Positions 1 to 35,974 of a stretch of DNA of 35,974 nucleotides are shown piece by piece; the first letter of the stretch is position 1, and every line of letters begins with the position of its first letter. The position numbers and the translations under genes were made by a program. The notes beneath the pieces were generated by a model. The model did not search any database, was not told the DNA's origin, and saw only the letters and a list, made by a program, of their open reading frames with translations. Origin of the DNA: a virus; the IMG/VR virus record IMGVR_UViG_3300029258_005854, positions 1 through 35,974 of that record; one strand, given 5' to 3'.

Positions 1-552
1 CACACCATCGAGCAGCTTGTCGACGTCCTCGGCCTTCCCGGCGTCGCCGCAGAGCAGACGGTGGTCGCCGAGTATCCACAGGTCGCCCGGCTGCGTAGTG
101 GCATCGTCGGGCGGCTCCGGGACGGCGTCCGGGTCGGTCAGACCCTCCTTCAGCTCGCCCGTGTCCAGCAGGCCGGCCAGCTTCTCCTCGTCGAAGCCGA
201 GGAGGCCCAGCTCGAAGCCCGCGTCCCGCAGCTCGCCCAGTTCGATGGGCAGAAGCTCGAAGTCCCACTCGGAGCGGTCGCGCGTGGCGTTGTCAGCCAG
301 GCGGTAGGCCCGGACCTGCTCTGGCGTCAGTCCGCGCGCGACGTGGACCGGCACCTTCGCCAGGCCGAGCTTCTGGGCCGCCTTGAATCGCGTGTGGCCG
401 CAGATGATGACACCGTCCTCGTCGACGACGATGGGCTGCCGGAACCCGAACTCCTTGAGCGACGCCGCGACAGCGGCCACGGCGTCGTCGTTCTTGCGCG
501 GGTTCTGTGCGTAGGGCTTCAGCTTCTCGATGCTCCACACTTCGACGTCCAT
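1..552 (-). CDS. ParB-like nuclease domain fused to DNA methyltransferase (partial, runs off left edge)
   Basis: About 184 N-terminal residues are visible; the gene continues beyond base 1. Residues 1-90 form a ParB/Srx-type domain: the start MDVEVWSIEKLKPYAQNPRK, then GFRQPIVVDEDG and the signature VIICGHTRFKAA. A spacer leads to GDLWILGDHRLLCGDA, the strand that normally opens the SAM-binding part of phage N4/N6 DNA methylases in this fusion family. The catalytic DPPY/NPPY motif would lie outside the window. The start ATG is at 552, preceded by GGAGG at proper spacing. Known role of the family: modification of phage DNA against host restriction. It is the last minus-strand gene visible here, downstream of the primase and separated from it by a repeat array that may hold its promoter. 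Confidence 0.85.
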   Translation of the reverse strand, partial: MDVEVWSIEKLKPYAQNPRKNDDAVAAVAASLKEFGFRQPIVVDEDGVIICGHTRFKAAQKLGLAKVPVHVARGLTPEQVRAYRLADNATRDRSEWDFELLPIELGELRDAGFELGLLGFDEEKLAGLLDTGELKEGLTDPDAVPEPPDDATTQPGDLWILGDHRLLCGDAGKAEDVDKLLDGV

Positions 553-566
553 GCTGACCTCCAATC

Positions 567-590
567 CTGTTTTTCTCACGAAAACAAACT
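567..590. promoter_or_regulatory. Small dyad upstream of the ParB-methylase gene
   Basis: An imperfect dyad (TGTTTT / AAAACA arms around a short GC-containing loop) lies immediately upstream of the ribosome-binding site of the minus-strand ParB-methylase gene. It could be an operator or a leader hairpin. No convincing -35/-10 pair was identified beside it. It is weak evidence on its own. Confidence 0.25.
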
Positions 591-660
591 GTGCCATGTA
601 GTGCGGCGGTTCCCATCGCGGTCACCTTGCCCAGGCGCCGGGAAGGAACCATCGCCGCGT

Positions 661-918
661 AACCTATTGACCTATTGCCCCTACGCGCGCGCGCATGCAC
701 GCAGAACGCGGCAATATGAGTACACGCGAGGGGTAGTACGCAATAGGTCAATAGGTTGTTGTTGGGTTGTTTAACTCTTATCTTTTCCATCACTTACGTC
801 CTCCAACCTATTGACAGACCCATTGACCTCTTGCCGCAATGGGTGACCCGTCGCCGAGTTGTCTGGCCGCTGTTGCCCCGTCAATAGGTCTGAGATCGCA
901 ACGGGTTTCGGCAATGGG
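661..918. repeat. Array of CCTATTGA/GCAATAGG-like 8-mers in both orientations; candidate replication origin
   Basis: The 366-base gap between the methylase and primase genes holds at least ten degenerate copies of an 8-mer. Forward units include CCTATTGA (663, 807), CCTATTGC (671), CCCATTGA (819) and CCTCTTGC (827). Reverse units include GCAATAGG (740), TCAATAGG (748, 881), GCAATGGG (836, 911) and GCAACGGG (898). The block AACCTATTGACCTATTGC at 661-678 is an exact inverted copy of 740-757. An unusually AT-rich stretch (about 756-800) lies between the two clusters, and a CG-alternating run sits at 682-694. Iterons beside an AT-rich segment next to a primase gene suggest an origin. A regulatory operator cluster for the methylase is the alternative. 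Confidence 0.5.
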
Positions 919-3141
919 TTATCGAAGCCGGTATCGTCTCTGTGGCGTGCCACCGGTCCTTTTCTCCTCGTACTCGATGATCCGCTGGTTGAGGAGGGCC
1001 TCGCGCACCTCCTCGTGGTCGTGCATGCTCCACGGCACCTGGCGGTTCAGCTTCCAGAAGGGCATCCACGCGCCGCCCTTCTTCGCCTTCCACTTCCGCA
1101 GCACGCCCACGAGCTTCTGGCACATGGCGTGGAACCGGTTCTCGCTGACGTGCTCGTCCGTCATGAACAGCATCCGCCTGGTCTGGTGCGTGACGAGCTC
1201 CCAGGCCCAACGGGCGGCCTCGGCGTTGATGAGCGGGTCCTCGTGGTTCTCGCTGCAGGCGTAGATGAGCGCCAGGCGGCGGGCCTTCTCGTTCGCCCGC
1301 GCCCAGATGGCCATGCCGACCGGGTCCTCGTTGTCCTCCGCCGAGGAGTACTCGCGGTCCGCCTGCTGGCGGAGTTCCGAGAGAACGTCCCTCGCCTCCG
1401 GCGTGTAGTCCACGACACGCGGCACGGGATGCCAGCGCTCCAGGTTGCCCGTGCCCGGCATGAACTCCGACCACCACTTGGCTGTTTCGATGACGGACGC
1501 CGGCGGATCGCCCGCCACAGGCTCCTGTCCTTCGGCACGCTTGCCCGTCTCGAGGATCAGCATGCGGGCGAAGAAGCCGTTGGTGAGCATCTGGACTGAC
1601 AGCGCCTCGTAGTAGTGCTTCGGGATCGCCGTGCCGAAGATGCAGAGCGAGGGCTGGTCGATGACCTTGTGCTCCTTGCCCGCCTTGACACGCATCGGGT
1701 AGAGGCCGTTCGAGCTCGTGAACATCTTCAGGAGCATCTGCATGATGCTCTCGAAGCGCTGCTCCTTGCCCTCGCGGATGGCGACCATGACCTTATCGAT
1801 CTCGTCGGTCTGGAACAGCATCGACGGCTGCGCGAACAGGCGGTCCTCAATGCCTTCGCCGCTGGCGAACGAGTCCCCCAGGCAGTCCTCCAGGCCGATC
1901 TCGAGCAGCACCTTCTGGTTGACCTTGCGAGGATGCTCCTTGCCGGCGCCTGAGTTGGCCAGGCCGAGCAGGTAGAGGTTGGTGCGGTTGTCGCCGGGAT
2001 CGCGGACCTTGCGGCCGGACAGGAACGCCTGGAGGCAGAGCGCGCCGGAGAAGGCCAGGACGGGGTTCGGATACGGCGCCGTGCCGAGCGTGTAATCCAC
2101 GACCTGCTCGATGAAGCCCGGCACGCGCAGCAGGTGATCGGGCATCGGGCCGGGATCGGGGTGCTCGGGCCTGTCGTCCTCGGGGGCTGGGCCGAGCATC
2201 AGGGACAGGTCCACGCCCTCGCTATTGTCGACATCGTCGCCATAGCCTTGCCGCGCCAGAGCCGAGGCGGCCGCGGCGAAGTCGCCCCCGTGCTCCAGCA
2301 GCGCGTAGGCGGCGAACGGGCTGTAGCCCCGGTTCATCTCGAACGGCGGCGCGTTCGAGCTGAAGCAGTAGAAGACCTTGCCGTTGAACGTCGCGCTCGA
2401 GCCGTCCTCCTTGCCGGGCCGGCGCCAGCGTTCGTTCTCGCCGGTCTGGACGAGGGTCCAGCCGTGGGTCTTCAGCACTTCCCGCACGTCGCCCCGCGCG
2501 TTGTAGTCGTCGCCGGGACGGGCGTCGTCGAAGGAGGCGCTCGCATGCGCGGTGGCGGGCTGCGGATGGTCGGGCACCTCGTTGAGGGCACGGGCGAACT
2601 CGATGAGGATGACGCGCTCCTGCGTCGTCAGAACGGGCGGGTCAGTGAAGGCGCCCTGTTCGAGCACATAACCCGGCGATGGCGCACAGAGGAACAGGCC
2701 ACCCTGGCCGCGCGTCTCTATGAGGGTGACCGTCTTATCTCCGAGGCGCCGCCGTGCCAGGCACTGGTTGCCGGGGACAGGCTCTTCGCACCGGTAGCAG
2801 ACATGCCTGCCGCCGCTCTGGGACTGTTCCCGCACCAGGCGCCTGACAAGGTCGGGGCATCTCTCCTCCACGAGCCCGGCCCAGGGCTCGTAGGCCTGGC
2901 CGCCTGCGTCGAAGTCGACCAGCTCCAGGTCGCCGGACACGGCGCCCGTAATGACGCACAGGGCCTTGGCGCCGCCGGCGAACCAGCCGCGCAGCTCCTC
3001 CTCGGTGGGCAGACGCCCCTGGTATGGCTTCCAGCTTGGGACGACTGGCCGCTTCCCCTTCAGGTCGGCGGGAAGCACGCATAGGCCTGCCCGCACATAG
3101 GCCAGTGCCGTGTCCAGGAGTGATTCGGCTTGTTCTGGCAT
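919..3141 (-). CDS. Prim-pol primase with DUF3987-type helicase domain
   Basis: A 740-residue protein that should prime and unwind phage DNA. Residues about 8-190 match the bifunctional primase/polymerase fold: the acidic metal-binding pair in LELVDFDAGG (about 73-81) and SGGRHVCYR (about 109-117). Residues about 220-305 contain the usual connector ending in GYSPFAAYALLEHGGDF and the Ala-rich helix that follows. Residues about 335-710 look like the DUF3987 P-loop region. Its Walker A is the variant NSGAGKE near 396-402, where Glu replaces the usual Ser/Thr after the lysine. The length is typical for such fusions. The ATG at 3141 follows a GAGAG-rich site and lies 8 bases after the helicase stop, so the two genes are cotranscribed. 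The next downstream feature is the 8-mer repeat array. Confidence 0.85.
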   Translation of the reverse strand: MPEQAESLLDTALAYVRAGLCVLPADLKGKRPVVPSWKPYQGRLPTEEELRGWFAGGAKALCVITGAVSGDLELVDFDAGGQAYEPWAGLVEERCPDLVRRLVREQSQSGGRHVCYRCEEPVPGNQCLARRRLGDKTVTLIETRGQGGLFLCAPSPGYVLEQGAFTDPPVLTTQERVILIEFARALNEVPDHPQPATAHASASFDDARPGDDYNARGDVREVLKTHGWTLVQTGENERWRRPGKEDGSSATFNGKVFYCFSSNAPPFEMNRGYSPFAAYALLEHGGDFAAAASALARQGYGDDVDNSEGVDLSLMLGPAPEDDRPEHPDPGPMPDHLLRVPGFIEQVVDYTLGTAPYPNPVLAFSGALCLQAFLSGRKVRDPGDNRTNLYLLGLANSGAGKEHPRKVNQKVLLEIGLEDCLGDSFASGEGIEDRLFAQPSMLFQTDEIDKVMVAIREGKEQRFESIMQMLLKMFTSSNGLYPMRVKAGKEHKVIDQPSLCIFGTAIPKHYYEALSVQMLTNGFFARMLILETGKRAEGQEPVAGDPPASVIETAKWWSEFMPGTGNLERWHPVPRVVDYTPEARDVLSELRQQADREYSSAEDNEDPVGMAIWARANEKARRLALIYACSENHEDPLINAEAARWAWELVTHQTRRMLFMTDEHVSENRFHAMCQKLVGVLRKWKAKKGGAWMPFWKLNRQVPWSMHDHEEVREALLNQRIIEYEEKRTGGTPQRRYRLR

Positions 3142-3149
3142 CGTCTCTC

Positions 3150-4808
3150 TCAGAAGGGGATCTCCTCGGTCAGCACGTAGCCTTTCCGGTCGCAGCCGTT
3201 AACGGGCTTCGGCCCCAGCTTGTAGCCGACGATCCGGTCGTACTTCTCGCCCTCGACGCTCTTGACCGTGATGGACAGCGTCTCGCAGAGGCCGCCCGCG
3301 TTGGCGATTTCCACTGCCTCATCGGTCGTGTCAGGGACGGGCCAGTCGGAGCGCTGCCGCCACCAGGACTCCGCTTTCGCACGCGCATAGCCGCTGTGCT
3401 CAAAGCAGACGAACTCCCATTGGTGGCGCTGCCACCCGACCTGGTATTCCACGCGCATCGTGCGGGGATGGTCCTCGGGCGCGTCGCGCTTGCGGTGGAC
3501 GCCGTAGAAGACGTCGCTTACGGCGTACTCGGTCACGGTCGTCTCGCCGGACAGGATGCCGGCAGTCGTGGCCTTCGCGTCGTGCTTGGACCGCTCCGGC
3601 GGCGGGAACTCGTATCCGCACTCCGGGCAGACGCGGTATCCGCAGGCGACCACCGAGTGGCACTTCGGGCATTCCTTCGCCGGCGCTTCGCCGCCGTTTC
3701 CGAAGCGCTCTGCCAGGCGGACTTGGTCGACCGGGCCGTGCCGCAGCACGTTGCCGCCGAAGTCGAGGATGAGGCAGTCGGCCTTGCTGGGATCGGTCCT
3801 GAAGCCCCTCCCAACCATCTGGTAGTAGAGCCCGGGCGAGAGCGTCGGCCGGAGCATGGCGATGCAATCGATGTTGGGCGCGTCGAAGCCAGTGGTCAGG
3901 ACGTTCACGTTGACGACGTAGGGCAGGTCGCCGGCGCGGAAGGCCGAGAGCAGCGCGTCGCGCTCCTTCGAGGGCGTCTCGCCGAAGACGCACTCACAGG
4001 CGACGCCGTGCTCGGCCCGCAGCACGTCCCGCACGTGCCGCCCGTGGTCCACTCCGCTGGCGAAGACGAGGCACGAGTGCCGGCCCTGCGTCTGCTCGAT
4101 GATCTCCGCGCACGCGGCCCTGACCAGTTCGTCCCGATCCATCAGGGCTTCGGTCTCGCTCGCCACGAACTCCCCGGCGCGCACGTGCAGCCCGGAGGTG
4201 TCGACCTTCTGCCGGCCGGCCTTCGTCTTCAGCGGGCAGAGGTAGCCCTGAACGATCAGCTCCTTGACGCCGATCTCGTAGCAGACGTGGTTCAGGAGGT
4301 GATCCGGCTCGCAGATCATGCCGGTCTTCATGCGGTACGGAGTGGCGGTCAGGCCGATGAGCCGGACGTGAGGGTTGATGACCGCTGCGTCGCCCAGGAA
4401 GGTCCGATACATGCCCTCGCCGTCCGGCGGGATCATGTGCGCCTCGTCGATCATGACCAGGTCGAAGCGGCCGAGCCGGTCGGCGCGCTGGTAGACCGAC
4501 TGGACGCTGGCCACGATGACGGCGTGGTCGGTGTCCCGGCTGTTCAGGCCGGCGCAGTAGATGCCGATGTCCAATTCCGGGGCCATGTCGGACAGCGTGC
4601 CGGCCGTCTGCTCCAGCAGCTCCTTCACGTGCGCCAGCACCAGGACGCGGCCGCTCCAACGCTGCGCGGCGTCCCTGCAGATGTGTGCCATGACCGGCGT
4701 CTTCCCGCCGCCGGTCGGGATCACCACGCAGGGGTTGTCGTCACGCGTTCGCAGGTGCCCGTAGACGGCGTCGACCGACTCGGTCTGGTAGCTTCTAAGC
4801 TGCATCAT
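3150..4808 (-). CDS. DEAH-box superfamily 2 helicase with C-terminal zinc ribbon
   Basis: A 552-residue SF2 helicase of the type-III-restriction/RecQ-like class used by phages in replication or recombination. Motif Q/I: LRSYQTESVDAV and PTGGGKT (about 31-37). Motif II: MIDEAHM. Motif III: LTATPYR. Helicase C-terminal half: LVFASGVDHG, then NVLTTGFDAPNID and the arginine-finger motif QMVGRGFRTD. A four-cysteine ribbon (CPKCH...CPECG) lies at about 380-405 and probably binds nucleic acid. Two adjacent ATG codons (4808, 4805) are possible starts. The gene overlaps the preceding zinc-finger gene by 14 bases, so translation is likely coupled. Confidence 0.9.
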   Translation of the reverse strand: MMQLRSYQTESVDAVYGHLRTRDDNPCVVIPTGGGKTPVMAHICRDAAQRWSGRVLVLAHVKELLEQTAGTLSDMAPELDIGIYCAGLNSRDTDHAVIVASVQSVYQRADRLGRFDLVMIDEAHMIPPDGEGMYRTFLGDAAVINPHVRLIGLTATPYRMKTGMICEPDHLLNHVCYEIGVKELIVQGYLCPLKTKAGRQKVDTSGLHVRAGEFVASETEALMDRDELVRAACAEIIEQTQGRHSCLVFASGVDHGRHVRDVLRAEHGVACECVFGETPSKERDALLSAFRAGDLPYVVNVNVLTTGFDAPNIDCIAMLRPTLSPGLYYQMVGRGFRTDPSKADCLILDFGGNVLRHGPVDQVRLAERFGNGGEAPAKECPKCHSVVACGYRVCPECGYEFPPPERSKHDAKATTAGILSGETTVTEYAVSDVFYGVHRKRDAPEDHPRTMRVEYQVGWQRHQWEFVCFEHSGYARAKAESWWRQRSDWPVPDTTDEAVEIANAGGLCETLSITVKSVEGEKYDRIVGYKLGPKPVNGCDRKGYVLTEEIPF

Positions 4809-5106
4809 TGCTTTCCCGTTCCGCTCGAATGACTGCCGCCCGCCGCCAGACCTCCTCCAGCCATTCCTCTGATCCCTCCGGCTCCGGCAGCGGCCCGAAG
4901 TAGTCCTTCGACGACTCGTACTCCGCCTTCCGGCACGCCTTGCAGATGCCGCTGTAGCCGCACGTCCGCTTCGCGTGCCGCCGGAAGGCCTTGAGCGGCT
5001 TCACCTCCCCGCAGCGGTTGCATCGCTGTGTTTCCCTGGTTGCCGTCGCTATGGGCCGGCCTCCTGAATGCGCACGATGGCCTTGCCGCCGTCCACGGGC
5101 CTGCAC
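4795..5106 (-). CDS. Small zinc-finger protein (HNH-associated type)
   Basis: A 103-residue protein whose core is CNRCGEVKPLKAFRRHAKR followed by CKACRKAEYE, two CxxC knuckles of the kind found N-terminal to phage HNH nucleases. No HNH catalytic motif follows, so it is either a stand-alone DNA-binding protein or a remnant. The start chosen is GTG at 5106, with GGAGG at 5114-5118 and a 7-base spacer. It lies inside the end of the RusA gene (58-base overlap). Another GGAGG lies just before the RusA stop, but it faces only an ATA codon. The acidic, helical C-terminus (EGSEEWLEEVWRRAA) is unassigned. Confidence 0.65.
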   Translation of the reverse strand: MQARGRRQGHRAHSGGRPIATATRETQRCNRCGEVKPLKAFRRHAKRTCGYSGICKACRKAEYESSKDYFGPLPEPEGSEEWLEEVWRRAAVIRAERESNDAA

Positions 5107-5399
5107 CTCGTCACCTCCAGGTGCACGATCTGCCCGTCGTCCTGGTAGGCCCCCGCCTTCTCGAGCGCGTCGAGCAGGCTCTTCATGGCGTTGTCCACGT
5201 CACGTCGGCGTCGGTCGGGCGGGTAGAGCTCCACCTGTACCTGGATGGGACCGGTGAAGGGCGGCGCGCCGGATGCCGCGAGGATCGAACAGACCTTCTC
5301 CCGGAAGGCTCGACCCTCGCGGCTGATCAGCGTGCGCGGCCCGACACGCCTCCAGTAGTGGTTGACGCTCGGCGGGTATGGCAGTTCGTACTCCTGCAT
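5049..5399 (-). CDS. rusA: RusA-family Holliday junction resolvase
   Basis: A 116-residue protein matching the compact phage endonuclease that cuts four-way DNA junctions. Visible hallmarks are PYPPSVNHYWRR near the N-terminus, then RDVDNAMKSLLDAL, which carries the conserved catalytic aspartates of the RusA family, and DDGQIVHLEVTR. The ATG at 5399 has GGAG at a 7-base spacing. An in-frame upstream ATG at 5453 would add 18 residues with no family similarity and would overlap the plus-strand promoter region, so it was not used. It belongs with the nuclease, ATPase and DUF669 genes as the recombination part of the early module. Confidence 0.88.
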   Translation of the reverse strand: MQEYELPYPPSVNHYWRRVGPRTLISREGRAFREKVCSILAASGAPPFTGPIQVQVELYPPDRRRRDVDNAMKSLLDALEKAGAYQDDGQIVHLEVTRCRPVDGGKAIVRIQEAGP

Positions 5400-5446
5400 G
5401 CTCTGGCTCCTATCGGTGGGCGCTGGCCATGTGTCGTGGTAATGGG

Positions 5447-5475
5447 TTGACAAATGCCCTCTCGTGCGCTAAAGT
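5447..5475 (+). promoter_or_regulatory. Sigma70-type promoter for the small plus-strand gene
   Basis: A perfect TTGACA (5447-5452), a 17-base spacer, then TAAAGT (5470-5475), matching the -10 consensus at four of six positions. It faces a 56-codon ORF starting 23 bases downstream of the -10 and lies in the only sizeable gap within the minus-strand replication operon. Confidence 0.6.
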
Positions 5476-5497
5476 CCATGCTGGAAAGGGGGTTACC

Positions 5498-5668
5498 ATG
5501 GGGAGGTTTCGACTCCGATTTGGGCCATTCACGTTTGGTAAGACAGGGATGCGTCTCAGCTGGTGGTCCAAGTACTTCGGATTCTCCACACCCCTGGACG
5601 GTGAAGGTCGCACCTTCGGGAAGGTCCGTTTCCCGTGGCCGTTCGGGTTCTTGCGCTGGTTCTTCTGA
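5498..5668 (+). CDS. Small basic/aromatic protein of unknown function, expressed against the replication operon
   Basis: A 56-residue protein beginning MGRFRLRFGPFTFGKTGMRL and ending PWPFGFLRWFF, rich in Arg, Phe and Trp. AAGGGGG lies at a suitable distance before the ATG, and a promoter lies directly upstream. These two signals, and the opposite orientation to every neighbour, make it a real candidate 'moron' (an independently expressed accessory gene). The N-terminus (MG-F-x-RF...G) loosely recalls DUF4236 proteins, but the match is too short to claim. Base composition is lower in GC than the flanking genes, which fits recent acquisition. Confidence 0.5.
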   Translation: MGRFRLRFGPFTFGKTGMRLSWWSKYFGFSTPLDGEGRTFGKVRFPWPFGFLRWFF

Positions 5669-5753
5669 GCCATCTGCCATCGGTGAAGGCAAAGTCCTCA
5701 GGGGAGGGCTATGGCCGAAGCGCGTCTTCCCCCGTGTATCCCCACTGCCTAGA

Positions 5754-6203
5754 TCAGCGCCTCCAGGGGGGCGCGTCGCTGTTTGCCTGGGGCGCCCGCT
5801 CGGGCGAGGGCTTCTTGGCGTAGCCCTTGACCTCGTTCGTGAGCTCGCCCGTGTCGTCCCTGCGCTTCAGGCCGACCTTCACCTGCAGCGGCAGGTCGTG
5901 AAGCTCGGTCGAGTCGTTCGGCGTCAGGACGCCGACCGCCTTGCAGATGGCCGCCAGTTCGGAGCGGGCGATTTTCACTGTGAGCTTGTTGGGGTTGTCG
6001 AGGTTGAGCCGGGCCCAGAGGAGCCGGCCCTTGTAGTCGCCCTCGAGCACCTGGAACGTCAGTTCCAGGTAGGTGCCGTTCCCGGACTTGGTCGGCTTCA
6101 TCTCCGAGGCCGTGATGGCGGCGACGTACTTGCCCTCGGGGATGGGCTCGAAGGTCTCCATCGGTTCCACTTCACGCGCGTCGAATCCGCGTAGGTCAGC
6201 CAT
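5754..6203 (-). CDS. DUF669 family phage protein
   Basis: A 149-residue protein with the DUF669 pattern: MADLRGFDAREV, then GKYVAAITASEMKPTKSGNG (about 23-42), YLELTFQVLEGDYKGR and LWARLNLDNPNKLTVKIAR. Members of this family sit beside single-strand annealing or RecA-like ATPase genes in many siphophages, and several behave like ssDNA-binding proteins; that function is inferred from context. The start ATG (6203) overlaps the stop of the upstream ATPase gene by 8 bases. The C-terminal tail is Pro/Lys-rich and ends in PWRR. Confidence 0.8.
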   Translation of the reverse strand: MADLRGFDAREVEPMETFEPIPEGKYVAAITASEMKPTKSGNGTYLELTFQVLEGDYKGRLLWARLNLDNPNKLTVKIARSELAAICKAVGVLTPNDSTELHDLPLQVKVGLKRRDDTGELTNEVKGYAKKPSPERAPQANSDAPPWRR

Positions 6204-6993
6204 TGGTCTCGTCTCCTTCCGTGTGCTGGGCGGACTTGCCTGCCGTACCCTTCGGCGAAGGCAGGTGCTGGGCGAAGGCCCGGTAGTCGAGGGGAAGCTC
6301 GTCGGGCAGGTCCAGGCGGTTCTTCGCCACGTGGGCGGGACGCTCGCTGGTGCGAACGATCCGCTCGCCCGTGCCGATGCCCTTCGCCTTCGTGCGCCCG
6401 AACCCCTCGTCCACCTGCTTGGTGTGGACCTTGTAGGTGGCGAACAGCACCGCATCACACCATTCCTGCACCATCGCGCTGGCATGCTTGTGCAGGCGCG
6501 GGGCGTAGCGGTCGTAGCTGTCCGTCTCGGGGTTCTCAAACTTCTCGATTTGGCAGTGGGCGATCAGGATGACCGCCATGCCGCGCTCGTTGCGCAGCGC
6601 CGTCAGCCCGTCCAGGACCTCGCGCCACTGGGTGAGCGCGAAGATGTAGCCCTTCGCGTAGCCGATGTCCTCGATGGACTCGACGGAGCGCTTGCGGCAG
6701 ACCTCCGCCCAGATCAGCCTCTCCAGCCAGTCGAGGCTGTCCACCACGACCGTCCGGTAGGAGTGCTCCTCGGAATACAGCTCCGACAGGGCCTGAATCA
6801 CCTGGGCGTAGTCCTCGGCCAGGGGGAACTTGTCGCACTCGACTTCCCCAAGGCCGTCCTCGGTCTGGATGAAGATCGGGCCGTCGCTCTGCGACGCCCA
6901 CGTCGACTTGCCGACGCCGTGGACGCCGTAGAGCATCGTGCGCCGGGGAGCGGGGATGCGCCCGCTCTGGACCTGCTTGAGTAACGCTGTCAC
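6196..6993 (-). CDS. RecA-like AAA ATPase (AAA_24 type) of the phage recombination module
   Basis: A 265-residue P-loop ATPase. Walker A is GVHGVGKST (about 23-31), and Walker B is the strand RTVVVDSLDWLE. A sensor-like strand follows at AVILIAHCQIEKF. These are the features of the phage AAA_24 family, which accompanies DUF669 and a PD-(D/E)XK nuclease. The start is GTG at 6993, supported by AAGGAGG with about 7 bases spacing. The gene ends inside the start of DUF669, so the two are translationally coupled. Likely role: loading or handling of single-stranded DNA during recombination-dependent replication. Confidence 0.85.
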   Translation of the reverse strand: MTALLKQVQSGRIPAPRRTMLYGVHGVGKSTWASQSDGPIFIQTEDGLGEVECDKFPLAEDYAQVIQALSELYSEEHSYRTVVVDSLDWLERLIWAEVCRKRSVESIEDIGYAKGYIFALTQWREVLDGLTALRNERGMAVILIAHCQIEKFENPETDSYDRYAPRLHKHASAMVQEWCDAVLFATYKVHTKQVDEGFGRTKAKGIGTGERIVRTSERPAHVAKNRLDLPDELPLDYRAFAQHLPSPKGTAGKSAQHTEGDETNG

Positions 6994-7011
6994 GTTCCGT
7001 CCTCCTTCCGC

Positions 7012-7827
7012 TTAGATGTAGGGTCGAAACTCTCTCACGTCCTCGTATCCGGTGGGCCAGGCGTCCTGCTCCTGGCAGTCCCTGAGCCTGCACACGGCAT
7101 CTTCGTTCTGCTGGCGGGCGCGCTTCAGCACGTCCGGGCCGACGTGCCACACGCCGCATCGGAAAGGCTCCTGCTTCTCAATGGCCACGATGTGGACGTC
7201 GAATCGTCGCCCGGACGCCTCCAGGAGCAGGGCCGTGTAAAACGCCATCTGGTGGGTGTAGCGGTAGGCCTGGGCGTCCATCTCGAAGACGTCCAGGTTG
7301 TAGCAGGTCTTGAGGTCGACCAGTCCGCGCTTCGGGTTGAGCCAATCCAGGCGGGCCTGGCAGGGCAGGCCGCAGTACTCCACGCGGACGACGCCCTCGG
7401 CCACTCCTTCGGCGAGCAGGTCATTGGCGGCTTCATGCCGGCCCACGGCGGCGTTCATCTCTTCGATGAGCGCCGCGTCGGAGTCGCACAGCACGGCCTT
7501 GTTCTGTTTCTCGGCCCACTGGGCGTAGGCCTTCGTGTTGGCGCCGTAGGGCTGGCCGGTGCTGGGGTTGATCGGCCCGCCGACGGCGTACGCCGTCTCG
7601 AACCGATCGCGCCCCTCCAGGATGAGCACGTGGGTCGCACGGCCGAGGTTGAAGGCCGCGCTCTCCCGCTCGGTGACAAGCCCCGCCCGCTTCTTGTGGA
7701 AGAGGAGCGGGTTCTTCATGAACTCGATCAGGTCATGGCTGCCGAGGTAGTCCTTCCCTCTGGCGTGGTAGACCTCGGCCGGCTCCCGGATGAGGAAGCG
7801 CAAGTCGTTGATGGAAAGACTATGCAT
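7012..7827 (-). CDS. PD-(D/E)XK nuclease-like protein (DUF3799 type), first gene of the replication operon
   Basis: A 271-residue protein resembling the RecE/Cas4-like exonucleases of phages. The N-terminus MHSLSINDLRFLI is followed by GSHDLIEFMKNPLLFHKKR. AFNLGRATHVLILEG gives the conserved Gly/His of the family. The catalytic core is CQARLDWLNPKRGLVDLKT, with the spaced D...DxK signature. QMAFYTALL follows. The ATG at 7827 has GGAGGG at the right distance and opens the minus-strand operon at the divergent control region. It probably resects DNA ends for the neighbouring ATPase/DUF669 pair. Confidence 0.85.
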   Translation of the reverse strand: MHSLSINDLRFLIREPAEVYHARGKDYLGSHDLIEFMKNPLLFHKKRAGLVTERESAAFNLGRATHVLILEGRDRFETAYAVGGPINPSTGQPYGANTKAYAQWAEKQNKAVLCDSDAALIEEMNAAVGRHEAANDLLAEGVAEGVVRVEYCGLPCQARLDWLNPKRGLVDLKTCYNLDVFEMDAQAYRYTHQMAFYTALLLEASGRRFDVHIVAIEKQEPFRCGVWHVGPDVLKRARQQNEDAVCRLRDCQEQDAWPTGYEDVREFRPYI

Positions 7828-7943
7828 GCACTGCCCTCCGAAACTCGAACCTCAGGGTGGGGCGACACTTCGCCGCGTCCGGAAGGTTATTCGCTCGGAA
7901 GGGGGGTCAGATTGCCGACTGAGGTAGAGCCCGATGCGGGGGC

Positions 7944-8041
7944 AACATGACTCATGTTTCGCCCCACGTTGACCCCGACCCAAGTCAGGTTGTGCCCCAT
8001 CCCACGCCGACATGACTCGTCTACAGCCCTACAGACATGTC
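7944..8041. promoter_or_regulatory. Divergent control region with palindromic operator-like sites
   Basis: The gap between the two divergent operons (7828-8125) contains a perfect 15-base palindrome, AACATGACTCATGTT (7944-7958). A second ACATGACTC half-site lies at 8010-8018 and a GACATGTC palindrome at 8034-8041. GGGGC/GCCCC flanks extend the first dyad imperfectly. This is the expected place for a switch between the minus-strand replication genes and the plus-strand regulator-integrase operon. No convincing -35/-10 pair could be picked by eye. Confidence 0.45.
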
Positions 8042-8125
8042 CCCCTTTCTGCAGATAGAAATGAATCCATCAGGCAAGGCGCGCTGCCCCAACACACTGA
8101 CTACCTGGCTGGAAAGAAGGGAGAC

Positions 8126-8674
8126 ATGGCATCACACACGCAGGAACTCGTTCAGTCCTACGAGAGCGGCATCCCGCGATGGAAGATCAACCTAGCCCTG
8201 AGCCGGATCATCGGGTTCGGCTTCCCGGAGCACGAGTGGGACGGACTGCTTCAGAACCTGGCTATCGAGATCGTGGGTTTCCGTTACGACCCTGAGAAGT
8301 CGAACGGCGCGAAGGAATCAACCGCTCTCTACTCGCTCATAGACAACCGCCTGCGCGGCTACGTGCGGTCCGAGTACAGACAGCAGATCGTCTTTGAGAG
8401 CCTGGAAGAACGCATGGAGGCCAGTGGAGAGAGTGTCGAGGATTCACCTCGCTTTCGCCGTGGAGACAAGAAGGCACTTCGGTTCGACGTCCGGCAGGCG
8501 GTGGCCTCTCTGCCGTCGGCCGAGAGGACTGTCTGCGAAGGTCTCATGCACGGTGAGACGATCGGGCAGATCGCACGGCGCCTCCGCTGCGGCTGGCACA
8601 CGGCCAACCGCACCCTCGCCCGCATTCGTGGCCGTTTTGAACGCATGGGCCTCCATGCGTGGATAACCGGATGA
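8126..8674 (+). CDS. Sigma-70-like regulator with region 4 helix-turn-helix
   Basis: A 182-residue protein. The middle (YDPEKSNGAKESTALYSLID to about residue 95) resembles a sigma region 2. Residues about 128-175 (LPSAERTVCEGLMHGETIGQ, then IARRLRCGWHTANRTLARIR) form a clear sigma region 4-type HTH. The ATG at 8126 follows AAGGGAG. Upstream in-frame codons exist but lack a binding site. It heads the operon that ends with the integrase, and its stop overlaps the next gene (ATGA). It could direct phage promoters or act as the operon's activator; nothing in the sequence distinguishes these. Confidence 0.7.
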   Translation: MASHTQELVQSYESGIPRWKINLALSRIIGFGFPEHEWDGLLQNLAIEIVGFRYDPEKSNGAKESTALYSLIDNRLRGYVRSEYRQQIVFESLEERMEASGESVEDSPRFRRGDKKALRFDVRQAVASLPSAERTVCEGLMHGETIGQIARRLRCGWHTANRTLARIRGRFERMGLHAWITG

Positions 8675-8949
8675 CCTTCGCCCAGGAGCGCAGAGGCGTG
8701 AGAAGTCGGCCAGAATCCCCTGGATTTCCCGGCGAGATTGAGCAACATGAAGGGGGAAGACGCGCCTCCTCGGAGGTCCCGCTGTCTGCGGGTTGGATAA
8801 CCGAGGATCTCCTCCGGGAGACGCGCCAGGTCTTCACGAACGCTTATGGTCGGGTCGTGACGGCCGAGGAGGCCGTGGAGATTCTGATGAACATCAGAAG
8901 GCTGGCCTGTGCGCTCATCAAGGCGAAGACAGGAGGCGAAGAGGGATGA
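8671..8949 (+). CDS. Small protein of unknown function between regulator and integrase
   Basis: A 92-residue protein starting at an ATG that overlaps the previous stop, and ending in an ATGA overlap with the integrase start, so all three genes are translationally coupled. Its second half (WITEDLLRETRQVFTNAYGR, then AEEAVEILMNIRRLACALI) is predicted helical. A small helical protein in this position often precedes serine recombinases, so a role linked to the recombinase, for example as a directionality factor, is possible but unproven. Confidence 0.6.
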   Translation: MTFAQERRGVRSRPESPGFPGEIEQHEGGRRASSEVPLSAGWITEDLLRETRQVFTNAYGRVVTAEEAVEILMNIRRLACALIKAKTGGEEG

Positions 8950-10484
8950 ACGTACTCATCTGGGCGAGGGTGTCGTCGCGTGAGCAAAGGGAGGGGTATT
9001 CCATCGATGCACAACTGCGCGCCACAAGGGACAAAGCGACGCAGGAAGGATGGCGCGTAGTCAAGGAGTTCGCGGTCGCGGAGTCGGCCAAGCGCGGGGC
9101 GGACCGGGCGATCTTCAGGCAGATGCTCCGATGGGTGAAGAAGAACGCGGGCAAGGACTCGATCGGTGCGATCTTGAGCCACAAGCTCGACCGCGTCTGC
9201 CGCAACATGCGGGATGCCGTTCGGCTTCAGGAACTCGAGGACGAGTGCGGGGTGCGGCTGTGCTTCGTGGACAACCAGTTTGGCAAGGGACCGGCTGGCG
9301 CGCTCTCGTTCAACGTGATGGCAGCGGTGGCCCAATACTACTCCGACAACCTCCGCCAGGAGGTGCTGAAGGGCATGGACGAGCGGGTGCGGCAGGGATG
9401 GATCGCCGGGCATGCGCCCTACGGCTACGTGAACGTGCCGGGAGACCGCGACGAACCCGTCCAACCCGACTCCGAGCAGGCGCCTGCCGTGGTCCGCATA
9501 TTCGAGCTGTACTCACGCGGAGACGTCACGTTCAAGGCGCTGGCAAACGTGCTGGAGAACGAGGGGCACGTCTACAGGACCAGTCAGCCCCGTTTCCACC
9601 GCACCGCCTTGTCATACATCCTGAACAACCGGTTCTACGTGGGGGAGATCGAATGGCACGGGAGAATCTACCAAGGGCAGCACCGCCCGCTGATCGACCG
9701 TCACACCTTCCAGAAATGCCGGGACGTCCTGAACGGCAGGAACCGCCGCACGGGCTCCCCCAACCTCGGGCTGTCCGGTGGGCTGTTCCGTTGCGCTTAC
9801 TGCGGGCGGGCCATTACGGGGGAGAAGATTCGCCGCAAGCTCAAGCGCGGCGGCGTGCGCGAGCACGTCTACTATCGCTGCGCCAACAACGACCCCGGGC
9901 CGGACCATCCCACCGTGCGCTGGCGCGAAGCCGACCTTGAAGAGGCCATTGTCGAAGATCTAACCGCCCTTCGGATGCCTTCCGAGGAGGTGGCCGACTT
10001 GTTCCGGGGGGCTCTCAGGGCCGCGGTCGAGGATATCACGTTAGAGCAGAGGCAGCAGAAGAAGTCGCTCGCCAGGAAGCAGAAGGAGCTCAACGCGATG
10101 CAGGACAAGCTGCTGGACGCCTACTTGAACGGGGTCATCGACGAGGAGGTCTTCAACAGGAAGTCGGCAGAGCTCAAAGGCCAGCAGGCAGACCTTCAGA
10201 AGGTGACGGGCTGGATGGGGGACATTGACCCTGATCGCGGGGACCTGGCCCTGAACGTCTTCGAGTGGAGCCAGCAGGCGGCAGACGTCTGGCGCCGTTC
10301 AAACGATGAGGTCAGGCGCGATATCTTGGAAGCAGTGAGTTTGAACCGTACTCTGACCAACGTAACTCTTTGCACGGAAAAGAGAAAGCCCTTCGACGCT
10401 CTCGCCGAAAAGCTCGTTTTGCAGGATGGTCGGGGCGGGCGGATTCGAACCGCCGACCTCTGCGTCCCGAACGCAGCGCTCTAA
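8946..10484 (+). CDS. int: Large serine recombinase (phage integrase)
   Basis: A 512-residue large serine integrase. The catalytic N-terminal resolvase domain spans about 1-150, with the nucleophile motif WARVSSREQ (Ser10) and later SHKLDRVCRNMRD. The recombinase domain follows (HAPYGYVNVPG, then LNNRFYVGEIEW). A zinc ribbon lies at about 281-320 (CAYCG...YYRC), and a coiled coil at about 395-445 (LEQRQQKKSLARKQKELNAM). Family members normally end shortly after a KRKPFDxLAE-like motif, seen here as KRKPFDALAEKL. The last 18 or so residues (GRGGRIRTADL...) are the antisense reading of the tRNA-Pro gene, so the reading frame now ends in tRNA sequence. This is the configuration expected if the attachment site lies at the 3' end of the gene. 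Confidence 0.93.
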   Translation: MNVLIWARVSSREQREGYSIDAQLRATRDKATQEGWRVVKEFAVAESAKRGADRAIFRQMLRWVKKNAGKDSIGAILSHKLDRVCRNMRDAVRLQELEDECGVRLCFVDNQFGKGPAGALSFNVMAAVAQYYSDNLRQEVLKGMDERVRQGWIAGHAPYGYVNVPGDRDEPVQPDSEQAPAVVRIFELYSRGDVTFKALANVLENEGHVYRTSQPRFHRTALSYILNNRFYVGEIEWHGRIYQGQHRPLIDRHTFQKCRDVLNGRNRRTGSPNLGLSGGLFRCAYCGRAITGEKIRRKLKRGGVREHVYYRCANNDPGPDHPTVRWREADLEEAIVEDLTALRMPSEEVADLFRGALRAAVEDITLEQRQQKKSLARKQKELNAMQDKLLDAYLNGVIDEEVFNRKSAELKGQQADLQKVTGWMGDIDPDRGDLALNVFEWSQQAADVWRRSNDEVRRDILEAVSLNRTLTNVTLCTEKRKPFDALAEKLVLQDGRGGRIRTADLCVPNAAL

Positions 10485-10505
10485 ACCAGACTGAGCCACG
10501 CCCCG
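10427..10505 (-). tRNA. tRNA-Pro (anticodon CGG)
   Basis: A complete cloverleaf can be folded on the minus strand. The acceptor stem is CGGGGCG/CGCCCCG, and the anticodon stem CTGCG/CGCAG surrounds the loop TTCGGGA (anticodon CGG). The T arm is GGCGGTTCGAATCCGCC. The discriminator A and an encoded CCA follow at 10430-10427. The gene is convergent with, and overlaps by 58 bases, the end of the integrase frame, which makes it the likely integration target or attachment site. Confidence 0.93.
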
Positions 10506-11148
10506 ACTTTTCAAACGACCCGAGCACACCACACGCCGCGGTTTTCGGGCCGGGCGGAAGCGGACAGTAGAGAGTAGACCGCAGGAGAGGCGCCGGCTGG
10601 CTCCGGCAAGGCGCCTGAGTCGCTGACGCCGTCCGCCGTTGTTGTCTCCTTTCTCCTGTCCACTCTCTCCTGCTCTGCCGGCCCGATTGCGGCGGGCCGG
10701 CAGCCACGCCCCGGCCAAACACCCCAATCTAATCCCCCCGGCCCCGATTTGTCAAGTTCGCGCGCCCGCCAGGAGGACGGCATTCACCGCGGAGGTCGCT
10801 GAGGAAAGGGGTGCGTCACGAGCTCGTAGCGCCGCCTTCCAGGCGGCATAGCCGCTGGGCCGCCGGGGCGGCTAAACATCCTGCCCGCGGCTGCACGTCA
10901 GGGCGTGGGCAGGATGCCCACGCCCAGGCCGGCAAGATGCCGGCGCTACAGCCAGGCCAGAGCGCCACGACGGCATTCAGTGCGGGGGGCGCTGAGAGCG
11001 CGGAACGAGAGCGCCGCAGTCGTCTGTCAGCGTCCGCAGGCGAGGCGCCGGCGCTACACGGAGGGCCGCCATGAAGAAAAAAACGCCCCGCCGCGGATTT
11101 TATCGGTCAGTAAGGGACAGATCGGACACACCGTTTTTCCAGGACGCC
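10506..11148. other. Gene-free interval with dispersed host-type repeats and hairpins
   Basis: No ORF here has coding character. The interval holds a GC hairpin (10676-10702) and two opposed GTAGAGAGTAG/ACTCTCTCCTG-like tracts (about 10560-10590 and 10655-10675). At 10820-11075 there is a run of short inverted motifs, including GCCGGCAAGATGCCGGC and GGGCGTGGGCAGGATGCCCA. Such motifs look like dispersed intergenic repeats of a Planctomycetes-type genome. The interval may therefore be chromosomal DNA flanking the tRNA, or host repeats captured by the phage. Confidence 0.6.
10726..10755 (-). promoter_or_regulatory. Candidate sigma70 promoter for tRNA-Pro
   Basis: On the minus strand TTGACA (10755-10750) is followed after 18 bases by TAGATT (10731-10726). 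It reads towards the tRNA, whose 5' end lies about 220 bases downstream. The leader contains a strong hairpin (TGCCGGCCCG / CGGGCCGGCA, 10676-10702). Confidence 0.5.
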
Positions 11149-11154
11149 TATAAT
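11149..11154 (+). promoter_or_regulatory. TATAAT -10 box before the head operon
   Basis: A perfect TATAAT lies 44 bases upstream of the GTG start of the first head gene. The -35 region is poor at every normal spacing, so an activator, possibly the sigma-like protein at 8126, may be needed. It is the only promoter-like signal before the plus-strand structural operon. Confidence 0.4.
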
Positions 11155-11198
11155 CCGCGCCCTTGAACGAGACACCTGACGCAGAGAGGAGGGGCGAA

Positions 11199-11681
11199 GT
11201 GGCACGGACCACCAAAGAACGAATGCGGGACCAGGCGCGAGCCCTGCGCAGGCAGGGCAGCTCGATGGCCGTCATCGGCGAGGCGCTCGGGGTTACGGAC
11301 CGGACCGTGCGCCGCTGGGCGAAGGACGACGCGGACGCCGGCCGCCCGTGGCGCTGGGGCAAGGGCGTGGACTTCATCCCGACGCCCGAACATTTCACCG
11401 ACCGGATGTGCAGCCAGCTCATGGAGCGCCTGGCCAGGCTGATCGAGGCCGGCGACGACCCGGAGCACGCAGAGGACGCCGCCCGGCTCGAGGACAGGAT
11501 GCTCAAGGTCTGCCGCGTGCTGGAGCACCTCAAGAGCGACCACATCGACCTGGAGCAGCAGCTCGTCGGCCTGAAGCGGTTCGCGGCGTTCTGCATGCGC
11601 AACATGACGGAGCAGGAGATGGAGCCCGTGCGCAGGGCCATCCGGCAGTTCCTGGATGAGATGCGGGAGGAGCACTCGTGA
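11199..11681 (+). CDS. Small-terminase-like DNA-binding protein (Mu gp27 position)
   Basis: A 160-residue protein with an N-terminal helix-turn-helix (RMRDQARALRRQGSSMAVIG, then EALGVTDRTVRRWAK), followed by helical segments rich in Arg/Glu. Position directly before a DUF935-type portal matches the small terminase subunit of Mu-like phages; the assignment rests on position and HTH, not on a specific motif. The start taken is GTG 11199, with AGGAGG 6 bases upstream. A TTG at 11163 would add 12 residues without a binding site. Its stop overlaps the next start (GTGA). Confidence 0.6.
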   Translation: MARTTKERMRDQARALRRQGSSMAVIGEALGVTDRTVRRWAKDDADAGRPWRWGKGVDFIPTPEHFTDRMCSQLMERLARLIEAGDDPEHAEDAARLEDRMLKVCRVLEHLKSDHIDLEQQLVGLKRFAAFCMRNMTEQEMEPVRRAIRQFLDEMREEHS

Positions 11682-11977
11682 TCTGGTTTCAGACCGCGAT
11701 ATCGGCGGCGTCGGCGCTGTTCGGCGGGTTCATCGGCGGCTGGGTGGTGGCGTTCCGACTGGGGCGCTGGCGACAGCGCGTCGAGGACCACCTGGAGTGC
11801 ATCGAGGCGCGCCTGAGCAAGGGCGACCGCGCCGTTGACAGCGTGCCCGTCCTGAGCACCCGCGTGGACCTGATCCTGGAGGAGCTGCGGTCCATCCGGG
11901 GCGACCTCCGCCACGACAGGCAGAGCTTCGTCACACACGAGGAATGCGACAGGAGGCACGGCAGTGTTGACGCGTGA
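11678..11977 (+). CDS. Small membrane-anchored coiled protein
   Basis: A 99-residue protein with one N-terminal membrane segment (about residues 7-27, ASALFGGFIGGWVVAF), then a charged helical region (RVEDHLECIEARLS ... LILEELRSIRGDLR). In Mu-like clusters small TM/coiled-coil proteins (gp25-type, DUF2730-like) lie near the terminase genes. It could also be a holin-like protein. It starts at GTG overlapping the previous stop and overlaps the next start by 14 bases. Confidence 0.6.
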   Translation: MIWFQTAISAASALFGGFIGGWVVAFRLGRWRQRVEDHLECIEARLSKGDRAVDSVPVLSTRVDLILEELRSIRGDLRHDRQSFVTHEECDRRHGSVDA

Positions 11978-13956
11978 AGAGATCGAGAAGCTGCTGGCGG
12001 ACGTGCAGCGCCGGCGTGGCGCACGCCGAGTGGGAGATCGACCCGGCGGACGAGAGCCGCCTGGCGATGGCGGCGGCCGAGTACGCCCGCGAGATAGTGG
12101 CGACGATCCCGGACGTGCAGGACGCGATCTTCGACCTGCTCGACGCCATCGGGAAGGGCTTCTCGCCAGTCCAGATCCACTGGCAGACGAGCAAGAACGA
12201 CTGGCAGCCGGTGCGGCTCGAATACGTCCCGCAGCGTTGGTTCACGGTGGCCGAGGATGGGACGACGCTCCTGCTGCGCGGCGAGGGCTACGGGGACGAC
12301 GTCGAGCTGAACCCCACAAACTGGATCGTCCACCGCGCGCGGGGGCAGAGCGGCTACGCCTGGCGGCAGCCGCTGTTGAGGGCGTGCGTGCGGGCGTTCA
12401 TCGTGCGGCACTTCGGGTGGAAGGACTGGATGAGCTTCGCCGAGGTCTACGGCATGCCGGCGCGGATCGGCAAGCTGCAGGACGACGTGGCGTGGAATTC
12501 GGCGGAGGCGACGCAGCTCAAGGCGGCAGTCCGCGCGCTGGGCCACGACTACGCGGCGGTGGTCCGCTCCTCGAACGAAATCGAGCTGCTGCAGGTCGCG
12601 AACGGTGAAGGCCAGATCTACGAGCGCATCCTGGAGCTGGCGGACCGCGAACTGACGCTCTCCATCCTCGGGCAGACGCTCACGAGTGGCGGCGAGGGCG
12701 GCGGCTCCTATGCGCTCGGCCAGGTCCACAACATCGTGCGGATGGACCTGCTGGAGGCCGACGCGAAAGCGCTCGGAGAGACGCTGACTCATCAGCTCCT
12801 GCGGCCCATCGTGCGGCTGAACCTGGGCGAGTCGGCGCCGCTCCCCCGATGGGACTTCCTGGTCGAGCGGCCCTCGGACATGCTCCAGGAGTCGGAGATC
12901 CTCGGCAACCTGGTCACCGCCGGCGTCGAGATCGCGATGGACGAGGTGCGGGAGCGCTTCGGCTACCGCGCGCCCGTCGCGGGCGAGGCCATCGTGGTGC
13001 CATTCCAGGTGCGCGCGCTGACCGGCCAGGGCACGGCGGAAGGCGAGCAGGAAGGCCAGAGCGAAAACGCGCTGCGCCCGGCCTTCGTCGCGCAGCCGGC
13101 GCTCGTGCCGAACCAGGCCGACGTCACGACCGAGGGGCCGGTGCCCGAGGACGGGCTCAGGTGGCTCGGCGAGCGGCGCGTCGCCACGGACGAGGCGTGG
13201 GAGCGGCTCGGGCCCGCCGGCAAGCAGCGGGCCTGGTATGTGACGGGGCTCGACCAGGAACGCATCGCACAGGCCGCCGTCGAGCTGACCGAGGCATACC
13301 GCACCGGCGCCACGGCCAACGCGGCCCTGACACACCTGGAGGCGCTGGGCATCGCCGTGCCGGGCGGGCAGACGCCCGGCGACAATCAGATCCCCGCCGC
13401 GCAGGCGCGGCTGGTCTATCGCCAGAACCTGTTCTCGGCCTACGGGGCGGACCGCTGGATCAAGGGGCAGCGCGGCATCGCCGAGCGGCCCTACGGCCAG
13501 TACCTGACGGCGGGAGACGAGCGCGTGCGGGCCGAGCACGCCGCCCTGGACGGGATCGTCAAGCCTCTCGACGACCCGTTCTGGGCGAGCTACATGCCGC
13601 CCTGGGACTATAACTGCCGATGCACCCTGGTCACTGTGAGCCGGACGGAGATGGACGCGGAGGGGCTGGAGGTCGAGGACGAGATAGACGAGGCCGCGCG
13701 CTACCAGGCGGCCCTGGTCCTCCAGGGGATGCCCCTCGAGGCGGCGCAGATCCGCGATGCCGCGCGCGACATGCGGGCGGTGATCGAGCGCAGCGCGAAT
13801 GTCGCCGCGCTTAAAGCGCCTGCGAACCCCCAGTGGCAGTTCGACCGGCGGGACGCCTACGGACTGGAGTCGGAGGGCTGGCAGCCGGCGACGGAGGCCG
13901 GCCGCGCCGACCTGGAAGTGCTGCGCACCATGCCTCTGGTGGAGGGCCTGGTCTGA
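11964..13956 (+). CDS. Mu-type portal (DUF935) fused to gpF-like head morphogenesis protein; N-terminus disrupted by frameshift/deletion
   Basis: Translation should start at GTG 11964 (AGGAGG 7 bases upstream) giving VLTREEIEKLLADVQRR. The portal sequence continues in the +1 frame from about 12010 (VAHAEWEIDPADESRLAM...). In DUF935 portals the helix aligned with LTREEIEKLL is normally separated from the W-E-I-P strand by roughly 40 residues (an RKxAV-containing region). Here they abut, so a deletion plus frameshift is likely. Portal hallmarks follow: FDLLDAIGKGFSPVQIHWQ, PQRWF, YGMPARIGKL. From about residue 385 the same frame becomes a Mu F-like domain, with PPWDYNCRCTLVTVSRTE near its end. 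GTG 12016 is an alternative start but has no ribosome-binding site. Confidence 0.8.
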
Positions 13957-15113
13957 TGGACCCGACGCTCACGCAGAACGCGGCGCCGGCTGAGATACCG
14001 GCCGCTGTGCCTGACTGGATCATGCTCGCCCGGACGGGCGTCTGGGCGGGCGGCCCGAAGGGGGGCAGGCAGGTAGTGACGCAAGACCGCCTGGCCGGCG
14101 CGAAGGCCTACTTCGAGGCGCGCTACGTCCCGAACAGCAAGGACGTGCCGCTCGACTGGAACCACGCGAGCGTATTCGCCGCGCAGCGCGGGGAGCGGGC
14201 GCCGGCGGCGGGCTGGATCGGGCAGATGGACCTGCGCGCGGACGGGACGGAACTCTGGGGCTTGGTGCAGTGGACGACCGAGGGCATGAACAGCGTGGCT
14301 GCGCGGCAGTTCCGCTACCCGAGCCCGGTCATCCTCTGGAACCACCCGGACCCAGTGACGGGCGAGATCATCCCGATGCGGATACACAGCGTGGCGCTGA
14401 CTAACACGCCGCGCATGCTGGAGCTGGCGAGCTTGAACGAACAGGACGCCGGGACGGATCCCGGCGACACACCAGAAGAGGGAGGCGGGAGCATGGATCT
14501 CCTGACGCAGATCGCGAACGCGCTCGAGGTCGAGCCCGAGCAGGCAGCCTCCATGCTCGGGCTTTCGGGCACGGAGGACAAGGAAGTCGCGCAGGCCCTG
14601 GTGGCCAACGCGCAACGGGTTGCAGAACTCGAGGCTGAGCTGGCCGCAGTGCCGGCCCTGCCCGAGTCGGTTGCGAATGCCCTGGGCGTCGAGCCGGACG
14701 CGGAGCTGACCTCGGTCAACGCCGCCATCATCCGGCTGAAGGCGCCGGGCGCCGGGCTGGACGCCGTCCGGTCCGCGCTGGGTCTGGCCGAGGATGCCTC
14801 TGAGGCGGGCATCCTCTCGGCCATCGGCGAGCTCCACGAGGACCGCCACGGGGGCGAGGTCGATCAGCTCATCGCCAACGCCATTGAGGCCGGCAAGATC
14901 ACGCCGGCTCAGAAGGGCTGGTGGAAGCGGATCGCCGAGGGCGACATGGACGCCGCGCGCCAGGCCATCGAGGGCCTGCCCGTGGTCACCAACGCCCAGC
15001 ACGTCGGCGGCCAGCGGACGCCAGCGCAGGGGATCACGGACGAGGAACGCGCCGTGGCGCGCCTGCTCGGCATCTCTGATGAGGTCATGCTCGCCGGCCG
15101 CAATGCGAGCTGA
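13956..15113 (+). CDS. Mu gpI-like prohead protease/scaffold
   Basis: A 385-residue protein. The N-terminal half resembles Mu-like capsid proteases: IPDW-type start (VPDWIMLARTGVW), LDWNHASVFAA (the conserved D-x-NH-A), AAGWIGQMDL, and RQFRYPSPVILW. The C-terminal half is Ala/Glu-rich and helical, as in a scaffold. The ATG at 13956 overlaps the portal stop (TGATG). It acts on the assembling procapsid: the protease half matures the shell and the scaffold half guides assembly. An internal start for the scaffold alone is listed separately. Confidence 0.85.
   Translation: MDPTLTQNAAPAEIPAAVPDWIMLARTGVWAGGPKGGRQVVTQDRLAGAKAYFEARYVPNSKDVPLDWNHASVFAAQRGERAPAAGWIGQMDLRADGTELWGLVQWTTEGMNSVAARQFRYPSPVILWNHPDPVTGEIIPMRIHSVALTNTPRMLELASLNEQDAGTDPGDTPEEGGGSMDLLTQIANALEVEPEQAASMLGLSGTEDKEVAQALVANAQRVAELEAELAAVPALPESVANALGVEPDAELTSVNAAIIRLKAPGAGLDAVRSALGLAEDASEAGILSAIGELHEDRHGGEVDQLIANAIEAGKITPAQKGWWKRIAEGDMDAARQAIEGLPVVTNAQHVGGQRTPAQGITDEERAVARLLGISDEVMLAGRNAS
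14493..15113 (+). CDS. Internal in-frame scaffold start within the protease gene (Mu I/Z arrangement)
   Basis: An ATG at 14493 is preceded by GAGGGAGG with a 7-base spacer, exactly at the boundary between the protease half and the Ala/Glu-rich helical half. It would give a 206-residue scaffold starting MDLLTQIANALEVEPEQAAS. Mu makes its scaffold Z from an internal start of gene I in the same way, so this is probably a genuine second translation product. Confidence 0.65.
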   Translation: MDLLTQIANALEVEPEQAASMLGLSGTEDKEVAQALVANAQRVAELEAELAAVPALPESVANALGVEPDAELTSVNAAIIRLKAPGAGLDAVRSALGLAEDASEAGILSAIGELHEDRHGGEVDQLIANAIEAGKITPAQKGWWKRIAEGDMDAARQAIEGLPVVTNAQHVGGQRTPAQGITDEERAVARLLGISDEVMLAGRNAS

Positions 15114-15127
15114 GGAAGGAGGTCCCC

Positions 15128-15871
15128 ATGACCGCACTCAGCACAGACAGAAACACGTGGTACCAGGAGTCGGTGGACACGCTCCGGGCCCCGATGGCGG
15201 CTGACGCGGAGATCTTCGTCGGTGGCATGGTCTGTCGGGACGCGGCCGGCTACGCCGTCCCTGCAGATGACGCGGAGGGCTACATCTTCGCCGGCATGGC
15301 CATTGAGGATCCGCAGAATCCCGGCGGGAACTACGACAACTCGGGCGGCGACGACGGCGACGTCTACGTCGTCGTGCGCACGAAGGGCCGGGCCCGCTAC
15401 GCCCTGAACAGGACGCCCTCGCAGGACATGCTCCTGGCGAAGGCCTACTGCGTGGACGACCAGACGGTCGAGGTCAACGCCGCCGCGCTGACCTACGACG
15501 TCCAGTGCGGCTTCGTGACGAAGCTGCCCACGGCGACCCTGGCCTACGACGCCGAGGCGGACTTCTCGACGGACGAGGTCGAGATTGAGTTCTCCGGCGG
15601 CGTGGATGACTACGCGCCCACGACGACAACGGCAGCGCCGACAACGGCGGCGCCGACCACTGAGGCGGCGACAACTCCTGCGCCGACAACGCCTGCCAGG
15701 ACGACAACGCCAGCGGCGACAACTCCTGCGCCGACAACGCCTGCCAGGACGACCACGGCACCGCCGACGACCACGCCGGCGGCGACCACCGAGGCGGCCA
15801 CCACTGAGGCGGCGACCACCGAGGCGGCGACCACCGAGGCGGCCACAACGACCACAACGCAGGGAGGCTGA
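15128..15871 (+). CDS. Head decoration (cement) protein 1 with long Thr/Ala/Pro mucin-like tail
   Basis: A 247-residue protein. Residues 1-160 form a compact cement-like domain (EIFVGGMVCRDAAGYAVPAD, then GDVYVVVRTKGRARYAL) like the DUF2190-type decoration proteins that follow capsid protease genes. The remaining 84 or so residues are almost only Thr, Ala and Pro (TTTTAAPTTAAPTTEAATTP...). The tail is encoded by tandem repeats: a 48-base unit twice (about 15665-15760) and a 15-base unit four times (15785-15844, encoding TTEAA). AAGGAGG precedes the ATG. A near-copy follows at 15931. The tail is likely exposed on the capsid surface and could carry O-glycans. Confidence 0.8.
   Translation: MTALSTDRNTWYQESVDTLRAPMAADAEIFVGGMVCRDAAGYAVPADDAEGYIFAGMAIEDPQNPGGNYDNSGGDDGDVYVVVRTKGRARYALNRTPSQDMLLAKAYCVDDQTVEVNAAALTYDVQCGFVTKLPTATLAYDAEADFSTDEVEIEFSGGVDDYAPTTTTAAPTTAAPTTEAATTPAPTTPARTTTPAATTPAPTTPARTTTAPPTTTPAATTEAATTEAATTEAATTEAATTTTTQGG
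15665..15844 (+). repeat. Tandem DNA repeats encoding the Thr-rich tail
   Basis: A 48-base unit occurs twice from about 15665, encoding AATTPAPTTPARTTTP-like blocks. A 15-base unit (ACCACCGAGGCGGCG type) occurs four times at 15785-15844. The repeats keep the reading frame, so copy-number change would alter tail length without loss of the protein. Confidence 0.85.
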
Positions 15872-15877
15872 CGATCC

Positions 15878-15908
15878 GGCCGGGGCCCGCCTGAGCGGGC
15901 CCCCGGCC
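15878..15908 (+). terminator. GC-rich hairpin between the two decoration genes
   Basis: A 13-bp stem built on GGCCGGGGCCCGC / GCGGGC5GGCC with a CTGA loop and one bulged C. No T-run follows, so it may be an mRNA-stabilising or attenuating hairpin rather than a full intrinsic terminator. Related hairpins follow at 16491 and 17514. Confidence 0.5.
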
Positions 15909-15930
15909 CTACCCCAGAGGGAGCGAACAG

Positions 15931-16482
15931 ATGAGCGCACTCAGCGCGGACCGCAACACGTGGTACCAGGAGTCGACGGACACGTTGCGGATCCCGATGG
16001 CGGCCGAAGCGGAGATCTTCGTCGGCGGCATGGTCTGTGCGAACGCGGACGGCTACGCCGTCCCGGCGGCCGACACTGCCGGCTACCACTTCGCCGGCGT
16101 GGCCATCGAGGACCCGCAGAATCCCGGCGGCAACTACGATAACTCGGAGGGCGACGACGGCGACGTCTACGTCGTCGTGCGCACAAAGGGCCGCTTCCGC
16201 TACGTCCTGAACAGAACGCCCAGCCAGGACATGCTGTTCTGCAAGGTTTACGTAGTGGACGACCAGACGGTCGAGGTTTACTCGGGCGCGGTCACGAACG
16301 ACGTCCGGTGCGGGCACGTGACGAAGCTGCCCACGGCGGCCCTCGCCTACGACGCGGAGGCGGACTTCTCCACGGACGAGGTCGAGATCCAGGCCAGCGG
16401 CGACCCGTGGGACTACACGCCGACGACAACGACGGTAGCCGCAACGACAGTTGCCGCCACCACGACAGCCGGCCAGGCTTGA
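15931..16482 (+). CDS. Head decoration protein 2 (paralogue, short Thr-rich tail)
   Basis: A 183-residue paralogue of the preceding protein. By eye about four in five residues of the 165-residue core are identical (EIFVGGMVC, IEDPQNPGGNYDNS, NRTPSQDML). The tail is only about 20 residues (TPTTTTVAATTVAATTTAGQA), against 84 in the first copy. GAGG precedes the ATG. It arose by tandem duplication, after which tail lengths diverged. The two copies may allow mixed decoration of one capsid. Confidence 0.8.
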   Translation: MSALSADRNTWYQESTDTLRIPMAAEAEIFVGGMVCANADGYAVPAADTAGYHFAGVAIEDPQNPGGNYDNSEGDDGDVYVVVRTKGRFRYVLNRTPSQDMLFCKVYVVDDQTVEVYSGAVTNDVRCGHVTKLPTAALAYDAEADFSTDEVEIQASGDPWDYTPTTTTVAATTVAATTTAGQA

Positions 16483-16490
16483 CGATAGGC

Positions 16491-16520
16491 GGGCGGGCCT
16501 TGCCCCGGCGGGGCCCGTCC
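16491..16520 (+). terminator. GC-rich hairpin after decoration gene 2
   Basis: An outer stem GGxCGGGCC / GGCCCGTCC and an inner CCCC/GGGG stem. It shares the GGGCCC core of the neighbouring hairpins, and no T-run follows. Confidence 0.4.
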
Positions 16521-16548
16521 ACAACGCACTCAAACGAGGAGCACCGAG

Positions 16549-17475
16549 ATGGAGCTCACACAGGGCAACATGGCCGCGCTCTTTCAGAACCTGCGCGGCG
16601 AGTTCCGGGCGGCCGTTCGTGACGCCCCCATACCCGAGGACGTGGCGGCGTTCGTGACGGAAATCCCGAGCGGCACCAGCGAGGAGTACCTGCCCACGGC
16701 AGCACTCCTGGGTGACCTGGAGAAGTTCGAGGACGAGCTGTCCTACACGAACCTCGGCCAGTGGATGCAGGAGATCGCGAACGAGACGTTCGCGCGCGGG
16801 CTGGAGATCCCGATCACTCACGTCGAGGACGACCGGCTCGCGATGTACACGCTCGTGGCGAAGGCGCTGGGCAAGCGTGCCGCCACCTACCCCTACCGGC
16901 AGGTGCCCCAGGCGTTCATCAACGGCATCAGCACCGCCTGGGTGGACGGGGCGAACGTCTGGTCCAACAGCCACCAGTGGGTGGGTGGGCAGGCGTGGGA
17001 CAACCTCGAAGATCTGGCGCTCTCGCCGGCGAGCTTCGAGACGGCCTGCCAGCACCTGATGGAGAGGATCGGCCCGGACGGCCAGGTCCTGGAACTCAGT
17101 CCGACGCACCTCGTGGTCGGGCCGGCGAACCTGAACCGCGCCCGGCGAATCGTCCACCGCGAGCTGGTCGGCGGCGGCGACTCGAACATCCACCACAACG
17201 AGGTGCAGGTCGTCAAGTGGAGCCAGCTCATCGGCACCCACGCCGAGGAGTGGGGCGTCTTCGACCTGAGCGACGAGGTCAAGCCGTGTGCGATCACCAA
17301 CCGCAGCGGCCCCGACTTCTTCGCCCAGGACAGCGAGACCGACGACTCGGTCTTCAACCGGGAGGTCCTCCGCTACAAGGGACGGCGACGCTTCGGCATC
17401 GCCATCCTGGCGCCCTGGCTGGGCCAGTGGAGCGACTCGAGCCGGGCCGCTTCGGCGACCACCGCCGCTGCGTGA
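16549..17475 (+). CDS. Major capsid protein, Mu gpT-like
   Basis: A 308-residue protein matching the Mu gpT capsid family in length and layout. The N-terminal part (AALFQNLRGEFRAAVRDAPI, then YLPTAALLGDLEKFEDEL) leads to GLEIPITHVEDDRLAMYT and SHQWVGGQAWDNLEDL, and LSPTHLVVGPANLNRARRIV follows, a segment typical of gpT. It ends with a faint Thr/Ala tail (ASATTAAA) reminiscent of the longer tails on its neighbours. Position after protease/scaffold and decoration genes fits. Confidence 0.88.
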   Translation: MELTQGNMAALFQNLRGEFRAAVRDAPIPEDVAAFVTEIPSGTSEEYLPTAALLGDLEKFEDELSYTNLGQWMQEIANETFARGLEIPITHVEDDRLAMYTLVAKALGKRAATYPYRQVPQAFINGISTAWVDGANVWSNSHQWVGGQAWDNLEDLALSPASFETACQHLMERIGPDGQVLELSPTHLVVGPANLNRARRIVHRELVGGGDSNIHHNEVQVVKWSQLIGTHAEEWGVFDLSDEVKPCAITNRSGPDFFAQDSETDDSVFNREVLRYKGRRRFGIAILAPWLGQWSDSSRAASATTAAA

Positions 17476-17513
17476 CACGACCGGGAGTGAGTGAAGGCGC
17501 GTGACTGACGGGA

Positions 17514-17539
17514 CCGGGCCCGCCGCCGGCGGGCCCCGG
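17514..17539 (+). terminator. GC-rich hairpin after the major capsid gene
   Basis: An 11-bp stem CCGGGCCCGCC / GGCGGGC4GG with a GCC loop and one bulged C, in the 100-base gap between the capsid gene and gp36. It is the third member of the GGGCCC hairpin set around the most highly expressed virion genes. Confidence 0.5.
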
Positions 17540-17578
17540 CCCCGCACGCGAACCGAACCGTTGCAGGAGGGCTCAGGC

Positions 17579-18001
17579 GTGGCCTATTGCACCCAGGCCA
17601 ACATCGAGGAGCGATACTCCGAGCAGAGCGTCGTCGCCTACGCCGACCACAACAAGGACGGCACTGCCGACGCGGACGTCATTACGCGCGCCATCACGGA
17701 CGCCTGCGGCCTGATGGACAGCTACCTCCAGAAGCAGTTCGTCGTGCCTGTGCCCGCGCCGATTCCGCCGTCCCTGCGGGACTGCGCCATCACGCTGGCC
17801 TGGTGCCGGCTGCTGCGGGGGCGGCAGTCGATGACGGAGGAGGAGCGCCTCGCCTGTAAGGAGGCGCTTGACTGGCTCAAGGCCGTTGCGGCCGGCGAGA
17901 TCGAGATCGGCCTCGTGCCGAAACCTACGGCCTCGGCCAGCGCGCCCGGCGTGCGCTACCAGGTGGACGACCGCGAGTTCGGGAGGGACAAGGACCTGTG
18001 A
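17579..18001 (+). CDS. Mu gp36-like protein (DUF1320)
   Basis: A 140-residue protein opening MAYCTQANIEERYSEQSVVA, the characteristic DUF1320 start, followed by ADVITRAITDACGLMDSYLQ and the hydrophobic helix PPSLRDCAITLAWCRLL. Members are head-tail connector or adaptor proteins of Mu-like phages. The start is GTG 17579, supported by AGGAGG. It overlaps the next gene (GTGA). Confidence 0.87.
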   Translation: MAYCTQANIEERYSEQSVVAYADHNKDGTADADVITRAITDACGLMDSYLQKQFVVPVPAPIPPSLRDCAITLAWCRLLRGRQSMTEEERLACKEALDWLKAVAAGEIEIGLVPKPTASASAPGVRYQVDDREFGRDKDL

Positions 18002-18594
18002 TCGCACTGGACGTGGACATGCGCGAGGTGGAGCGGGGCCTGAAAGGCCTCGCTGAGGCCATCGCGGACATGACGCCGGTGGCCCGCGACTTCGGGGCGC
18101 ACATGGTCCGCAAGTGGGTCATGCGCTTCCCGCGCACGGGCGGGCATGAGGCGTCCGCCGCGGGCGAGCCGCCCGCCGTCCAGTCCGCCGCGCTGCGCAA
18201 CTCGCTGACCTACGAGGTCGGCGACGGCGGCGACTCGGCCGAGATGGGCACGCCGCTCGTGTACGGCCTGATCCAGCACTTCGGCGGCGTAATACATATG
18301 CGGCCGGGGGGCCCTCACCTGACGGTGCCCATCGCCGACGAGAGCTACGGCAAGGGAGCGTTTGACTTCGGCGACCTGGACTTCCGCCCCAGCAAGGGCG
18401 GCGGCCCGAGCGGACACAGCATCGGCGTCCTGGGCGAGATGGCGGGCGGCGACTTCAAGCCGCTGTTCGCCCTGCTCACGGAGGTGGAGATCGAGGAGCA
18501 CCCCTGGCTGGTCGTCGAGCAGGAGGACTACGACTACCTGGGTGATCGGATGGTCGAGCACCTCAACAAGGAGACGGACCGGAGGATGCGCTGA
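17998..18594 (+). CDS. Virion morphogenesis protein, Mu gpG-like
   Basis: A 198-residue protein of the phage virion morphogenesis (gpG/tail completion) type: MIALDVDMREVERGLKGLAE, FGAHMVRKWVMRFPRTG, LRNSLTYEVGDGGDSAEMG, and the typical YGLIQHFGGVIHMRPGG. It probably joins head and tail. GTG start overlapping the gp36 stop. Confidence 0.83.
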   Translation: MIALDVDMREVERGLKGLAEAIADMTPVARDFGAHMVRKWVMRFPRTGGHEASAAGEPPAVQSAALRNSLTYEVGDGGDSAEMGTPLVYGLIQHFGGVIHMRPGGPHLTVPIADESYGKGAFDFGDLDFRPSKGGGPSGHSIGVLGEMAGGDFKPLFALLTEVEIEEHPWLVVEQEDYDYLGDRMVEHLNKETDRRMR

Positions 18595-18597
18595 CGC

Positions 18598-19068
18598 ATG
18601 GCCGGCTTCCTCACAGACGGACGCGAGGCGCTGATCGCGGCGCTTAAAGCGGACGTCACCATCGACGGAGCGATCACGCCGGACGGTTGGCGCACGTTCG
18701 AGTCCGGCCTCTGGGAGCGCGTGGTGATCGACCCCGCGCGCTGCCCGATGTGCTGGATCTCGCCCGCCGAGGCGGAACTCGCCCAGCTCACGAACTACGG
18801 CGTCGAGATCCCGCAGATCATCGAGGTGGACTTTGCCACGGAAGGCCAGGACGCCTCGACGATGGAGACGCTCCTGGCGGCGTTCTACGACGTGCTGATC
18901 GCCGCCAGGGGGGACATGCTCGACCTCAGCGGGGACGGGCTCTACAAGATCGACTGGACCGGCAGCACGTGGGTGGCGCGCCCGAGCAAGGAGGGCGCGC
19001 GCCTGATCTGGCTGACGACCACGCGGGTGCGGCTGCACTGGCGGCTGCGGCGCCCGCTGACAAGCTGA
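18598..19068 (+). CDS. Mu gp37-like protein (DUF1834 type), head-tail joining
   Basis: A 156-residue protein in the gp37 position. Features: MAGFLTDGREALIAALKADV, WERVVIDPARCPMCWISPAE, and a repeated beta pattern ending TRVRLHWRLRRPL. Assignment rests on order (gp36, gpG, gp37, tube) and length. The start follows the previous stop by three bases. Confidence 0.65.
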   Translation: MAGFLTDGREALIAALKADVTIDGAITPDGWRTFESGLWERVVIDPARCPMCWISPAEAELAQLTNYGVEIPQIIEVDFATEGQDASTMETLLAAFYDVLIAARGDMLDLSGDGLYKIDWTGSTWVARPSKEGARLIWLTTTRVRLHWRLRRPLTS

Positions 19069-19091
19069 CGCTCTGACTGGAGGAGAGAACG

Positions 19092-20096
19092 ATGCCCGGA
19101 GCAGAAGGAAGCGTTCACCTCGGCGCCCATCGGCACGTGAGGTTCTGCCGCGAGACGGCGTTCGGCGAGTGCCCGGCGGTCCCGACTTGGTTTTCGTGCC
19201 CGATCATCGAGAACGGGTTCACGCTCAAGGCGACCTCGCCGCGCTACTGGCCCAACACAAACTACGGCGGGGACTTCCGCCGGCACGTGGCCGTCCATCA
19301 CCAGCTCGAAGTCACGGGCGACATGCTGACGCTGCTCTGGCCGGAGCTGACCGAGCACCTGCTCCGCATGTGTCTCGACCGGGACGACGATGAGGACGTC
19401 TACAGCCACTGCCTCGACCACTACACGCCCGCCGACCCGAGGCGCTACCTCGGCGCGGTCGTCGAGCGAATGACTCTCGCGTTCGATGGCACGGGGGCAG
19501 GCGACATCCGCCTGACGCACACGCTCCGCGCGAAGCTGGAGGAGGAGAACGACGCGCTCGTCGCCGGCGACTTCGACTACTCGGCAGTGAGCGCGGTGCC
19601 GTTCATGTTTGCCTCGGCCGAGTTCCGGCGGAACGGCCACCTGATCGCGGACCTGGAGACGGGCACGATCACCGTCGAGAACAACGTCCTGGCCGGGCCG
19701 AAGCGCCGGACGACCGGGATAACGCTCGGCACGCACGCGCACCTGCTCGCGCAGCAGCGGGCTATCAGCTTCGAGTCCGAGGAGCTCAACAACGACGACC
19801 TGCACAACGAGGCCATCCGGGACGGCGGCTACTTCTCCCTGGACGTCCGGCTGCACCACCCGGACGGCCACTACGCGCAGATCCAGCTCCCGCGCATGGT
19901 CATCGAGGAGTCCGCCGAGGACGGGACGCCCGACCAGATCGCGAAGCAGTCGCCCCGGTTCGAGGCCCTGGCCGGCCCGAGCGGGGACGACATCATCTGG
20001 GGCGTGGACCTCGGCCCGGCGACAACGACCCTGGCGCCGATCACCACGACGGCCGCCCCGACAACGACGGCCGCCGCGACAACAACGGGAGCCTGA
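19092..20096 (+). CDS. Tail tube protein with Thr-rich C-terminal tail
   Basis: A 334-residue protein with alternating beta strands: VHLGAHRHVRFCRETAFGEC, SPRYWPNTNYGGDFRRHVAV, GAVVERMTLAFDG, and VPFMFASAEFRRNGHLIADL. This is the pattern of a siphophage tail-tube protein. Position after gp37 and before the chaperone pair and tape measure supports this. The last 25 or so residues (PATTTLAPITTTAAPTTTAA...) form a Thr/Ala/Pro tail that would project from the tube surface. GGAGGAG precedes the ATG. Confidence 0.72.
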   Translation: MPGAEGSVHLGAHRHVRFCRETAFGECPAVPTWFSCPIIENGFTLKATSPRYWPNTNYGGDFRRHVAVHHQLEVTGDMLTLLWPELTEHLLRMCLDRDDDEDVYSHCLDHYTPADPRRYLGAVVERMTLAFDGTGAGDIRLTHTLRAKLEEENDALVAGDFDYSAVSAVPFMFASAEFRRNGHLIADLETGTITVENNVLAGPKRRTTGITLGTHAHLLAQQRAISFESEELNNDDLHNEAIRDGGYFSLDVRLHHPDGHYAQIQLPRMVIEESAEDGTPDQIAKQSPRFEALAGPSGDDIIWGVDLGPATTTLAPITTTAAPTTTAAATTTGA

Positions 20097-20137
20097 CCGG
20101 GAGGCAACAGCAACCCTGACCGGAGGAGGTGCAGACG

Positions 20138-20701
20138 ATGGGCAAGAAGAGGCCGAACCAGCCGGCCCCAGAGCCGGCCGACAAATCCCCGGCCGCCGAC
20201 GCCAAGCAGGAGGACGGCCGCTCGCTCCTGGCCTTTCTGCGGGAGCAGTTCGAGGCGGTCGAGTGGATCGAGCCCGTGAAGTTCTGGCAGGCCCGCGTCT
20301 GGTGCGGCGGCCAGGACTTCGCCCTGATCACGGTCGTCAGCTCGGAGATGGTCGGGCGTGTCGCCTCCGCCCTGGCCCGCATGGACGGGCTCAGAAAGCG
20401 CCTGGCGGCCGCTGAGGGCGTCGAGGCAGCGGCCGACGTGGTGGCCGCCGCCTTCTCCGATGATGCCCTGGAGGGCGCCTGGGTGCTCGTGGCGGACCTC
20501 CTGGCCTGCTGTGTGACGGAGCTCCACCTGCCCGAGTACACCGAGGCCACAGGCCGGGAGTGCTTCGTGCCGGTGAGCGACGCCCCCGTATCAGGGCGCA
20601 TCGAGGCGGCGCGTTTCTGGCCCGTCGTCCTGCTTGGCCGCGTGCTGATCGGCATCGGAGTCCAGGCGGGCCAATTGCTCACGAGGTCCGGCAGGGCCTG
20701 A
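20138..20701 (+). CDS. Tail assembly chaperone (upstream frame)
   Basis: A 187-residue protein between tail tube and tape measure, the position of the gpG-type chaperone that coats the tape measure during tail assembly. The N-terminus is charged and low in complexity (KKRPNQPAPEPADKSPAADA). The core is helical (LLAFLREQFEAVEWIEPVKF...). GGAGGAGG precedes the ATG. The following frame continues as a likely frameshift extension. Confidence 0.6.
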   Translation: MGKKRPNQPAPEPADKSPAADAKQEDGRSLLAFLREQFEAVEWIEPVKFWQARVWCGGQDFALITVVSSEMVGRVASALARMDGLRKRLAAAEGVEAAADVVAAAFSDDALEGAWVLVADLLACCVTELHLPEYTEATGRECFVPVSDAPVSGRIEAARFWPVVLLGRVLIGIGVQAGQLLTRSGRA

Positions 20702-20880
20702 CCGGCGGCAGCGACCTGCTCGACCTCTTCTGGAGGGCCTCGCACGGGCAGCCGGTCCCGGACGACGCCTGGAGGGCGGTAATGCTGGCCCGCATGTTCA
20801 TCGGCGAACCCTACTCCTGGGCGGACGCCCTCGCCCGCATCATCGAGGGCCTCGGCACCCTGACCGACGCGGAGGACTGA
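20560..20880 (+). CDS. Tail assembly chaperone extension in the -1 frame
   Basis: The -1 frame is open across the end of the chaperone gene and continues 179 bases past its stop. It encodes GLTGGSDLLDLFWRASHGQP, then DDAWRAVMLARMFIGEPY and a short acidic end. It has no ribosome-binding site or good start codon of its own near the overlap. That, and the location, match the frameshifted gpG-gpGT pair of many phages. No classical XXXYYYZ slippery heptamer is visible in the overlap, so the slip site is unresolved. The coordinates give the open frame, not a defined product. Confidence 0.5.
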   Translation: MLRAGERRPRIRAHRGGAFLARRPAWPRADRHRSPGGPIAHEVRQGLTGGSDLLDLFWRASHGQPVPDDAWRAVMLARMFIGEPYSWADALARIIEGLGTLTDAED

Positions 20881-20887
20881 CGAGACG

Positions 20888-22975
20888 ATGGCGAAGCAGT
20901 TCGAGTTCAGCGTCGTCGCGAAGTTCCGCGACCTCGCCATGCGCGACATCCGGCGGTTCCAGGCCCGGTTGCGCTCGGGCTGGAGCGCCGGCGCCGGCGG
21001 CGGCTTCGCACGGATGTTCGGCGGCGGCGTCGGCGGGCGCCTGGCGCAGCGGCTGGCGGCCAGGCCGAGCGGCGTCGGGGGCATCTTCTCCGACGTGTTG
21101 CAGGGGGCCACCGCGCTGACCCTTCTGCCCGTGCGCATCATCGGGGCCTTCACGCGGCTGATCCCCGGCATCGGGGGCGTGCTGTCGGGCGTTGTGGGCA
21201 CGGCGGCGAACGTGCTGCAGGGCATCGTCGGGGTCGCCGCGAACGTCGTCGGCGGCATCATCAACGCCTTCGGCAAGCTGATCCAGGGCATCGCAACCGT
21301 TTTCGAGCGCGTGGTGGGTGTCGTCGCCCGCGGCCTGGGCCGGATTACGAAGATCGCCGGCATGGTGGCGGCAGGCACGGGCGCCGTGTTCGCCTGGCAG
21401 TTTATCAAGGGCATCCGCGAGAACATGCAGCTCGCCGACCTGCGCCAGGTGCTCCGCAAGCTGCTCGGCGAGGGCATGGCGAAGGAGGTCGAGCGGTTCG
21501 CGCGCAAGCTCTCGCTCGTCACGCCGTTCACGCCGTTCGAGATGATCCAGGCGTCGCTCGGGGTGGGGGCAGTCGGCAGGGACCCGCGCAAATACCTCAC
21601 CCTGCTGGCGGACTGGGCGGCCGGGGCGAAGAAGCCGCTCGACCAGGTGATCGAGACGTTCCAGCGCGTCGTGACCGGGGCGCCCGGCGCGCGGAGAGGC
21701 ATCCAGCGCCTACTGATCAGCATCCGGGACCTCCAGCGCGAGGGCGCGACGTTCACGAAGGCCGGGGCATTCACCGGCACGCCGGAAGAGATGACGGCCT
21801 ACATGATGCGGGCGGTCGAACGGCGATTCGGCGGGATGGCGAAGGCGGCGGCCACCGTCGGGTCTGGCCCCTGGTCCACGTTTGTGGGGGCAGTCCAGGA
21901 CCTGCGCATCAGCCTCACCCAGCCCTGGTACGAGCGCTTTAACGACGGGCTGATCGACATCAACGAGTCACTGCTGGCCCTCGCGGAGTCCCCAGCCTGG
22001 CAGAAGGTCATCGAGTGGAGTGACAAGGCGGCCGAGGCGGCTGACTCCGCCATTCGTGACGCCATCGACATCATGACTGACGCCGGGAAGTGGGCCGACT
22101 TCAAGCGACGCCTCGGCGAGAGGATGTCGGTCGCCTGGGAAGGGGCGGTCGAGCGGGCGAAGATCGCCCTGGGAGGCATCACCGACCTCTTCGCCGTCAA
22201 AGAGGGCGGGGAGTGGGGGCTGGGTCCCCTGACCAACTGGATTGTGGTCGCCTTCGACATGGCGATCACGCAGGTGGGCGGGCTCTTCCAGAAGCTGTGG
22301 ATCGACGTGGGGCAGGACCTGCAGAACCGGCTGCTTGGTGCTGTGGCGAACGTTGCGAACGCGATCAACGCGGAGCTGATGGGCCGCCATGAACGGATGG
22401 CGCAAGAAGACTACGAGAAGGAGCGATCTCGCTATTTGAAATGGGGGTTCCCGGGGGCTCCCGCCAGGTGGGAGGACCTACCACACAAAGACCGGGAGTG
22501 GAGGATTGAGCAACAACGCATCCCGCTCGTCGAGAAGCAACTCCAGCAAGTACTATCGTTTCTCCAGGAACTCGTGGCTGGCGCCCAGCGGATCAAAATG
22601 CCGGCTGAGAAAGAGGCGGCAAAGGAGGCCGTGGACGAGCGGACGCGCCGCGCGATGGAAGAGGGCGGCGGCAGGCTGGCCGGGTACGCCGAAGATATGC
22701 GCGAGGGCGCCGCGGCCACCCGCGGCGCCTGGGATTCCGTGCCCATGACCCCAGAAGGGCGGGCCCTTGCGGAGGCAACAGCCGACCTCGAGAAGGTGCG
22801 CGAGAACATCGACGCCTTCATCGAACTGCAGGACAGGAACACCGCCAGCTTCCTGACCGTGGTGCATGCGCTTGTCGACGATACCGACACGCTGAAACGC
22901 AAGCACCAGGACTATGTGCGCGGAGTCATGGATCTGAGACAGCGCGTGAAGCGTCTCTCCGTGCAGCCCTACTGA
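20888..22975 (+). CDS. Tape measure protein
   Basis: A 695-residue protein with long helical stretches. A central Gly/Ala/Val-rich hydrophobic region (about 60-180: IIGAFTRLIPGIGGVLSGVV and following) is typical of tape measures that form the tail interior and insert into the host membrane. A conserved-looking block follows (about 180-360: RKLSLVTPFTPFEMIQASLG, GPWSTFVGAVQDLRISLTQP). The C-terminus is charged coiled coil (about 600-690). A short tape measure predicts a tail of about 100 nm (inference from residue number). It follows the chaperone gene by 7 bases. Confidence 0.87.
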   Translation: MAKQFEFSVVAKFRDLAMRDIRRFQARLRSGWSAGAGGGFARMFGGGVGGRLAQRLAARPSGVGGIFSDVLQGATALTLLPVRIIGAFTRLIPGIGGVLSGVVGTAANVLQGIVGVAANVVGGIINAFGKLIQGIATVFERVVGVVARGLGRITKIAGMVAAGTGAVFAWQFIKGIRENMQLADLRQVLRKLLGEGMAKEVERFARKLSLVTPFTPFEMIQASLGVGAVGRDPRKYLTLLADWAAGAKKPLDQVIETFQRVVTGAPGARRGIQRLLISIRDLQREGATFTKAGAFTGTPEEMTAYMMRAVERRFGGMAKAAATVGSGPWSTFVGAVQDLRISLTQPWYERFNDGLIDINESLLALAESPAWQKVIEWSDKAAEAADSAIRDAIDIMTDAGKWADFKRRLGERMSVAWEGAVERAKIALGGITDLFAVKEGGEWGLGPLTNWIVVAFDMAITQVGGLFQKLWIDVGQDLQNRLLGAVANVANAINAELMGRHERMAQEDYEKERSRYLKWGFPGAPARWEDLPHKDREWRIEQQRIPLVEKQLQQVLSFLQELVAGAQRIKMPAEKEAAKEAVDERTRRAMEEGGGRLAGYAEDMREGAAATRGAWDSVPMTPEGRALAEATADLEKVRENIDAFIELQDRNTASFLTVVHALVDDTDTLKRKHQDYVRGVMDLRQRVKRLSVQPY

Positions 22976-22987
22976 CCGGAGGTGCAC

Positions 22988-23836
22988 GTGGCGGGCGGGT
23001 ATTTCAACGACGGGACGATACACGTCGAGCTCGGCGCGCACGCCTTCGCGACGCCCACGGCTCTGCGCCGCAACGTGTTCCTGGAGCCGCACTCCGCGCC
23101 GGCGACCGTCCTCGACTCGGGCGGCGGCGTGCTCGAACTGACCGTCACGGGCCAGCGCCTGCGCGCCAACCTCGGCGACGCCGAACGCTACGCCTACGAG
23201 CACTTCCACTCCCTGGCCACCAGCGACCCCGGCGACCTCGGCGTCGAGGACAACCTGGGCAACCGCGCGGTCTTCGGCGACTCGGTCTGCATCGGCGCGG
23301 TCGCGGAGATCCAGGCGTTCCGGTTCGTCGAGATGCGCACCGACTGGCAGAGCCCGTCGAAGTCCGCCGAGCCGGCCTGGGGCGCCATCCCCGCCGCGCC
23401 GGCGACCTATCCCGGCACGGACACGTTGCAGGACTACCGGGCCGGGGGCGTGCAGCTCGGGACCTTCCCGGTCGGGATGCGGATCGAGATGTCGCGACGG
23501 TTCCCGCTGCGCGAGATCCCCAGGGCGCGCGGGTCGCGTGCGCGCGGGCCGGCGGCGGGCGCGGTGATCCGGTTCGTCGTCACGGGGCACGCGCTCGTGA
23601 CGGGCCAGAACCTGGCCGACTACCTGGAGGCGCTGGCGCGCAGCATCGGGCCGCGCTGGGTGACGCTCCGGGCGAACGGGAACGTGTTCGACCGCGTCCT
23701 GCTGGAGAGCTTGCGGCCGACACACACGGACAGCCGCGCGACCGACTTCGAGGCGGAGTTCGTGCAGGACGTGGAGCTCGGCGGCGTCGAGCAAATCACG
23801 ACCACCACAGAGACGGCGACGACAACGGGGGCATGA
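22988..23836 (+). CDS. Distal tail protein with short Thr-rich tail
   Basis: A protein of about 282 residues directly after the tape measure. It is beta-rich (GGYFNDGTIHVELGAHAFA, VLELTVTGQRLRANL, VTGHALVTGQNLADYLEALA). Its end QITTTTETATTTGA echoes the tails on other virion proteins. Position suggests a distal tail or baseplate component; no family motif is certain. GTG at 22988 is chosen because GGAGG lies 5 bases upstream. GTG 22982 would overlap that site. Confidence 0.6.
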   Translation: MAGGYFNDGTIHVELGAHAFATPTALRRNVFLEPHSAPATVLDSGGGVLELTVTGQRLRANLGDAERYAYEHFHSLATSDPGDLGVEDNLGNRAVFGDSVCIGAVAEIQAFRFVEMRTDWQSPSKSAEPAWGAIPAAPATYPGTDTLQDYRAGGVQLGTFPVGMRIEMSRRFPLREIPRARGSRARGPAAGAVIRFVVTGHALVTGQNLADYLEALARSIGPRWVTLRANGNVFDRVLLESLRPTHTDSRATDFEAEFVQDVELGGVEQITTTTETATTTGA

Positions 23837-23838
23837 AC

Positions 23839-23866
23839 CACGAAGGACACGAAGATCACGAAGGCA
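23839..23866 (+). repeat. CACGAAG-type repeat, left arm only
   Basis: ACCACGAAG followed by two more CACGAAG-type 9-base units begins immediately after the stop of the tail gene. It uses the same GCATGAACCACGA junction seen at 34412. It is followed by an AACGAAAGGAGGTGC ribosome-binding site for the next gene. It looks like a half copy of the palindromic elements further right. Confidence 0.7.
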
Positions 23867-23899
23867 CAACAGCAGACGGCAACGAAAGGAGGTGCGGTG

Positions 23900-24088
23900 A
23901 TGAGCAAGGACGGATGGTGGTGGCCGGCCAACGCGAGGAAGGCGCACTACATGATCGCCGGGCGCTCGTTGTGTGGCGAGTGGGGCTGCCTCGGCAATGC
24001 CCACCCCGAGCAGGGGAACGATGACAGCCCGGACAACTGCGCCGAGTGCAAACGACGGCTCAAACAGTGGAAGGGAGGTGCGGGATGA
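23900..24088 (+). CDS. Small zinc-binding phage protein (W-P...HY...SLCG...CxxC)
   Basis: A 62-residue protein MSKDGWWWPANARKAHYMIA, then GRSLCGEWGCLG and a final CAECKRRL. This compact pattern (WP, KAHY, SLCG, then CxxC) recurs in small phage proteins and probably binds one zinc. Function unknown. ATG 23900 follows AAAGGAGG; an adjacent GTG (23897) is equally possible. Overlaps the next gene by ATGA. Confidence 0.65.
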   Translation: MSKDGWWWPANARKAHYMIAGRSLCGEWGCLGNAHPEQGNDDSPDNCAECKRRLKQWKGGAG

Positions 24089-24471
24089 AGCGGAGGGTCT
24101 GGGACGGGACGAGGACGCTGGTGTGTGAGAGCTGCAGCGCCGAACGCGAGGCCCGGCGGGGAGACCATGAGCCGCGCTGCGTGCTCTGCGGAGCGCGCAT
24201 GCGCGCCCCGAAGGCAGAAGTCAGAAGGCAGAAGGCAGAAGGAACGGCAACGGCAAACGGCAACAACGGCGCCCACCACGAAGGGCACGAAGGGCACGAA
24301 GGCGACGGCAACGGCGGGGCCGAGGTAACGGCGACGCCAAAGACGGCAACGGCAAACGGCAACGACGGGGGAGGGACAACGGCAACACCGCCGGCCCCGC
24401 CCCACAGACAGTTGACGACCGATGCCCCGACAGAGATCCGCCCGCTGGACTGGGTTGGGGAGCGGCGCTGA
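24085..24471 (+). CDS. Zinc-ribbon protein whose second half is made of dispersed repeats
   Basis: A 128-residue protein. Residues 1-42 form a short zinc ribbon (CESCSAEREAR...CVLCGARM). Residues about 43-110 are the in-frame translation of three repeat types: AAGGCAG heptamers (KAEVRRQKAEG), AACGGC units (TATANGNN) and CACGAAG units (HHEGHEGHEG). The last 18 residues (TTDAPTEIRPLDWVGERR) look like the original C-terminus. Repeat insertion into a coding region without frame loss is the simplest explanation. The stop abuts the next start. Confidence 0.65.
   Translation: MKRRVWDGTRTLVCESCSAEREARRGDHEPRCVLCGARMRAPKAEVRRQKAEGTATANGNNGAHHEGHEGHEGDGNGGAEVTATPKTATANGNDGGGTTATPPAPPHRQLTTDAPTEIRPLDWVGERR
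24211..24242 (+). repeat. AAGGCAG heptanucleotide repeat inside the zinc-ribbon gene
   Basis: About four copies of the 7-base unit AAGGCAG, one degenerate, followed by AACGGCAACGGC-type units and a CACGAAG triplet (24270-24300). All are in frame with the coding sequence. Confidence 0.85.
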
Positions 24472-27051
24472 GTGGCTGTCGAGCTCTACATCGACGACGT
24501 GCTGACCAGCACCTGCCAGGTGCGCAGCATCACGGCCTCGTACGTGCAGCCCTTCGAGGCGGTGATCTTCTGCCCCTGCCGGCACGACGCGCCCACCACG
24601 CTCCACCTCTGGGACACCGTCCGCGTGGACGTCGGCGGCGTCACGCGCTTCCGGGGCAACCTGACCGAGGTCGCACCCGGCGGCGTCAGCGACGAGGGCG
24701 TCACGTGGATCGCCCGCGGCAAGCGCTTCCGGCTGGAGAACGAGCCGGTCCGCGTCAACGGGCGCGGCTTCTACGTCTGGAACCGGCGGGGCCATACCTG
24801 CGAGGAGGGCCAGGGAGGCGAGGACAGCCCCGGCAACGACGGCGGCAAGTGGGAGGCCGGCGAGATCGTCATCGACATCCTCGAGCACGCCCTCGGCATC
24901 CCCGGCGGCGGGTCGGACATCGCCGGCCACCACGGCGACGCCTGCTGCGTGACGGACACCTACCTGACCGCCGCCGACGTGGCCGGCTACACGGCGGCTG
25001 ACTGGCTCGCGCTGGACAGCGTCATCGGCGAGTTCAGCGTGGACAACACGAGCGTCGCCGACGCGATCAGCCTGCTGGTCGCGCTCAACGGCGGCTTCTA
25101 CGGCTGGTACGTGGACCCGAGCACGGGCGACCTGGTCCTGGTGGACCTGGACGACCTGGAGTGCGTGGACATCGAGGCCGGCCGGCTGGGCCACTGGCAG
25201 GACGAGGGCGGCACGGACTACCGCCTGCTCGACAACCGGCTGGAGTGGAGCCTGGAGGGCGTCGCCTCGACCATCGTCATCCAGGGCACGGACGAGACGA
25301 CCGAGGAGCAGCCGGCCAACATCGAGGGCACGGCCAACCCCGGCCTGGGAGACCTGGGCGAGATGGAGCTGGTGGCGGCGCCGTGGAAGGGCTTCGCCTC
25401 CGCCTATAGGCCGCTCTGCCAGACGAAGCGCTACACGACCGCGAAGCAGATCGACCCGCTCAACGCGCTCACCCCGCCGGTGGGCTTCCTGAACTTCGGC
25501 CACGGGCCGCGCGTCTACGAGGGCACGGGCCTGGGCGCTAAGCTCGCCTACAACCCCGCCAGCGGCGTCTTCCCGCGCTGGATGCACCAGACCGGCATCC
25601 TCGGCTTCTACGAGGCGCCGGCGCTCGGGCCGGGCGTGAAGCTCTGGGGCTGGTACTGGGCCGAGGTGCCGTTCCTCGTCACGGCGGGGCCGGCGGGCGA
25701 CGCCTGGCACTGCTACGGCTACCAGCGCACGCGGACGGTGTACGACTCGGCGTTCAAGCACCCGACCAGCTACCCGCAGGAAGGCGAGGCCGACGACGAG
25801 ACGGCGATGGGCATCCTGGCGACGCGGCTCCTGCGGCTCTACAAGAACGTCCGCCGGCAGGGGCAGCTCGACTGCGACGAGGTGGACTTCGCGGCCTTCC
25901 ACCTGGAGCAGCGCTACAGCGTGTCGAACCTGGGCGCGGCCGCGCTCGGCTACTCGACCAGCACGGAGGCGCCGGCGATCACCAGCACCACGGGCTGCCC
26001 GTGGCTGCCGACGCGCTGGGACGCGCTCTGCATCAACGCGGTGGAGGTGACCTACGACTTCGACGACGACGCGACGCGGATCCGCGTGGCGAACACGTTC
26101 TTCATGCTCGAGGAGTACTCGGAGCTCAAGCGGCGGCTGGAGCTGAACCTGTTCGCGCAGCGCGAGTTGGACCTGAGCGAGGACGTGGCCGCCTGCACCG
26201 TCCGGGACACCTACTCGCAGGAGGAGGACGCGGAGGCCGTGCCGACCACGGCGCCGCCGAGCACGCCTGCGCCGCCGAGCACAACCCCGGGCCCGACGAC
26301 GCCGGGGCCCACGACGCCCCTGCCGACCACATCCGGGCCGACGACCCCCGCGCCCACCACGCCCGGGCCGACGACGCCGAAGGCGACGACTACGACCGAG
26401 AAGGCGACCACCACGACCGAGAAGGCGACCACGACGACGGAGAAGCCGACGACCGCCGCGCCGACGACTCCGAAGCCGACCACGCCCCCGGGCCCTGAGC
26501 CGACGACCGAAGGCCCAGGCCCCGGTCCGACCACGCCCGGCGCCGGCACGTCCACGACGCCGGCGGGGTCGACCTCGACCCAGGCGTGGAGCACGACGAG
26601 CACGACTTCGACCTGCTGGACGGACGGCTGCACGGAGGCCAACTGCGAGGGGTGCCCGGAGCTGCTCTACGCGGACGTTTACATCGAGCCCGACGACGAG
26701 ATGGAGTGCATCCTGAACGGCACCGTGGAACTGACGCAGCAGGGGAACCCGTGCTACTGGGAGTGCACCGACACCCCGGACGCCTGCGACACGGGCGAGG
26801 GCTACTGCTGGATCGAGGACGGCATCAACAGCTTCCTCGTGTGCGACGACAGCTATCAGTACTGCAGCGCGCTCGATTGGTATCTGCAGCTCACGATTGG
26901 CGGGGAGGGCGGGCTCTGCGAGTGCGTCTGCGCCTGGTGTCGGCCGGTCTGCACGTGCCCGACGGGGACCTACGCGTGGGCGGGCGGCGCCTCGACCTGC
27001 CATTGGTGCGGGTCCGACGAGACCACGAACTCAATCGACGTCTACTCCTGA
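24472..27051 (+). CDS. Tail-tip/adhesin protein: hub-like domain, mucin-like linker, cysteine-rich end
   Basis: An 859-residue protein. Residues 1-585 are beta-rich and resemble a tail hub or baseplate protein (VELYIDDVLTSTCQVRSITA, WDTVRVDVGGVTRFRGNLTE), placed where siphophages keep tail-tip genes. Residues about 589-713 are a mucin-like linker of Thr/Pro blocks (PGPTTPGPTTPLPTTSGPTT). It includes KATTTTE three times, encoded by 21-base units at 26380-26442. Residues about 714-859 contain 19 cysteines (GCTEANCEGC, GLCECVCAWCRPVCTC), suggesting a disulphide-stabilised terminal domain. A receptor-binding role is inferred. GTG start directly after the previous stop. Confidence 0.7.
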   Translation: MAVELYIDDVLTSTCQVRSITASYVQPFEAVIFCPCRHDAPTTLHLWDTVRVDVGGVTRFRGNLTEVAPGGVSDEGVTWIARGKRFRLENEPVRVNGRGFYVWNRRGHTCEEGQGGEDSPGNDGGKWEAGEIVIDILEHALGIPGGGSDIAGHHGDACCVTDTYLTAADVAGYTAADWLALDSVIGEFSVDNTSVADAISLLVALNGGFYGWYVDPSTGDLVLVDLDDLECVDIEAGRLGHWQDEGGTDYRLLDNRLEWSLEGVASTIVIQGTDETTEEQPANIEGTANPGLGDLGEMELVAAPWKGFASAYRPLCQTKRYTTAKQIDPLNALTPPVGFLNFGHGPRVYEGTGLGAKLAYNPASGVFPRWMHQTGILGFYEAPALGPGVKLWGWYWAEVPFLVTAGPAGDAWHCYGYQRTRTVYDSAFKHPTSYPQEGEADDETAMGILATRLLRLYKNVRRQGQLDCDEVDFAAFHLEQRYSVSNLGAAALGYSTSTEAPAITSTTGCPWLPTRWDALCINAVEVTYDFDDDATRIRVANTFFMLEEYSELKRRLELNLFAQRELDLSEDVAACTVRDTYSQEEDAEAVPTTAPPSTPAPPSTTPGPTTPGPTTPLPTTSGPTTPAPTTPGPTTPKATTTTEKATTTTEKATTTTEKPTTAAPTTPKPTTPPGPEPTTEGPGPGPTTPGAGTSTTPAGSTSTQAWSTTSTTSTCWTDGCTEANCEGCPELLYADVYIEPDDEMECILNGTVELTQQGNPCYWECTDTPDACDTGEGYCWIEDGINSFLVCDDSYQYCSALDWYLQLTIGGEGGLCECVCAWCRPVCTCPTGTYAWAGGASTCHWCGSDETTNSIDVYS
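26380..26442 (+). repeat. 21-base tandem repeat encoding KATTTTE
   Basis: Three consecutive 21-base units in frame within the mucin-like linker of the tail-tip gene. Third-position differences between units show that the repeat is not brand new. Confidence 0.85.
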
Positions 27052-27067
27052 CGGAGGAGGTGCGCTG

Positions 27068-27475
27068 ATGGACGGCGTAAAGATGGCGCGGATCAGGCGC
27101 TGCAAGGCGTGCGAGCACTGCTTCTGGCGGCCGCCCCAGTACCGGGGCACGCACGGTTACGCGCGGTTCTGCGCGGTGCGCGGGCACGAACGCGGCGGCC
27201 GCATCGAACTGCACGACGCCTACATGGAGGGGCCGGAGGCCAACTGCCCCGCCGGCTACTGGACCGGCCTGGAGCCGGTGGACATGGAGGCCGAGGCCGA
27301 GGCGTCCAGGCAGATGCGCATCCGCGTGCAGACCGCGCAGTACGGGCCGATCCTGGAGATCTCCCTCATGGCGACGCCCGCCGAGAAGCGGGCGGAGATC
27401 ATCGAGGACCTGGCCGACGTGCTGCACCTGGAGCCCGAGACCAGGGACGCGCTCCTGGAGGCACTGGCCGGCTAA
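27068..27475 (+). CDS. Cysteine-rich small protein of unknown function
   Basis: A 135-residue protein. Residues 1-60 carry RCKACEHCFWRPPQYRGTHG, RFCAVRGHE and NCPAGYW, a probable metal-binding knuckle. The second half is helical and acidic (TPAEKRAEIIEDLADVLHLE). GGAGGAGG precedes the ATG. It is the last gene before the palindromic elements begin. Function cannot be assigned. Confidence 0.6.
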   Translation: MDGVKMARIRRCKACEHCFWRPPQYRGTHGYARFCAVRGHERGGRIELHDAYMEGPEANCPAGYWTGLEPVDMEAEAEASRQMRIRVQTAQYGPILEISLMATPAEKRAEIIEDLADVLHLEPETRDALLEALAG

Positions 27476-27487
27476 GCAGCAGCGGGA

Positions 27488-27632
27488 ACCACGAAGAACA
27501 CGAAGAGCGCGAAGGAAGGCAACGGATGAGGATCGGGGCACAACGGCAACGGCGAGAGGGATGGGTGTCGCCTCCGTTTGTCGCTTCTCATGGTCTGTCG
27601 TTTTTCTTCGTGCTCTTCGTGCTCTTCGTGGT
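27488..27632. repeat. Palindromic repeat element R1
   Basis: Left arm at 27488-27517 (three CACGAAG-type units after ACC) and right arm at 27603-27632 are inverted copies matching at 27 of 30 positions. The core between them has AACGGC units and GTTTGTCG/GTCTGTCG tracts. The right end runs into GAGAACGCCGTTTTGAGAGGAGGTGC, which supplies the ribosome-binding site of the next gene. It occupies the whole gap between two genes, and no ORF of its own is apparent. Confidence 0.85.
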
Positions 27633-27661
27633 GAGAACGCCGTTTTGAGAGGAGGTGCGAG

Positions 27662-30313
27662 GTGAGCAAGTCGGCTGAGACGATCCGGGAGAAGTGGCGC
27701 CGGCGGGCGGAGCGCATCGGCCCCGCCGGGGCCGGCAAGGTGCCGCCCTGCATCTACGGGGACCGGTTCAGCGAGGGCTGCTGCGACGGCTGGAAGGTAC
27801 GCTGCCACCATCCGAGCCAGCCGGAAGCCCTGGTCGTCAAGCCGAAGCACTGCGCGCACTGCGAGCGCCGCCTGCCACCGGGCCGCCTCCGCATCGGCGC
27901 GGTGATCACCGCGCGCAACGAGGGCGACGAGGTCCACGAGACGGTCAAGTCCCTGGCCGACTCCGTCATCGACGCGCAGCTTATGGTCGCCCTGGTGGAC
28001 GACGGCTCGACGGACGGGTCCTGCGACGCCGAGCGGTTCTCCGACGTCGACGCCGACCACGTCGTCATCACGCGCATCCGCCACGAGGAGAGCGAGGGCG
28101 TGGGCCGCTCCCGCAACGCCGGTTGGGCGACCGCCCGGGGGCTGGGCTGCGACGTCGTGACGTTCCACGACGCGCACATGCGCTTCAACCCCGGCGACCT
28201 GGAGGCGCTCGCCGTGAAGGCGCTCCGCACGGGCGCCCTCGTCACGGGCGCCAGCCACGACGTGCCGTCCAAGGGGCGGCTGCGCGGCTGCTGGATGCAC
28301 TACTCGGCCGGCTACGGCATCCAGCCGAAGTGGGCCACGGCGGGCCAGGTCCGCGACTACGTCCCCGAGGGCCTGCGCGAGGGCAAGCCGAAGCCGGACC
28401 GGCCCGACTCGGCGCCCCTGCCGGAGTGGTGGCGGACGCCGTGCATGATGGGCGCCTGCTACGTGGTGCCCGTCGAGACCGGCAAGAAGCTGGAGGCGGC
28501 GACGGGCCAGCTCTGGGACGATACGGCGGGCGTCTGGGGATTCTCCGAGCAGGCGCTCTCCATCAAGGCGTGGCTGCTCGACGTGCCGATCCTCCAGAGC
28601 CGCGACTACGCGGCCGGGCACAATTACCGGGGCCACAACCCGCACCCCGACGCGAACGCCGGCCAGTGGCGCAACATCGCCCGCTGCACGGCGCTCTACT
28701 TCGGGCGGGAGGTTTTCGACCGGCGCTTCCGCACCTGGTGCGAGGGCAACCTGCCGGCGGGCGAGCTGGAGGAGATCGTCGCCGGGGCACTCGCCGACGC
28801 GCCCGAGCCGGGCTGCTGGCTGCACCATCCGCACGACGCCTTCACGCACCTGCTCGGCATCGGCGCGCCGATCACGGGCCTGCACCCGGAGCACAAGTGG
28901 CTGCTGGTCGTCCAGGAGGTCTGCCGCGAGCTGGCGGCGGAGCACCCCGAGGGCGAGGGCGTGCGCGTGCTGCAGTGGCGGCCAGGCGAGGCGACGCTGC
29001 TCTGCCGCTACCTGCTGCCGAAGGCGGAGATCATCGCGCTCGAAGTCGCCGGCTACCGGGTGAAGGTCTGGACGGCCGCGTGCAAGGCGCACGGCGTGGC
29101 GCTGCACCAGCTCGAGGTCGCCGACGAGGACTACTGCACCCGCCCGGTGCACGCGTCGTGGCGGGGGGAGGGGTTCGACCTGGTCCTCATCGGCGGGGAG
29201 CGGCAGGGGGAATGCCTGGCCGTCGCGGGGCGGCTCCTGCGGCCGGGGGACGGTCGGATCGTGCGCAACCCGATGGCCGACCGGCTCCAGATCGAGGACG
29301 ACGAGCTCAAGAAGGAGCGGAAGGCGCTCCGCGATCTGGGCTTCCTGCCCAACAACGGCGGGGACCACGAAGAACACGAAGAGCACGAAGAGGGGAACGA
29401 CGCGAACGATGGGCAGGCAGAGCCTTCGGAGGTCCGGTCGGGTCAAAGCCCAGGGGCGGCACTGGGCGGCACCTCCGCCCGGCCGGCCTCCGCTCCATCG
29501 AAGGCAGAAGGCAGAAGGCAGAAGGCAGAAGGGAACGGCAACGGCGGCAAGCCCGACCCGCTCGTCACGGTGTGCGTCCTGAACTGGGCCCGCGACGGGA
29601 ACATCGGCGAGCTGCTCACGTCCATCAGGGCGCAGACCGTCCCGGCGAAGGTCGTGCTCTGGAACAACGGCGACCCCATCGTCTTCCGCGACAGGGGCGG
29701 CACGGAGAAGGAAGGCGCGGTCGCGCACCAGGCGCTCCGGCCCATCGCCGAGCACCCGCTGGTCAGCCTGGCCGTGCAGTCCAGCCGCAACGTCGGCTGC
29801 TTCCCGCGCTGGTGGCTGGCGAGCCTGGCGGACACGGAGTACGTCTGCTCGATGGACGACGACCTCGCCTTCGCCGACGAGCGCGTGCTGGCGGACGCCG
29901 TCGCCTACGCCCAGAGGCACTGCCGGCGGGGCATCATCGGGCTGTTCGGCTGGCGGCGCGTCGAGGACAAGGATTACCGCCACGGCGAGCACATCCAGAA
30001 GCCGCCGGGCCACGAGTGGGTGGACGTCATCAAGGGGCGGTTCATGTTCTTCCGGCGCGAGCTGCTCGACCGCGTGCCGCTGGCCCTGCCCGGCCTGCCC
30101 GTGATGGGCGGCATCCGGCAGCGCGAGGACGACATCATCCTGAGCCTCTGCATCGGCGCGGGCCGGGAGCACCCGCACCTCGTGATGGGGCCGGGCAAGC
30201 GCTGGCGCGACCTGCCGACGCGCGGCGTGTCGAGCGAAGGCACGCCCGGCCACTGGCAGCACCGGCAGGACACGCTGGAGTACGTCACCCACTGGCTGGA
30301 GGAACGCCGATGA
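27662..30313 (+). CDS. Triple-domain glycosyltransferase (GT-A / methyltransferase-like / GT-A)
   Basis: An 883-residue protein. Residues 28-70 hold a Cys/His cluster. Residues 78-330 form a GT-A domain: ITARNEGDEVHETVKSL, VDDGSTDGS, then the metal-binding FHDAHMRF (DxH) and a WGFSEQALSIKAWL loop. DxH and WG-x-x-E patterns recall polypeptide GalNAc-transferases (GT27), hence a possible protein O-glycosylation role (inference). Residues about 395-560 look like a degenerate Rossmann methyltransferase (FDLVLIGGERQGECL). Residues about 568-630 are in-frame repeat translation (HEEHEEHEE, then KAEGRRQKAEG). Residues about 640-883 form a second GT2 domain with VCSMDDDLAF. The start is GTG after AGAGGAGG. 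Confidence 0.8.
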   Translation: MSKSAETIREKWRRRAERIGPAGAGKVPPCIYGDRFSEGCCDGWKVRCHHPSQPEALVVKPKHCAHCERRLPPGRLRIGAVITARNEGDEVHETVKSLADSVIDAQLMVALVDDGSTDGSCDAERFSDVDADHVVITRIRHEESEGVGRSRNAGWATARGLGCDVVTFHDAHMRFNPGDLEALAVKALRTGALVTGASHDVPSKGRLRGCWMHYSAGYGIQPKWATAGQVRDYVPEGLREGKPKPDRPDSAPLPEWWRTPCMMGACYVVPVETGKKLEAATGQLWDDTAGVWGFSEQALSIKAWLLDVPILQSRDYAAGHNYRGHNPHPDANAGQWRNIARCTALYFGREVFDRRFRTWCEGNLPAGELEEIVAGALADAPEPGCWLHHPHDAFTHLLGIGAPITGLHPEHKWLLVVQEVCRELAAEHPEGEGVRVLQWRPGEATLLCRYLLPKAEIIALEVAGYRVKVWTAACKAHGVALHQLEVADEDYCTRPVHASWRGEGFDLVLIGGERQGECLAVAGRLLRPGDGRIVRNPMADRLQIEDDELKKERKALRDLGFLPNNGGDHEEHEEHEEGNDANDGQAEPSEVRSGQSPGAALGGTSARPASAPSKAEGRRQKAEGNGNGGKPDPLVTVCVLNWARDGNIGELLTSIRAQTVPAKVVLWNNGDPIVFRDRGGTEKEGAVAHQALRPIAEHPLVSLAVQSSRNVGCFPRWWLASLADTEYVCSMDDDLAFADERVLADAVAYAQRHCRRGIIGLFGWRRVEDKDYRHGEHIQKPPGHEWVDVIKGRFMFFRRELLDRVPLALPGLPVMGGIRQREDDIILSLCIGAGREHPHLVMGPGKRWRDLPTRGVSSEGTPGHWQHRQDTLEYVTHWLEERR
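29361..29392 (+). repeat. CACGAAG-type repeat inside the glycosyltransferase gene
   Basis: Three 9-base units (ACCACGAAGAACACGAAGAG...) are read in frame as HEEHEEHEE. They lie between the methyltransferase-like and second glycosyltransferase domains. Confidence 0.85.
29501..29533 (+). repeat. AAGGCAG heptanucleotide repeat inside the glycosyltransferase gene
   Basis: Four copies of the 7-base unit, read as KAEGRRQKAEGRRQKAE, then AACGGCAACGGC. Together with the unit at 29361 it forms an insertion of about 60 residues in the interdomain linker. Confidence 0.88.
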
Positions 30314-31242
30314 AGCTCACCACAACGACACGACGATCACAACGACGGCAACGGAACGGCAGGGGGAAGAAACAACGGACAACGGAGGCGCTTGGCCGTC
30401 ATCCTCGATTCCTGCCGTTCGTCGTGCTCGTTGTGTCGTCGTGGTTGATCCTGCCCGGCTGCGGGCTGTTTGGGGACGGAGTCAAACAGGATCCGATCCC
30501 CCTCGACCCGCGTCCGCCCGTGGACCTGCGCGAGGACATCAGCCGCCAGGCCGCTTACGCTGCCGACGTGCTGGACGCCGTCGAGGTCCTCGGTGCCGAG
30601 CCGGCCAGCGAGGCCGTCGCCCAGGCCGCCGACTCGGCCGACCTAGTCGAGAGCTACCTCGGGCCGCCGATCGAGCGGATCCCCGTCGCCGTGGAGACGC
30701 CGGGCACCGGGCCGGACGCGCGCAGACTGGGGCCGTGCCCGGTGCACGAACGCTACCTGGAGCGCGCCCGGGAAGCGCTCGAACTCTGGCGTGAGGCGCA
30801 GGCCGAGCACGAGGAGGACCTGGACGACCTGCGCGAGGAGCAGATGGAGCGCGGCGGAGGCGGTCGGCCCTGGTTCATCAGCCTGCTGCTCGGGCTCGGA
30901 TGGTGGCTGCTGCCCCTGGCGGTGCTGGGGCTGCTCGTGCTGCTGCCGGAGCAGGTGGTCGGGAAGATCGTCGGCGGGGTCATCGACGCCGTGCGGGCGG
31001 TGGTCGGGGAGATTGTCCTGCGCGCGACGCACACGCTGGCGCACGTCGTCGAGGGCGTCCAGCGCGCGAAGGGCGAGATGGAGCCGGAGCAGCTGGACGT
31101 GCTCCGGCAGAAGCTGACTGACAGCACGACCCTGGCGGACAAGGAACGCATCGCGCTCATCAAGGAGCGCGTGAAGGCGGATCTCAGCGCAGAGAATGCT
31201 GAGACCGCAGAGAGCAAACCCCAGGAGAAGGAGGGAGTCTGA
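30310..31242 (+). CDS. Lipoprotein with second membrane segment; signal peptide built from a repeat element
   Basis: A 310-residue protein. The N-terminus is long and basic (MKLTTTTRRSQRRQRNGRGK), followed by a hydrophobic core and lipobox FVVLVVSSWLILPGC (Cys at about residue 51), so export and lipidation are predicted. Residues about 180-215 contain another membrane segment (FISLLLGLGWWLLPLAVLGL), then an amphipathic helical C-terminus (AVVGEIVLRATHTLAHVVEG). Possible roles are lysis (spanin-like) or superinfection exclusion; neither is shown. The true original start might lie nearer the lipobox, with the basic part added by the repeat. It overlaps the glycosyltransferase stop by ATGA. Confidence 0.65.
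   Translation: MKLTTTTRRSQRRQRNGRGKKQRTTEALGRHPRFLPFVVLVVSSWLILPGCGLFGDGVKQDPIPLDPRPPVDLREDISRQAAYAADVLDAVEVLGAEPASEAVAQAADSADLVESYLGPPIERIPVAVETPGTGPDARRLGPCPVHERYLERAREALELWREAQAEHEEDLDDLREEQMERGGGGRPWFISLLLGLGWWLLPLAVLGLLVLLPEQVVGKIVGGVIDAVRAVVGEIVLRATHTLAHVVEGVQRAKGEMEPEQLDVLRQKLTDSTTLADKERIALIKERVKADLSAENAETAESKPQEKEGV
30319..30445. repeat. Palindromic repeat element R2, overlapping the lipoprotein signal sequence
   Basis: Left arm ACCACAACGACACGACGATC and onward (from 30319) and right arm (to 30445) are inverted copies, both carrying a GAACGGCAGG inner end. It lies inside the coding sequence that follows: the left arm is read as TTTTRRSQRRQRN and the right arm as LPFVVLVVSSW. Confidence 0.8.
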
Positions 31243-31325
31243 TGGCAGGAGTGATCGGATGGATCGTGGTCGGCGTATGCGTGGCGGTGGCGGCGAGGTC
31301 GCTCTACCGCTGGTGGCACAACTGA
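31242..31325 (+). CDS. 27-residue single-span membrane peptide
   Basis: MAGVIGWIVVGVCVAVAARS and a final LYRWWHN: one membrane helix and a basic-aromatic end. The ATG overlaps the preceding stop region (TGATG), and GGAGGG stands a few bases upstream. The small size calls for caution, but coupling to the lipoprotein gene and the ribosome-binding site support it. It could be part of a holin-like or regulatory membrane pair with the lipoprotein. Confidence 0.5.
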   Translation: MAGVIGWIVVGVCVAVAARSLYRWWHN

Positions 31326-31338
31326 CGAACGGACTCTC

Positions 31339-31485
31339 ACCACGAAGGACACGAAGGGCACGAAGGGAAGAACGACAACGGCAGCAACGGCAAGGTGGGG
31401 AGAGGCGGCGGCGCAGGATAGGCCCTGTCGTTCGCCGTCATCCTCAGGCTGTGCCGTTCTTCGTGGTCTTCGTGTCCTTCGTGGT
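31339..31485. repeat. Palindromic repeat element R3
   Basis: Left arm ACCACGAAGGACACGAAGGG and onward (from 31339), inverted right arm ending CCTTCGTGGT (31485). Inner arms contain GAACGACAACGGC and TGCCGTTC. The core has GCCGTCATCCTC, which is also found in R2, showing that the cores are related and not only the arms. It fills the gap between two genes and abuts a GAGGAGGTGC ribosome-binding site. Confidence 0.85.
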
Positions 31486-31514
31486 CCAGGTGTTGTTGAG
31501 GAGGAGGTGCAGTC

Positions 31515-32345
31515 GTGAGGAAGCAAGCGGAGCTGATCAAAGCGGGCGAGTGGGACGTGCTCCTGATCCTGGACGCCTGCCGGGCGGACTACTTCGCTGA
31601 GGTCTGCGAGCCGGCGGAGGTCGTCCGCAGCCCGGCGGGCAACACCACGCACTGGATACAGGCGCTCGGCGGCTGGTTTGAGAGCCAGCCGGTGGCCTAT
31701 GTGACCGGGAACCCGGTCGTGAACCGCGAGTTCAACAAGCGCGGCAACAACTTCCACCCCGTGTCCGTCTGGGGGGGCTGCTGGGGCGTCCACACCCGGG
31801 CCGAGGTCCCGTCCGTCCATCCCCAGGCGGTCAACGGCTACGTGGCCGGGATGGGCTACCCTCCCATGCCCTGGCAGCATCTGGTCGTCCACTACATCCA
31901 GCCGCACGCGCCGTACATCGGCGAGCCGCCGCTGGGCCTCTCCCGGCCCTGGAAGAATATGCCCTGGGCGAAGCTCCAGGGCGAGATCCGCGACCGCTGT
32001 TTCCGCCCGGATGAGATCGTCGGCGGGATCGGCATGAGCTGGGAGGAGGTCCGCGCGGCCTACCGGGGCAACCTGCGCCTGGTCTGGCAGGCCGCCCGGC
32101 AGCTCGCCCGCGAGTTTATCCGCGCCGGGCGGCGTGTCGTCGTCACAAGCGACCACGGGGAGTTCCTCGGCGAGCAGGGACGCTTCGGGCACGAGTGGGA
32201 ATGGGGCAACGAGCCGATCCTCCGCGAGGTGCCGTGGCTGGAACTCGCCGCTGACGCGGCGGAAGGCAGAAGGCAGAAGGCAGAAGGCAGAAGTGACGGC
32301 AAGACGACCACCGAACAGAAGCTGGAGGCCCTGGGCTATGCCTGA
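31515..32345 (+). CDS. Alkaline phosphatase/sulfatase-superfamily protein 1
   Basis: A 276-residue protein with the superfamily's metal-site pattern: DVLLILDACRADYF (first Asp), SPAGNTTHWI (probable Thr/Ser nucleophile), VVTSDHGEFLGEQ (Asp-His pair) and FGHEWEWGNEPILREVPWLE (final His). The C-terminal EQKLEALGYA matches the family's usual end. The stretch before it (about 248-262) is an in-frame AAGGCAG repeat. It probably hydrolyses or transfers a phosphate or sulphate ester on a surface glycan; the substrate is unknown. GTG start with GAGGAGGT upstream. Its stop overlaps the paralogue's start. Confidence 0.75.
   Translation: MRKQAELIKAGEWDVLLILDACRADYFAEVCEPAEVVRSPAGNTTHWIQALGGWFESQPVAYVTGNPVVNREFNKRGNNFHPVSVWGGCWGVHTRAEVPSVHPQAVNGYVAGMGYPPMPWQHLVVHYIQPHAPYIGEPPLGLSRPWKNMPWAKLQGEIRDRCFRPDEIVGGIGMSWEEVRAAYRGNLRLVWQAARQLAREFIRAGRRVVVTSDHGEFLGEQGRFGHEWEWGNEPILREVPWLELAADAAEGRRQKAEGRSDGKTTTEQKLEALGYA
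32263..32293 (+). repeat. AAGGCAG repeat near the 3' end of phosphatase gene 1
   Basis: Four heptanucleotide copies in frame, inserted between the metal-site region and the final helix of the protein. Confidence 0.88.
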
Positions 32346-33099
32346 GCTGCCCGCGCAAATCGACCTGCTGCGCTCGACGGACTGGCGGACGCTGATCATC
32401 CTGGACGCCTGCCGCTGGGACGTCTTCGAGGCCGTCCTGGCGCACTGCATTCCGCGCGGCCTCCAGCCCCGGCCCGTCCGCTCGCCCGCCACCTGCACCG
32501 CCGAGTGGCTCATCGCCGTCAAGCCCGCCCTGGAGGCGGAGGACACGACCTACTACACCGCGAACGCCTTCGTCGAGCGCGAGCGCGCCGGGCGCGGCCT
32601 GCGCGTGGACCTGCGCAACGTCTGGCTCCGCCACATGACGCCGTGCGGGCTGGACGGGCGGCAGACCGTCCAGCCGTGGGTGATGAACGCCGTCGTCCTG
32701 CGCCAGGAGATGCCGGCCGGGGTCTGTCCCAGGCCGCGCGCGCGGCGCGTGGTGCACTACGCGCAGCCGCACTACCCGCCGGTGGCGATGAAGCTGTCGG
32801 CGGTCTCCGGCTGCCGGTGCGATTACGAGGCCAGCGCGGAGGTGGTCATGCGCGCCGCGCTGCATCTGGCGGGGCTGCTGCCGGGGCCGACGGTGATCAC
32901 CGCCGACCACGGCGACATGCAGGGCGAGGACGACCTCTACGGACACGACTGCCGCTGGGACAGGCCGGAGCTCTGGACTGTCCCGTGGCTGGAGCTCGCC
33001 GCTGACGCGGCGGAAGGCAGAAGGCGGAAGGCAGAAGGCAGAAGTGACGACGACGACACAACAGTCGAACAGAACCTGGAGGCGCTCGGCTATGCCTGA
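32338..33099 (+). CDS. Alkaline phosphatase/sulfatase-superfamily protein 2 (tandem paralogue)
   Basis: A 253-residue paralogue: LIILDACRWDVFEAV, SPATCTAEWL, VITADHGDMQGED and YGHDCRWDRPELWTVPWLE. It keeps all metal-site positions seen in protein 1. The body is much diverged from protein 1, but the last 45 or so residues, including the AAGGCAG-derived AEGRRRKAEGR and EQNLEALGYA, are nearly identical to it, suggesting recombination at the repeat. ATG start inside the previous stop (ATGCCTGA); the same octamer couples it to the next gene. Confidence 0.73.
   Translation: MPELPAQIDLLRSTDWRTLIILDACRWDVFEAVLAHCIPRGLQPRPVRSPATCTAEWLIAVKPALEAEDTTYYTANAFVERERAGRGLRVDLRNVWLRHMTPCGLDGRQTVQPWVMNAVVLRQEMPAGVCPRPRARRVVHYAQPHYPPVAMKLSAVSGCRCDYEASAEVVMRAALHLAGLLPGPTVITADHGDMQGEDDLYGHDCRWDRPELWTVPWLELAADAAEGRRRKAEGRSDDDDTTVEQNLEALGYA
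33013..33044 (+). repeat. AAGGCAG repeat near the 3' end of phosphatase gene 2
   Basis: Four heptanucleotide copies, one with a G for A change, at the same position as in the paralogue and in the same frame. Confidence 0.88.
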
Positions 33100-34417
33100 C
33101 GCTGATCTCACCGTCGTCTGTGCGGCGTCGCCGGGCCGCTGGATCCCCCGCGCCCGGCGGCTCATGGCCTCCGTCTGGCGCTACGCGCCGGAGGTGGACG
33201 CGCGGATCCACGTCGTGGACCCCTGGTCCAAGGCCCGCCGCTTCCGCGCCTTGAGCTCCGTCGAAGGGGCAGTCCATCTGCTGCACCTCGACTGTGACTG
33301 CCTCTGCGCCGGCTCCGTGCTCGACGTGCCCAGGGGCCGGCTGGTCTCCCGCCGCGCCCCCATCCACGGCCACCCGAAGTGGGACGAGGACTGCTACCGC
33401 GACATGCTGGCGGACTTCGGCCTGCCCTACCGCACGCTCCCCCTGCCCGGCCTGTTCCTCTGCGACGCCGCCGTGGCCCGCTGGATCGCCGCAAGGGAGG
33501 GCCTCTGGCGGGAGCGCTACCTGGCGTCCCACTTCCGCCCCATGAAGCGCCACCCGAACCCGGACACCGTCACGCTCGCCCTCACCCTGGCCGAGCGCGG
33601 CATTACGGACGCCGAGACGACCTGGGTCGGCCCGGAGACGTTTTCCTTCCAGGGCGCCGACCCCCGGCCCGGCGTCGTGCACCACTTCGGCACGGCCACC
33701 TACGCGAAGCTCGAGGAGAAGGGACTCCTCTGGACCGAACTGGAGGCGAGGCGACTCATGACCGCAGGCGAGATTGAGGACGTCGAGGAGATCTACGACG
33801 AGGAGTACCACCGCGTGGCCGGCAAGCGCGGCGAGAAGCAGTGGCCCGCCAAGCAGGACATGGCCCGCGCCATCCACGAGCTGCTCGGGCCGCGCAGCGT
33901 CATCGACGTGGGCTGCGGGCGCGGCTGGTGGCTGGAGTACTGGGCCCGCGAGCATCCGGCCGTCCACGTCGTCGGGATGGACGGCTGCGCGCGGCTCATC
34001 AAGCAGACCGGCCAGTGCGACGACCTGGTCCGGCCGCTCATCAACTCGTGCGACCTGCGCGTGCCGGACTGGTGGCGGCCCTGGACGGAGCACGCGGCCT
34101 GGCCGTTCGACCTGGTCATGTGCGTCGAGGTGGCCGAGCACCTGCACGAGGGGCACGCCGGCGCGCTCATCTACGGCCTGACGCGGCTGGCCGGGCCGGA
34201 CGGGACGGTGTTCTTCAGCGCCGCGCGGCCGCGCCAGAAGGGCCGGCACCACGTCAACCTGCGCCGCAAGGACTGGTGGGCGGACCAGTTCCGGCTGCAC
34301 GGCTGGGACAGCGTCCCGCCGCTGCGGCGGACGTGGCAGGCGTCGCTCAACAAGCAGGGGCAGTTCGGCTGGAACATCCGCAAGAACGCCATGTTCTTCC
34401 GCCGGGGAGAGGCATGA
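33092..34417 (+). CDS. Glycosyltransferase-methyltransferase fusion
   Basis: A 441-residue protein. Residues 1-215 form a GT-A-like domain (LTVVCAASPGRWIPRARRLM, the metal-binding LLHLDCDCLCAGS near 62-74, LPGLFLCDAAVARW). Residues about 255-430 form a class I SAM methyltransferase with motif I VIDVGCGRGWW, then VVGMDGC and FDLVMCVEVAEHLHEG. ATG 33092 overlaps the phosphatase 2 stop. The fusion could add and then methylate a sugar on the same acceptor. The stop is followed at once by element R4. Confidence 0.8.
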   Translation: MPDADLTVVCAASPGRWIPRARRLMASVWRYAPEVDARIHVVDPWSKARRFRALSSVEGAVHLLHLDCDCLCAGSVLDVPRGRLVSRRAPIHGHPKWDEDCYRDMLADFGLPYRTLPLPGLFLCDAAVARWIAAREGLWRERYLASHFRPMKRHPNPDTVTLALTLAERGITDAETTWVGPETFSFQGADPRPGVVHHFGTATYAKLEEKGLLWTELEARRLMTAGEIEDVEEIYDEEYHRVAGKRGEKQWPAKQDMARAIHELLGPRSVIDVGCGRGWWLEYWAREHPAVHVVGMDGCARLIKQTGQCDDLVRPLINSCDLRVPDWWRPWTEHAAWPFDLVMCVEVAEHLHEGHAGALIYGLTRLAGPDGTVFFSAARPRQKGRHHVNLRRKDWWADQFRLHGWDSVPPLRRTWQASLNKQGQFGWNIRKNAMFFRRGEA

Positions 34418-34554
34418 ACCACGACGACCACCACGAGCACAACGGACGGCCAGGATCGGGGGGGACGACGGGAGCAAGTTCTGTGCGCCGTTGTCGTTCC
34501 CCTCGTTCAGTCGCAGCCGTTGCTGTCCGTCGTGATCGTCGTGATCGTTGTGGT
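34418..34554. repeat. Palindromic repeat element R4
   Basis: The left arm ACCACGACGACCACCACGAG starts directly after the upstream stop codon. The inverted right arm CCGTCGTGATCGTCGTGATC to GTTGTGGT ends at 34554. Beyond it GAGACCGCCGTTTCTGGAGAGGAGG gives the next gene its ribosome-binding site. This right side recurs almost unchanged in R5. Confidence 0.85.
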
Positions 34555-34586
34555 GAGACCGCCGTTTCTGGAGAGGAGGTGCACTG

Positions 34587-35120
34587 ATGGCTGGACCGAA
34601 GACGTACGGACACGCGCGGGTCCTCTGCGACCTGCTCCGCGACCGGCGCTATGCGAGGGGCGCGGAGATCGGCGTCAACCACGGCATGACCGCGCTCTAC
34701 CTGCTGGAGCATCTGCCCGGCATCGAGCGCTACTACGCCGTGGACCCCTGGGAGGCGGACTCCACCTACCTGGAGACGCTCAGTCCCGAGAAACGCCGCA
34801 CGCAGGCCGAGTTTGATGCGGCCTACGCCGGCTTCCTGGCGCGCATCCTGCCCTATGCGGGGAAGGTGGCCGTTCTGCGGCTCGACAGCTTGTGGGCCGC
34901 CGACGCCATCCCACGCTGGACGCTCGACTGGGCCTTCATCGACGGCGTGCATACCTCGACGCACTGCCGCTGCGATATCGACGACTGGGTACCAAAGGTA
35001 GTCCACGGTGGCCTGCTGGCCGGGCACGATTACAACATGCCGGGCGTCAGGAAGGCCGTGGATGAGCGCTTCCGGCGCGTCCACGTGGCCCCGGAGAACG
35101 TCTGGTGGGTGGAGGTCTGA
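34587..35120 (+). CDS. Class I SAM-dependent methyltransferase
   Basis: A 177-residue protein of the Methyltransf_24/cephalosporin-hydroxylase-like type seen in surface-glycan clusters: GAEIGVNHGMTALYLLEHLP (motif I, about 28-47), RYYAVDPWEAD, WAFIDGVHTSTHCRCDIDDW and GGLLAGHDYNMPGVRKAVDE. It probably methylates a sugar or small molecule together with the neighbouring transferases. ATG follows GAGAGGAGGTGC delivered by R4. Confidence 0.82.
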   Translation: MAGPKTYGHARVLCDLLRDRRYARGAEIGVNHGMTALYLLEHLPGIERYYAVDPWEADSTYLETLSPEKRRTQAEFDAAYAGFLARILPYAGKVAVLRLDSLWAADAIPRWTLDWAFIDGVHTSTHCRCDIDDWVPKVVHGGLLAGHDYNMPGVRKAVDERFRRVHVAPENVWWVEV

Positions 35121-35125
35121 TGCCC

Positions 35126-35261
35126 AAGGCAGAAGGCAGAAGGCAGAAGGCAGAAGGAACGACAGCCGCGCCGTCGTGCCGTTGTTGCCCCCGTCGCGCC
35201 GTTGCCGTCCGTCGTGATCGTTGTGATCGTCGTGGTGAGACCGCCGTTTCTGGAGAGGAGG
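35126..35261. repeat. Repeat element R5: AAGGCAG tract plus palindromic right arm
   Basis: Four AAGGCAG units (35126-35158) replace the usual left arm. The right side 35199-35261 matches 34517-34579 at 60 of 63 positions, including the GAGACCGCCGTTTCTGGAGAGGAGG leader. All three differences are C/T changes at the variable position of the repeat units. Confidence 0.87.
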
Positions 35262-35268
35262 CGCCCGT

Positions 35269-35974
35269 ATGAGCGACCTGACCCTGATCTACGCCGTGAC
35301 GCCGACGCAGCCCTACGTCCGCTACGCGGCGGCCAGCATCTACAGCGCCCTGCGCTCCAACCCAACAGTGCGCATCGCGCTCTGCGAGAGCGCGGCGATG
35401 GTGCCGGACAACCCGGCCACCGGCAAACCCTACCCGGAAGCCCTCCACGTGAACGCGCTGTGCGAGCTCACCACGGCGGAGCGTAGCGAAGCCGGGTCGT
35501 CTGCCGTTGCCGTTCCTTCTGCCTTCTCCCTTCTGCCTTCTTCCTTCGCCGTCCTCATGGACGCCGATACCTGGGTCCACGGCGACCTGCGTGAGCTGCT
35601 GCCGGGGGAGGGCGACGACGTCAGCCTTCGCACCGCGCACCCCTGGACGACCGGGCAGATCGACCGCAACGGCTGGCACGACATCTGCGACTATTGTGAT
35701 GGCCCGGCTCGGGCCGGCCATCCGCAACTGGATGCGGGCCCTGCCGACCTGCAACCTGCCCTACCCGGTCCACCTGCAGCGGCGGGAGGACTGGTGGATG
35801 CTGGACCAGCTCGCCCTGAGCGCCGCCGTCGCCGGCTTCGGCTGGCACGTCCGCGAGCTCGGCGCGGAGCACTTCTCCCGGAACTTCTCCGGCGAGAAGG
35901 GCGGCATTATCCACCACCTCGGCAAGAACACCGACCCGTTCAACCCCAAGTTCTGGGAGAGGAGCTTCCGATGA
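35269..35974 (+). CDS. Glycosyltransferase with an internal frame break and repeat insertion
   Basis: The N-terminal part (from ATG 35269) is a GT-A domain: MSDLTLIYAVTPTQPYVRYA, then the DxD strand FAVLMDADTWVHGDL near residue 93. Just before it an inverted AAGGCAG tract (35515-35547) is read in frame as VPSAFSLLPSSFA. After GWHDICDY the sensible sequence moves to the +1 frame (MARLGPAIRNWM, RREDWWMLDQLALSAA, HHLGKNTDPFNPKFWERSF) to a TGA at 35972. Removing one base within TATTGTGATGG (35692-35702) would rejoin the frames as DYWMARLGP. This is a real mutation, a sequencing error, or programmed slippage. The final ATGA suggests that another gene follows. Confidence 0.65.
   Translation, partial: MSDLTLIYAVTPTQPYVRYAAASIYSALRSNPTVRIALCESAAMVPDNPATGKPYPEALHVNALCELTTAERSEAGSSAVAVPSAFSLLPSSFAVLMDADTWVHGDLRELLPGEGDDVSLRTAHPWTTGQIDRNGWHDICDYCDGPARAGHPQLDAGPADLQPALPGPPAAAGGLVDAGPARPERRRRRLRLARPRARRGALLPELLRREGRHYPPPRQEHRPVQPQVLGEELPM
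35515..35547 (-). repeat. Inverted AAGGCAG repeat inside the last glycosyltransferase
   Basis: The heptanucleotide tract is in the opposite orientation to the other copies (CTTCTGCCTTCT-type) and is still open in the host gene's frame. Confidence 0.85.

Follow-up and report, generated by a model that had tools for sequence, protein, structure and literature searches.

Genes of the GxxExxY nuclease family are mostly enclosed by inverted arms built of tandem nonamers, and arms of the same layout form short palindromes in a viral genome. This unexpected pairing is the main result of the analysis and indicates a family of small mobile elements with a wide distribution. The palindromes were recognised in a viral DNA stretch of 35,974 nt, analysed as a whole and referred to below as the window. 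With a probability of about 0.6, they are gene-less relatives of elements carrying GxxExxY or 23S rRNA IVS-protein genes, having invaded a temperate phage.

Palindromic repeats in the window

The nonamer-arm repeats are real, since nine exact two-unit arms (ACCAC[GA]A[AC]G..CAC[GA]A[AC]G) were found in the window and none in any of 20 dinucleotide shuffles. R1–R4 are inverted arm pairs forming long hairpins, in which tandem 7-nt units (CACGAAG or CACRACG) with spacers of 1–3 nt are arranged with ACC outermost. R1 (27488–27632, 145 nt), a full palindrome of the CACGAAG type, is located between a 135-aa gene and the gene of an 883-aa glycosyltransferase, and R3 (31339–31485, 147 nt), also a full palindrome of this type, precedes one of two paralogous genes which we take to be sulfatase-like. 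R2 (30319–30445, 127 nt), palindromic and of the ACGACG/ACAACG type, lies in the N-terminal coding part of a 310-aa gene, provided that translation starts at the ATG at 30310; its right arm translates as FVVLVVSSW, ahead of a lipobox-like LPGC. R4 (34418–34554, 137 nt), a full palindrome of the ACGACG/ACAACG type, abuts the stop codon of a 441-aa gene. The arm type is consistent inside each element, being ACGAAG in R1 and R3 and mainly ACGACG/ACAACG in R2 and R4, while a core, GCCGTCATCCTC, occurs twice, in R2 and R3. R5 (35123–35236) is a hybrid of a left GAAGGCA heptamer array (35132–35152) and a right ACGACG-type nonamer arm (35210–35236). An earlier note on this DNA had described all five as inverted repeats, which holds for R1–R4 and fails for R5, where the left nonamer arm is missing. 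The gene MT177 is placed between R4 and R5.

Heptamer arrays were found at six places in the window, and several further copies consist of single arms or mixtures. R0 (23837–23863, plus strand), a lone CACGAAG-type left arm with no opposite arm of its type before 27606, abuts the stop codon of a 284-aa tail gene. R0b (24210–24301, plus strand) combines a GAAGGCA array (24210–24237) with a CACGAAG arm (24275–24301) within the ORF 24085–24468, and R1b (29364–29534, plus strand), which has a CACGAAG arm as well as a heptamer array, lies in frame where a linker joins the domains of the 883-aa glycosyltransferase. GAAGGCA arrays are also present at 32262–32289 (plus strand), in frame close to the C-terminus of sulfatase-like gene 1, and at 33013–33040 (plus strand), at the matching position of sulfatase-like gene 2 (repeat family D6, 96% over 70 nt). 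An inverted heptamer array (35520–35540, minus strand) lies within the last glycosyltransferase ORF; the surrounding 35503–35553 is complementary to 35119–35169 (51 nt, 84%, 333 nt apart), which makes the one inverted heptamer pair (repeat pair I2). The elements, noted earlier at most junctions between gene blocks, are found there in the case of R1, R3 and R4, but at these five places arms or arrays lie within ORFs. Since 13 of the 18 arm stretches of the window contain no stop codon in any of the six frames, the arms would favour in-frame insertion.

The left end was reported to begin at the upstream stop codon, and indeed GCATGAACCACGA is found directly at a stop codon at both 23831 and 34412. 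The proposed shared leader is in part the outer end of the element, with GGTGAGACCGCCGTTT fitting the terminus of 144 elements found elsewhere. The ribosome-binding site GGAGGTGC is present at nine places on the strand, one of them ahead of the gene at 27068, where an element is absent.

The predicted folds of R1–R4 are strong (z of −9.5, −5.3, −9.2 and −5.1, respectively, a level that none of 200 shuffles reached for any of the four), while that of R5 is not (z −1.3; 17 of 200 shuffles as good). Such RNA folds, and the position of R1, R3 and R4 between genes of the same strand, would suit hairpins kept as processing, stability or insulation elements within one transcript, for example as RNase III sites, their mobility being incidental. 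The available part of one report (PMC4990558) describes how RNase III excises an intervening sequence that has inverted repeats at its ends and heptamers upstream. We nevertheless regard an RNA role as unlikely, since the order of genes is kept in related phages although CACGAAG hairpins are missing from these junctions, several copies are single arms or hybrids (R0, R0b, R1b, R5), several lie in coding frame, and palindromes occur across many phyla, some nested in transposon-like elements.

GxxExxY nuclease genes are mostly located between matched arms

The earlier note proposed to seek a linked recombinase or RAYT-like transposase in hosts. A linked enzyme family was found in the GxxExxY nuclease, whose genes lie between arms of the matching kind. 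An inverted repeat with a score of at least 14 surrounds the gene at 81 of 95 loci, as against 3 of 285 control stretches of the same length from the same loci, and with a score of at least 20 the values are 59/95 and 0/285; 4 of the 99 loci were left out of the test owing to short flanks. Arms were detected at 24 of 29 loci from evenly drawn Pseudomonadota genomes (controls 1/87), at 23 of 28 from evenly drawn Planctomycetota genomes (controls 2/84), and at 58 of 67 from arm-bearing genomes (controls 2/201). The loci of the two drawn samples are best matches, each from a different genome, and their phylum names follow the presumed placement of the centre genomes, Schlesneria and Thiohalocapsa. 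The best period was 8, 9 or 10 in 70 of the 74 scored loci, which fits a 7-nt unit plus 1–3 nt.

Both arms were of a listed type at 41 of the 99 loci, and at 38 of these the two types agreed. Arm type also tracks a deep split of the GxxExxY protein tree: all 46 labelled rows of one branch have G-ending units, compared with 3 of the 21 labelled rows of the other branch (p = 1.4e-13; 200 shuffles gave a lowest value of 3e-4). The unit types listed, like the division by G-ending units, were chosen after inspection of the data. Of the 99 rows, 32 carry no label, and some labels may stem from a neighbouring element, as at locus L273. Owing to the physical linkage of arms and gene, this co-variation is partly a matter of shared ancestry.

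The family corresponds to PF13366 with a PD-(D/E)XK fold, and the active-site D, E and K are present in all 99 sequences. The structural model (pLDDT 91.3) aligned with SSO0001 (4ic1), presumably a Cas4-like protein, with Z of 8.7 over 100 residues at 4.9 A, with BamHI (3bam) with Z of 8.6 over 110 residues at 3.1 A, and with Hjc (1gef) with Z of 6.7 over 86 residues at 3.2 A, a level which may reflect only a common arrangement. The best Foldseek E-value was only 5.1e-3, and a profile search gave three matches in all, two of them weak ones to the endonucleases I of T7 and T3 (E = 0.98 and 1.3). These two and Hjc are the results that bear on a possible kinship with Holliday junction resolvases.

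The gene was detected in 43 of the 99 Planctomycetota genomes and, among 200 genomes of Pseudomonadota, in 32. A profile search of viral contigs revealed two GxxExxY genes, both with inverted arms as judged by eye, and a search with one close query confirmed none. No gene for a GxxExxY or IVS protein was detected in the window, nor in the related contigs L126–L132, so that the copies in the window can be no more than relatives without a gene. The CACGAAG pattern matched 16 of the 99 Planctomycetota genomes, and its reversed form one. No clear association of CACGAAG arms with GxxExxY genes was seen in this set, the gene being present in 8 of the 16 arm-bearing genomes and 35 of the 83 others, as counted by hand. 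One genome, G091, has 25 arms and no GxxExxY match. Among 166 CACGAAG pairs with arms up to 600 bp apart, only two enclose a GxxExxY gene, and the remaining pairs gave no profile match to a nuclease remnant; internal deletion of GxxExxY elements is therefore probably not the source of the short forms. The link between GxxExxY and nonamers is not stated in the literature found, including the available parts of PMC8934634, PMC10053308 and PMC11270868, in a search covering few subscription journals.

Heptamer arms and the 23S rRNA IVS protein

A parallel arrangement was observed for genes of the 23S rRNA IVS protein (PF05635), for which heptamer arms were detected at 23 of 29 loci versus 0 of 87 controls, with a period of 7 or 14 in 19 of 21 loci. 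The HMM used was built on three seeds and recovered all 30 loci. The Coxiella 23S rRNA IVS (S23p, PF05635) is the nearest known system found; according to the available part of its description, it is called selfish and has terminal inverted repeats, upstream tandem GACAGAT heptamers and one small ORF in the loop (PMC4990558), features which recall the layout of the gene-bearing elements described here. ORF-less insertions at the same rRNA sites as IVS are likewise reported in the accessible text of another paper (PMC11270868). In contrast to these insertions, which lie in rRNA genes, the 20 IVS-protein loci checked here (of 30) had no Rfam match, and the protein linked to nonamer arms is a nuclease whose fold differs from that of the IVS protein.

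Spread and ends of the elements

As the earlier note suggested, the repeats are dispersed and common to hosts and phages: arms occur in genomes of many bacterial phyla and in other viral contigs. The terminus consensus derived from 144 elements of other genomes shows a boundary at about −14 and an A-rich tract, with nothing in common further out. No target duplication clearly exceeded shuffled pairs in these 144 elements, and the sites in the window are too diverged from their relatives for a duplication to be recognised. In viral loci fetched by the single-arm pattern, adjacent arms are convergent in 19 pairs, including at least two duplicate loci, and divergent in none. A CACRACG scan of viral contigs yielded 61 stretches. 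Most of those listed are coding repeats rich in threonine, and one convergent pair, in L464, emerged from the pair test for this unit.

One could hypothesise that the arms arise as simple sequence, slippage spreading them locally and template switching keeping them alike with no dedicated enzyme, while GxxExxY genes merely tolerate such flanks. Element interiors are mostly unrelated from genome to genome, arm type co-varies within elements (R1 and R3 versus R2 and R4), and no target duplication stood out, all of which would be expected from such a process. The convergent arms in these viral loci, the bounded ends with an A-rich tract, the match of unit type to a deep protein split, and the near-complete absence of such arms from control stretches of the same loci speak against it, and we consider this origin improbable.

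Presence and absence at orthologous sites were seen in Accumulibacter. At one site, the flanks are joined without the element in 6 of the 28 genomes searched, these six having been chosen because a match spanned the joint; at a second site, one of six aligned relatives is empty and four have palindromes or remnants of another type.

Palindromes are also nested in transposon-like elements. In the gammaproteobacterium G007, a MITE-like repeat with the ends GTAACTACTCAG has 20 distinct copies, 18 of which contain a palindrome, while one (L399) has none and another (L405) has an arm-like stretch only; in two copies, 8-bp duplications, CAATAATC and AAATAAAT, were noted by eye. A second MITE-like family holding palindromes, with other ends, is present in genome G018. 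These two families would fit a passenger role, in which ordinary transposons or MITEs carry the nested short palindromes along and the palindromes have no machinery of their own. However, the 144 elements share nothing past about −14, elements without these outer ends occur in other genomes, and the MITE-like copy without a palindrome suggests that the palindrome entered the repeat separately. We consider transport as cargo quite unlikely as the general explanation.

Gene order in related phages whose elements are absent or of another type

The earlier note read the window as a cassette array in which exchange at the elements shuffles glycan-modifying genes. In the related contig L129, the genes tail284, tail859, GT883, SULF, GTMT441, MT177 and GT235 follow in the same order as in the window, the 135-aa and 310-aa genes not being detected there, and the order in L126 and L131 agrees with the window over the genes found. 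R1 is absent from L126, and exactly at its site the stop of the 135-aa gene overlaps the start of the glycosyltransferase gene. The L127 homologue of the 883-aa glycosyltransferase lacks the R1b stretch, and the array region of sulfatase-like gene 1 is shorter in the homologues from L129 and L131.

Some observations would fit a cassette array: matched inverted arms flank a single small phage gene in a few cases (L129, 18289–18574; L011; L067), MT177 has R4 and R5 on its two sides, and gene content does differ in one element-bearing interval, between a small ORF and the sulfatase-like gene, which is occupied by R3 in the window and by about 2.2 kb of other ORFs in L126. Relatives that lack the elements, or have elements of another arm type, nevertheless show the genes found in an unchanged order; for this reason an integron-like array was rejected as the main reading, and shuffling at the elements seems highly improbable. 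The window repeats look like insertions, not cassette borders.

Comparison with other palindromic repeats

The general features of MITEs and REPs serve here as background. MITEs are short and dispersed, with inverted ends, and at times lie in frame in genes, as stated in the part available of PMC10969869. Like them, R1–R4 have terminal inverted repeats and no coding capacity. Unlike in MITEs, the ends of the nonamer and heptamer elements are tandem units of variable type and not one fixed sequence, no target duplication stood out, and the partner sharing the ends is the GxxExxY nuclease family and not a known transposase. The Rickettsia palindromic elements, as far as the same source presents them, are palindromes of about 150 bp in frame in protein genes, described from Rickettsia (PMC10969869); the likeness to the in-frame palindromes of the window is one of description, and our elements differ from those so described in occurring across phyla and in phages, in their tandem-unit arms and in that they can be linked to genes. 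REP/BIME sequences, associated with RAYT, are likewise multi-copy extragenic palindromes; REPs are given as 20–40 bp in the accessible portion of PMC3733652, whereas the window elements are 127–147 nt long with arms of about 27 nt.

Proposed mechanism and significance

In the reading we favour, the window elements would be small palindromic insertions that themselves carry no gene, belonging to two related kinds widespread in bacteria. The nonamer kind, with a 7-nt unit (CACGAAG and others) plus a 1–3 nt spacer repeated about three times and inverted, would have the ends of the GxxExxY-carrying units, and the heptamer kind (GAAGGCA and variants) the layout of units carrying the 23S rRNA IVS four-helix protein. 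Both kinds appear to have inserted repeatedly in the phage, between genes, right after stop codons and in frame within genes. The nuclease, supplied in trans from the host or another element, may recognise the repeated unit or a cruciform formed by the arms and cut there or at the target, and repair would copy the arm-bounded DNA into the cut. The layout, the type-matching of arms, their co-variation with the protein tree, the intact catalytic residues and the presence or absence at orthologous sites were seen directly; that the nuclease moves the elements, we infer.

More tentatively, and at somewhat less than even odds, GxxExxY and IVS four-helix proteins could be the engines of two parallel superfamilies of mobile elements which recognise tandem-unit arms, with clade-specific arm codes, mobilisation in trans and phage transfer between phyla. 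If so, nonamer and heptamer repeats such as CACGAAG, CACAGAG, CGCAGAT and GAAGGCA would be element ends, any DNA between matched arms, small phage genes included, would be mobilisable in trans, and in-frame insertions would supply proteins with linkers and even with the cores of signal peptides.

Through the link between the two, the orphan GxxExxY family gains a testable function, and repeats dispersed in many phyla gain an origin. The type-matching of arms offers a ready set of candidate nuclease/target pairs, and the phage described here would be a case in which gene-less palindromes colonise a viral genome and rewrite its proteins in frame.

Repeat Elements of the Phage Window

The window encodes a large serine integrase-like protein together with portal, head and tail proteins, and is therefore probably part of a tailed, temperate phage. 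In its right third, the tail genes are followed by glycosyltransferase and methyltransferase domains; two proteins of this region, which we take to be sulfatase-like by motif, gave no Pfam match. An apparent frame change was noted in the last glycosyltransferase ORF (at about 35700), the single-frame protein looking out of frame towards its end.

The repeat arms described in the earlier note, built of tandem nonamer-kind units (a 7-nt unit plus a 1–3 nt spacer), are real: two-unit arms occur 9 times exactly in the window and were absent from 20 shuffles. The palindromic nature proposed for all five elements was borne out for R1 (27488–27632), R2 (30319–30445), R3 (31339–31485) and R4 (34418–34554), which are inverted pairs with strong hairpins, and not for R5 (35123–35236), a hybrid that folds poorly and combines an array of GAAGGCA heptamers with a right arm of the nonamer kind. 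Arm type is consistent inside each element, being CACGAAG in R1 and R3 and mainly CACRACG in R2 and R4. More arms and heptamer arrays lie beyond the range given for the elements (27488–35261) or within genes.

If the ATG at 30310 is a start codon, R2 encodes, within 30310–30471, the N-terminus of a lipoprotein-like protein, with a basic region from the left arm and a hydrophobic core, FLPFVVLVVSSWLILPGC, from the right arm. Another virus contig, L464, carries a CACGACG-type palindrome at 12010–12124, like R2 and R4, and a second near 11124. The virion genes contain threonine-rich 15-nt repeats (15599–15864 and 26254–26498), and coding repeats of this kind in other phages were matched by CACGACG-type arm scans.

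Comparison with Related Phages

Compared with related phages, the window elements look like insertions. The order of the genes for the 284-aa and 859-aa tail proteins, the 883-aa glycosyltransferase (GT883), the sulfatase-like protein and the 441-aa protein GTMT441 is kept, for the genes found, in phages L129, L126 and L131. No arms of the window kind were found in L126, whose tail protein is 58% identical to the 859-aa protein; at the R1 site, its genes for a 135-aa protein and a glycosyltransferase overlap, stop with start, and about 2.2 kb of different ORFs lie upstream of its sulfatase-like gene. L131 has a single weak arm-like stretch with 4 mismatches. An arm-like stretch right after its GT883 homologue is, by eye, also a hydrophobic segment when translated.

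In protein alignments, both sulfatase-like proteins have, relative to the L129 and L131 homologues, an added stretch that derives from the heptamers and lies near AEGRRQKAEGRSD. The GT883 linker DHEEHEEHEE...KAEGRRQKAEG is an addition relative to the homologue in phage L127; in the L131 homologue the linker is alignable in part. The sulfatase-like paralogues lie in tandem (31515–33096), and a 70-nt stretch around their heptamer insert is near-identical (96%), which suggests a duplication or conversion later than the insertion.

In L129, a CACAGAG arm occupies the junction after the 284-aa tail gene, where the window has the arm stretch R0 (23837–23863), and a heptamer array precedes the 859-aa tail gene. 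The interval of R3 holds a matched CGCAGAT arm pair (18289–18574 of L129) that starts at a stop codon and encloses one small ORF, constituting an arm-bounded gene unit. Thus, related phages hold different arm types at similar places. R0 and a further arm stretch, R0b (24210–24301), are unchanged in L130 (IMGVR_UViG_3300017989_004942), a contig that looks like the same virus, that is identical to the window over 221 matched residues and that, if colinear, would add about 11 kb of phage to the left.

Distribution and Structure of the Elements

The two-unit arm pattern was found in at least 119 stretches of viral contigs, where neighbours less than 300 bp apart comprised 19 convergent pairs (including at least two duplicate loci), no divergent and 2 same-strand pairs. 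The palindrome pattern occurred in at least 120 stretches of bacterial genomes, the matches listed including several classes of Proteobacteria, Planctomycetes, Verrucomicrobia, Acidobacteria, Chloroflexi, Nitrospirae, KSB1 and others. Alignment of 144 elements revealed a symmetrical end, in which an A-rich tract at about −14 to −8 and then TT(T/A)(C/A)ACC precede the units; past −14 the signal weakens. Interiors are mostly unrelated across genomes and, inside some genomes, related in either orientation. The interior of one element (L151, 2869–3012) holds a further inverted sequence, CATGCTGAGC..GAAGCATC / GATCCTTC..GCTCAGGATGAC, presumably a dispersed repeat of a common kind; repeats of different families seem to nest within one another.

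That elements are gained and lost is supported by Accumulibacter relatives. At one site, 6 of 28 genomes searched have the flanks joined, the element and its A-tract ends being absent; these six were selected because their match crossed the joint, other genomes matching just one half. At a second site, one of six aligned relatives is empty, four carry CGCAGAG/CACAGAG-type palindromes or remnants, and the sixth (L425) is uninformative. Since identity at these sites is about 70–90%, the junctions are not base-exact. In the bacterial genome G007, 18 of 20 distinct copies of a MITE-like repeat that shows 8-bp duplications carry a palindrome, which the copy at locus L399 lacks; between loci L382 and L383, the interior is inverted within the same MITE-like flanks, as if it had flipped across the arms.

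GxxExxY Nuclease and IVS-Protein Genes

A linked gene was revealed by the longer arm pairs: three of nine convergent pairs spaced 250–600 bp apart (L174, L206 and L218) enclose a gene of the GxxExxY family, orphan PD-(D/E)XK nucleases, named from TIGR04256 and PF13366 scans of L272 (apparently the same gene as L174), L255 and L280. Some viral arm pairs, among nine examined, hold other small ORFs, e.g., L011 (99 aa) and L067 (111 aa). Whole elements are present in viruses as well: a profile search yielded two viral GxxExxY genes, L503 and L504, with inverted arms of different types, judged by eye. GxxExxY genes were subsequently gathered irrespective of arms, with matches present in 33/40 arm-bearing, 43/99 Planctomycetota, 32/200 Pseudomonadota and 3/14 named control genomes.

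The flanks of the genes so gathered form an inverted repeat at 81 of 95 loci, versus 3 of 285 same-length control stretches from the same loci, and samples picked without regard to arms gave a similar rate (24/29 and 23/28). A clear excess was also found against mismatched flank pairs (83/97 versus 6.1%), and same-orientation repeats scoring at least 20 occurred at 19/97 loci. Of 198 flanks, 111 have tandem units in arm orientation and 21 have them reversed. The arm types are diverse (CACGAAG, CACAGAG, CGCAGAG, CGCAAAG, CACGAAA, CGCAGAT, CACGGAT and others), and among 99 loci, 38 of the 41 with a listed type on each side have the same one on both.

Arm type follows the GxxExxY protein. On the 99-protein tree it changes 37 times, versus 45.0 in shuffles (as low in 0/200); several single types, e.g., CACAGAG, show no clustering in this tree when taken alone. 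At a deep split (SH-aLRT 94), chosen after tree inspection, units ending in G occur in 46/46 labelled rows to one side and in 3/21 to the other; the lowest p in 200 shuffles, with the best split taken in each, was 3e-4.

With D, E and K invariant in 99/99 proteins, GxxExxY looks like an active nuclease. The best of five structural models (pLDDT 91.3; three others scored about 51 or less) aligned with SSO0001 (Z 8.7), BamHI (8.6) and the resolvase Hjc (6.7); a Foldseek search with it gave no E-value below 0.001 (best 5.1e-3), and a sequence link to T7 endonuclease I was below significance.

The heptamer repeats have a partner of their own, the gene of the 23S-rRNA-IVS four-helix protein (PF05635). 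It was detected in none of 14 controls but in 32 of 37 genomes taken from the arm and GxxExxY surveys. Its flanks form inverted repeats at 23/29 loci (one of 30 dropped) versus 0/87 control stretches, with a period of 7 or 14 in 19 of 21 scored loci. None of 20 loci checked had an Rfam match, and thus no rRNA lies there. The IVS described in PMC4990558, termed selfish by its authors, shares this layout: it has inverted repeats at its termini, GACAGAT heptamers in tandem and an ORF for S23p. According to PMC10053308, PF05635 resembles Avd, a protein of diversity-generating retroelements.

Several results speak against movement of the elements by this nuclease: searches revealed no clear target duplication, no nuclease remnants in short elements, no clear association between arms and GxxExxY across 99 Planctomycetota genomes and no GxxExxY gene in the phage, so that its role in moving them is something we infer. 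We consider it shown that the window elements have the same ends as a large class of units bounded by type-matched arms, some of which units encode GxxExxY.
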